Origin: a virus | Virus record (IMG/VR): IMGVR_UViG_3300002835_000436 | Span: 1-40,180 of that record | Reading direction: 5' to 3' (one strand) | Length of the DNA stretch: 40,180 bases | Shown: positions 1 to 40,180 of the stretch, piece after piece | Position numbering within the stretch: the stretch's first letter is position 1 | Layout of the letters: every line of letters begins with the position of its first letter | Translations under genes and position numbers: made by a program | The notes under the pieces: generated by a model | Database searches by the model: none | What the model was told of the DNA's origin: nothing | The model's input: the letters and a program-made list of their open reading frames with translations, nothing else

Positions 1-3000
1 GTTCATCAGGGTTTTTTCTAACGTCTTTACCACCCACACCCCAAAAATAACTAAATGCTCCAAATTTGTTTGCTAAACCAACATCCATTGGATTCAAATA
101 TTTACCAGACGGATCGTATTTACCCCCTGGAATTACGCCGGGTTTACCCCCTTTAGGGTCATCAAAATGTAGTTCTAACGCATAAGCATTTTTGCTTTTC
201 TCTAACTTAGCAAGTTCCGTTTGATAATCTTTTCTGGCTTGATCCCCTCTAGCTGACGGTAGTGGGGGTGGCTGAATGAGTTTAAACCCTTTTTGAGCAA
301 AGACTCGCTCGAATACCTTGACGGCTTGCTCAGTCCCAATAGATTCAATAGTTCTATTTTCGCCTTTGTAGTTTAAACTTCCTGTTTGATTTGTTCCGCC
401 TGTACCTGTTTTGATGTCTAGTCTGTGTCCAGGGGTTAGTATTATTGATTTTGTTGGCTGTTGTTGAGGCATCGGCCAATCTGCTACCCTGTTCAGCATC
501 TTGTTGTCTTGTGTGGTATCAACAACCTTTTTGGTTGTATCCAATTTAATCCCAGGTACTTTAAAAGTTTTACCTAACTGGGTAGTTGGGTTTATCCTTT
601 GACCGTTGATCGTTACCTCCCAATGTAAATGCGATCCTGTGCCACGCCCAGTGCTTCCAACTTTACCTATTACATCACCTTGCTGTACAACGTCCCCAAC
701 CTTTTTAAGTAATTCAGATAAGTGAAAAAAGCGGTTTACAACTTTTTTACCTTCTGCGGTGATGGTTTCAACTTCGACCATATTGCCCGCACCACCATTC
801 CAACCACCTTTAGATGTGATAACCGTGCCTGTCAGTGGTGCTTTAATTGGTGTTCCTGTAGCGTCTTCAAAATCAACACCGTTGTGCATTTTTCTAGTGC
901 CGTCCAATGGGTCTGTACGCATTCCGTACTTAGATGTTACGCGCCCCGGCGTAGGTCTAAGCAAAGTTTGATTAACAGTCTGTAAATTATCCAATCCGTA
1001 GAACTTTTTGACAGCCCCTAACGGATTACTAACGAACTCTTTAGCACCCTGCTCTAACTGTTGCCCAGCTTTTTCCCCAAACACCGTGCTAACCGCCGAT
1101 TGAACACCGCCCGCTAAATTTTGTAACAAGCCTTGTCCGGTAGCCAGGGAAGCTAACCAGTTGGAGGTTTTTATTCCCATATCAGCGATCGCAGTCCCCA
1201 CGCGATCAAAGCCGTTCTCAAAAGACTTAACTAAATCTGCAAACTTAGTACCAAGACCTTCTATCCATGAGTTGCTAGTTTTACTTAAGTCTTTAATACT
1301 ATCTTCAGCTTTTTTAGTTGCGTCTACAACACTGTTAGATAAGTTATTTATATTCTTATTAATTTCATCAACCGTCCTGTTTACGTTTTTAAGACTGAGA
1401 TTAAAGTTATCGGCAATACTAGAATCTATCGGGATAATTTTTCCTGGTAAACTCCGTTGTAGTTCTATAGCTTGTAGCTGAATATCTTGGACGTTATTCT
1501 GGTAGTCAATCCTCTGTTTTCTTGCTTCTAGTTGTTGTTTCTCTATTTCGGTTGTTTGGGAAATTACATTAATAATTCCCTCAATAAACTGAGTGTAGAT
1601 ATTGTCCCCAGCACCAATTAAAGCCTCTCTAAGTTTATTCTGTACTTTAGGGTTTTCAAGGGTCTTTTGCGCTTTCTCAAATTCAATACCCACAGCTTGA
1701 GATTCTCGAACGGCTGCGCGATAATAGTCGGTGACTTGCTTTGTTTGTTGGTAGAGGCTTTGGATTAAGTTATATTTCTGCTCTGCAATTTGTTGTTGCA
1801 TATCAACAGTTTGGATTTGCATTTCCTTAACTTTTATAAAGCCACTTAAAATCTCTTTTTCTTTACTTCCATCAATACTTCTTTCTTGTGCAGCCTTTAA
1901 GGTGTCTATACCGCTTCCTTTATTTAAATTAAGGGCGTTTAAGACTCCATCTAAATCATTAACTTCCAATTGAGCGGACATCTCTTGGATTTGTTTTAAA
2001 TTATCGGCAATTTTACCAGTCAGAGTGGCTTGAGTTTTTAAGTTGTTCGTATATTCCAGTTGCCCTGGTAAAACGTCCCCACTGCTGCCAAGGTTAAATA
2101 AATTAGTTTTCTCTAAACTTAATGCTGTATCTCTATATTGTCTTAGATCGTTAAACTTAGCTTCTAAGTTCCTTATTTCAATTGCAAATTTTTGCATTTC
2201 TGTTAAGGAATTTTTAATAGCCTTAGTCATCTTGTCTTGTTTTTGAATAACTGTGGCTAAATCTTGTTCAGTTACCTTAATTATTTTATTAATTTGTTCA
2301 ATTTCACTTTGATAAAGTTTGGGATTTTTCTTTAGTTCTTCCCAATACTCCAAATAAGTTTTTAAAGTTTCTACTTGTTTGTCTAAATTAGCTTTAGTTC
2401 CGCCAAACAATTCTAAGGGCTTTTCTCTTCTTTGACTTAATTCTTTTTCTTGTTCTTGCAGTTCTCTTAATTGTTGAATGTCGCCAGGATTGTTAGCAAT
2501 AACAGCCCGACGCTTCATTTTAATATCATCCAAAGATTTATCAATGGCTTGAATTTCTTGGATAGCATCTTGTATAGCAGGAGAGTTACTATCTTTCAAA
2601 ATATCGAAAGTGTTTTGTTGCCCAATAGTTGTTTGTTTGGCACTATCCTCCATTTGTTTTATTAGTTTTTTTGTATCGTTATCAAATGGGTTAAGCGTAA
2701 ATCTTTCTCTAAATGCTGAAAAGTCATCACGGCTAACTTTAGAGGATGGATTTAATAATTTTCTTTGTTCATTAATAGACTGAGTAACGTTTCTAGTCTG
2801 TTCGCCAATTGCGCCGCTGTTATCCTTGAAATTCATCATTATTTCATCAATAGCTTTCATCGCCATTGATAAAACAAACATCTGAGCGGCTAAAGTTGCA
2901 ATACTTTGACCCATCCCCAGCAATGCACCCTTAGCCCCTCCCGCAGAAGAGGAAATTCCTTTTAAATACGTCGCAAACATTAACCAAACAGGACTTCCTA

Positions 3001-6000
3001 ATTTAATTAAGGTAATCAGTAAGACACTTTTTAAGAGTTGGAAATTCTTAGTTACTAAATCTATACCAGACGCAAAAACACTTAAAGAAAAGTTTCTGAA
3101 AGGCAGTAAAGTTTTACCAATACTTTCCTGTAACTCAATTAAGGAATTATTGAATTTATTAGTTATCGCCACTGAAGAATTAACGGCATCTCCTACACCT
3201 GATGAAGTTTGCGCTTTTAATTGTTGAGCAAATTTTGGCAAAAAGTCCTCAGCTAAAACCCTGCCTGTACTTAATAATTGGTTCATGGACTGGGTGGTTG
3301 TTCCGTAAGCATTTGCGGCGATTTGCGAAGCGTTGGGGATTGCTTCAGCGAGTTGTTGTCTTAATTCCTCTTGAGATACAACCGTTTTTCCAGACATTTG
3401 CTCAAGCGCGGTAAAAGTCCTTTGCTGCTTGTCTAAATCTAAACCATAGACAGCCGAAGCTTGAGTGACTGCGCTAACGATCTGGCGAGATTGATAGCCT
3501 TCTATGGGAGTATCCTTAGTTGCCTGGAAGAATTTACTGCCACTTTCTAAAGTTTGGCTTAAGTCAACGTTGAGTCTTTTTGCTTCCGATCTTAAAAATG
3601 CAATATTTTTAGCACCCTCTGAAATGCTTCCAGAAGTGAACTTAATCCGTCTCTCTAAATTCTCAAAGTTAGCGGCGACTTCTATGCTTGCGGGAGCTAA
3701 ATCTAAGATAATTTTCCCTACGGCCAACAAAGCTAGGACTTTAACAACATTACCTATAGAAGATTTAACAAAGTCCATCATCTCGCCAAATTTCTGGACT
3801 TTACTCATTCCCTCTACAAAACTATCAAAAGCCACCTTAGCCTGGATGAACCCTTCCTTAATTTTTTCTGGCATCTTAAGGAAATCTACAAATAATTCCT
3901 TAGCTGCAACAATACCGTTAGCTAACCCCTCGCCTAATGCTGCCGATACGTTAGGATTGGCGATTTCCTTAAGGAAATCTAAATAACCCTTAAATCTTTC
4001 CTTAGCTTCCTTAAATCCTGGGATACTTCCTAATCCTTTACTAAAGCCTCGGCTTAATTTATTTTTAAAGTTTTCCGCAGTAGAAGTTATATCTCCATCT
4101 TCTACAGCAGATTTAATATCGTTCATTAGCTCTATAAATATGCCAATAATACTAGAATCTTCTAAAAACCCAAGTCCCTTAGTAAATCCTTCGCCTACGT
4201 ATTTACCAATTCTAATACCCCACCTTGAGGGAGATTTAATTTCTAATTTTTCCTCAACGGTATCTATTACTGTATTTGCTAATTTTTCAGAAGATGATTT
4301 AACATTTTTTAAAGAATTATTTATACCTTCACTTAAACCTCCTCCTACGTTTTTACCAGTTCCTTGAAGTGCTGCGAGTTGTTTATTAAACTCATCCACC
4401 ATTGCCTGTTGAGCTTCGGACAGTGGTGGTTTTTTGCCGACTTGTTGGATAGGTGCAGGATAACCCTCCGTTGCTTTAACAGTTTTATGAGCAACTTCGC
4501 CAATCGCCTCAACAGGTTTATTGGCTGACTTCCTGATACCCTCAGACAGTCCTTTGTTGATGTTGATGCCAGCCGACTCAGCAGCTTTTAAAAATTCAGG
4601 ATTAAAATCGCCAATAACTTTAATGTTTTTGCTTAACGCTGTGCGAATAAAGGCAAGTAAGCTATCGCCATACTTTTTGAATAGTTGATCGGAAGAAATT
4701 TGGCTACTACCAATACGAATAGCTGAAATGTCGCTAGGCAAAACTGGAACGTGAGTTTGAGCTTCGACGTAGCCAGAATTTTCCTCATAGTTTCTCATCA
4801 AGTTTGCTTTGGGTGAAACAGAGCTTAATTGCCTAAATTGCGAACCCCTCCCTTCATAATCTTCTTTTAATTCTTCTATTGACTGATGTCTGTCTAAGTT
4901 GCTGTCTCTTTGAAGCCATGTTGTTTTATTAGCAATCCTAGACGGATCGATTAAAAACTCAATAGCCCCATAAGCCTCGTTTTTGGTATGATCTGCGCCA
5001 TACTCTTTATGGCGCAAAGCACTATAAAGAGTCCCACTTCGTCCAAACAGTTCAAGCTCTCTGGCAGCGCGATTGCTTGACGGTCTTCCCATCAATCCAC
5101 TGCCAAGAATATTGTTTAGCTTGGATGGATCAAATGACGTTCTGTGGCTCAAATACCAGTCACGCAAGCTGTTTGTTAATTCCTCTCCGCCATTTAATTT
5201 TGGATCTTGATTAACGAAGTCAAAAGTTTTTGCAACATCGTCAATCCCAGACTTAGCTATTTCTTTAACCTTGTCTAAACTATTCTCTAACCCAATCCCG
5301 TAACCATCTCCAGTATTTTCGCCATACCCCTCCATTACTTTAGATGGAGATTGCATTTTTAATTTTTCTGTAACTACGTCAGGTACTATATCTGCTAATT
5401 TTTCAGCCGCAGTGCGTAAATCACCTATGCTATTTTCCAAACCTTCGGTCATGCCCTTGCCTACATTTTCCCCAACGCTAGGTAAGTTTAGTTTATTAAC
5501 GTTAACTATCCTATCTGTTTTATTTTGGACGCTAGATATTTGACTTAAAGTTTGTCCTAATTGACTGCCCAACCTTGTCGAGCCAACGTTATTATTCTCA
5601 CCTAAAGTTTTAGTGATTAATTTAATCTCTTCTCTTGCTTTAACTCCCATCTGCTTAATGGTCGCCGCCATATTTGCGGCTTCATCTAAATTACCAGACT
5701 TAGTTAAAGTTTGTAAAGTTGCAAAACTTTTGTTAAATTGCGCTGCAATATTTCTAGCTGATTCTAGTCCAACCCTTGCTTCAGGGCTTAAATCTGCATC
5801 TTTCTCCCTAGTCTTAAAATCTTTTAAATATTCTTGCCCTTGGGGAAACTGTGCATTTATTCTAGCAAGTCTTTGGTTGTCAGTGTATTTTTCTCTAGCG
5901 GTTCTAGTGTCTTTTTTGGGATTTTTATTTAAGTCAGTTAATCTAGCTTGTTCTTCTAAAGTTTCCAATACTCTAGTTTGTAAAGTTTTTAATTCGGGAT

Positions 6001-8017
6001 AAAACTTAACAGCTTTTTCTAATGTTTTAGCTAGAGATTGTTTAATCTTTGCTCCAGAATCTAAAAATTCAACAATACCTGCTCTCATTTCTTCTAAAAA
6101 AGCAGTATACTCATCAAACTCTGGTTTAATGTCTTTACCTATTTGTCTCGCGTTTGGTAAATTTCCCATCATGGAAGAAAAGTCATATTCTCCTCTTCTC
6201 CATTCTGGTTTTTGAGGAACTGCAAAAGTATAACCCTCCGCGCCGTTAAATCCTGCTTTTTCAATTTGCCTTAAGGTTGAGCCGTCACCCAATACAGCTT
6301 TAAGAGTTCTAACTAAACTGTCTTTCTCATCTAATTGAGATTTAAAAAAATGTAAATTAGGCTCACTCTTTATCCCTTTAGATAAAGACGGACTTACGGG
6401 ATCTATCGCGTCTCCCAAAAACGACTGTATTTGTTCATTTACCATAGGCTTGGTTAGGAAGGGAAGTAATGCGTGACCCTTCCCCGCTCCTGGTATAAGA
6501 GACATTAATGGGGACTCCTCCATAAGTCCCGGCATACCATAAGACATCACCTTGAGAGTTGCCTTATACACTGGATGTTCTTTGTCCGCTACATTTTTAC
6601 CGCCAAACATAACAACGTTTAAAGGATCGAACTCTCCAACTAAGGATTGGTAATTTTTCTGACTAGCCGTAGTCATTAAATTATTTACTGGTGCTGTCAA
6701 TCCCAATCCCTTTACGTTCGTTATTCCTGCCCTTTCTAGGATTGCGATCGCTTCCTCGACTATGTAAGACCCACCACTTGTCCCCGCTAACTGAATGGGT
6801 TTGTCTGGATATTTTTTTCGGTAAGCCATAGCTTCAGCGGCCATCTTTACCGAATCCGGGTTATATCCTTTCTCCAAGTTAGTATGTAAAAGCATATCAA
6901 ACGGCATAGGCTCAGATGCAGGTCTTTCAACTCCGTCCGCGCCAACCACCGTGCCACTACTTAGATCTGCCCTAAACTGATAAATCTGCCCTAAATTATT
7001 TTTATCATTTGAATAAGGGTTAGTAACGGGAACAGAATAAGACCCCGGCAAAATCCTTTTGACTAAGTTCTCTGCAAAAAAAGTATTTCGCCCACCCTTC
7101 TGGAAGTCAATACCTCCAGTAATTAAAGAAATTGATTTAGCTTTTTTTATATCTTCGTTGTCAGCGACATTTACATTTTCTGACATTTTTGCAGCATCTT
7201 GCGCGGATTGAGCGAGTAATACTCTTTTTCTAATTCTTAAGGGTTGTGCGCCAACTTTAAGAACTTGTCCTGCTGCGGTATATGCAATTTCTTGAATTTC
7301 GTCAACTATAGGCTGAAACGCTGCTTTAAATTTCTCTTGCGCCTGAGTTTGATTTTTAAATACGAACGCATCTTCCAGTGCACTAACAATATCGTCTTCA
7401 AATTTTTGAATACTTTCTGGCGTAACCTTAGATAAAGGTTTCGACACTGCGCGGGTAAAAGACTGAGTAGCTCCAGCGACATCTAATCCTAAGTTTTTCT
7501 TAAACCCAGACATTAAATTTTTACCAATCGTTCTACCAAACTCCTCAGTAAGTCCTGTTCCTAAAGACCGACCTAAACTTAATTTAGCCGAATCCATTAC
7601 GGCTTTTTCTACTGATTTTAATTGTCCGACTATTTCTCTAGAATTGTTATTATTATTAATTACTAAATTGGCTTTTTCTTTATTTACTTCTACATCTACT
7701 CTCACTCTAGCTCTGCCGTTACTACCTTTGGTTAGCGATGCTAATTCCTTATTTAAGTTAGTTAATTCCCCGTCATCAACAAAAACTTTTAAAGGATTGT
7801 TTTTAAAATAAGTTTGTGTTTGCTTAAAGTGAGTTACCTTTAAGTCAAAATGTTTATTAAGGTTTTTTAGCGAGTCATCATTAACGCCTATGGTTAAATT
7901 AAGATCTTTCTCTAGAAATTGAGCTTGTTTAATAGCCTCGACCCTAGCCTTTTTTATATCTTCCATTAGCTTGGAGTAATCACCAACTAACTCAACAACT
8001 AATTGTGGTAATTCCAT
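1..8017 (-). CDS. Tape-measure protein A with hydrolase, M23 peptidase and amidase-like domains (3' end outside window)
   Basis: An open frame starts at ATG 8017 and runs without a stop to the window edge, giving 2672 visible codons. It sets tail length and probably carries cell-wall enzymes. Seen, in order: charged helical N-terminus; residues about 290-535 with an alpha/beta-hydrolase pattern (GTSGGS nucleophile Ser414, GEFDPL Asp464, GHALLP His515); about 925-1150 resembling DUF3626 (YGAIEF, YVEAQTH); repeated GLSEGI/SPSK blocks at about 850-1280; a typical tape-measure region at about 1440-1610 (AANFENLE onward); hydrophobic helices near 1660 and 1700; long coiled coil to about 2330; M23 metallopeptidase at about 2355-2480 (His2378, Asp2382, His2463, His2465); and an Amidase_3-like domain from about 2525 (TPGH His2531, LHFD His2617). 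It starts 5 nt after the chaperone extension stops, the usual order in siphoviruses. Family assignments come from motifs. Confidence 0.9.
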   Translation of the reverse strand, partial: MELPQLVVELVGDYSKLMEDIKKARVEAIKQAQFLEKDLNLTIGVNDDSLKNLNKHFDLKVTHFKQTQTYFKNNPLKVFVDDGELTNLNKELASLTKGSNGRARVRVDVEVNKEKANLVINNNNNSREIVGQLKSVEKAVMDSAKLSLGRSLGTGLTEEFGRTIGKNLMSGFKKNLGLDVAGATQSFTRAVSKPLSKVTPESIQKFEDDIVSALEDAFVFKNQTQAQEKFKAAFQPIVDEIQEIAYTAAGQVLKVGAQPLRIRKRVLLAQSAQDAAKMSENVNVADNEDIKKAKSISLITGGIDFQKGGRNTFFAENLVKRILPGSYSVPVTNPYSNDKNNLGQIYQFRADLSSGTVVGADGVERPASEPMPFDMLLHTNLEKGYNPDSVKMAAEAMAYRKKYPDKPIQLAGTSGGSYIVEEAIAILERAGITNVKGLGLTAPVNNLMTTASQKNYQSLVGEFDPLNVVMFGGKNVADKEHPVYKATLKVMSYGMPGLMEESPLMSLIPGAGKGHALLPFLTKPMVNEQIQSFLGDAIDPVSPSLSKGIKSEPNLHFFKSQLDEKDSLVRTLKAVLGDGSTLRQIEKAGFNGAEGYTFAVPQKPEWRRGEYDFSSMMGNLPNARQIGKDIKPEFDEYTAFLEEMRAGIVEFLDSGAKIKQSLAKTLEKAVKFYPELKTLQTRVLETLEEQARLTDLNKNPKKDTRTAREKYTDNQRLARINAQFPQGQEYLKDFKTREKDADLSPEARVGLESARNIAAQFNKSFATLQTLTKSGNLDEAANMAATIKQMGVKAREEIKLITKTLGENNNVGSTRLGSQLGQTLSQISSVQNKTDRIVNVNKLNLPSVGENVGKGMTEGLENSIGDLRTAAEKLADIVPDVVTEKLKMQSPSKVMEGYGENTGDGYGIGLENSLDKVKEIAKSGIDDVAKTFDFVNQDPKLNGGEELTNSLRDWYLSHRTSFDPSKLNNILGSGLMGRPSSNRAARELELFGRSGTLYSALRHKEYGADHTKNEAYGAIEFLIDPSRIANKTTWLQRDSNLDRHQSIEELKEDYEGRGSQFRQLSSVSPKANLMRNYEENSGYVEAQTHVPVLPSDISAIRIGSSQISSDQLFKKYGDSLLAFIRTALSKNIKVIGDFNPEFLKAAESAGININKGLSEGIRKSANKPVEAIGEVAHKTVKATEGYPAPIQQVGKKPPLSEAQQAMVDEFNKQLAALQGTGKNVGGGLSEGINNSLKNVKSSSEKLANTVIDTVEEKLEIKSPSRWGIRIGKYVGEGFTKGLGFLEDSSIIGIFIELMNDIKSAVEDGDITSTAENFKNKLSRGFSKGLGSIPGFKEAKERFKGYLDFLKEIANPNVSAALGEGLANGIVAAKELFVDFLKMPEKIKEGFIQAKVAFDSFVEGMSKVQKFGEMMDFVKSSIGNVVKVLALLAVGKIILDLAPASIEVAANFENLERRIKFTSGSISEGAKNIAFLRSEAKRLNVDLSQTLESGSKFFQATKDTPIEGYQSRQIVSAVTQASAVYGLDLDKQQRTFTALEQMSGKTVVSQEELRQQLAEAIPNASQIAANAYGTTTQSMNQLLSTGRVLAEDFLPKFAQQLKAQTSSGVGDAVNSSVAITNKFNNSLIELQESIGKTLLPFRNFSLSVFASGIDLVTKNFQLLKSVLLITLIKLGSPVWLMFATYLKGISSSAGGAKGALLGMGQSIATLAAQMFVLSMAMKAIDEIMMNFKDNSGAIGEQTRNVTQSINEQRKLLNPSSKVSRDDFSAFRERFTLNPFDNDTKKLIKQMEDSAKQTTIGQQNTFDILKDSNSPAIQDAIQEIQAIDKSLDDIKMKRRAVIANNPGDIQQLRELQEQEKELSQRREKPLELFGGTKANLDKQVETLKTYLEYWEELKKNPKLYQSEIEQINKIIKVTEQDLATVIQKQDKMTKAIKNSLTEMQKFAIEIRNLEAKFNDLRQYRDTALSLEKTNLFNLGSSGDVLPGQLEYTNNLKTQATLTGKIADNLKQIQEMSAQLEVNDLDGVLNALNLNKGSGIDTLKAAQERSIDGSKEKEILSGFIKVKEMQIQTVDMQQQIAEQKYNLIQSLYQQTKQVTDYYRAAVRESQAVGIEFEKAQKTLENPKVQNKLREALIGAGDNIYTQFIEGIINVISQTTEIEKQQLEARKQRIDYQNNVQDIQLQAIELQRSLPGKIIPIDSSIADNFNLSLKNVNRTVDEINKNINNLSNSVVDATKKAEDSIKDLSKTSNSWIEGLGTKFADLVKSFENGFDRVGTAIADMGIKTSNWLASLATGQGLLQNLAGGVQSAVSTVFGEKAGQQLEQGAKEFVSNPLGAVKKFYGLDNLQTVNQTLLRPTPGRVTSKYGMRTDPLDGTRKMHNGVDFEDATGTPIKAPLTGTVITSKGGWNGGAGNMVEVETITAEGKKVVNRFFHLSELLKKVGDVVQQGDVIGKVGSTGRGTGSHLHWEVTINGQRINPTTQLGKTFKVPGIKLDTTKKVVDTTQDNKMLNRVADWPMPQQQPTKSIILTPGHRLDIKTGTGGTNQTGSLNYKGENRTIESIGTEQAVKVFERVFAQKGFKLIQPPPLPSARGDQARKDYQTELAKLEKSKNAYALELHFDDPKGGKPGVIPGGKYDPSGKYLNPMDVGLANKFGAFSYFWGVGGKDVRKNPDE

Positions 8018-8022
8018 ATAAT

Positions 8023-8451
8023 TTACTCTTCTAATAATAAACTGATTGAGGCTAGAACTTGAGGACTAACTAAACTATTCTCAAAGGCAAACTTAATACA
8101 AGATTTTGTTTCTTCACTAATGCCCGCCTTGTCGGTTTTAACTTCATTCTTGAACGGTAAAAAATCAGTCCACGAAATATTTTTACCGCCCAAGAACCCA
8201 TAAACCACTTCCGCCAACCTTGCTGTTGCAAAGCTTTTTTCGTTAGACTTGACCCTATCAATTTTTTCCAGTCTTGATAGGGTGTCTAAAATTACAAAAG
8301 GCGGAAGTTGGAGGAAATTTACCCAGCTACTAAATCTACTGTCTTGGATTCCGTGCTTTTGGATCTGGAGGTAGATGGTGTACCAGTCAATGTCTTGTCC
8401 GCTTCCACTTCCATATCCATCTTCTTCACTTCCTCCAGTGGAGTTAGTGCT
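8023..8451 (-). CDS. -1 frameshift extension of tail assembly chaperone A (gpT-like)
   Basis: A 142-codon open frame has no usable start near its beginning and is entered by slipping back one base on the A8 run at 8451-8458. Translation after the slip begins S-T-N-S-T-G-G-S-E-E-D, passes a Gly/Ser-rich linker, then a folded-looking part (DIDWYTIYLQIQKHG ... FSSWVNFLQLPPF ... ARLAEVVYGFLGG) and ends at TAA 8023-8025. The fusion would be 265 + 142 = 407 residues. In lambda, gpGT binds the tape measure through T and recruits tail tube protein; the same role is inferred here. The tape measure ATG lies 5 nt beyond the stop. A start at the internal ATG 8217 would give only a 64-residue fragment and would leave the well-formed upstream part untranslated. 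Confidence 0.85.
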   Translation of the reverse strand, partial: STNSTGGSEEDGYGSGSGQDIDWYTIYLQIQKHGIQDSRFSSWVNFLQLPPFVILDTLSRLEKIDRVKSNEKSFATARLAEVVYGFLGGKNISWTDFLPFKNEVKTDKAGISEETKSCIKFAFENSLVSPQVLASISLLLEE

Positions 8452-9245
8452 TTTTTTTCACCTTCAGGATCTTCTATAATGTTGAGGCTTTCGGATTGGT
8501 AAAACTCAAAGACGGCTTGGATTAATTCTTGGGGAAGTCCTGCAATGTCAGCAAAGCTTAAATTCTCGCAACCTAGGACATACTGGCGGTCAAAATTATC
8601 GTACAAGAATCCAAGTTCTCCGTCTTTAATTTTTCCGGGAGATTTCTCAATCACTACGTCCTGGACTTCAGAATCGTGATTTCCTTTAACTACCAGAATT
8701 ACATCACCGAATTTAATATTTGTCCCATCAGGAAGAGGGTATCCTAACTCTTCGATCTTAATTTTTTCACTATTTATTAAGACACTTTCTAGTAGTTCTA
8801 CATGATAAGCGAGTCGTCCCGGAACAAATACGGGTTCGGGATTACCTTCGACGTAAAAACCTCCCATGATGGTTTTGGCGACAAAATTCCAAATTTCTAA
8901 AGTTGGAACTTCATTCTTGTTTAATTCGCTTAATTCTTCTTCGTACTCACTTAATACTGTATCTTGATCACTGGGAAAAACTCTAGTCCCGTCAACTTCC
9001 TTACCAAAAATGTATTCCGAAGCTTCTTCCCTGCTTATATCTTTATCCTTAGCAATACCTTTAATTACGGCATTAATTACGCCAGTAACTTGTTTTTTAG
9101 TAGCCGAATATTTTTTAACTTGTAACGACTCACCGGCTTTTACATAGCCCAATCTTTGCAAATACAAATAGCCGTGATTTTCTGTACCGACAGCGACGAT
9201 TTCTGCCTTTTTTTTCTTGGAATTGGAAGGTTTTACTTTTAGCAC
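8319..9245 (-). CDS. Tail assembly chaperone A, short form (gpG-like)
   Basis: This 308-residue protein lies between the tail tube gene and the tape measure, the position of lambda G/T-type tail assembly chaperones, which coat the tape measure while the tube polymerises. It is acidic with a basic lysine-rich N-terminus (residues 1-20), and I recognise no domain by sequence. The assignment rests on position and on a canonical -1 slippery site at codons 263-265 that opens a 142-codon overlapping frame. After the slip site the zero frame continues 43 residues (LTPLEEVKKMD, then Ser/Thr-rich) to TAA at 8319. Its start overlaps the end of the preceding 76-residue gene by 7 nt, suggesting translational coupling. 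At 308 residues it is longer than lambda gpG, so it may carry an extra N-terminal domain. Confidence 0.75.
   Translation of the reverse strand: MLKVKPSNSKKKKAEIVAVGTENHGYLYLQRLGYVKAGESLQVKKYSATKKQVTGVINAVIKGIAKDKDISREEASEYIFGKEVDGTRVFPSDQDTVLSEYEEELSELNKNEVPTLEIWNFVAKTIMGGFYVEGNPEPVFVPGRLAYHVELLESVLINSEKIKIEELGYPLPDGTNIKFGDVILVVKGNHDSEVQDVVIEKSPGKIKDGELGFLYDNFDRQYVLGCENLSFADIAGLPQELIQAVFEFYQSESLNIIEDPEGEKKALTPLEEVKKMDMEVEADKTLTGTPSTSRSKSTESKTVDLVAG
8427..8459 (-). promoter_or_regulatory. Programmed -1 frameshift site A: slippery A8 plus hairpin
   Basis: In zero frame the codons are GAA AAA AAA GCA (8459-8448), giving the classical A AAA AAA heptamer. Immediately downstream CACT-AA-CTCC-ACT-GGAG-GA-AGTG (8449-8427) folds into a two-part hairpin that could stall the ribosome. 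The -1 frame is open for 142 codons. The motif and frames are read directly; slippage efficiency is unknown. Confidence 0.85.
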
Positions 9246-9469
9246 AATTCTATCTCCAGGTTTGTGTTAATTATGGTTGTGTTGTTGTCTTTAACTTCTG
9301 GGGGAATTTTTATCTTAAATTCTTCCCCCGTTTCTGAGAATAATGAAAGTTCTCCAGATAATCCGCCCCTAAAAAACGCCGCGCCACATAAAATTTTTGT
9401 CTCGCTAGAATTAAGTCGGCAGTTAAATAACGCAACAATGTTTTTAGATATATCTGCAAGGACTTTCAT
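9239..9469 (-). CDS. Small unknown tail-region protein (76 aa)
   Basis: It sits between the tail tube gene and the chaperone, with a 7-nt overlap with the chaperone start. The predicted product is mostly beta-strand-like with an acidic C-terminal half (FKIKIPPEVKDN ... INTNLEIELC), no membrane segment and no recognised motif. A weak Shine-Dalgarno-like GGATA lies upstream. It is probably translated as part of the minus-strand late operon, since the frame fills the gap exactly, but a small tail accessory role is only a guess from position. The plus-strand frame over the same bases lacks any operon context and is taken as a shadow. Confidence 0.6.
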   Translation of the reverse strand: MKVLADISKNIVALFNCRLNSSETKILCGAAFFRGGLSGELSLFSETGEEFKIKIPPEVKDNNTTIINTNLEIELC

Positions 9470-9487
9470 TTAAAATTAGTATCCTGA

Positions 9488-10201
9488 TTATGAGTAAGGG
9501 TCGACCCAAGTAAAGGAAGTCCCTTGCAAGTGAGCGGTAAAGGAATACTTTTTAACTTCGTTGTAACTACCGGGCTGGCTGTAGTCCGTAATTAAAATAG
9601 CCGCTTCAATAATTTCGCCGTCTGGATAGACAGCGTAGAAATACAATTCGCGTCCAAAATAGCCGCCATCTCTTTGGGTTTGCTTAATAAGCTGTAGCGC
9701 AGGATCTCCGCCAACTGGGGAATCGTAATGGTTTTCTACGCCAGAGAATTGGATGGTTCTATCGCTACGGATGGCCTTTTTCTCAGTTCCAGTGCCACTT
9801 AAAGTATTGGTTGTGTCCACTGTGGTTGTTTGAGCGGCCAAGGGGAACTCTTGAATCCCGTACATGGGGAGCAAATCATCAACAATCCTTGCTGTACTTC
9901 CGGTAGCGATCGCGTATTTTGAACTAAAGATGGGAATGTTAGTCGCTGTAGTCGCTACGGTCACATCTTCCGAAATGAGGACATAAGTTCGCGCTTTATC
10001 CCCATCCTTGAAGAAGGATAGTGCCATACCTGCTTTTAAGTCTGTCGCTACAGAAGCAGTACAAGTAATTACGGTCGCGCCAACAGCGACGGCTACTGTA
10101 GACGTAAGAGTTCTTGCGACTACAGTTCTTGTGCCTTTGGGCAATAGTAAGATTCCTGCACTAAAACCCTCTAAAGATGTAGTGTTGTAAGCTAAAGGCA
10201 T
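9488..10201 (-). CDS. Major tail tube protein A
   Basis: The 237-residue product has the composition and pattern of siphovirus tail tube proteins: Thr/Val/Ala-rich beta strands, a central loop region, and a C-terminal strand set with YSFTAHLQGTSFTW, typical of the end of a tube-protein beta sandwich. It would polymerise in hexameric rings around the tape measure. The start ATG at 10201 follows a clear AAAGGA ribosome binding site (TTTAAAGGAAAAAATAACT). It lies 23 nt downstream of the terminator gene and is followed by the 76-residue gene and the chaperone, the standard tail order. The N-terminal SLEGFSAGILLLPKG could be the part contacting the neighbouring ring. The family call comes from pattern and context. 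Confidence 0.75.
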   Translation of the reverse strand: MPLAYNTTSLEGFSAGILLLPKGTRTVVARTLTSTVAVAVGATVITCTASVATDLKAGMALSFFKDGDKARTYVLISEDVTVATTATNIPIFSSKYAIATGSTARIVDDLLPMYGIQEFPLAAQTTTVDTTNTLSGTGTEKKAIRSDRTIQFSGVENHYDSPVGGDPALQLIKQTQRDGGYFGRELYFYAVYPDGEIIEAAILITDYSQPGSYNEVKKYSFTAHLQGTSFTWVDPYS

Positions 10202-10224
10202 AGTTATTTTTTCCTTTAAAAAAA

Positions 10225-10599
10225 TTAAATCATCACCCTGTCGGCAATATAAATTCTTGCCTGTTCAATCACCTTTTCATCTGCCGGGGTATTCGTAAAT
10301 CTTGAAGTTACATAAGCCCTCCTAATCCTCTCTACCGCTAAACTTAAATTAGGCGTTGCTGCCCAATTTTTAAGGGTGATTTCCCAAAGTCTAGGGTGAT
10401 ATTTCATCCCAGCAGAAGATGAGCGAGGATCGCCAGATGGGATGTGGTTAATCAAAATCTCTAATCCGTTACTACTAGATGGCGGATTTACTCCGCTACC
10501 GGATACCCAAATACTAGGAATAGGAACTCCGCCTTTATATGTCCCCACAAGTCCTGTGAGCAAATTTAAAAGTTCCGTCCTTAGTTCTTTTGAGGTCAT
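10225..10599 (-). CDS. Tail terminator-like protein A
   Basis: A 124-residue protein directly upstream of the tail tube gene, the position of the tail terminator that caps the tube and joins it to the neck. The N-terminal helix (MTSKELRTELLNLLTGLVG), a strand-rich middle (LEILINHIPSG, RLWEITLKNW) and the ending ARIYIADRVMI fit the small alpha/beta fold of lambda gpU/HK97 gp10-neighbour proteins. It starts 2 nt after the stop of the preceding gene, so coupled translation is likely. Sequence similarity at this level is weak and the function rests mainly on gene order. Confidence 0.6.
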   Translation of the reverse strand: MTSKELRTELLNLLTGLVGTYKGGVPIPSIWVSGSGVNPPSSSNGLEILINHIPSGDPRSSSAGMKYHPRLWEITLKNWAATPNLSLAVERIRRAYVTSRFTNTPADEKVIEQARIYIADRVMI

Positions 10600-10601
10600 T
10601 T

Positions 10602-11018
10602 TTATCTAACGGTAAGGGAGTAAGAGTTAATTAAGCCGCCTAAATCTACGATATCTCGTGGACTTCCCACCAAGTCACCACTTTTACGAAGGGTGTATCG
10701 TGGCCAGTTCCAAATGGGACTTTTTATGGAATCTTGCATCTCGTTGCCGAAATTACTACTAAGTTCAAAAAAAGAGTTTTTAATCGCATCCCCTAATCTC
10801 TTACTTTTACTAGAGTTAAGAATTGTTCTTGAAAATTCTTCCTTAAAATTAAAGCTATCGGCAGTTACCCAAACCCAAGGCCTTGCTGGTGCGGATTCAC
10901 CACTCTTAAGAGTCCATCCCTCATGCAGTTTAGCTGCATAATCAACGTCCCACTTAAAAGTCGCTACCTGAGATTTGGGTAAATTTACAAGTTTTTCCCA
11001 ATCGTTTGTTTTTACCAT
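10602..11018 (-). CDS. HK97 gp10-like neck/tail-completion protein A
   Basis: The 138-residue product shows the layout of the HK97 gp10 family: an N-terminal YAAKLHEGW with a following PARPWVWV, a central helix (FGNEMQDSIKSP) and the ending WPRYTLRKSGDLVGSP..DLGGLINSYS, where WP.TLR.K/SG and D.G.L..S are family hallmarks. These proteins sit at the head-tail junction or complete the tail. It lies between the head-closure and tail-terminator genes with a 2-nt gap to the latter. ATG 11018 is preceded by TGATATA with no strong ribosome site. Confidence 0.7.
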   Translation of the reverse strand: MVKTNDWEKLVNLPKSQVATFKWDVDYAAKLHEGWTLKSGESAPARPWVWVTADSFNFKEEFSRTILNSSKSKRLGDAIKNSFFELSSNFGNEMQDSIKSPIWNWPRYTLRKSGDLVGSPRDIVDLGGLINSYSLTVR

Positions 11019-11045
11019 TATATCACAAGGTATAAAAAATTACAT

Positions 11046-11450
11046 TTAATTTCTCAGGGAAAGGTTTAAATATCCAAAAATAACCTCTCCAAACCTCATA
11101 GTTAAAGACGAAAAAATAGGCTGTACTATGGGTAAGAATTTAAACTTACCTACATATTCTCTATCGCCTAAATCCAAGACAGCGTTAGCCTCAATCTCTA
11201 AGTCAAAAACTAGAGGAAGAGTTGAAGGCATCCAAATATTATTATTGTTTAAAGTTAAAATATTACCCTTAAGAAAAATATCAGTAATTTGGATACCTGG
11301 CATTTGATAATGAATAGGGTTTTTGGATTGCGCCACCCTAGCAAAAACTTCTACATTAGTTTTCTCCTCAATGGGGTTGCCGTAATCATCTTCTGTAAAG
11401 CTCCCATTACCTGCGAGTAAGTTAATTTTTAAATTAGGGTTATTTAACAT
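11046..11450 (-). CDS. Head-closure-like protein A (134 aa)
   Basis: I chose the start MLNNPNLKI at 11450 because it follows the stop of the upstream gene by one base (TAAGATG); a longer frame from 11498 would overlap that gene by 47 nt. The product is beta-rich with short strands (VEVFARVAQ, IQITDIFLKG, LVFDLEIEAN, REYVGKFKFLPIV) and no membrane segment. Its place between the connector and the gp10-like gene fits a head-closure or stopper protein such as the SPP1 gp16 or HK97 gp7 group. No diagnostic motif is visible, so the role is inferred from order. Confidence 0.6.
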   Translation of the reverse strand: MLNNPNLKINLLAGNGSFTEDDYGNPIEEKTNVEVFARVAQSKNPIHYQMPGIQITDIFLKGNILTLNNNNIWMPSTLPLVFDLEIEANAVLDLGDREYVGKFKFLPIVQPIFSSLTMRFGEVIFGYLNLSLRN

Positions 11451-11451
11451 C

Positions 11452-12087
11452 TTAAGTCCGAGGTCTATATTTATAAAATAACGGCAAAAGATTAGCAAAT
11501 GGTTTTAAATCATTAAAATCTTGGTAGACTATTTTCGCTCCCTGCGAACTCTCTTCTTTAATTATCTTCTGCTCTCTATATAGAACTTCTGCGATAGCTG
11601 CAATTACAGATTTAATTTTTAATATCTCTTGGGATTGGGAAGTTGCGGAAAAATTTAAACCTGCGCTGTAAGTAATTCTTATTTCTTGAGTTACGTTATT
11701 GCTACGACTCCTTCGTATACCTCTAATAATATTGGCATTTATATAGTTAAAATTATTAAGTTCTAAACAATCTCCAATTAAAAAGTAATTTTCTGATGGT
11801 AAAACTTCCCAATTTTGGCTAACTGGGATATCACCAAAACTAACAAATAAATTATTATACCTAACTTCTACTAAATTAATTGCCGTTACGGGAGCATAAA
11901 CTAAGGCTATTTTATTTAAACCTAAAACCCTTTCTAATACATAATCCTTAATTACCAATTCCCGATTTGCGCCCAAGGATGATTCGCACAGAGATTGAGA
12001 TCGCAAAATAAGTCCTTCTAATTCTAGATTACCAAGGACGGACAGCGATGGCGAAAGATTTCTCAATTCCTGTACGGTTAAAATCAT
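11452..12087 (-). CDS. Head-tail connector/adaptor-like protein A (211 aa)
   Basis: I prefer the start MILTVQEL at 12087, because the longer frame from 12114 overlaps the preceding gene, and an AGGAAATT stretch lies upstream of 12087. The N-terminal helix TVQELRNLSPSLSVLGNLELEGLI resembles phage gp6-type connector proteins, followed by strands (REYV..-like VIKDYVLERVLGL, EIRITYSAG) and a long C-terminal helix with ILKIKSVIAAIAEVLYREQ. Such adaptors bind below the portal ring. The gene follows the capsid gene and precedes the closure gene as in HK97-like genomes. The assignment is moderate. Confidence 0.65.
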   Translation of the reverse strand: MILTVQELRNLSPSLSVLGNLELEGLILRSQSLCESSLGANRELVIKDYVLERVLGLNKIALVYAPVTAINLVEVRYNNLFVSFGDIPVSQNWEVLPSENYFLIGDCLELNNFNYINANIIRGIRRSRSNNVTQEIRITYSAGLNFSATSQSQEILKIKSVIAAIAEVLYREQKIIKEESSQGAKIVYQDFNDLKPFANLLPLFYKYRPRT

Positions 12088-12092
12088 CTTAA

Positions 12093-12338
12093 TTAATTTC
12101 CTAGCCTTGGGCAATTATCTTTGGAAAAATTTTCTGCACAAACAGGTTCGTCTGTCTGGTTAGTTTGGTATTGCGCCCCACAATTTTGGCAGTAGGGAAT
12201 ATTGTTTCTTTTGAAGTATTCTGTAGAATAAACGCCCATTGCTTTTTTTATTACTTTTGCTTCTACCGCTGGCGTTTTAGTTTTGGTTGGAGGTTTTTTA
12301 GTTTCTTCAACCGGAATATTTTCGTTTTCTTCTGGCAC
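12093..12338 (-). CDS. Small Cys-rich, zinc-ribbon-like protein (81 aa)
   Basis: Residues 1-30 are Pro/Lys/Glu-rich and probably disordered (VEETKKPPTKTKTP). The C-terminal half has CQNCG near residue 50 followed by two more cysteines (PVCAENFSKDNC), so a four-cysteine metal site is possible. It lies between the capsid and connector genes and ends 5 nt before the connector start. A tail-fold or DNA-contact role cannot be told apart from sequence. It may be a small head protein; cysteine content and position are observed, the function is not known. Confidence 0.6.
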   Translation of the reverse strand: MPEENENIPVEETKKPPTKTKTPAVEAKVIKKAMGVYSTEYFKRNNIPYCQNCGAQYQTNQTDEPVCAENFSKDNCPRLGN

Positions 12339-12367
12339 TTTCTTATCCTTAAATTTAATCTTAAAAG

Positions 12368-12393
12368 TTACCCTTAACTTAAGTTAAGGGTAA
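12368..12393 (-). terminator. Perfect 26-nt palindrome after the capsid gene; candidate attenuator
   Basis: TTACCCTTAACTT followed by its exact inverted copy forms a perfect palindrome just 3' of the capsid stop codon on the minus strand. In minus-strand RNA it would be a strong hairpin followed by CUUUUAAG, only a partial U tract, so partial termination or mRNA end protection is more likely than full termination. That would raise capsid output over downstream genes. Confidence 0.6.
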
Positions 12394-12398
12394 AAAAC

Positions 12399-14810
12399 TT
12401 AAACAGCCCTACGCGCAACTCTTAATTTAGCGCAACGGGTTTGTTGTCCTGCTGGGGAAGCTAAAGCTGCATCCAAGTCAATAACGCCAGTTTGTTCACG
12501 GCTAATCCAGATAAAAGATTCTCCCATGTTAAATGGAGTTGTACCAGAAGCGCGAACTTCCATTGGTAATGCAATACCGCGACCGACCGCACCGTAGCTA
12601 AATACGAAACAGTCTTCAGTAACGGTTGCGCCCGCGCCAAAAGTAGTTGTGTTTACGGTTGGATCAGATCCACCTGGCGCACCAACACCCCATGTATTGC
12701 CTGAGAAAATTTCAAAGCCGCAATATTGACCGACGTAACCTGAGCTTTGTCCGATTTCAATTCCAGAAGCCGCACGGAGAACGTTAGAAATATTCTGGCG
12801 TTGTTCTTCAGTTACAGGAGAGTAAAGCTTGCCTAAAGATTTCTTTAGATTGTCTAAGGATTTAGGGGGAACTGTCAAAATGTAACTGTTATTAGGCAAA
12901 GTTGGCCATTGGTCGGCGTAAAGCTGGGAATAAACAGAAGACAGGAAGTCTTCAGTTAAAGTACCGTCATCTGTTGCGGCAACGTTAGCCGGAACGGACG
13001 TTACTTCACCCTTATCGTTGTAATAAACTTTAGTTGTCTTAAAGTATTCCTTACGCACCATCAAATCTTCAAATTTGAAGTAGTGCTGCATTAATACTTT
13101 ATCCAACACTGCCATTAAGTCAATTAATGACGTAGCTTCAGTAAATTCTGGAATAAATACAGGGCGGTTGCCTACTCCTGTGCTCAAACCTAGACCCCAT
13201 TGAGCAATAGTTAATGGGACTGTGGTAATTTCCAAGCCTTGAGAATCCGTAGAAGTACCACGAGAATAATTAATGCTGGTATAGGTGTCGGTTGTGCTGA
13301 TCAGGAAGTCGTTAACATCTGTAGGATCGGCTAAATTATTAGCGCGAGGAATCAGGATGGATTTATTGGGCGCAGATGTTGAGTCATATATAGTGGAAGC
13401 AAACTGCCACCAAATATTATTGGAGTTGTGAGTTTCTCTCATTAAAGCTGAGAGAACATCCAAGAAAATTGCGCCAATGCTGCCGCTCGATCCAATAGTT
13501 GGCCCGGCCGCACGACCAGAAAGAAATCCGCCACCCTCAGAAGATTTAAAGTGATTTTCTAATTCTTTAACCAAAGGAGTGTGTTTCCAATTACGCAAAC
13601 CCTTAGTGGCTTGCTCTTCACGGAAGTGATCGTGCATGAATCTAGCTAAAACATTATGATTCCGTTGGACTGCAACCATTCCATCGTGGCGAACTTCTGT
13701 AGGTTCGGCTTTGGAACTGTTAAATAAGTCAATAAATTCTTTAGCTAAACCTTGCATGGCAAACTTTGGGGTATTTTTAACGGCGGGGACGACTTCAGAT
13801 CCGGGGCGGCCAATTAACTGCGAAATATCTTTAAGGGTATCAGCTAATTGCTGGGCTTTTAATCTCTCGGCGCGTTCTTGGTCTAATTCTTGTTTTAAGC
13901 TTGAATTTTCTGCTAAGGCTTGAGATTTTTCTTGTTCTAGAACTAAATTCATTTCCCGAACTGGAGTTACTGTTTCAAGAATTAATTTTCTAACGGCTTC
14001 TAAATCTAAGCCTTGAGGCTTCAACTCTGCTACGGCTACAATCTCCCTTTCCTCTAGCGCAGGAACGGGGTCGGGAGTTGAAGATTTAACTTCTTCTAAA
14101 GGTGTTAGTGGAGGCATATTTTTACCTTTAATTTGAATAATTTTAGGCTCATCTTTTCCATTGCGCTGTAGGCTTTTACCTACTCCTACCGTCGGGTCGG
14201 CGGGTACGCTTGCATGGGATATCTCAAATATTTCCCAATTTTTACTTATCCTGACTGGGTAATAACCCCTGTCTGCGAGTCCGTATTTTTCAATAAGAGC
14301 GGCGGCTTCTTTCTTGGGAAGTTCGGTGTATTCATCCTGTACTTGGTACATGAACGAAACACCTTTACGAGTACCCTTTTGGACTAAGTTATATAAGTCT
14401 CTACCCTCTGCGTTGTCGTCGTACTGGACATCGCAAATAGCCTTACCTTGGGAGAAATTTACCCCCATTACTAGGCCGCGTTGCAAATCCCAATTATGAT
14501 TCCAAAGAATTGGGCAGACACCTTCTGTAACCCTTTGAGTATTGCAACAGCCTGGCTCATGGGAAAGAACTTCGTAATATCTCTCATCTTCCCAGTAATC
14601 GTATCTAAGGATTGGATATTCGGAAGAAAAAACAAAACTTGCGGTTAAGTTTCCTACTACTTCTTCCCCACTCTCCTCTTCCTCCATATCCTTATTTAAA
14701 TTTAAAGATTTTGAGAAGTTGGGAAGAATTTCCAAATTAAAATATCGCGTAGCTTGACCTACGGCAATTTCACCATCCTTAAGTTCTAACCTTGCATTTT
14801 TCTCTGACAC
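12399..14810 (-). CDS. Fused prohead protease and HK97-type major capsid protein
   Basis: An 803-residue frame starts at GTG 14810. Residues about 15-215 match HK97 prohead protease (S78): ILWNHNW with His105, KGVSFMY with Ser152, and the family ending EISHASVPADP (198-206). Residues about 270-335 form a coiled coil like the HK97 delta (scaffold) domain. From about 345 to the end is the major capsid protein: an N-arm, then GGGFLSGRAAG, and a long shell domain ending CAKLRVARRAV. In most relatives protease and capsid are separate genes, so this is a fusion. A SD-like AAAGG sits 7 nt before an in-frame ATG (14117, residue 232), which could yield free capsid precursor of 572 residues. A neighbouring palindrome follows the stop. 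Confidence 0.88.
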   Translation of the reverse strand: MSEKNARLELKDGEIAVGQATRYFNLEILPNFSKSLNLNKDMEEEESGEEVVGNLTASFVFSSEYPILRYDYWEDERYYEVLSHEPGCCNTQRVTEGVCPILWNHNWDLQRGLVMGVNFSQGKAICDVQYDDNAEGRDLYNLVQKGTRKGVSFMYQVQDEYTELPKKEAAALIEKYGLADRGYYPVRISKNWEIFEISHASVPADPTVGVGKSLQRNGKDEPKIIQIKGKNMPPLTPLEEVKSSTPDPVPALEEREIVAVAELKPQGLDLEAVRKLILETVTPVREMNLVLEQEKSQALAENSSLKQELDQERAERLKAQQLADTLKDISQLIGRPGSEVVPAVKNTPKFAMQGLAKEFIDLFNSSKAEPTEVRHDGMVAVQRNHNVLARFMHDHFREEQATKGLRNWKHTPLVKELENHFKSSEGGGFLSGRAAGPTIGSSGSIGAIFLDVLSALMRETHNSNNIWWQFASTIYDSTSAPNKSILIPRANNLADPTDVNDFLISTTDTYTSINYSRGTSTDSQGLEITTVPLTIAQWGLGLSTGVGNRPVFIPEFTEATSLIDLMAVLDKVLMQHYFKFEDLMVRKEYFKTTKVYYNDKGEVTSVPANVAATDDGTLTEDFLSSVYSQLYADQWPTLPNNSYILTVPPKSLDNLKKSLGKLYSPVTEEQRQNISNVLRAASGIEIGQSSGYVGQYCGFEIFSGNTWGVGAPGGSDPTVNTTTFGAGATVTEDCFVFSYGAVGRGIALPMEVRASGTTPFNMGESFIWISREQTGVIDLDAALASPAGQQTRCAKLRVARRAV
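14115..14130 (-). promoter_or_regulatory. Possible internal ribosome site and start in the protease-capsid gene
   Basis: On the minus strand TAAAGGTAAAAATATG places AAAGG 7 nt before an in-frame ATG (Met232), between the protease and delta domains. A product from here would be 572 residues and lack the protease, the form most needed in bulk. The sequence is observed; use as a start is inferred. Confidence 0.5.
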
Positions 14811-14905
14811 TTTTTTTAAGGTTAAAAAAACTGATTAGTGCTTATTATAACATTCTTTATGGGAATGTGCTATAAACAAGTATAAATCTTTACTCCTCTA
14901 AAAAA
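14811..14905. promoter_or_regulatory. Divergent promoter region with inverted repeat (capsid / ribonucleotide reductase)
   Basis: This 95-bp gap separates the minus-strand capsid gene from the plus-strand reductase gene. An inverted repeat ACATTC-N7-GAATGT (14850-14868) is flanked by TATA on both sides. On the minus strand TATAAT (14844-14849) could be the capsid -10, and on the plus strand TATAAA (14871 or 14881) could serve the reductase. The repeat would lie between the -10 and -35 positions of the minus promoter, as an operator might. No good -35 is seen on either strand. Confidence 0.45.
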
Positions 14906-17900
14906 ATGTTTAACGAAGTTTATGCTCCGTCCGCAAAACCTGTGTTTTACCGCACTTATTCAAGAGGTAAAAAAGAGACATGGCAAGATGTTTGTGACCG
15001 GACAATTACGGCATTAATTTCTCTGGGAAAATTAACTAAGGCTGAGGGTGACTTAATTAGGCGATCGCAGGAAGAATTTAAAGTATTAAGTAGTGGAAGA
15101 TGGCTGTGGTGTGGTGGTACAGATTGGTTAAAAAAGCCAGAAAACGTTTACGGTGCTTATAATTGCTCATCCACAAACATTACAGACTGGGAAGCATTAA
15201 GCTTAATGATGAATTTGGCTATGCAGGGATGCGGGACTGGCGCAGTGTTGGAAGATAAATATATTAAAAATCTTCCTATTATAAGGAATAATTTAAGCGT
15301 AGAGATTGTTAATTTACCTGGCACTGTAAAAAAAGAAAACAGGCACGATGACACTATCGTTAGCGGCGCGCGCGGACAAGTTAACATTTTTGTTGGAGAT
15401 AGCCGTAAGGGTTGGGTAGACTCTTACCTTACACTTCTAGAGTTGTCTTCAAGGGAAGATTTAGCGAAAAACGTTAAAGTTTTCGTTTGCTTAGGTGCGG
15501 TAAGAAGTAGTGGGGAAAAACTTAAAGGCTTTGGCGGAACAGCTAATCCCATAGCTTTAGCTGGGATGTATGGAAAATTAGCTAAGATTTTAAACGGGGC
15601 TATAGGTCGCCAACTTACCGCTTTAGAGTTATGCAAGTTAATTGATGAGGCTAGTGTTACAATTGTAGCCGGAAATATAAGAAGGTCGGCGGGCATGAGA
15701 CAGGGTTCGCCAGAAGATATAGAGTTTGCGACCGCTAAAGATAACTTGTGGCAACAAGACAATGAGGGTAACTGGAAAATAGATCCTGACAAAGATTGCT
15801 TAAGAATGGCTAATCATACGTTAGTTTATCACCGTCGCCCAACTTTAGAAGAGGTCAAAAAAAGTGTGCAAAAACAATTCCACAGCGGTGAAGGTGCAAT
15901 TCAATGGGCTGGCGAAGCGGTAGCTAGAGCTAACGTGGATTTACTCTCTAATAAGGATTTAAAAAATAAGTTTTTAGACTTATACAATAAGTCCTTAAAT
16001 GAAGCATTAAATTTTTTAGCTAAGTTAGGGCTGTTGAGTATTGCTGAAGCGGAAGAAAGGATGTCTAGGTACGCTACCAACCCTTGTTTTCGTGGGGATA
16101 TGAAAATATTAACTAAAGATGGTTACAGAGCATTCGAGTCGTTGGACGGTCAAGATGTAGAGATAATTAACGCAGAGGGCAATGTTTCTCTATCTCATAT
16201 ATGGTGTTCAGGTGAAAAGGAAACCGTAAGGGTAGGAATGGGGGCTTATGGAAGTATTCACTGCACTCCAGATCACTCTTTTTTAAATATTGATGGCAAA
16301 AGAGTTGACGCATCTGAATTAAGACCGGGTGACAGATTAATGCCATTCTTAAAAGTGCCAGAGCATAAGAATAAAATATTCGTTTGTTTAGGATTTGTCC
16401 AAGGTGATGGTCAATTATCTGATTTATCTGATTTGAAAGGCGACAAAAAAGGGCAACTAGGTGTTGCTGTCAACATAGGTAAAAAGGATCAAGAAATCCT
16501 AGAATTTTTCCAAGAAACGGAAGGTTTGAAATGCAAGAAACATGGCGAAAGGCGTATTTATGTTAACGGACTGAATGAGTTAATTGACAAATACGACTTT
16601 TCTCTTTACACCCTTCCATTTCGCGCACTCCCATCCACTTATAAAGGCTGGGACTTAGACATAAAAGCATCGTTCTTGTCTGGACTTTATTCAGCTAACG
16701 GCAGTGTTCTAAAAAACGGCAGAGTGACCTTAAAGACGACCTGTAGAGAAATGGGCGAACAGATCGTTGATTCTTTAAAAGCAGACTTTGGCATAGAAGC
16801 TTATATAACCGTTAACCGTCCGACGACCGTGTCGTTCCCTAATGGTATTTACCAATGTAGAGAAAGTTACGACGTAAATATTCAGCAATACAAAGAGAGA
16901 CTTTCATTCTTCAACCAAATCAACTTTATTCATTCGTACAAGATTGATAAATTTGCCAAAACTCTCTTGGCAACCTCTCCCTCAATATCGGTAGTAGAAA
17001 AACAAGGGATTGTAAAAGTTTATGATTTTTCTGAACCAATAACGCACTGGGGTGTAGTAGAGGGCTTTGTCGCGCATAATTGCGGAGAAATTGTGGGTAA
17101 CAATTTTTTCTGCGATCTCGCTGAAGTACACCTAAACACGCTAGATGGAAAAGACTTAAATAGTTTAAGAGACTCATTTAGGGCTGCGGGTTTAATTGCA
17201 GCCGTACTATTAAATGACAAATTCCCTGACGAGAGATATCAAAAATCTAGGGAGTTAGACCCTATTGTTGGCGTTAGCTTTACTGGCTTATTTGACTTTT
17301 TCGTTAATTTATTTGGGGAAAGTTGGTTGCGCTGGTGGGAAGGCGGCAGGGAGGAATACTCAGACAGAGACTTTATCACATCAAAGGATTTAGAAAATTG
17401 GATAGAAACATTCCCAGATGAGGTAGTTGAAATTATTAACGATTGGAATAAAAGCCAAGGGAAATTTGCTATAAAACACCCCGGCGTTTGCAACGGACTA
17501 CTTTTTAAAGCCTTGGAAGAATTTTACCTGACGCTTTTTAAAGATGAAGCCCATAAAGCAGTTTGGGAATACTGTCATGCACATTCGCTTAAACGCCCCA
17601 ATAGATGTACTACGGTGCAACCAAGCGGGACTAAGAGTCTCTTAACTGGCGCGTCTCCTGGTTGGCATCCTCCAAAAGCTGCTAGATTTATCCGTCGGAT
17701 TACTTTTGGCAGAGACGATGCAGTAGCTTTAGCTTGTATGGACTATGGCTACAGTATTATTCCTTCCCAATCTTGTAAAGATGCTGAGGGTAATTTATTA
17801 AACGATCCATTTGACCCAAGAGTTACGGAATGGTTGGTAGAAATTCCCACAAAAACTAGCTGGGCGGATAACATCGGGGAAGATGTAGATATAAGCAAAT

Positions 17901-18289
17901 TTAGCGCAAAAGCCCAATTTGACTTTTACCTACAAGTACAAAATTACTACGCAACTCACAATACTTCAGCAACTTTGGAAATACGTCAAGAGGAAATTGG
18001 GGAATATGCACAACTCCTTTACCAGAACATCCAAAATTGTGGCGGATATAGTTCTGCGGCACTTTTGGCAAGATTTGACGGTGGCGAAACTTTCCCTCGT
18101 CTGCCATTTGAGCCAATTTCTAAGGAAAAATATGAAGATTTATGGGGAGAGGTTTTAGCTCGCCGTAAAAATAGTAGTTTTGATAAACTTTTGCAAATAA
18201 GGTTAAGCGCAGCGGAAGTGGAAGATTCTCAAGTTGGCCCGGCCGGATGCGACTCGGATAAGTGCTTATTTAAGGAAGTGGGCAAATAA
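14906..18289 (+). CDS. nrdJ: Class II (B12-dependent) ribonucleoside-triphosphate reductase with intein
   Basis: A 1127-residue frame encodes a monomeric adenosylcobalamin-dependent reductase making deoxynucleotides for phage DNA. Seen: VYGAYNCSS with redox Cys87; MQGCGTGA; the finger-loop motif NPCGEI, split by an intein between Pro393 and Cys726; CTTVQPSGTKSLLTGASPG (substrate phosphate binding); and a C-terminal Cys1115-X4-Cys1120 pair (CDSDKC) matching the Lactobacillus RTPR redox tail. After splicing the enzyme is 795 residues, near the usual size. Cys726 is the predicted thiyl-radical residue, so the unspliced protein should be inactive. No strong ribosome site precedes ATG 14906. The gene lies antisense within the virion gene cluster and ends at a strong terminator. 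Family assignment is firm; phage rather than host origin follows from context. Confidence 0.95.
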   Translation: MFNEVYAPSAKPVFYRTYSRGKKETWQDVCDRTITALISLGKLTKAEGDLIRRSQEEFKVLSSGRWLWCGGTDWLKKPENVYGAYNCSSTNITDWEALSLMMNLAMQGCGTGAVLEDKYIKNLPIIRNNLSVEIVNLPGTVKKENRHDDTIVSGARGQVNIFVGDSRKGWVDSYLTLLELSSREDLAKNVKVFVCLGAVRSSGEKLKGFGGTANPIALAGMYGKLAKILNGAIGRQLTALELCKLIDEASVTIVAGNIRRSAGMRQGSPEDIEFATAKDNLWQQDNEGNWKIDPDKDCLRMANHTLVYHRRPTLEEVKKSVQKQFHSGEGAIQWAGEAVARANVDLLSNKDLKNKFLDLYNKSLNEALNFLAKLGLLSIAEAEERMSRYATNPCFRGDMKILTKDGYRAFESLDGQDVEIINAEGNVSLSHIWCSGEKETVRVGMGAYGSIHCTPDHSFLNIDGKRVDASELRPGDRLMPFLKVPEHKNKIFVCLGFVQGDGQLSDLSDLKGDKKGQLGVAVNIGKKDQEILEFFQETEGLKCKKHGERRIYVNGLNELIDKYDFSLYTLPFRALPSTYKGWDLDIKASFLSGLYSANGSVLKNGRVTLKTTCREMGEQIVDSLKADFGIEAYITVNRPTTVSFPNGIYQCRESYDVNIQQYKERLSFFNQINFIHSYKIDKFAKTLLATSPSISVVEKQGIVKVYDFSEPITHWGVVEGFVAHNCGEIVGNNFFCDLAEVHLNTLDGKDLNSLRDSFRAAGLIAAVLLNDKFPDERYQKSRELDPIVGVSFTGLFDFFVNLFGESWLRWWEGGREEYSDRDFITSKDLENWIETFPDEVVEIINDWNKSQGKFAIKHPGVCNGLLFKALEEFYLTLFKDEAHKAVWEYCHAHSLKRPNRCTTVQPSGTKSLLTGASPGWHPPKAARFIRRITFGRDDAVALACMDYGYSIIPSQSCKDAEGNLLNDPFDPRVTEWLVEIPTKTSWADNIGEDVDISKFSAKAQFDFYLQVQNYYATHNTSATLEIRQEEIGEYAQLLYQNIQNCGGYSSAALLARFDGGETFPRLPFEPISKEKYEDLWGEVLARRKNSSFDKLLQIRLSAAEVEDSQVGPAGCDSDKCLFKEVGK
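16085..17080 (+). mobile_element. Intein with degenerate LAGLIDADG endonuclease in the reductase gene
   Basis: Residues 394-725 (332 aa) form an in-frame intein. Block A starts CFRGDMKILTKDG with Cys394; block B is CTPDHSF with Thr454 and His457; the C-terminal blocks run VYDFSEPITHWGVVEGFVAHN, ending in His724-Asn725, followed by extein Cys726. Between lie two LAGLIDADG-like helices: LGFVQGDGQL with Asp501 and SGLYSANGSV with Asn598 where Asp or Glu is expected. Splicing residues look intact, so splicing is likely active. The endonuclease probably lacks one catalytic acid. Confidence 0.93.
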
Positions 18290-18292
18290 ACC

Positions 18293-18481
18293 CGTCAGGT
18301 AAATTACAATAAATCCTCCAAAGGCTTATACAAAAGCACTTTGGAGGATTTTTAACTTTAAGCCCACGTCAGGTAAAAAGGGGTATTTTTGTAAAAGCGT
18401 CAGGTAAAATCCTTATTAGAGAAGAAAACGCTTGACGCGATTTGTGTGACGTTTCCCTAAAAACTCCATTTTTACTTGACG
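18293..18481. repeat. CGTCAGGTAAA repeats and opposed TGACG motifs between convergent genes
   Basis: Three exact direct copies of CGTCAGGTAAA start at 18293, 18367 and 18398. Three opposed TGACG motifs follow at 18433, 18447 and 18477, the last in TTTACTTGACG, a one-mismatch inverted copy of the full 11-mer. The whole set sits in the 196-bp gap between the convergent reductase and 18486 genes. The layout resembles protein-binding iterons, but no function is shown. Confidence 0.6.
18311..18354 (+). terminator. Rho-independent terminator of the reductase gene
   Basis: A perfect 13-bp stem AAATCCTCCAAAG/CTTTGGAGGATTT with a 15-nt loop ends in a T run (TTTTT, then AACTTT), 21 nt after the reductase stop codon. 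Confidence 0.9.
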
Positions 18482-18485
18482 TTTT

Positions 18486-19010
18486 TTAGACTATTTCTAC
18501 CCAACCCTCGCCGTCGTAAACAAAAAATTTAGTCAAGGTTGAGTTAAAATAAATCTGATATTGAGCCAAACTTGTAGTTGGCGCAGCACTTAATACTCCT
18601 AAAAATCTATAAGTATGTTGGGCAACTGATGATGCGGTAATAACTTGAATTTTATCCGCCGGCGTAATATTGGCGGAAAAGTTAAATGAATCAATTTGGC
18701 TCAATGGCGTAATAAGCTGAATCTCTCCCGAATAGGCAATTGGGATTTGTCCACTCATGGCCATAGTTTGCCCCGCGCTAATTACTAAATCTAATTTGCT
18801 GCCAGCCGCGGGGATTTTAAATAAGTAATAGCCACTGGGGAATAAGCCCAGTCTTTGCTGTGTGTCGCCTATAAAAATAATTCCCAACGATCCGTAAAAC
18901 TGTTGGATATTTTGGAGTGTGAATGTAAAAGTGTCACCGGGGCTTATGGTGAGGTTTATAAATTCCGCAGATTGGGAAGTTAAATCTATTTGTTTTTGAC
19001 GCTTAGGCAT
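18486..19010 (-). CDS. Unknown beta-rich, structural-like protein (174 aa)
   Basis: The predicted product is beta-rich, with Thr/Ser/Gly strands (INLTISPGDTFTFTLQN, LDLVISAGQTMAM) and a C-terminal YQIYFNSTLTKFFVYDGEGWVEIV, a type of ending seen in phage head-fibre or tail-fibre-associated proteins. There is no signal peptide or membrane segment. It is on the minus strand, downstream of the portal gene but separated from it by a plus-strand gene and a terminator, so it probably has its own promoter. It is convergent with the reductase gene. I do not recognise the family; a decoration or fibre role is only a suggestion from fold pattern and position. Confidence 0.65.
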   Translation of the reverse strand: MPKRQKQIDLTSQSAEFINLTISPGDTFTFTLQNIQQFYGSLGIIFIGDTQQRLGLFPSGYYLFKIPAAGSKLDLVISAGQTMAMSGQIPIAYSGEIQLITPLSQIDSFNFSANITPADKIQVITASSVAQHTYRFLGVLSAAPTTSLAQYQIYFNSTLTKFFVYDGEGWVEIV

Positions 19011-19073
19011 ATCTATAAAGTAAGTAATTATTTATATCAGTATATCCTAAATTTATATTTTTTAATTTACCTA

Positions 19074-19103
19074 TTGACCGACGATAGAAAGGTGTGGTAT
19101 AAC
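19074..19103 (+). promoter_or_regulatory. Sigma70-like promoter upstream of small plus-strand genes
   Basis: TTGACC (19074-19079), an 18-nt spacer and TATAAC (19098-19103) precede the small frames at 19140 and 19339. The start resembles the TTGACG of two other plus-strand promoters in the window. Confidence 0.55.
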
Positions 19104-19139
19104 CAGAATGAAGTTAAAGAGTAAGAGAGGAATATAAAG

Positions 19140-19247
19140 ATGACTAAAACAGAAGTAATTGAATTGATGAAGTCCGCGTCTAGCGAAGAAGATTGGAATA
19201 ACAAATGCGATCAAGTAAAATCTGCTTGCGGCGGATATCCCGATTAG
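19140..19247 (+). CDS. Very small protein (35 aa), possibly a truncated copy of a phage family
   Basis: ATG at 19140 follows AGAGAGGAATATAAAG, with a good AGAGAGG ribosome site, and encodes 35 residues (TEVIELMKSASSEEDWNNKC ... CGGYPD) before TAG. The EEWN.NCD.VK...GGYP pattern resembles small phage proteins that usually continue with an aromatic-rich segment after YPD, so this copy may be cut short. The remaining 91 bp up to 19338 have no convincing frame. A promoter at 19074 and the ribosome site support expression. Family memory is uncertain and no function is known. Confidence 0.45.
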   Translation: MTKTEVIELMKSASSEEDWNNKCDQVKSACGGYPD

Positions 19248-19338
19248 GGAATGTTCCGAACAAAGAATGTTGCAAACTTGGACAAGTAATAAAAATTGTC
19301 GCGGTAGAAATTTTAGGATAGTCAGGTAATTAAAAAGT

Positions 19339-19575
19339 ATGCCAGAAATAAAATACATAAAATGCCCTAGTTGCGGATGGGTTGGGGATTCCAATCCTAC
19401 GCCAGCAGAAATTTATGGAAGTTTAAAAACTGAAGTTCCGACAGTAATAAAAACTTTACAATTAAACAGATCTCTTGGCAATTACGGTTTTAGCGGGAGT
19501 TATGCTGAATGTCCAAATTGCGGAAAAGATTTATCGGACGGAAAATTTAACGTAAACCCCGATTATTTATGCTAA
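19339..19575 (+). CDS. Small zinc-ribbon protein (78 aa)
   Basis: Two CxxC knuckles, KCPSCGW near residue 10 and ECPNCGK near residue 60, form a complete four-cysteine zinc ribbon. Between them is a stretch (YGSLKTEVPTVIKTLQLNRS) likely to be helical. Such proteins may bind DNA, RNA or partner proteins. It lies on the plus strand between the 18486 gene and the portal, downstream of the promoter at 19074 and followed by a clear terminator at 19626, so it forms a small transcription unit inside the virion cluster. A transcription-related role is possible but not shown. Confidence 0.7.
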   Translation: MPEIKYIKCPSCGWVGDSNPTPAEIYGSLKTEVPTVIKTLQLNRSLGNYGFSGSYAECPNCGKDLSDGKFNVNPDYLC

Positions 19576-19625
19576 AATATTATCGTGGTTCTTAGCTTGA
19601 GTCACTCCTCACTATTTACTATGGT

Positions 19626-19663
19626 AATCCCTTAACTCAGCACCAGAAGTTAAGGGATTTTTT
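19626..19663 (+). terminator. Rho-independent terminator between zinc-ribbon and portal genes
   Basis: A 12-bp perfect stem AATCCCTTAACT/AGTTAAGGGATT with a 10-nt loop is followed by TTTT(ATT). It ends the zinc-ribbon unit and lies just 3' of the convergent portal gene. Confidence 0.88.
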
Positions 19664-19669
19664 TATTAA

Positions 19670-20971
19670 TTATTCCTTCCCTGCGCCCGCACTTAACTGT
19701 TGATTTTGGGTTGATTGGTTTTGAGCTTTCATTAAAAACTCTTGTCCGTTAACTGCCCAAATTCCCCAATCTAATTCAAAGCCACCCCTTTTAATGACAT
19801 TTTCATAGTACGATTCATACCCGAATTTCATGCAATACTCTAGGCTAATGCACCACTTAACCTGAGTTCCGACCAACCCTCGCAAAGCTTGGATATTTCT
19901 TGAGTACATCAATGCGGGTTGGTTAGCTATATCCTTACCTGAGTTTGATTCCATTCCCAACCCTGGGAAAAACCATAGCGGTACGCCAGGCGGCACTAAC
20001 TCTTCCCTAAGCTTCATCCAATAATCAAAAACGCCCTTAAGACTTTCATTACCATTACTATAAGCTTTTCTTACGTCAGCTTTATTTAACAAGTAAAGGT
20101 TGGAAATTAAGCCTTGTGCTAATTGCGATTTATGCTCAAGCATATAAGCTTCTTTGTATTCTTCATCCGCGCCTTCGGGCATGAGATGAAGCCAAGGAGA
20201 AATTGCGGCGGCTCGGACAGCTTGGGCGACATCTGGACGGTGTTCTTTTAAGTATTCGTAAGCTTCAACTGACTGTAAAAATAAGGAGTCGCCATACCTT
20301 CCTGAAGCTCCTAATTCTTCATATTTAAAATGCAATATTTTCCAATCAGGAAATACCCTATCGTCAGGACTTTCGCTAATCATTTTCCTTTGTGAATAAG
20401 TTCCTTTTAGTTCCCCTTCACTATTTACATCCACAAACATAGAGAAAGTTGGGAGGTATTGGATTTTTTCTATAAAGTAATCTTTCTTATTTTTACTGTC
20501 GAAGTTTAATCCTAATTCTGCAAAACTATCGCCAGACCTCAGCATCCTCCTTACGCCTGGCTCTAAGGCATTACCTCCTAGAACTAAATCTTTTCCAAAT
20601 TGCCTTGATGCCATTTCTTTACTAATCGCAATTAAATTTTTATCTACTTCTACGTCATCCATCTTAGAATTAACTTTCCAACTACGAACTTCGCCATTTT
20701 CTCTAATAAAAACATCCCTAGCTAAAATACTACTAGAGTGCCTTACTTCTTGATTCCAAATTGACATCTCGATCAATTGGTGAGTTAAATAGCCATCCCC
20801 CATAATTGTTCTAACGGGAATTTCCGGTAATCCTAAGCTTAAATTTCTCTTAGAAGCTAACCCCAAACGTAAAGACTCAGAAGATCCTGTAAACCCTCGC
20901 GGTTTTCTTATCCTTGCAAGGATTTGCGTGAAAATGTTTTTTACTCTTTGGAAAAAATTAATACTAGGCAT
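19670..20971 (-). CDS. Portal protein
   Basis: The product forms the dodecameric portal at the capsid vertex through which DNA enters. Portal-like features: N-terminal FFQRVKNIFTQILARIRK, a stretch with WNQEVRHSSSILARDVF and the region RSGDSFAELGLNFD, then IQYLPTFSMFVDVNSEG and WKILHFKYEELGASGRYGDSLF, all typical of the portal wing and stem, and a Gln/Asn-rich tail. I chose MPSINFF at 20971 (433 aa). A longer frame from 21019 would overlap the promoter serving the opposite strand. No large terminase gene lies upstream on this strand; plus-strand genes start there instead. The portal is separated from the capsid gene by about 4.9 kb of inserted genes, unusual for HK97-type clusters. Confidence 0.85.
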   Translation of the reverse strand: MPSINFFQRVKNIFTQILARIRKPRGFTGSSESLRLGLASKRNLSLGLPEIPVRTIMGDGYLTHQLIEMSIWNQEVRHSSSILARDVFIRENGEVRSWKVNSKMDDVEVDKNLIAISKEMASRQFGKDLVLGGNALEPGVRRMLRSGDSFAELGLNFDSKNKKDYFIEKIQYLPTFSMFVDVNSEGELKGTYSQRKMISESPDDRVFPDWKILHFKYEELGASGRYGDSLFLQSVEAYEYLKEHRPDVAQAVRAAAISPWLHLMPEGADEEYKEAYMLEHKSQLAQGLISNLYLLNKADVRKAYSNGNESLKGVFDYWMKLREELVPPGVPLWFFPGLGMESNSGKDIANQPALMYSRNIQALRGLVGTQVKWCISLEYCMKFGYESYYENVIKRGGFELDWGIWAVNGQEFLMKAQNQSTQNQQLSAGAGKE

Positions 20972-21062
20972 AATTTTTATTTTTTTACTTTTGGGACTTG
21001 ACGACGGTATATAAACCATGTATTATATAATTATACTTTTAAATGTATAAAGAGAGGTAACT
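20972..21062. promoter_or_regulatory. Divergent promoter region, portal / plus-strand accessory operon
   Basis: On the plus strand TTGACG (20998-21003), 17 nt and TATTAT (21021-21026) form a good promoter for the gene at 21063, which has an AGAGAGGTAACT ribosome site. The block TTGACGACGGTATATAAA recurs almost exactly at 23582. On the minus strand two TATAAT-like boxes near 21022-21036 could serve the portal. Confidence 0.7.
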
Positions 21063-21446
21063 ATGGAAGGATTAAAAAAAATAAACATTGGCGACATTTA
21101 CTGGATGCCTTCAAATAAACCTATTGATAAAAAATCAATAGATATTAAATTAATAGTTACTAAAGTAGGCACTAAGTTTATCTATGCTAATAATGAAGAT
21201 ACAAATTGGGAGTATAAGTTTACTTTTAAATCTGATGGTGTACTGGATTTAGTAAATAATATGTGTTCCGGTAAAGCTTATTCTGAGGAGCAATGGGAGA
21301 AGCAAAAGCTAATTATCAAGTTGGATAAATTAACTCAAAAATTCAAACAAGAGTTTTCGCAAATTAATAATTCTACAGACTTTAAAAAATATCAAGAGTT
21401 GGTTAGCGAAATGAATGAATTGTCTCAAAAGATTTTAAATCTATGA
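21063..21446 (+). CDS. Unknown accessory protein, beta-barrel-like N-terminus (127 aa)
   Basis: Residues 1-60 read like a small beta domain (INIGDIYWMPS ... IKLIVTKVGTKFIYANN ... WEYKFTFKSDG). After YSEEQWEKQKLI the rest is coiled-coil helix (about 75-127). This layout, with a short strand region, an EEQWE motif and then a helix, recurs in small phage accessory proteins of unknown function. It is the first gene of the plus-strand operon, behind the promoter at 20998 and a good ribosome site, and overlaps the methyltransferase start by 4 nt (ATGA), so the two are coupled. No enzymatic residues are evident. Confidence 0.7.
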   Translation: MEGLKKINIGDIYWMPSNKPIDKKSIDIKLIVTKVGTKFIYANNEDTNWEYKFTFKSDGVLDLVNNMCSGKAYSEEQWEKQKLIIKLDKLTQKFKQEFSQINNSTDFKKYQELVSEMNELSQKILNL

Positions 21447-22363
21447 AGATCGCATACAACAACCCTCAAGCTATAACCGTCCTTCCCAATAATGCAAAAT
21501 TAAAATACGAACATGACTTTAATTGTTTAACAGAAATAGTTAAAGATAAAAATTTTAAACCATTCCTTAAGTGGGTAGGAGGCAAAACTAGATTAATTCC
21601 TCAATACGAAGAATTAGGATTAATCCCCGCCGAATTTAATACTTATTTTGAGCCATTTTTAGGTGGCGGCGCAATGTTTTTCCATTTACAAAATATAGGA
21701 TTAATTAACCGCGCACTTTTAAGTGACTTAAATAAAGACTTAGTTAATACTTACAAAGAAGTTAAGGATAATTTAAGTAAATTAAAACAAGTTCTTTTAA
21801 AGGATTTCGCAGAAGCTCACAATAAAGAGTTTTTTGAAGAAGTTAGAAATAAGCAATTTAAGAGTGATGTTTATAATGCTGCAAAATTTATCTACTTAAA
21901 CAAAGCTTGTAGATCGGGAATGTACCGCGTTAATAAAAGCGGCAGTTTTAATGTTCCTTTCGGACTGCCGGGACAAACTATTTACCAACCTGAACTTTTA
22001 ACTAACAGTAATTTAGCCTTAAATACTAATAATGTAGCGGTAGTTAATACATCTTTCTTTAATATTAGTCATTTGCCTCAACCTGGCGATTTTGTATTTT
22101 TAGATCCGCCTTATCATGGGACTTTTAATGGTTATAACAAAAGCCCGTTTGGGGAAGATGAGCAAGTTAAATTAAGAGACGTATGTAGGGAATACAGTGA
22201 AAATAAAATAAAGTTTTTACTTTGCAATTCTCACAATAGTTTTATTTTAGATTTATATGCAAGTAAGAAGTTTAAGATAAGTGAAGTTTGGAGAAATGGT
22301 ACGATAAATAGCAACAGTAAAGAAAGAGAAAAAGTTAAGGAATTGGTAATATGCAATTTTTAA
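21443..22363 (+). CDS. DNA adenine-N6 methyltransferase (Dam/D12 class)
   Basis: It transfers a methyl group from S-adenosylmethionine to adenine in DNA. Seen: FLKWVGGKTRL (41-51) and FEPFLGGGAMFFHL (69-82), the SAM-binding part; the recognition region with RSGMYRVNKSGSFNVPFG; and the catalytic DPPY at 221-224 (FLDPPYHGTFNGY). Length (306) fits the D12 class, which often methylates GATC, the core of the HIP1 octamer, but the target here is unproven. There is no linked restriction gene, so it is probably an orphan protecting phage DNA or mimicking the host pattern. It is coupled to the gene before and after by overlaps. Confidence 0.92.
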   Translation: MKIAYNNPQAITVLPNNAKLKYEHDFNCLTEIVKDKNFKPFLKWVGGKTRLIPQYEELGLIPAEFNTYFEPFLGGGAMFFHLQNIGLINRALLSDLNKDLVNTYKEVKDNLSKLKQVLLKDFAEAHNKEFFEEVRNKQFKSDVYNAAKFIYLNKACRSGMYRVNKSGSFNVPFGLPGQTIYQPELLTNSNLALNTNNVAVVNTSFFNISHLPQPGDFVFLDPPYHGTFNGYNKSPFGEDEQVKLRDVCREYSENKIKFLLCNSHNSFILDLYASKKFKISEVWRNGTINSNSKEREKVKELVICNF

Positions 22364-22569
22364 ACACAATAAAAATACTTCATATAGAGGTATTGTGGCA
22401 GATGCTTTATAACATAAAAGAAAGCGTAGAAATATTGGAAAAACAATCTGTGGCGCAGGAGAAAAGTAAGGATTATAAAAATTATTATAAATCCTTTAAA
22501 TACCTAAATCAGTGCCGCTGGAAAGTTTTGGAGATTAGCAAAGAAATAGAAAGTAGGGTTTTGAAATAA
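22351..22569 (+). CDS. Small helical protein between the two methyltransferases (72 aa or 54 aa)
   Basis: The frame overlaps the adenine methyltransferase end by 13 nt and its stop abuts the cytosine methyltransferase start (TAATG). The likely mature part from an alternative ATG at 22405 (MLYNIKESVEILEK) is lysine-rich and helical (SKDYKNYYKSFKYLNQCRWKVLEISKEIESR). I cannot decide between the two starts: the first would be coupled to the upstream gene, and the second has AGAGGT about 20 nt upstream. No recognised motif. Its place between two methyltransferases suggests an accessory role only by context. Confidence 0.6.
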   Translation: MQFLNTIKILHIEVLWQMLYNIKESVEILEKQSVAQEKSKDYKNYYKSFKYLNQCRWKVLEISKEIESRVLK

Positions 22570-23585
22570 TGAAAAAGTTTTTATGGTTTTCGCATTTTAG
22601 CGGCGGTGGCGGCTCAACTTTGGGAGCAATCCAAGCTGGGTTTATGCCTTTGCTGGGGATTGAGTGGGATAAGAAAGTGGCGGAATTATATGAGAAGAAT
22701 TTAGGTAAAGTAATTTGCCAAGATATAGGAGAGGTAAGTATCCTAAGTGTTATAAAACATATTCCATTAAAAGAGGCAAGGGAAAAGAATAATGAGATTT
22801 TAGTAATCCAAACTTCGCCACCATGTCAGGAGTATTCCCAATTAAAACTAAATAAAAATCCTAATTCCGAAAGTGCAAAAGTCATTTGGAAGACAAGGAA
22901 GTTTTATGCTTTATTTAGACCTGAATATGTAATTTTAGAAAACGTTAGGGCTTATGCTAAAAGCGAGGTTTATATTAAATTTAAAAATTACCTTAAGGAA
23001 TTAGGCTATGAAATAAGTTTTGAGGAGATAGTTAACTGTGCTGACTATGGCGTGCCACAAACTCGCCAAAGATTAATTACTATTTTTAACTATAGAAATT
23101 TCCCTGCCGTAAGGATTAGTTCTACGCATAGTAAAAATAATGGTGAATGGGTAGGATGGTACTCAGCAATTGAAGATTTAATCCCTAATTTAAAAGAAGT
23201 TAGTTTAACCAGAAAACAACTTAACTCTCTAAGTTTAAGGAATAAAGGCTTTAGTAATGCCAAGGTAGTCGTAGAAAGAGTTGGCGTAAGAAGTGGGGTG
23301 AATAAAATCCGTGAGGAAGATTCACCAATTTGGACTTTAAAAGCATCTTTAGGAAGCGATGGAAAGGGTGCGAATAGGGAAAAGTTAATAGATGTAAGCA
23401 TAAATGGCGTTGTAAAAGGCTTAAACGTGGCGTGTTTGGCTAGATTGCAGACTTTTCCGCCAAGTTATGAATTTTCTGGCAAAAACGCCTTGGATGTTCA
23501 TGTAATTGGCAATTCTGTACCACCATTACTTATTAAAGTAATTTGTGAGGAGATAAAAAATACTTTTAATACTTTTGGGGATTGA
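22569..23585 (+). CDS. DNA cytosine-C5 methyltransferase (Dcm-like)
   Basis: A 338-residue enzyme with the C5-methyltransferase motifs in order: motif I FSHFSGGGGSTLGA (7-20), motif IV SPPCQEYS with catalytic Cys86, motif VI ENV (124-126), motif VIII QTRQR (164-168), a target-recognition region (about 190-300) and motif X near the end (VHVIGNSVPPLLI). It adds methyl groups to cytosine in a sequence that cannot be read from the protein. Together with the adjacent adenine methyltransferase it would make phage DNA doubly modified, plausibly against host restriction. A promoter for the next gene begins inside its last codons, overlapping the stop. Confidence 0.93.
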   Translation: MKKFLWFSHFSGGGGSTLGAIQAGFMPLLGIEWDKKVAELYEKNLGKVICQDIGEVSILSVIKHIPLKEAREKNNEILVIQTSPPCQEYSQLKLNKNPNSESAKVIWKTRKFYALFRPEYVILENVRAYAKSEVYIKFKNYLKELGYEISFEEIVNCADYGVPQTRQRLITIFNYRNFPAVRISSTHSKNNGEWVGWYSAIEDLIPNLKEVSLTRKQLNSLSLRNKGFSNAKVVVERVGVRSGVNKIREEDSPIWTLKASLGSDGKGANREKLIDVSINGVVKGLNVACLARLQTFPPSYEFSGKNALDVHVIGNSVPPLLIKVICEEIKNTFNTFGD

Positions 23586-23610
23586 CGGCGGTATATAAAA
23601 AGTATATAGT
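23582..23610 (+). promoter_or_regulatory. Extended promoter overlapping the cytosine methyltransferase stop
   Basis: TTGACG (23582-23587), a 17-nt spacer and TATAGT (23605-23610). The spacer begins GCGGTATATAAA, so TTGACG(A/G)CGGTATATAAA is shared with the promoter at 20998. Conservation between -35 and -10 suggests a regulator site. It would drive genes 23635-25285. Confidence 0.7.
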
Positions 23611-23634
23611 AGGATTAAGTTAAAGTTAAAAAAA

Positions 23635-23901
23635 ATGCAACTTAAAATCTTTGGGATAACTGGCGAGTATGCTATATGTCACGGCGACGGGCATATCCTT
23701 TATGATCACCCTGGGGAAATTGTAGAATTAAGTTTCGAGGGAGTTAGAGTTTTTCATTTTAGTTTCTTTAGGATATTTTTTAGCCAATTAATTAAGGAAT
23801 TTTCTTTAGTTGATGTTAAAGATAAATTGGAGACTACTAATATAACGGGAGACGGTTGGGAAGTTTTACAAGGAGTTTTTAAAAGTTATGCTAATAACTA
23901 A
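23635..23901 (+). CDS. STAS-like (DUF4325-like) small protein (88 aa)
   Basis: The sequence reads ITGEYAICHGDGHILYD, then IVELSFEGVRVFHFSFFRIFFSQLIKEF and a C-terminal helix. The LxFEGVxxF.. pattern followed by a long amphipathic helix resembles the STAS-like domain DUF4325 found in phages and with restriction or defence genes; this is my reading from pattern and unproven. It is the first gene of the unit from the promoter at 23582. Its end overlaps the start of the next, frameshifted small frame (ATGCTAATAACTAA). Confidence 0.55.
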   Translation: MQLKIFGITGEYAICHGDGHILYDHPGEIVELSFEGVRVFHFSFFRIFFSQLIKEFSLVDVKDKLETTNITGDGWEVLQGVFKSYANN

Positions 23902-24020
23902 AAATACTAGGGAAAGATGAGGAAGATGAGAATTTAGTAATTAGCTTAGATGATAGGCTAGAAGTCGTAAGTCAATATCCTAATTTAAAAATAGTCGTAA
24001 GTGAGAAAGTAAAATGCTAA
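23888..24020 (+). pseudogene. Small frame broken by one extra base (about 43 aa if joined)
   Basis: ATG at 23888 stops after 10 codons, but with one A fewer in AATAACTAAAA it would continue MLILKILGKDEEDENLV ... YPNLKIVVSEKVKC, ending at TAA 24018, which overlaps the next ATG (ATGCTAA). The opening (MLIL, then K and G) matches the following gene's MLILKFVGK, and both share ATGCTAATA. It is either a broken small gene, a sequencing error or a recoding case. Confidence 0.5.
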
Positions 24021-24436
24021 TACTAAAATTTGTGGGGAAAATAACTCCTGAAGTAAATCCTGGGATTTATATAGAACATCGTTACGAAATAACTAAGGAC
24101 AGCCCGCAAATATTTATTTTGCCAAAACCTTCAATATTTGATTCCGTTTGTGTAAGTGATGGCGTTAAATTTAAGCCACTGGCTATGGATTTTTCTTATT
24201 ATCGTGTGCCGGGTTTTTGGGATAGTGATTTATGCGTAAGGACAGATGTTTATCCATTACTTTGGTTATTTTACGCATTTATTGTTTTTTTAGATAGGTG
24301 TAACTTAAAGCTCAAAAAAGTAGTCTATAAATTTTTACTGTGGACAAAACAAGGTAAAGATTTTCTTCCCGTTGGCGAGAGAGTTAGTTCTTGGAGAGAG
24401 TTTTTTAAGTTTTATTTAATTAGTTTAGGAGGATAA
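24014..24436 (+). CDS. Unknown protein with one hydrophobic segment (140 aa)
   Basis: The N-terminal half is strand-like (LILKFVGKITPE ... YIEHRYEITKDSPQIFILPKPS). Residues about 80-98 (YPLLWLFYAFIVFL) form a single hydrophobic helix long enough to span or attach to a membrane, followed by basic residues (KLKKVVYKF) and WREFFKFYLISLGG. Thus it may be membrane-associated. The start codon overlaps the stop of the preceding broken frame and the next gene begins 3 nt after its stop, so it is in one transcription unit. I do not recognise a family. Confidence 0.6.
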   Translation: MLILKFVGKITPEVNPGIYIEHRYEITKDSPQIFILPKPSIFDSVCVSDGVKFKPLAMDFSYYRVPGFWDSDLCVRTDVYPLLWLFYAFIVFLDRCNLKLKKVVYKFLLWTKQGKDFLPVGERVSSWREFFKFYLISLGG

Positions 24437-24439
24437 AAA

Positions 24440-24733
24440 ATGTTAATTAATTTACCGAAATGCAGAACCCATATTAAGTTTGAGGAAATGTATGAGTATT
24501 TCTTTACAGAGGCTAACTTCCCAGAATTAGTGGAGCGAAACCTCAATTACGGATGGGAAGGTTTGAACACATATAAGTTTATTAAATTCCTCCAAAATAA
24601 CAAAATCCAGGGCGTGAATGCAGGGGTAGACAAGCTTTATAGCGTCGCACAGCTTGAAGAGTTGTATAAACAAATTAAGTCTATCGATCCTGAAGACTGG
24701 AAGTCAGGCAATTTAAGTTTTCTAGAAAGTTAA
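24440..24733 (+). CDS. Unknown soluble helical protein (97 aa)
   Basis: ATG 24440 has an AGGAGG site directly upstream (TTAGGAGGATAAAAA), one of the best ribosome sites in the window, so strong expression is likely. The product begins MLINLPKCRTHIKFEEMYEYFF and is predicted mostly helical, with acidic and aromatic residues (NYGWEGLNTYKFIKF). There is no signal peptide, metal site or enzyme motif. It follows the 140-residue gene by 3 nt and precedes the DUF1828-like gene by 24 nt. Its function is unknown. Confidence 0.7.
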   Translation: MLINLPKCRTHIKFEEMYEYFFTEANFPELVERNLNYGWEGLNTYKFIKFLQNNKIQGVNAGVDKLYSVAQLEELYKQIKSIDPEDWKSGNLSFLES

Positions 24734-24757
24734 AGGTTAAAGTAAAGGTAATTTAAA

Positions 24758-25285
24758 ATGTCTCATGAATTTAGACTCGCTTGCAAAACCTGTAATTTAG
24801 AAACAGAAGAAGTTAATCACGCTCAAGAAAGTATTAAAAATTTCTTGAGTAAGTGGGAGGAAAATAAAAACGCCCTAACTAAAGTATTAGATTTAGGGTT
24901 GTTTGATATTGGTGATGTGCGCGAAAGTTTTAGGTCTAAATCACTTCCTGTAGATATTTATGAATTTATGCTTTTGCATGAAAATCATGAACTAGTAATT
25001 AGGTCAGAATACACATCTGTAGCAGATGAGGTAATTAAAGCTAAGGTAAAAAAAGCGTTAATTTTTAAGCTAGAGGAAGAATTTAACAATTTATTTACTG
25101 TTAAAGAAAATGGCTATGGGTACATAAAGTTAAAAACACCATTTACTTTACCGGATGGTGCAATTATAGATGTTTACTTAAAGCTAAATAAAGATGGAGA
25201 CGTAGAGCATATCACCGACTTAGGATGTACATTAGGGTGGGTCTATGTAAACTGCCACGAAGAAGATAGAAGTGCGGATTTTTAG
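24758..25285 (+). CDS. Unknown protein with CxxC and DUF1828-like region (175 aa)
   Basis: The N-terminus has LACKTCNLETEE, a single CxxC, then a charged helical part (NFLSKWEENKNALTKVL). The C-terminal part, TVKENGYGYIKLKTPFTLPDGAIIDVYLK ..., with its I.V.TPF..DG..I..Y.......ITDLG pattern, recalls DUF1828, a domain of unknown function known from phage and bacterial proteins; I judge this from pattern only. It is the last gene of the accessory unit; its stop lies in the first arm of a 9-bp hairpin (25285-25327). Confidence 0.65.
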   Translation: MSHEFRLACKTCNLETEEVNHAQESIKNFLSKWEENKNALTKVLDLGLFDIGDVRESFRSKSLPVDIYEFMLLHENHELVIRSEYTSVADEVIKAKVKKALIFKLEEEFNNLFTVKENGYGYIKLKTPFTLPDGAIIDVYLKLNKDGDVEHITDLGCTLGWVYVNCHEEDRSADF

Positions 25286-25327
25286 GAGAGGGTAAAAGAT
25301 TTTGATGTAGGTTTCAAAACCCTCTCC
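25285..25327 (+). terminator. Hairpin at the end of the accessory operon
   Basis: GGAGAGGGT pairs with ACCCTCTCC (9 bp, 25-nt loop containing a possible inner TTGA/TCAA stem). There is no T run after it, so it may be a weak terminator or mRNA-end hairpin. Confidence 0.5.
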
Positions 25328-25393
25328 AAATACGGGATTAATGCAAGAAGTTTTTAAATTAATTACTGCAATTATTTAACTCCATAATTTTTT

Positions 25394-25422
25394 TTGCATA
25401 AAACTTAAAAGCATCGTAAAAT
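25394..25422 (+). promoter_or_regulatory. Candidate promoter upstream of the fibre genes
   Basis: TTGCAT (25394-25399), 17 nt, TAAAAT (25417-25422), 35 nt before the first fibre-like gene. A TATAGT box at 25428 is an alternative -10. It lies in the 172-bp gap after the accessory operon. Confidence 0.5.
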
Positions 25423-25457
25423 GTAAATATAGTATATTTTAACACACGCTTTTAAGT

Positions 25458-26177
25458 ATGCCTACGATAAATAAAGGCGACCTGCCTAGATATGAAAATG
25501 GCGAATATGGGCAATCTGAATTAACGCAAGCTGTGGCTAATGCCGAAGTAGCAGCACTCTTAAATCCTAGTAGCGGTGGCGGAGGCTCTACCACGGTTAA
25601 CTTTGGCACTAAAATAACAGATGCTACTATACCTACCGGTGGTGTGGGTAACTTAGGTTGGTTGTCTGCGATTTGGAAACTGATAGGCGATCGCATCCCT
25701 CCAAAGTCAGCTTATGAATCCTCAACCACAATTACAATTACTCGCGCTGCTACTACAACTTATACTGCTTCTGCACCAAACTTTGATGTTTATGGCGGTC
25801 TATTCCAACTTCAAAATATAGGCGAAGCTGGTAAAGGTATATTCCTTTCTTATTTTGAAATATCTCTCAATCTATCTTCTGTACCAGCAGGTATGACTTC
25901 TTTTGCGGTACACTTATACCCTACAGCACCTACAAATATTGCAGATAATAGTATCTGGACAATTGGTTCTGACCCTGTTCTAGACCCTGTAGGTTTCAAT
26001 GTACCTATGAGTTTAGCTAAAGGAGGGGGTAAGGTTGTTGGCGTTATTAGAGATTTAAATCAATTGTTTATTTTAACCAGTTCAAGTTTGTGGGGATATC
26101 TGGTTACTAACGGTGCAATTGTCCCGGCTGCTAACTCAGAAACAGGGACTATACGCGCTAGGAGTTTTGCGGTATGA
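25458..26177 (+). CDS. Fibre-like structural protein (239 aa)
   Basis: The layout suggests a tail-tip or fibre part: an N-terminal helical stretch (TINKGDLPRYENGEYGQSELTQAVANAEVAALL) that could anchor to the particle, a Gly/Ser linker (SSGGGGS), then a GNLGWLSAIWKLIGDRIPP segment recurrent in phage structural proteins, and a beta-sandwich-like C-terminus (residues about 110-239). It overlaps the next gene by 4 nt (ATGA), suggesting they act together at the tail end. A HIP1 octamer lies inside it, so it groups with the part of the window that has host-like composition. Confidence 0.65.
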   Translation: MPTINKGDLPRYENGEYGQSELTQAVANAEVAALLNPSSGGGGSTTVNFGTKITDATIPTGGVGNLGWLSAIWKLIGDRIPPKSAYESSTTITITRAATTTYTASAPNFDVYGGLFQLQNIGEAGKGIFLSYFEISLNLSSVPAGMTSFAVHLYPTAPTNIADNSIWTIGSDPVLDPVGFNVPMSLAKGGGKVVGVIRDLNQLFILTSSSLWGYLVTNGAIVPAANSETGTIRARSFAV

Positions 26178-27010
26178 GAACTTCTACTAGAATGGTGGTG
26201 TTGGGTGGTTTTAAAGGTGTTCTTGATTTAATTTTTGCTATAGCCTCTGTCGCTTATGGATTAAGACGGCTTTCCAGGTTTTGGACTGGCGCAGCTATAA
26301 GAGTAATGAGAACTAGTGATGATGCGGAGCTAGATATAGGTTTTATTGGAGAGGATTTAGATGTAGTTACATTATTAGCATTTGTCGGTTTGGCCAACGG
26401 TGAGATTGTTATCTGGTATGATCAATCTGGCAATGGTCGTCATGCAGTTTCAACGGCGGGGAGGCGGCCGCGCATTGTGAACGCAGGGGTACTTGATATT
26501 GCCAACGGCAAACCCGCCATCAGATTTAACGGGTCAAATACGTCTTTCAGTGGTGTATCCCTTCCACTTTCTCAGCTTACCTTGTCATCTGTGTTGAATG
26601 ACGTAACACAAGCAGGAGATATTCGCTATGCTATTGGGACGGGCAGCGGCCTCCCAGGAAGGGGAATATTCAGCAGCTTTCAGTTGAGCTCAAACAAATC
26701 ATTGGGATACATTCCAGACGCAGGAGTTCCAGTAGTGCAGACAGGCTTTTTGCCAACAATAGGACAGTCTTATGTTGTGAGCTTAACCACGACTGCGACA
26801 GAATCAAGCATTTGGGCAAACGGTGGCAATAATGGAACGGGTGGAAAAATCACACTGAACCAACTCTTTATTGGTCAACGCGGTGACAATCTTTGGTATT
26901 ACGATGGGTATAACTCAGAAACTATCGTATTCCCATCGGCACTCTCCACCGCCGACCGACAGTTGCTTGAGCGCAATCAGGGACTTTATTATAAAATTGC
27001 TGTAAATTAA
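26174..27010 (+). CDS. LamG/arabinofuranosidase-like, receptor-binding candidate (278 aa)
   Basis: After an N-terminal hydrophobic stretch (GGFKGVLDLIFAIASVAYG), residues about 30-270 follow the pattern of the concanavalin A-like fold as in the alpha-L-arabinofuranosidase B catalytic family: AIRVMRTSDDAELDIGF, EIVIWYDQSGNGRHAV, RRPRIVNAG, GKPAIRFNGS and IFSSFQLSS. The WYDQSGNGR box is characteristic. In phages such modules occur in receptor-binding proteins and depolymerases acting on surface glycans. Whether it cuts or only binds cannot be said. Its DNA is more G+C-rich than its surroundings (for example a GCGGCCGC site at 26463), suggesting separate acquisition. It is coupled to the preceding fibre-like gene. 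Confidence 0.7.
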   Translation: MRTSTRMVVLGGFKGVLDLIFAIASVAYGLRRLSRFWTGAAIRVMRTSDDAELDIGFIGEDLDVVTLLAFVGLANGEIVIWYDQSGNGRHAVSTAGRRPRIVNAGVLDIANGKPAIRFNGSNTSFSGVSLPLSQLTLSSVLNDVTQAGDIRYAIGTGSGLPGRGIFSSFQLSSNKSLGYIPDAGVPVVQTGFLPTIGQSYVVSLTTTATESSIWANGGNNGTGGKITLNQLFIGQRGDNLWYYDGYNSETIVFPSALSTADRQLLERNQGLYYKIAVN

Positions 27011-27015
27011 AAACC

Positions 27016-27453
27016 ATGACAAAACAACAAGAACAATGGCTGCTTATTCAAATTGAACAATTCCCTGAACTATCTCCCAGGGAATTAACTTCATACCTCA
27101 ACGATAAAGTATTAGTAGATAATCCAGTGCCAATAGGACAAGTATCTGTAAAGACAACTTTAGAAGAAGTTTCGGCAGTAGTCACAGATGCGGAAGTTTT
27201 GGCAGTAGCTGAAAGTCCAGTCTATTTAAGGATATTAGATGCTATTACCCAAAATCGACCTGATTGGGTGGTTGGCAACTTAACAACATTAAAACGTGGA
27301 GGCAAGTTAACCCAAGCAAGTTTTGATGCCATCATAGCGTTACTTCAAAGGACTCAACCAGACCCTAGCTATCAAGAGCAAATATTGATAAGCCCTGCCG
27401 AGTTGGCAGGATATGGGGCTATTTTAGTTAGTGATGTTGAGGAATTAATTTAA
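27016..27453 (+). CDS. Unknown, fibre-region protein (145 aa)
   Basis: The product is soluble, acidic and mostly helical, beginning TKQQEQWLLIQIEQFPELSPREL and containing two similar-looking helical halves with an IDAITQNRPDWVVGNLTTLKRGGKL turn. No known domain is recognised. It lies 5 nt after the LamG-like gene and is the last gene before the change of base composition at about 27460. It probably belongs with the two fibre-like genes, perhaps as a chaperone or connecting protein, but this is inferred only from linkage. Confidence 0.6.
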   Translation: MTKQQEQWLLIQIEQFPELSPRELTSYLNDKVLVDNPVPIGQVSVKTTLEEVSAVVTDAEVLAVAESPVYLRILDAITQNRPDWVVGNLTTLKRGGKLTQASFDAIIALLQRTQPDPSYQEQILISPAELAGYGAILVSDVEELI

Positions 27454-27488
27454 TGTTATTATTAACTTAACCAATTACCGTAACAACT

Positions 27489-27842
27489 ATGTCTATCTCA
27501 TCTTCATTCAACCGTGAGAAACTAAATCCTACATTATCTAAAGCATTATCATTTACTGGTGCTATTGCTCAAGGTACAAATGAATTTATTGTTGATATTA
27601 ACTTAACTATTACTAAGGATGATACAACTACAGTAGTTAAAACTGTTCAACGTATTGTTATTCCACTTAATATTCTCAATAACAAATTAACAGTTATTCC
27701 TAAACAATATGTATTTCCAGGTAGTGCCACTACTTATTCTAGTGGTGGTACAACTCCATTATTAAGTGCTGGCACTATTGGTAATATAATTGATTTAAAT
27801 ACATTCTTAACTCAAGCTGGTGATACACCAGAAAACTCATGA
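27489..27842 (+). CDS. Unknown first gene of module D (117 aa)
   Basis: The product is beta-rich (EFIVDINLTITKDDTTTVVKTVQRIVIPL) with a Gly/Ser/Thr-rich C-terminus. It resembles small phage structural or decoration proteins only in composition. It starts 36 nt after the previous gene, and from here on the DNA has the different word use of module D (frequent ACTAGT and GTTA/TAAC, no HIP1). Its stop overlaps the next start (ATGA). No family recognised. Confidence 0.65.
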   Translation: MSISSSFNREKLNPTLSKALSFTGAIAQGTNEFIVDINLTITKDDTTTVVKTVQRIVIPLNILNNKLTVIPKQYVFPGSATTYSSGGTTPLLSAGTIGNIIDLNTFLTQAGDTPENS

Positions 27843-28123
27843 ACTTAACAACTAAAGTAACTTTAATTCAACAATACATGGATCGTAATGGTAACATCTA
27901 TCCAGCTAACTTACCTTATCTCTATGGTCAGTTACCAGAAGACATTAGAGATAATGGTGCTTATGTTAAATCACTTGAAACAGTTGAGATTACATTAGAA
28001 CCATATCAAATGATTAACGTAGATGAAATAGATGCTGGTACTGCTAATCGTCCAGAGAGAGTTAAGAAGCAAGTAGTTAAACAACGTGACTTAATTGAGA
28101 CAACTGAAATAACTAAGGTGTAA
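27839..28123 (+). CDS. Unknown module D protein (94 aa)
   Basis: The product has two parts: an N-terminal half with TTKVTLIQQYMDRNGNIYPANLPYLYGQLPEDI and a C-terminal strand-helix part with VEITLEPYQMINVDEIDAGTANRPERVKKQ. No motif is recognised. It is coupled to the gene before it by the ATGA overlap, and the next gene starts 1 nt after its stop, so a single transcript is likely. Position before the connector genes suggests a head or neck role, but nothing in the sequence shows it. Confidence 0.6.
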   Translation: MNLTTKVTLIQQYMDRNGNIYPANLPYLYGQLPEDIRDNGAYVKSLETVEITLEPYQMINVDEIDAGTANRPERVKKQVVKQRDLIETTEITKV

Positions 28124-28124
28124 T

Positions 28125-28394
28125 ATGTTCCTAATGACAGATATCAATAGGAGTGCTGTCATTAGAACAGCTAACTTCAAACGCGGTCGAGATAAAGTTA
28201 AGCGTAAGAAAAAAAAGGGAATCAACTACAAAGAAACTAAAGATACAGTTAAAGTAGGTCAAAAGTTAGCATCAACTGGGACTAATATAAGTCGTGAACT
28301 TCGTGGTTGGCTCAAATTAGTAAATCGCACGAAAGATGACCTTCGACGACTTAATTTCCTCAGAGCAGCTAGAAAAATAGCTAAAGGTGAATAA
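28125..28394 (+). CDS. Basic protein with shared RGRDKVKRK N-terminus (89 aa)
   Basis: A strongly basic protein. It begins MFLMTDINRSAVIRTANFKRGRDKVKRKKKKG; the residues from about 20 form RGRDKVKRKKKK, and the same N-terminal layout (MF..D.N.S......RGRDRVKRK) is found in the protein at 36975. The rest is helical and basic (KVGQKLASTGTNIS ... RTKDDLRRLNFLRAARKIA). Such a tail could bind DNA or act as an export or assembly tag. Shared N-termini in unrelated bodies suggest a tag more than a domain. The next gene starts directly at its stop. Confidence 0.65.
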   Translation: MFLMTDINRSAVIRTANFKRGRDKVKRKKKKGINYKETKDTVKVGQKLASTGTNISRELRGWLKLVNRTKDDLRRLNFLRAARKIAKGE

Positions 28395-28985
28395 ATGACC
28401 TATACACCTATCTACTGCAATAAGGAATCAATCGGGCGCAAATTGAAGGCGCGACTTAATATCAAACCAAGTCAATATCAATCTGCACCATATAGTAGTC
28501 TACCTAGTAATGAAGTTGATGATGTTCTGGTTGATGAAGTTATCGAACAACAAGAGGAGTTCCTTAACTTAATACTCAATCAGATATATGAGTTACCGCT
28601 AATCAATAATCACTCAATACTAACTACTATTGTTGATGATCTAGTAATAGCGGAGTTACTGCGTATCCACTTCATAGGAACTGGAATGGCGCAACTAGGT
28701 GGTGATGTGGCGGGAACTAGTACAGATACTAAGTTACACGCATACAGTCTACTGGCGATGTTAACTACTGGTCATAACATATACATTCCCGGTATGCCTC
28801 TAGTAGCAACTAATGTTGGAGTTGCACAACCTCAACCAATTAGATTAACAGGTGAAGTTAATAGAAGTAGTTATGACGATACTATAACTCGACTTGAAGT
28901 GTACGTTACAACTAGACCTAAGTTAGCAGCACTTCGTGATGTTGAGTTTATTAATGAAACAGGTAAAGGAGATATATACTGGTGA
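28395..28985 (+). CDS. Mu gp36/DUF1320-like head-tail connector B (196 aa)
   Basis: The middle, VDDVLVDEVIEQQEEFLNLILNQIYELPL followed by HSILTTIVDDLVIAELL, matches the helical core of phage gp36-like connector proteins (DUF1320), in which an N-terminal helix pair and a C-terminal region form the ring under the portal. It is the usual gene before the terminator and tube genes, and the two following genes fit that order. It overlaps the next gene by 4 nt. I judge the family by pattern, with no match by exact motif. Confidence 0.65.
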   Translation: MTYTPIYCNKESIGRKLKARLNIKPSQYQSAPYSSLPSNEVDDVLVDEVIEQQEEFLNLILNQIYELPLINNHSILTTIVDDLVIAELLRIHFIGTGMAQLGGDVAGTSTDTKLHAYSLLAMLTTGHNIYIPGMPLVATNVGVAQPQPIRLTGEVNRSSYDDTITRLEVYVTTRPKLAALRDVEFINETGKGDIYW

Positions 28986-29209
28986 AGATAAACAGTGATA
29001 AGTTAACTGAGTTAAGTAATCAATTTAAAACGATGAGAGATTACACAGTTGGAGATCGTGATATTGCGCCACTTATATTAGATGAAGTTAGTTATCCAAT
29101 TAAACTTAGAGTTAATCAAGGTATTCCTAACGTAGCGAAGTTATCTAGACCTACTACTAAATACGAAGAGTTAATTAAGTCTATAGTTAAGGTGTTGCTG
29201 AAACCATGA
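28982..29209 (+). CDS. Small neck-region protein B (75 aa)
   Basis: It starts at GTG, overlapping the preceding stop (GGTGA), and its own stop overlaps the next ATG (ATGA), so it lies within a tightly coupled set. The sequence, KINSDKLTELSNQFKTMRDYTVGDRDIAPLILDEVSYPIKLRVNQGIPN, has no recognised motif. It sits where an HK97 gp10-type or other closure protein would be, but it is shorter than those. Function is unknown; neck assignment is from position only. Confidence 0.6.
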   Translation: MKINSDKLTELSNQFKTMRDYTVGDRDIAPLILDEVSYPIKLRVNQGIPNVAKLSRPTTKYEELIKSIVKVLLKP

Positions 29210-29655
29210 TTAATGAAGATTACTTAACTGGACATATAGCTAACTATCTTAAACGTGAACTTAATAGACGTGCTAATGACGAAGGATTAACTGTACCTAT
29301 TATTAATAGCTATCGTTTATATGATGCGTTTAATGTACCTGTGCAAGACTTCCCACTAATTAAAGTATTTAGAACTAGTTCACAATACACTGTTAGTAAT
29401 AAACGACTTAGCTCTATTCAAGTTCACTATTCATTAGTGTTACCTAATCTAGAGGTATTATTACCTTATTTAAATTGGGTTGATTATAATATTAATGAGG
29501 TACTTAGTTTTGCATTACATGATATAACTGTATTTATAGAACCAACTTCTAAACGTTGCGAATACAGAACATTAATGAATGAGTTAGGAACTCCTATTTA
29601 TAGTTTCCTCCGTTTCTCCTTCAACGTAACAGAAGGTCAACCTACTATTTGTTAA
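29206..29655 (+). CDS. Tail terminator-like protein B (149 aa)
   Basis: It begins MINEDYLTGHIANYLKRELNRRA, an N-terminal helix, followed by a strand-rich centre (FPLIKVFRTSSQYTVSNKRL, SIQVHYSLVLP) and a C-terminal part ending PIYSFLRFSFNVTEGQPT. Position immediately before the tail tube gene and this alpha/beta build suit a tail terminator, counterpart of the 10225 gene in module A. No shared sequence between the two is evident. It is coupled to the preceding gene and 10 nt from the tube gene. Confidence 0.6.
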   Translation: MINEDYLTGHIANYLKRELNRRANDEGLTVPIINSYRLYDAFNVPVQDFPLIKVFRTSSQYTVSNKRLSSIQVHYSLVLPNLEVLLPYLNWVDYNINEVLSFALHDITVFIEPTSKRCEYRTLMNELGTPIYSFLRFSFNVTEGQPTIC

Positions 29656-29665
29656 GGCTACAATT

Positions 29666-30457
29666 ATGACAATCGGTAAATTATACGACACTATTAAAGG
29701 CGTTGCTAATTTAAAGTTAACTCGTCTATCTGATGGTGCATTATTACATCTACCTACTCCAACTGGATTTGTAATTGATAACGGTATTGAAGAAAAGATT
29801 CAAACAACTCAAAATAACCAGGGTGAAATGACTCGTTCTGGTAGTTACATTACTGGACGTATGCCAGTTCTGCGAGTTGTCTATTCCTATATGCAACCAG
29901 AGATCCTGCAATTTAAAATTGGCAATCAATTTGATGCTAAGACTGGCACATTAGATGTAGTTAAGAGTTATCAAGTAACTCAGAATAACTATGCGGCAGT
30001 TACAACTGGTTTTCTAGGTTATGGTGTTGCACTTAACGCTCCTAGTAAAGCATCTGTTCAACGTAATAATCTCTCAGTTCAATTAACTCAAGTTAGTATT
30101 GCGAGTTTTAGTGCAACTACAGATGATACATTTGCAGTTGGAGCATCTCTCAATGTTAAGTTCTCTAATAATCTCGTTACCGCAAATGAAACAGTTAGTT
30201 TAACTACAACTGAAACATTTACTGGAACTGGTATTAGTGATAACGTAGTTGGCGCACATAAAGTTAGTGCATTACTAATTACGAAGGCTAATAAAGTAAT
30301 TCACTTTAAATGTGATAACGTAACACCTAGTTACACGGGATCTACACTTGATCCGAAGGCAGATGCAATTGAAATACCATTCTTCATTAATGATGTTCCA
30401 GGTGTCTGTTTCCCTTATGAATGGAATTATGTACCTATTCAAGTTGGTTGTAACTAA
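29666..30457 (+). CDS. Major tail tube protein B (263 aa)
   Basis: A beta-rich, Thr-rich, 263-residue protein (IGKLYDTIKGVANLKLTRLSDG ... ATTDDTFAVGASLNVKFSNN ... TETFTGTGISDNVVGAHKV) directly before the chaperone, so it is the predicted tail tube. It differs from tube A (9488-10201): it is longer and has no visible shared motif, so the two modules are not recent copies. The C-terminus (FFINDVPGVCFPYEWNYVPIQVGC) includes two cysteines. A spacer of 18 nt separates it from the chaperone start. Confidence 0.7.
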   Translation: MTIGKLYDTIKGVANLKLTRLSDGALLHLPTPTGFVIDNGIEEKIQTTQNNQGEMTRSGSYITGRMPVLRVVYSYMQPEILQFKIGNQFDAKTGTLDVVKSYQVTQNNYAAVTTGFLGYGVALNAPSKASVQRNNLSVQLTQVSIASFSATTDDTFAVGASLNVKFSNNLVTANETVSLTTTETFTGTGISDNVVGAHKVSALLITKANKVIHFKCDNVTPSYTGSTLDPKADAIEIPFFINDVPGVCFPYEWNYVPIQVGCN

Positions 30458-30475
30458 TTAATGTAATAATAGTAG

Positions 30476-30946
30476 ATGAATAATCTACTATTTAAATCTA
30501 TGAATAACTTTGATATAACATACAGTGACGGAACTATAGATACAGTTAAGCGTGTAACTCGCACTAAGTTAAAGGACTTAATTGTACTACAACAGAAACT
30601 CCTCTACTTTTTTCTTACTCATAATGCTAATGTCGGGGCTTGTGTTGCTGATGATGCGTGTTGGAGTGTAATTGAAACTACATCTAAATTACTAGCAGTA
30701 GTTGGAGATGGAGCAGTCAAGTTAGAGTTACTTGAGGATAATTTAGAACAGTTAAGTAATATATTCTTCACTACATCTACACCTGAAGAAATAGCTCAAT
30801 ACACTAATATCGGTAAGATGATTGAAGCTGAAACATGGTACAAGCCATCTCTCATCAGTCAGTTACATCAACTTAATTATCGAGGAGATAGTGGTGAAGC
30901 AATAAAAAAAATGACACAGGAACAACCAGAAGTTCCTACGCTATAG
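30476..30946 (+). CDS. Tail assembly chaperone B, short form (156 aa)
   Basis: The start follows a stop-rich gap (ATAATAGTAG). The predicted product has a beta N-terminus (DITYSDGTIDTVKRVTRTKLKD), typical of small chaperones that bind a tube or tape measure, then helices (LKDLIVLQQKLLYFFL ... EQLSNIFF) and ends at TAG 30946. Codons 143-145 (ATA AAA AAA) carry an A AAA AAA slippery heptamer, and the -1 frame stays open to just before the tape measure. Identity is therefore by position and frameshift more than similarity; it is shorter than chaperone A (308 aa). Confidence 0.78.
   Translation: MNNLLFKSMNNFDITYSDGTIDTVKRVTRTKLKDLIVLQQKLLYFFLTHNANVGACVADDACWSVIETTSKLLAVVGDGAVKLELLEDNLEQLSNIFFTTSTPEEIAQYTNIGKMIEAETWYKPSLISQLHQLNYRGDSGEAIKKMTQEQPEVPTL
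30904..30937 (+). promoter_or_regulatory. Programmed -1 frameshift site B: slippery A8, spacer, hairpin
   Basis: Zero-frame codons ATA AAA AAA ATG contain A AAA AAA (30904-30910). After a 7-nt spacer (30911-30917), AGGAAC (30918-30923) pairs with GTTCCT (30932-30937) around an 8-nt loop. Spacing and stem match the textbook layout for -1 frameshifting. Confidence 0.88.
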
Positions 30947-31191
30947 ATTTAGCGGCATTAATTGAGATATATGGTGGTGTTGAGAATGCACTACTACTAG
31001 TTAACTCACTAGATGATCTGGAGATACATGATCTGATTAATCAGACAACTGAGTTACGTAAAGATCCATCAGTTCGAGATGCTGAGGAAGTAGAAAGAGA
31101 TTGGAATGATTATGTTATTAATAATGATCTAGATCAGGAGATAATCGTAGACGGTAAGAAAACAAGTATAAATCAATTAATGGGGTTCTAA
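30910..31191 (+). CDS. -1 frameshift extension of tail assembly chaperone B
   Basis: A 93-codon frame begins after slippage at the A8 run (30904-30911) and ends at TAA 31189-31191, overlapping the tape-measure ATG by one base (TAATG). It reads NDTGTTRSSYAIDLAALIEI, continues with the hydrophobic patch YGGVENALLLVNSL and acidic helix (DDLEIHDLINQTTELRKD), and ends INQLMGF. The fusion would be 145 + 93 = 238 residues. The frame has no start of its own, so translation by frameshift is the natural reading. The role as the tape-measure-binding part is inferred from lambda gpGT. Confidence 0.85.
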   Translation, partial: NDTGTTRSSYAIDLAALIEIYGGVENALLLVNSLDDLEIHDLINQTTELRKDPSVRDAEEVERDWNDYVINNDLDQEIIVDGKKTSINQLMGF

Positions 31192-34100
31192 TGGATCAAT
31201 ATAATCAAGACGTTAACATTAACTTCCAAGGTGAAGATAATATAAGTGGAGTTATTGATAAAGTTAATGAGAAAGTTGGTTCATTACAATTCAAGATAAT
31301 GGCACTTAACATAGGGTTAGGTGCATTTGGTAAACAGTTATTTACTAACTCTGATAACTTAGCTAAGTTTACTAAGGTTCTTGGTACAACTGATGTTCTA
31401 TTAAATAAGACATTTGCAGTAATTGGAGTAGTTAAAGTATTCTCAATACTAGGAACTGGTATTAATGATGCGAAAGCTAACTTAGATGGATTTAATGATG
31501 GATTGAAAGCAATGCAAGCTAGTGGACTTGATATTGGCATTATTACGCAATTCACGCAATTACAAGATGCAGTATTAGGAAGTCGTAATGCTCTAGATTC
31601 ATTTAGTTTAACTGCATTAACTACATTTAATAGATTCAATAAAGTTAAATCAGAAGTAGCTACATTGTTTCCTGAGAATGATCCATTTATTAAGAATCTA
31701 TCTACTAGTATTCAGAAACTAGTTAATGAGGATCTTAAAAATGCAGTAACTAGTATTGACGCATTAAAAGCTAGTTATGAAGCTGCGTCGTCTGGTTTTA
31801 CTGAAGCTGCTGATAACCAAGCTGTAATGACAGCAGGACTTAAATTAGCTAAAGCTGGTGGTGCTGATACTGGAGCAACTATGAAGGTACTTGCTCAAAC
31901 TATTAGTGCTTATAATCTGAGTGCTGGTGATGCAACTAAAGTTAGTGCAGTTCTAAATCAAACTGTACAATTAGGTGTAACTACAATACCAGAATTAAGT
32001 AATGGTTTTGCTCAAGCAGCAGTAACAGCTAACGCAGCTAAGATTAAATTGCAAGAGTTAGGTGCTGCTGTAGCAACATTAACATTAAAAGGTTTTGACA
32101 CAAACAGTGCATTAACAGGTATTGAATCATTATCGCGCGTAATTATCAGCAAAACTCCTCAAGCTGCTGCTGCATTGCGAGAATTACGTGATGAAGGTGG
32201 TAAACCAATTAGATTTGACATCAGTGAAATTAAAGCAGATGGATTAACTAAATCATTACAGCGATTAAATATAGCAGCTAAAGGTAATGCTGAAGTATTA
32301 CGTGAAATAATTCCTGAAGCTACTGCATATAATACTGCTCTAGCATTAATGTCTAATAACTCTGAGAAATTAGATGAATTTACTCAGAAGATGTTTGATG
32401 TTAGTAAAACAGGTGAAGTTGCACGTAAAGCATTAGATAGTGTATTTGGAATTAAATTAAATAACCAAGCTGAAACATTCGATGCAATTGTAAATAGAAT
32501 AACTGAACAATTCATACAATTTGGTGAACAGTTAGCTCCATTCTTTGACACTGGAGTTAAAGCATTAGAAACGTTCACTAAAACATTATCTGGAATTAGT
32601 CCAGAAATGAAGAAGACTATAGCATCAATATTGCTAGGTCAATTAGCATTTAATAAAGTAACTGATACTATTGGTATTTTAGTTGGAACTGTAACTAAAG
32701 CATTCTTAGCATATCAAGGTTTGCGAGTAACCTTGATGTTCATGAATGGAACTATAGGTGAACAAGTTACTATACTTAAGTTACTATGGACTAATAATGC
32801 AGGTTTAATTCCAATATTAAAACAGTTAATTGGAATAGATCAATCTAGATTATTACTTAACGCTGCGTTAAATAAATCAGAACTTGATTTAATAACAACT
32901 AAGGTTGCTAATACTGCTGCTACTAATGTTAATACTGCGGCTGCATTAAGTAACGCAGTTACAACAGGTAAGTTAATTGAAGTTAATGGATTACTTGGTA
33001 AATCATATATTACCAATAACTTATTAACTAGAGTTTTATATACAGATGTAGGACAAGCAATAACTACTTTAATTACTAAAACTAAAGACTTATATGTAGC
33101 TCAAATTGCATTAACTAAAGCATCAATAGCATCAGGTAATTTATTACCTACATTTAGTGCAATAGGAACATCATTAACTGGATTAGGAACTAATTTAAGT
33201 AGTTTATTTGCAAGAAGTAGTGCATTAGTAACTAAATTATTAAATGGATTAAAATTATTATCTGCACCATTAATTGCGTTAACTATAGTTGGAGCATTAT
33301 TATATGATCAATTTTTTGGAACAACTGCACAGGTAAGAAAACTAAATGAAGAGTTAGTTAAATCAAATAAACTAGAACAGGAAAATCTGAGAATCCTATT
33401 AGAGAAGTTAGATAATCAAAAGATGTTAACTAACTCAGATAAACAACGATTAATACAGTTACAAACTGAACAAGATTTAATTAAATCTACAGATGCTGAA
33501 TATAAAAGTTTCTGGGAGAATTTTACTGATGGTGTTAAATCATTTATAAATTTTACCAATCAATTCTCTATTATACATATTGCAATTAAAGGTATAAATG
33601 ATTTAATTGGTAAAGGTATGAGTCTAATTAGATTAGATCAACTAGTACCAGTTTTTCATGAAATAGATAAAGCATCTGCAAGTACACAAACTTCAATAAT
33701 TAATTTAACTGAATCAACTAAAAAACTTCAATCTGGATTAAGTGGATTTGAGGATATTGATAAGTTAATTAAAGCAGGTAAAATACTTAATGCTGCTGAT
33801 ATAGATAAAATAAACAATAAAGCTAAACAAGTAACTAAGCAGACTGAAAATGAAATATCTGCTAATGAAACTAGAATTAAAGCAGTTAATGAACAACTTA
33901 AAAACTACAATGCACTAGATGAGAAACAACGTGAACAAGCTAGTGATGAAGAAAAAGCATTAGCTAATCATCGTACAATATTAGAAACTGCTAATGATAA
34001 ATTGAAAGATGTATTAAGTAAGAAAAAAGAGATAGATAAGGCGCGAATAGAATATCAAACTCAACAGAACATATTACTTAAGCGCGTATTAGATAATAAT

Positions 34101-36941
34101 CTGGAAATAGAAAAAGGTAGCACTACTATAGAAGGTGATCAAGGAGCTAACGCACTTCAAACTAGAATGAAGAAGGGACTTAGATTGGCGCAAACTGATC
34201 TAGAACAATATCGTCGTCAAGTTAAAGCAACATTAGATGGAACTGGTGAATATCTTGATGCTAATAATAAGAAGGTTAAAATTGACGTAACTGATATGAC
34301 TGATTACGTTAATAAATTTGACACTAATGTTAATGGAGTTATTAGTAGTATTGATCAGTTATATCAAGTTAATGGTACTAGTGCAACTGAAGCAGCTAAA
34401 ACACTTAAAGCTGTATTAGATACTAATAAACAAGAGATGAATATAACTGATTATATTAATGGAATTAACCAAGCTATAGGTTACATGAGAGATGGAAGTA
34501 AAGTAACAATAGACTTACTTAACTTAGAAGGTGAAACTCGACGGGCTATGTTAGATAGTGGAGTTACATCAACTAGAGAAACAAATGCTGCGATACGTAA
34601 GTTAAATGCAGCTAAGTTAGAAGAGGAAATTAATAATCAGAAACAACTAATTGAATTTACTAAAGCTACATCTGGTGCAGATCAGAAGAAGTTAGATGCT
34701 GCTAAGTTAAAGTTACTTGAACAACAACTAGCTGCACAACAACGTGATAATCTTAAAGCTGAATTAGATGAAAGATTTAAACAACAACAAGTAGCATTAG
34801 ATAGAGAACAAGAGCTAATTAAGTTAGATAAAGCTAAACGTCTTATTAGTGAAGAAGAATATAACAATAAGATAGCTGAGGATACTAAACGTAACTTAGA
34901 TTTAAAACGTAAACAACTACTACAGGAACTAGAGTTAAATAAAAATGATTTAGAGAAAACTAAGTCTATTAATAATCAATTACTAGGAATTGATGTACAA
35001 CAACAAGAGTTAATAACATCTAATTTAGAACGTGCAATTAATGTACGATCTAAAAAACGTGAATTAGAGTTAACTAGAGAACAAGCTTTAGTTGTTTTGA
35101 ATAGAAGTAAGTTCTTAACTACTGAAGAACAATCTATCAGAGATATAGATGTGGTAAGAAAAAAGGAGATATTAAATAAACAACTATCTCTTAATGAACA
35201 ACTTAAGTTAGTTGAACATGATAAAACTAAACAGACGGAAATACAGAATCAATTACTTAATCTACAGTTAGATTATCAGAAGATAATAACTGATAATTTA
35301 GAACGTGAGTTTACTAAACGTAGTAAACTCATTGAAAATGCCGCGAATAGAACTAAGTTAGTTTACCGTGAATTAACTAACACCATTGATAATAATGTAG
35401 CATCACTTAACGAAGAGAATAAGATAATAGATAGTCGTAATAAGTTAACATCATCTACACTTGAAAATGAAAGTGCGCGATTAACTAACTCACTTAAAGT
35501 AACTAACGATATTGAGAAACGTGCTGCTATTGAAACTAAGATAGCTCAACTGCGCGAATCTAATCGTGTAGTTACAGATGCTACTGAACAACGTAGTTTA
35601 ATTAATCAACAGAAGTTAATTGAATTATCATTGCAGAAACAACAAATAGAGTTAGATAGTCGGCGCAATGATGCTAATAATAACAGTAAGTTAATACAAC
35701 TTGAGTTAGAGAAAGCTATTAAACAGAAGAGAAATAAAGAAGATATAGATGCAATTAAAATTAGATTAGATGCTAATAAACAAGAACAATTAGCTATCAC
35801 TAAACAGAATGAGTTACTAGATGTAACTAAACGTAATCAAAGTGAGATTAATAGTAATGCAAGTAGAGAACTAGAGATTAGACAACGTATAGGTAGAGAA
35901 GGTGGATTGCTCGATCTAGAGATAACTAAACAAAATGAGAAAATAGCTAGGTATGAGAAGATTGCACAACTGGCAAATCTAGAAGCTACAATTGCAGAAA
36001 CTAATGCTAATAAAATGCAATTAGCTGGTGATCTACAAATTAAAAATTACCAAATGCGATTAGACCTTCTTAATAAACAAGCTGAATTAGAACAACAGCA
36101 TCAAGATAATACACAACGTATGTTTAAGATGGCTGAAGGATTAGCAGTAAGTGATTATCAGAAACGTAAGTTAGCAGAACAAGCTGCTAAACAAGAGTTA
36201 CTTAACCTTAATAAGAAACATCAAATAGAACGTGATATATTAGCTATTCAAATTAAGATGAATGAACTAGCTCTAATTAAAAGTGAGTTAGATCAAAAGA
36301 GTGCCGAAAAGAAATTAGCAGCAGAACTTAAAGTACAAGAAGCTGAAACAGCTAAAGTATTAAAGAGTAGAACTGCAACTGATGAAGAGAAGAAAGGATC
36401 ATTAGCAACATTAGATGCTAAGAAGTTTGCATATCAAGCTAAGTTAGAAGAACGTCCTATATTAGAACAGCAAGCAGAATTAAATAGATATACTAATACT
36501 ATTCAAAAGGCTGCATTAGATAATAAACAACGTAATGAAACTCAAGATAAGACCGTTGCAGTTGCTAAATCTACATTTACTACTGCTGATGATCGTGCCA
36601 TTTATCGGGCATTAATGAATAATCTAAGAGGAGATAGACGTGAGTTAGATAACACTCGTATTAATTTCAGTCAGGAGAAGTTATCCAACTTATTTTCTTA
36701 CCCTAATAGTAATGTCAACTTAGAAAGACCTAACTTTGATTCAAATAGTGGTAAGTCTAAATCAAGTAATAGTAAGTTAAATAAAGATGTAGTTATTAAC
36801 TTTAATCCAACTACTAATATTGAAGTTAAAGGAAATGCTGATGTTAAGGAGTTCTCTAAACAACTTAATAGTGAAAGTGATAAGTGGATTAAGGGACTTC
36901 ATGAAACACTTCGTAGAGTTAACACTGAATTAGGTAACTGA
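31191..36941 (+). CDS. Tape-measure protein B (1916 aa)
   Basis: A 1916-residue protein. The N-terminus (VNINFQGEDNISGVIDKVNEKVGSLQFK) leads into a typical tape-measure region (about 200-420: DNQAVMTAGLKLAKAGGADTG ... TIPELSNGFAQAAVTANAAKI). A hydrophobic helix is near residues 690-710 (SAPLIALTIVGALLYDQFF), and from about 1130 to 1850 there is long, charged, helix-rich coiled coil rich in Lys, Glu, Asn and Gln. No peptidase, amidase or hydrolase motif is visible, in contrast to tape measure A. The start overlaps the chaperone extension by one base. Assuming about 1.5 angstroms per residue in an extended helix, a tail near 290 nm would follow if the whole protein spanned it; this is a rough estimate. 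Module D thus encodes its own siphovirus-like tail. Confidence 0.9.
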   Translation: MDQYNQDVNINFQGEDNISGVIDKVNEKVGSLQFKIMALNIGLGAFGKQLFTNSDNLAKFTKVLGTTDVLLNKTFAVIGVVKVFSILGTGINDAKANLDGFNDGLKAMQASGLDIGIITQFTQLQDAVLGSRNALDSFSLTALTTFNRFNKVKSEVATLFPENDPFIKNLSTSIQKLVNEDLKNAVTSIDALKASYEAASSGFTEAADNQAVMTAGLKLAKAGGADTGATMKVLAQTISAYNLSAGDATKVSAVLNQTVQLGVTTIPELSNGFAQAAVTANAAKIKLQELGAAVATLTLKGFDTNSALTGIESLSRVIISKTPQAAAALRELRDEGGKPIRFDISEIKADGLTKSLQRLNIAAKGNAEVLREIIPEATAYNTALALMSNNSEKLDEFTQKMFDVSKTGEVARKALDSVFGIKLNNQAETFDAIVNRITEQFIQFGEQLAPFFDTGVKALETFTKTLSGISPEMKKTIASILLGQLAFNKVTDTIGILVGTVTKAFLAYQGLRVTLMFMNGTIGEQVTILKLLWTNNAGLIPILKQLIGIDQSRLLLNAALNKSELDLITTKVANTAATNVNTAAALSNAVTTGKLIEVNGLLGKSYITNNLLTRVLYTDVGQAITTLITKTKDLYVAQIALTKASIASGNLLPTFSAIGTSLTGLGTNLSSLFARSSALVTKLLNGLKLLSAPLIALTIVGALLYDQFFGTTAQVRKLNEELVKSNKLEQENLRILLEKLDNQKMLTNSDKQRLIQLQTEQDLIKSTDAEYKSFWENFTDGVKSFINFTNQFSIIHIAIKGINDLIGKGMSLIRLDQLVPVFHEIDKASASTQTSIINLTESTKKLQSGLSGFEDIDKLIKAGKILNAADIDKINNKAKQVTKQTENEISANETRIKAVNEQLKNYNALDEKQREQASDEEKALANHRTILETANDKLKDVLSKKKEIDKARIEYQTQQNILLKRVLDNNLEIEKGSTTIEGDQGANALQTRMKKGLRLAQTDLEQYRRQVKATLDGTGEYLDANNKKVKIDVTDMTDYVNKFDTNVNGVISSIDQLYQVNGTSATEAAKTLKAVLDTNKQEMNITDYINGINQAIGYMRDGSKVTIDLLNLEGETRRAMLDSGVTSTRETNAAIRKLNAAKLEEEINNQKQLIEFTKATSGADQKKLDAAKLKLLEQQLAAQQRDNLKAELDERFKQQQVALDREQELIKLDKAKRLISEEEYNNKIAEDTKRNLDLKRKQLLQELELNKNDLEKTKSINNQLLGIDVQQQELITSNLERAINVRSKKRELELTREQALVVLNRSKFLTTEEQSIRDIDVVRKKEILNKQLSLNEQLKLVEHDKTKQTEIQNQLLNLQLDYQKIITDNLEREFTKRSKLIENAANRTKLVYRELTNTIDNNVASLNEENKIIDSRNKLTSSTLENESARLTNSLKVTNDIEKRAAIETKIAQLRESNRVVTDATEQRSLINQQKLIELSLQKQQIELDSRRNDANNNSKLIQLELEKAIKQKRNKEDIDAIKIRLDANKQEQLAITKQNELLDVTKRNQSEINSNASRELEIRQRIGREGGLLDLEITKQNEKIARYEKIAQLANLEATIAETNANKMQLAGDLQIKNYQMRLDLLNKQAELEQQHQDNTQRMFKMAEGLAVSDYQKRKLAEQAAKQELLNLNKKHQIERDILAIQIKMNELALIKSELDQKSAEKKLAAELKVQEAETAKVLKSRTATDEEKKGSLATLDAKKFAYQAKLEERPILEQQAELNRYTNTIQKAALDNKQRNETQDKTVAVAKSTFTTADDRAIYRALMNNLRGDRRELDNTRINFSQEKLSNLFSYPNSNVNLERPNFDSNSGKSKSSNSKLNKDVVINFNPTTNIEVKGNADVKEFSKQLNSESDKWIKGLHETLRRVNTELGN

Positions 36942-36974
36942 TATAATGAAGGTAATTAATAAGTGATTAAAAAT

Positions 36975-37463
36975 ATGTTTATTCTAAATGATGTTAATTT
37001 AAGTAACTATGGTAGAGGTAGAGATCGTGTTAAACGTAAAAGTAGAGGTAACTTATTACGTAATGCTGCAATTGGAGTTGGTGGATTAGCAGTTGCAGGT
37101 GGATTAGGTTATTTAGCATTAAGAGGTAAAGGTAAAGCAGTAACTCAACCTAGTATAACTAAACCTCCAGTAACTACAGCTAAAGTATCTAGTAAACAAA
37201 GACGATTAAATAGAGAAATAGCATTACGTAATATGGAAGGTAAAACTCCTGGAGGTAATTATTATTATTTAGATTTAGATAGAGATAATTTAAATGAAAT
37301 AAATAAAGCTTATTATAAAGGTAAAAAAGCAAATGCTCCTAATTTAGAAGCACTAACAAAAGATAAAAAAGATATGGAGCGTTGGATAAAATATAATGTA
37401 AATTCAGTAAGAAAATCAAATCCCGCAATTTACAAATCACATATAAATTTAAACAACTTTTAA
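36975..37463 (+). CDS. Basic membrane-type protein with shared RGRDRVKRK N-terminus (162 aa)
   Basis: I start at ATG 36975, giving MFILNDVNLSNYGRGRDRVKRK, because this aligns with the start of the protein at 28125; a GTG at 36963 would add four residues. After the basic tag is a Gly/Ala-rich hydrophobic helix (about 30-52, NAAIGVGGLAVAGGLGYLALRG), then Pro/Thr-rich linker and a helical Lys/Asn-rich part (NLEALTKDKKDMERWIKYNV). The tag plus membrane segment could be for delivery or insertion during infection. It follows the tape measure by 33 nt. No known family is recognised. Confidence 0.7.
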   Translation: MFILNDVNLSNYGRGRDRVKRKSRGNLLRNAAIGVGGLAVAGGLGYLALRGKGKAVTQPSITKPPVTTAKVSSKQRRLNREIALRNMEGKTPGGNYYYLDLDRDNLNEINKAYYKGKKANAPNLEALTKDKKDMERWIKYNVNSVRKSNPAIYKSHINLNNF

Positions 37464-37496
37464 TTTGACAACGTAAGAAAAATAGGATAACTAATC

Positions 37497-38120
37497 ATGT
37501 ATCAATTTAGTATTTCAATTCCTCTAATTAAATGTTACGTTCGCAATGAATATCTATTTAACTTAGAATCTGGTTATGGTGAATTTACTCCAGTTGTTGT
37601 GTTCGGGTTAACTAGTTTAACTGGACGTGCAATTGGATTTCACATAATGACTAATGGTGGCGCACAAATAGCACGAGTTCCAATTAGTGCATTAGTTAGT
37701 AGAGTTGATGCAAATAACTTAAATCTTGATTGGTTACAATTATGGGATTGTTTCAGTTATCAAACTCAAGTTGTTTCTTACGATTATCTGAAGGAAATGA
37801 AATGTAAGGTTCTACTTAAAGATAAGAACTGGTATCAAGGTGAATATGTATTTACTATTGATTGGATAGGTGGTGATTGGGCAGAAGAAGCTAGTGATTA
37901 TAAATGTGGACATCTAATTAAATTAGATAATGGATGTTATGCAATTCAACCTAATAATCGTATCTATTGGTTAGGTGATCCATCATTCATAACAGAACCA
38001 TTAACTGAGTTTCCTGGTTATAAGATTAATACTCATAATTGGAAGTGCGAGAATCAAGATAAATGGGTAACTGAGAATACAGATAATTATTTTTATCATA
38101 TTGACAAAGTTGAAGAATAG
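37497..38120 (+). CDS. Unknown phage protein with conserved-looking core (207 aa)
   Basis: The protein has many aromatic and strand-like stretches: SIPLIKCYVRNEYLF, YGEFTPVVVFGLTSLTGRAIGFHIM, VPISALVSRVD, WLQLWDCFSYQ, YQGEYVFTIDWIG, CGHLIKLDNGCYAIQPNNRIYW and HNWKCENQDKWVTENTDNYFY. These read like well-conserved blocks of a phage protein family present in other phages, but I cannot name its function. The cysteines and many Trp residues suggest a compact beta fold. It ends the module D unit, 34 nt after the preceding gene, and is followed by a tRNA-containing gap. Confidence 0.7.
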   Translation: MYQFSISIPLIKCYVRNEYLFNLESGYGEFTPVVVFGLTSLTGRAIGFHIMTNGGAQIARVPISALVSRVDANNLNLDWLQLWDCFSYQTQVVSYDYLKEMKCKVLLKDKNWYQGEYVFTIDWIGGDWAEEASDYKCGHLIKLDNGCYAIQPNNRIYWLGDPSFITEPLTEFPGYKINTHNWKCENQDKWVTENTDNYFYHIDKVEE

Positions 38121-38141
38121 AGTTATAGTAACTAATGTTAG

Positions 38142-38186
38142 ACGTAGGTACTCCTTGATATACTAGCAGAATATCCGACCCTACGT
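38142..38186 (+). other. Hairpin upstream of the tRNA
   Basis: ACGTAGG (38142-38148) pairs with CCTACGT (38180-38186) across 31 nt; no T run follows. The 348-bp gap 38121-38468 holds this hairpin, a direct AGTTATC repeat, the tRNA gene, a terminator and a promoter, and no convincing protein gene. Confidence 0.4.
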
Positions 38187-38276
38187 TATGATATTACTAG
38201 GAGTTAATTACTAACTCAAAGAGTTATCAAGTTATCATAACTGTTAGTCGGTGAAACATTAAGGATAACTCTCCAA

Positions 38277-38350
38277 CCAAACCTGGGCTAATGGTAAGCC
38301 GCCTCTTTTGGGAAGAGGACATCATGAAAGTTCAATTCTTTCGGTTTGGA
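38277..38350 (+). tRNA. tRNA-Pro (anticodon UGG)
   Basis: A cloverleaf is readable: acceptor CCAAACC/GGTTTGG with discriminator A, D stem GGC/GCC with loop TAATGGTAA, anticodon stem CCTCT/AGAGG with loop TTTGGGA (anticodon TGG, 38309-38311), and T stem GAAAG/CTTTC with loop TTCAATT. CCA is not encoded. The variable region of 7 nt is a little long. UGG reads CCA and, with modification, other proline codons, which are common in module D. Confidence 0.88.
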
Positions 38351-38375
38351 TTGTTTGTGACATATATTGCCTCCT

Positions 38376-38406
38376 AACTCAAGTATTAGCGTACTTGAGT
38401 TTTTTA
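38376..38406 (+). terminator. Rho-independent terminator after tRNA-Pro
   Basis: AACTCAAGTA-TTAGCG-TACTTGAGTT, a perfect 10-bp stem with 6-nt loop, runs into TTTTT(ATTAT), 26 nt after the tRNA. Confidence 0.9.
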
Positions 38407-38412
38407 TTATCC

Positions 38413-38441
38413 TTGTCATTTTGAAATAAAGGTACTATACT
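38413..38441 (+). promoter_or_regulatory. Sigma70-like promoter for the regulator-like gene
   Basis: TTGTCA (38413-38418), a 17-nt spacer and TATACT (38436-38441), 27 nt before ATG 38469. It follows the terminator directly, so the regulator starts a new unit. Confidence 0.72.
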
Positions 38442-38468
38442 TTAAACAGTAGTCACAAGGTTAATAAT

Positions 38469-39323
38469 ATGAGTGAGATAACTTACGCACAATCTTATAT
38501 TGGTGAAGATGATATTGAATTGTATGTAACTAACGATGGTAAAGTTACAGGAGTTAGTCTATCAGGACTTGCTAAATTATGTGGTGTAACTAGAAAAGCA
38601 ATAAGTCAAGTTACTAACAGCTTAACAGCACCCGGAACGAATACATACCCGAAATCGCTAGAACCCTTAGCTGGTAAGGTTTTTAACCCGGAAGTAACTG
38701 GAGAACGAGGTGCAAAAATAGTAATGGAAGATGTTGCAATTAGAATAGTTGAGTATTACGCTTATGAATCTAGAGTTAAAACAGATGTAGCTAAAACTAA
38801 TTTTCGTTTGTTAGCACAGAAAGGTTTAAATGCTTATATTAAAGAACTTACACCAACTGATAATGTAACATCAGTTAACTTAAATGACATTCAGAATACA
38901 TTAACTCAACTTCTATTAAAGGTAGATGAGAATAATAAACAACTACTTGAGAATCAACAGATAGTAGTTGAATATAAACAACTTAGAAATACAACAGTTA
39001 CTATTATTCCAGGAGTAGATAAATTATTAAACGATTATTTAGAATTAGATAGTGATTTAACATTAACATCTAGTGATAGAATACCTTTAACTAAATGGTT
39101 AGAAGTTGAGAAAGGTTGTACATTAGATAGAAAAACACTACATAAGTTAGCTCACTTAGTTAGTGGTGCTTATAAGTCAACCACAAATAAAGAACCAGTT
39201 AGAGGTACATTTGTTAAACGTATTGTTAATGGTAAGAAAAAAGTACAAGCTAATACTTGTTTATATTCGTCAGATGAATTTCCAATATTAGAGATGGCAT
39301 TTAATAATTTAATGGGGGTTTAA
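38469..39323 (+). CDS. Regulator/antirepressor-like protein (284 aa)
   Basis: The N-terminal 130 residues (YVTNDGKVTGVSLSGLAKLCGVTRKAISQV, then ERGAKIVMEDVAIRIVEYYAYESRVKTDVAKTNFRLLAQKGLNAYI) have a helix-turn-helix-like segment (about 30-50) and a YYA...K.....A..GL..YI motif that recalls proteins repeatedly found in cyanobacterial genomes, related in pattern to phage antirepressors such as KilA/Rha. The middle is coiled coil (LTQLLLKVDENNKQLLEN), and the C-terminal part (about 180-284) is unknown. It has its own promoter. A regulatory role is inferred; no operator or partner was identified. Confidence 0.65.
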   Translation: MSEITYAQSYIGEDDIELYVTNDGKVTGVSLSGLAKLCGVTRKAISQVTNSLTAPGTNTYPKSLEPLAGKVFNPEVTGERGAKIVMEDVAIRIVEYYAYESRVKTDVAKTNFRLLAQKGLNAYIKELTPTDNVTSVNLNDIQNTLTQLLLKVDENNKQLLENQQIVVEYKQLRNTTVTIIPGVDKLLNDYLELDSDLTLTSSDRIPLTKWLEVEKGCTLDRKTLHKLAHLVSGAYKSTTNKEPVRGTFVKRIVNGKKKVQANTCLYSSDEFPILEMAFNNLMGV

Positions 39324-39326
39324 GTT

Positions 39327-39713
39327 ATGAATAATCAATTAGTTAAGTTAAGTAAAAAAAATAATATAGTAGCGGCATTTATTGAACATTACAAATTAGG
39401 ATTAATAGATTACAATGTAATGCTAAAACAACTAACGTTAACTTTATGGGAAGTTACAAACACATTAATTGATGAATTTAAGTTACGTAAAGTAATTGAT
39501 CCAATTCAATTAGTTAAATTAGATGATGTTCAAATTGAGTTAGAATACCTCTACTTAATTAACTACATTCAACCTCATTTAGAATGTTTAGCTATCTATA
39601 TGAAATCACATGAGGTAGAAGTAAACACAATTAAAAGTTATATTATTAATAACGATAACTTAAATGAAGTTAATATTGATGATATAACTATGTTAAATAA
39701 CTTACTATTTTAA
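39327..39713 (+). CDS. Unknown helical protein (128 aa)
   Basis: The frame begins 3 nt after the regulator stop codon and is predicted wholly helical (IVAAFIEHYKLGLIDYNVMLKQLTLTLWEVTNTLIDEFKL ... YIQPHLECLAIYMKSHEVEVNTIKSYI), acidic at the C-terminus. No membrane segment, no metal site and no known motif. Linked translation with the regulator suggests a related role, such as a partner, but this is only context. Its stop is 5 nt before the next small gene. Confidence 0.65.
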   Translation: MNNQLVKLSKKNNIVAAFIEHYKLGLIDYNVMLKQLTLTLWEVTNTLIDEFKLRKVIDPIQLVKLDDVQIELEYLYLINYIQPHLECLAIYMKSHEVEVNTIKSYIINNDNLNEVNIDDITMLNNLLF

Positions 39714-39718
39714 ACAAC

Positions 39719-39853
39719 ATGATTAACAACAAATTAACTGGTACTTTAGTTACAGATAAACTAGTACCTCTATATGATAAAGATAACAAGTTAATAGGTT
39801 ACTTTAATAATCCATTAGCAGATCCTAAGTTAGTTAAAGAAGTATTTAAATAG
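39719..39853 (+). CDS. Very small protein (44 aa)
   Basis: ATG at 39719 encodes 44 residues, MINNKLTGTLVTDKLVPLYD, then KDNKLIGYFNNP and KLVKEVFK. It starts 5 nt after the previous gene and ends 6 nt before a terminator, so it fits as the last gene of this unit. Codon use looks like its neighbours, which supports coding. Function is unknown. Confidence 0.55.
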   Translation: MINNKLTGTLVTDKLVPLYDKDNKLIGYFNNPLADPKLVKEVFK

Positions 39854-39858
39854 ATAAA

Positions 39859-39892
39859 ATAAATCCACTAGCAATTAAGTTAGTGGATTTAT
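39859..39892. terminator. Bidirectional terminator between convergent units
   Basis: ATAAATCCACTA-GCAATTAAGT-TAGTGGATTTAT is a 12-bp perfect stem with a 10-nt loop flanked by A/T-rich sequence, between the plus-strand small gene and the minus-strand frames at the window end. Confidence 0.75.
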
Positions 39893-39899
39893 TAGTATG

Positions 39900-39971
39900 T
39901 TATTTATCTCGTCTGTTAAGCTTCGCCATTAACAATAGATAAACTAATCTAGATATGCCATTATATCTCAT
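39900..39971 (-). CDS. Tiny possible protein (23 aa)
   Basis: ATG at 39971 overlaps the stop of the next upstream minus-strand frame (GTATGAG) and encodes MRYNGISRLVYLLLMAKLNRRDK before TAA. The overlap supports coupled translation, but the length is near noise. Confidence 0.3.
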   Translation of the reverse strand: MRYNGISRLVYLLLMAKLNRRDK

Positions 39972-40147
39972 ACGTAACTAACTCTAACTATCTCACAGTT
40001 AACATATCTACTTTTAATTACATTACCAGCTAACTGATGATTACACTTCTCACGATTAACAGTTACATTAACTAACTCATTAGCACCAATACACCAATGT
40101 CCATCTGATTTAAGATAGTTAAATTTAACATCATATTGTTCAATCAT
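39968..40147 (-). CDS. Small unknown protein on the minus strand (59 aa)
   Basis: From ATG 40147 the frame encodes MIEQYDVKFNYLKSDGHWCI, then NELVNVTVNREKCNHQLAGN and VIKSRYVNCEIVRVSYV, ending at TGA 39968. An in-frame TAA lies at the very edge (40178-40180), so the gene is probably complete but could also start a little further upstream. It has three cysteines and strand-like segments. Codon use resembles module D. It shows that a minus-strand unit begins near the window edge. Confidence 0.5.
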   Translation of the reverse strand: MIEQYDVKFNYLKSDGHWCIGANELVNVTVNREKCNHQLAGNVIKSRYVNCEIVRVSYV

Positions 40148-40180
40148 TGCAAGTGCTTCTCTATTAAATAAACAAACTTA

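Follow-up and report, generated by a model that had tools for sequence, protein, structure and literature searches.

The tape measure protein of a virus of cyanobacteria is predicted to carry an alpha/beta-hydrolase domain, formed by residues ~294–552 with Ser414, Asp464 and His515 as its catalytic triad. We consider it reasonably probable that this domain is a cutinase/lipase-like serine hydrolase, which is carried as swappable cargo in the N-terminal region of the protein and acts on the host after ejection. The gene lies in a 40,180 nt stretch of viral DNA, the whole of which we call the window, and its features are listed in Table 1.

The tape-measure setting claimed for the domain in the original prediction was borne out by the match of the carrier protein to PF20155 TMP_3 (71.1 bits against a cut-off of 41). 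The best PHROG match of the protein is also a tape measure (E 2.2e-29). In loci L003 and L005 the frame is still unclosed after about 3200 aa, up to the end of each locus. The tape-measure core has the hydrolase domain on its N-terminal side and the peptidase domain on its C-terminal side. The hydrolase precedes the core in 16/16 tape-measure frames examined, and in four of these (the window, L014, L044 and L066) an M23 or SLT domain above cut-off follows the core.

Table 1. Features of the tape measure gene; positions are those of the window and copy counts refer to the 35-copy alignment of the hydrolase family.
Feature	Residues	Position	Strand	Basis or remark
Tape measure protein	2672 aa within window	2..8017	minus	3′ end beyond window
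N-terminal cassette	~111–736	5810..7687	minus	exchanged as block in sister phages
Alpha/beta-hydrolase domain (predicted)	~294–552	6362..7138	minus	profile boundaries, AF2 model, cutinase matches
Candidate oxyanion loop, after first strand	Gly301-Gly302	7112..7117	minus	strand 295–300 in model
Nucleophile in G-T-S-G-G elbow (predicted)	Ser414	6776..6778	minus	Ser in 30/35 copies; strand-helix junction in model
Triad acid (predicted)	Asp464	6626..6628	minus	Asp in 31/35 and Glu in 4/35 copies
Triad histidine (predicted)	His515	6473..6475	minus	His in 27/35 copies; weakly modelled part
Second swappable segment	920–1185	4463..5260	minus	sister-phage comparison
TMP_3 tape-measure core	1445–1633	3119..3685	minus	PF20155, 71.1 bits
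Peptidase M23 domain, C-terminal side	2376–2477	587..892	minus	PF01551, 90 bits

The motifs GTSGGS, GEFDPL and GHALLP start at residues 412, 461 and 514 of the translated frame, which confirms the positions proposed for the three triad residues. As a bare pattern the triad proved uninformative, because shuffled copies of the protein contain such a set about as often as the real one: one set was found in the real protein, against a mean of 0.85 per shuffle and at least one set in 55.8% of 500 shuffles. We therefore dropped the bare pattern as evidence. The triad becomes significant because it is conserved in relatives, because relatives match hydrolase families in Pfam and because of the predicted fold. 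A chance triad within a coiled-coil tape measure, as the bare-pattern counts might suggest, is contradicted by these same three lines and is highly improbable.

Structure prediction with fold search had been named in the original prediction as a test able to refute it, and the fold was present. In the AlphaFold2 model the domain adopts an alpha/beta-hydrolase fold, with Ser414 (model residue 164) placed between a strand (158–163) and a helix (165–179). The mean pLDDT is 69.2, falling below 50 at model residues 221–262, just ahead of His515 (model residue 265, block mean pLDDT 62). The best VIA-align matches of the model were cutinases (Z 13.3, 172 residues, 3.5 Å), and the 50 matches listed, with Z 12.2–13.3, are cutinases or other alpha/beta hydrolases judging by their titles. 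Foldseek against the PDB also placed cutinases on top, with a modest best E of 4.8e-3 and no match at E ≤0.001; lysin B was matched weakly in BFVD.

Scored alone, the window copy stays below every cut-off in Pfam, reaching 12.7 bits for Cutinase (PF01083) where 25.9 are required. Among relatives, the L016 protein passes for Cutinase (32 vs 25.9) and for Thioesterase (28.3 vs 26.4), in both cases with a stretch that is sufficient unaided. Other matches passed only as whole-protein sums, namely gp048 of Aphanizomenon phage CL131 for DUF676 (34 vs 20.3) and Lipase_3 (24.8 vs 22), and L044 for Lipase_3 (23.9 vs 22). In L017, DUF676 was matched (21 vs 20.3) on a copy without the triad Ser, and one copy is overlapped by a sub-threshold match to a nitrogenase family (21.9 vs 28.6). 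When the A2 profile was run against PDB sequences, the first match was a Trichoderma cutinase (E 0.0016) and the second an adenylate kinase (E 0.023).

Relatives of the hydrolase were found in phage CL131, in viral contigs and in cyanobacterial genomes. Scanning genome contigs with the window domain alone returned no relative; with a 5-row alignment, 3 loci were found. Three weak phylum-wide matches, G516, G535 and G598 (E 2e-4, 3e-6 and 7e-4; frames of 319–590 aa), are possibly cellular hydrolases and were left out of the counts. Matches in Vibrio and Burkholderia phages (H2–H5, E about 1 to 9) were taken as chance; every annotated gene in the H2 and H3 regions is a “hypothetical protein.” Some relatives contain multiple divergent hydrolase copies within one protein.

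Loss of the triad in close relatives was the other refuting outcome named beforehand, and it too failed to appear. All three residues are kept in 25/35 aligned copies, and of the 24 clusters at 60% identity, 19 include one or more members with the full triad. Gly is found at position 301 in 26/35 copies and at 302 in 29/35. H481, suggested as the catalytic His by the 5-row alignment, was rejected, as the 35-row alignment has it in the window copy alone, with H515 as the conserved His. The Ser is gone in 5/35 copies and the aligned His is absent in 8/35, and other sequence occupies the place of the module in sister tape measures, as might be expected if the module were catalytically dead or mere structural filler that lengthens the tape measure. 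The full triad in 25/35 divergent copies, and in the very divergent replacement hydrolase described below, argues against this, and we regard it as unlikely.

The exchange of the module was followed in 17 viral records that have the first 111 residues of the window tape measure in common. The window-type hydrolase is present in 4 of these, a divergent hydrolase with a kinase-like segment in 8, and neither in the remaining 5. Given this split, the hydrolase behaves as swappable cargo, and its absence from 5/17 sisters indicates that DNA entry does not generally depend on it. The replacement in the eight sister records belongs to the hydrolase family too, though as a strongly diverged member: it matched the family with a probability of 95.5% and a score of 59.7, whereas the maxima in 60 shuffles were 2.2% and 21.4; with smaller alignments the probability was 31% and 7.5%. 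Its Ser, Asp and His are kept in an independent tape measure that is 56% identical. Codons 294–552 hold too few changes to gauge selection: the window shows 0 synonymous and 0 nonsynonymous differences from L002 and from L005, and 0 synonymous and 1 nonsynonymous (S354G) from L003 and from L004; the comparison with L003 and L004 was gap-blind and runs out of register from about codon 608, and only the earlier part was used.

The second swappable segment is missing in L003 and L004 and 98% identical in L066. Relatives of residues 920–1185 were found within the same phage group only, with none among phage records, and the segment gave nothing above a Pfam cut-off and one sub-threshold unrelated match. 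A by-eye guess that it is an ADP-ribosyltransferase was abandoned, having no Pfam support and a single-sequence AF2 pLDDT of 41.1. The same guess for residues ~1370–1580 of L014 (no Pfam match) and a zincin guess for L013 (sub-threshold Pfam matches only) were also discarded. L099 and L100 are tape measures; that of L099 contains, besides the hydrolase, a kinase of APH type (24 vs 23.2 bits), and the second frame of L013, a tape measure, contains the ADP-ribosyltransferase domain ART-PolyVal (50.6 vs 31.2).

Upstream of the tape measure, the hydrolase family also occurs in CL131 gp047 and gp048 and in Nostoc proteins. In one relative, L042, the hydrolase follows a MuF domain (30.7 vs 29.6) in a MuF-type head protein, a single case; no MuF match is listed in Pfam for the window protein. 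Some tape measures undergo processing, and gp047 and gp048 sit among structural genes, so that the module could conceivably serve assembly or maturation, for example by processing or chaperoning tail proteins, rather than act on the host. The family is closer to lipases and esterases than to proteases and the hydrolase is missing in 5/17 sisters, which makes such a role rather improbable. In the main text on CL131 the virion is credited with 23 proteins, and gp048, ORF047 and ORF048 are not mentioned (PMC6293099).

A less probable, though still quite possible, alternative is a putative injected effector against the host or competitors, acting in the cytoplasm or periplasm with no part in DNA entry, by analogy with T6SS lipases and MuF toxins. 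It is favored by the exchange of the hydrolase between close sisters along with the kinase-like segment, by related tape measures with hydrolase plus APH-type kinase or with ART-PolyVal, by the presence of the family in upstream and MuF proteins and by the occurrence of several divergent copies within one protein. Against it, the Tle3 similarity of the L016 relative stays below the cut-off (17.3 vs 27), and no Tle3 match is listed in Pfam for the window protein. More broadly, we give an even chance to the reading that cyanophage tape measures and neighboring proteins are polymorphic effector carriers, in which a pre-core cassette site swaps serine hydrolases, kinases, ADP-ribosyltransferases and other enzymes between close sisters for delivery into the host with the genome. 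Both this reading and the effector alternative are strengthened by the tape-measure identity of L099 and L100, the ART-PolyVal domain in L013 and the APH-type kinase in L099.

Tape measures are usually seen as rulers that may, at the most, also cut peptidoglycan, like that of mycobacteriophage TM4. The window protein resembles TM4-type tape measures in carrying an enzyme domain, and also has M23 on its C-terminal side, but the module described here has a predicted serine esterase/lipase-type fold and lies on the N-terminal side. By fold and by profile its best PDB match is the Cutinase/carbohydrate esterase family 5 (PF01083), with which it shares the GxSxG elbow, Asp and His in identical order. 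Cutinases have conserved disulfides, whereas residues 294–552 contain 0 Cys, and unlike cutinases the domain is embedded in a tail protein of >2672 aa. T6SS Tle lipases and mycobacteriophage lysin B are alpha/beta hydrolases that tail-like machines and phages direct against bacterial envelopes; they are not known as tape-measure domains, and the resemblance is weak both for Tle3 (in the L016 relative) and for lysin B (in BFVD). MuF toxins of temperate phages are likewise virion proteins with exchangeable enzyme modules, and L042 joins MuF to a hydrolase of the window family; they differ in being head proteins with C-terminal toxins, compared with an N-terminal module in a tape measure here. 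Delivery into the host is thought to hold for MuF and injection-system effectors. Tme and Sle1 are tape-measure-related effectors of Streptomyces contractile injection systems, Tme being an endonuclease (PMC11126660, PMC13277306); the window carrier may similarly be a tape-measure-like protein doubling as a delivered enzyme, though in a phage instead of a Streptomyces injection system. In the literature searched, with subscription papers and preprints outside its scope, we found no tape measure described as having an alpha/beta hydrolase; the lipase of one paper on phage tails is of the GDSL type and belongs to a tail-fibre ORF.

Returning to the host-acting cargo hydrolase that we prefer, its hydrolytic activity, substrate and ejection are all putative. 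At infection the tape measure would exit the tail, its C-terminal peptidoglycan-cutting part presumably working first. The hydrolase, last out, would arrive at the inner membrane or in the cytoplasm, where it may cleave ester or thioester bonds, most likely of membrane (glyco)lipids. Such cleavage could help channel formation, or the hydrolase could have an effector role in the host. The lipase/esterase action on host lipids during DNA entry suggested in the original prediction is likewise putative.

If true, lipase-like domains in the tape measures of cyanobacterial phages would represent a new enzyme class for virion entry and would tie tape measures to the polymorphic-effector logic of MuF toxins and contractile injection systems. 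The hydrolase family opens a direct route to the role of the ejected tape measure inside the cyanobacterium, and the differing cassettes of close sister phages make it possible to compare host range and entry kinetics.

A Ser-Asp-His set in alpha/beta-hydrolase order had been claimed at residues 414, 464 and 515 of a tape-measure protein. Translation of the open reading frame placed the three residues at these positions, and the TMP_3 match (PF20155, the tape-measure core) bore out the identity of the host protein. The bare triad pattern could be explained by chance, since 55.8% of 500 shuffled tape measures held at least one set (mean 0.85, against one set in the real protein). On its own, the window domain had sub-threshold matches to two Pfam families, Abhydrolase_3 (13.4 vs 25) and Cutinase (12.7 vs 25.9). 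The case for a hydrolase is founded on relatives and fold.

Features of the window and enzyme-like segments of related loci (window positions unless a locus is named)
Feature	Location	Strand	Evidence or remark
Tape measure gene	2-8017	minus	ORF, 2672 aa, open at the window's end
Hydrolase domain	tape-measure residues ~294-552; 6362-7138	minus	
TMP_3	tape-measure residues 1445-1633	minus	71.1 bits, cut-off 41 (Pfam)
Peptidase_M23	tape-measure residues 2376-2477	minus	Pfam
C-terminal stretch of tape measure	2-520	minus	possibly amidase-like; no match in Pfam scan; sole PHROG match baseplate, E 8.7e-8
Second swappable tape-measure segment	4463-5260	minus	near repeated EKLxIxSPS motifs (by eye); absent from loci L003/L004
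Ribonucleotide reductase	14906-18289	plus	matches to several cyanophages in two pieces, ~71% covered
Second tape measure (PhageMin_Tail)	31191-36941	plus	another family, unrelated to the first
APH-type kinase, L099	residues 958-1086 of frame 1256-11479	plus	barely above cut-off, 24 vs 23.2
Kinase-like segment, L066	4285-5127	plus	sub-threshold, Kdo 16.2 vs 21.3, APH 15.7 vs 23.2
ABC1 kinase, L049	residues 1108-1155 of frame 3-11135	minus	23.1 vs 22.9; in hydrolase-bearing tape measure
HipA_2-like (HipA/PI4-kinase-like) segment, L017	11439-12341	plus	sub-threshold, 26.1 vs 27; next to three hydrolase copies in the protein that precedes a Nostoc tape measure
DnaJ, L016	residues 854-909 of frame 8520-13151	plus	43.4 vs 27.8 bits; within CL131-like upstream protein, between hydrolase copies
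ART-PolyVal ADP-ribosyltransferase, L013	residues 311-446 of frame 8789-14707	plus	50.6 vs 31.2; ahead of TMP_3

Searching the window domain against 50,697 phage records yielded five matches. Four had E values of 1 to 9, which left Aphanizomenon phage CL131 (E 8e-10) as the credible one. Its proteins gp047 and gp048, both 'hypothetical' and ahead of the annotated tape measure gp049, together hold four copies of the domain. A five-row profile found the viral contigs L013, L014/L015 and L016 as well as three Nostoc genomes, and matched 11 of 388 genomes of the Nostoc order. A 17-row profile matched 8 of 386 genomes of the cyanobacterial phylum, a set overlapping that of the order; in the five strong genomes (E 5.5e-13 or better) the domain lies in frames of 1647-3854 aa. 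Several relatives exceeded Pfam cut-offs. L016 did so with Cutinase (32 vs 25.9) and with Thioesterase (28.3 vs 26.4), in each case with a stretch that also passed by itself, and CL131 gp048 (DUF676 34 vs 20.3, Lipase_3 24.8 vs 22) and L044 (Lipase_3 23.9 vs 22) did so only as whole-protein sums. In the Nostoc locus L017, DUF676 (21 vs 20.3) fell on the copy without the Ser, and another copy was overlapped by a sub-threshold nitrogenase-family match (21.9 vs 28.6).

We aligned 35 copies collected with a profile iterated once, excluding repeats (L001, L002-L005, L009-L012, L015, L020-L027, L038, L040), L007, L008 and all matches weaker than 1e-10. The Ser414 column contains Ser in 30 copies, Cys in 3 and Gly in 2; the Asp464 column Asp in 31 and Glu in 4; and the His515 column His in 27, Gly in 3, Tyr in 3 and a gap in 2. 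The original prediction hinged on the triad not being lost in close relatives, and it is complete in 25 of the 35. These copies are partly dependent, CL131 and L016 being close and likewise the three Nostoc loci; clustering at 60% identity gave 24 clusters, 19 with at least one intact-triad member. Among the 10 copies without the full triad, five are the last copy in multi-copy upstream proteins (AHGYGG, AHCNGG) and look like dead paralogues. Two further exceptions may be misaligned, as each has a His close to the Tyr in that column.

Structure prediction (AF2, residues 251-560, 17-row alignment) and fold searches with Foldseek and VIA-align returned the expected alpha/beta-hydrolase fold, cutinases foremost. 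The model has a mean pLDDT of 69.2 and a pTM of 0.73. Ten-residue blocks within model residues 11-50, 71-80 and 131-190 reach 85-97, and residues 221-262, directly ahead of His515, are below 50. Ser414 (model residue 164) is predicted to sit between a strand (158-163) and a helix (165-179), the placement expected of a nucleophile elbow. Foldseek against the PDB ranked cutinases at the top with modest scores (best E 4.8e-3, probability 0.98). VIA-align superposed 172 residues on 7cy9_B at 3.5 A with Z 13.3; judged by their titles, the 50 matches listed were cutinases and other alpha/beta hydrolases. The sequence profile against PDB chains placed a Trichoderma cutinase first (E 0.0016) and an adenylate kinase second (E 0.023). 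In BFVD, five entries reached E 0.001. One is a 'Tape measure domain protein' (E 7.8e-11) and the other four are unnamed; three of these have lengths (330; 905 + 906) that fit CL131 gp047 and gp048.

Besides the window, frames combining the hydrolase with TMP_3 above cut-off were found in L014, L043, L044, L045, L047, L049, L050, L051, L052, L053 and L100. The L046 frame has a sub-threshold TMP_3 (30.2 vs 41), that of L048 lacks TMP_3 and matches a tape-measure PHROG (E 2e-42), and the tape measures of L066 and L099 carry a divergent hydrolase. In all 16 of these frames, window included, the hydrolase lies N-terminal of the tape-measure core. M23 or SLT exceeded the cut-off in four (window, L014, L044, L066), each time C-terminal of the core. 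The CL131 copies reside in proteins that precede the annotated tape measure. Those of the Nostoc loci probably have the same placement, the next frame of L017 having a weak tape-measure PHROG match (E 2.5e-6). L016 has the layout of CL131, and its next frame (683 aa scanned) gave no Pfam match. The L042 hydrolase comes after a MuF domain (30.7 vs 29.6 bits), with minor-head PHROG matches, and in L013 the hydrolase occupies one frame and TMP_3 (81.3 bits) with ART-PolyVal the next, overlapping one. Judged by these matches, the family is spread over several kinds of virion protein, kinds that are ejected or thought to be ejected.

By eye, a Cys motif, CKxGKxCGDxCIPKxxxC, recurs in L006 and L016-L019 between hydrolase copies of the upstream proteins and also in smaller neighbouring proteins. 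It is perhaps a virion-loading tag.

Eighteen viral records matched the N-terminal 111 residues of the window's tape measure; L093 stops after 21 residues, which leaves 17 (L076-L092). Four (L076-L079) match the window at 96-100% identity across residues 1-910 and carry the window-type hydrolase, a match by construction because the window's domain is part of the profile. Eight (L080-L087) share one different block, with a hydrolase identical across the 291-residue query and kinase-like segments 98-100% alike. In the remaining five (L088-L092) the hydrolase was not found over the whole available length (best probability 3.2%, score 22.7); their tape-measure cores are more distant from the window (24-74% in aligned pieces). 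By sequence, the 17 are three cassette types and not 17 independent events. The close relationship of the sister phages is shown by the ribonucleotide reductase, present at 99-100% identity in 13 of 17 records searched (L076-L092 except L082, plus L093; 12 of 16 sister records, including the hydrolase-less L088-L090), and by window 21000-26500, at 96-99% in 7 of 8 records searched.

The block of L080-L087, analysed in L066, which is the same record as L084, takes the place of residues 111-736. Its hydrolase-like segment matched the family with a probability of 95.5% and a score of 59.7 (60 shuffles at most 2.2% and 21.4), with smaller alignments at only 31% and 7.5%, and Abhydrolase_6 was sub-threshold (13.2 vs 26.3). 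L099, an independent tape measure in a cyanobacterial genome (TMP_3 80.9 bits), has a hydrolase 56% identical to the L066 segment that keeps its FSLGG serine, EKDP Asp and HH-motif His. A second match (27%) is at genome site G022:C124, which the window-type profile picked up too. The replacement alters most residues yet retains the family and the catalytic set, which speaks in favour of an enzymatic role. That this role would not be essential is argued by the five sister records without a hydrolase.

L099 and L066 also have the order hydrolase then kinase in common. Most kinase scores in these proteins are marginal; together with the kinase and DnaJ matches, the ART-PolyVal domain of L013 supports a cargo comprising several enzyme kinds.

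The window phage looks like a cyanophage, as its ribonucleotide reductase has its best matches in phages of Cylindrospermopsis (53% identity) and Synechococcus (50%). The split matches of this gene suggest an intein of ~300 residues. The window matches sister records as far as ~26.5 kb, followed by a patch at 83-92% identity (~26.9-27.45 kb); beyond ~27.45 kb no match was found in 8 records searched, though several reach further. The PhageMin_Tail tape measure occurs in none of 17 records searched, many being fragments. The window may have arisen by chimeric assembly or by recombination; the hydrolase-bearing tape measure lies in the part common to the sister records.

Tape measures bearing peptidoglycan-cutting domains are already known. 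Tape-measure-related effectors, one an endonuclease, are described for contractile injection systems (PMC11126660, PMC13277306). The CL131 paper assigns the tape measure to the structural proteins; the words 'lipase' and 'hydrolase' are absent from its main text (PMC6293099). No report of an alpha/beta hydrolase in a tape measure was found in the accessible portions of the open-licence literature searched.

Tape measures fill the tail tube with their C-termini toward the tail tip, and exit the tail in infection. With its fold, conserved set, position and alternative cassettes shown by computation, the hydrolase can be given a probable place in this process. The C-terminal-side M23 would open peptidoglycan and the N-terminal hydrolase would be the last to arrive, at the inner membrane or in the cytoplasm. 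There it may cut esters or thioesters, most likely lipid esters because the domain resembles a cutinase or lipase. Its purpose may be DNA entry or alteration of the host, and the neighbouring enzymes speak for a host-directed role.
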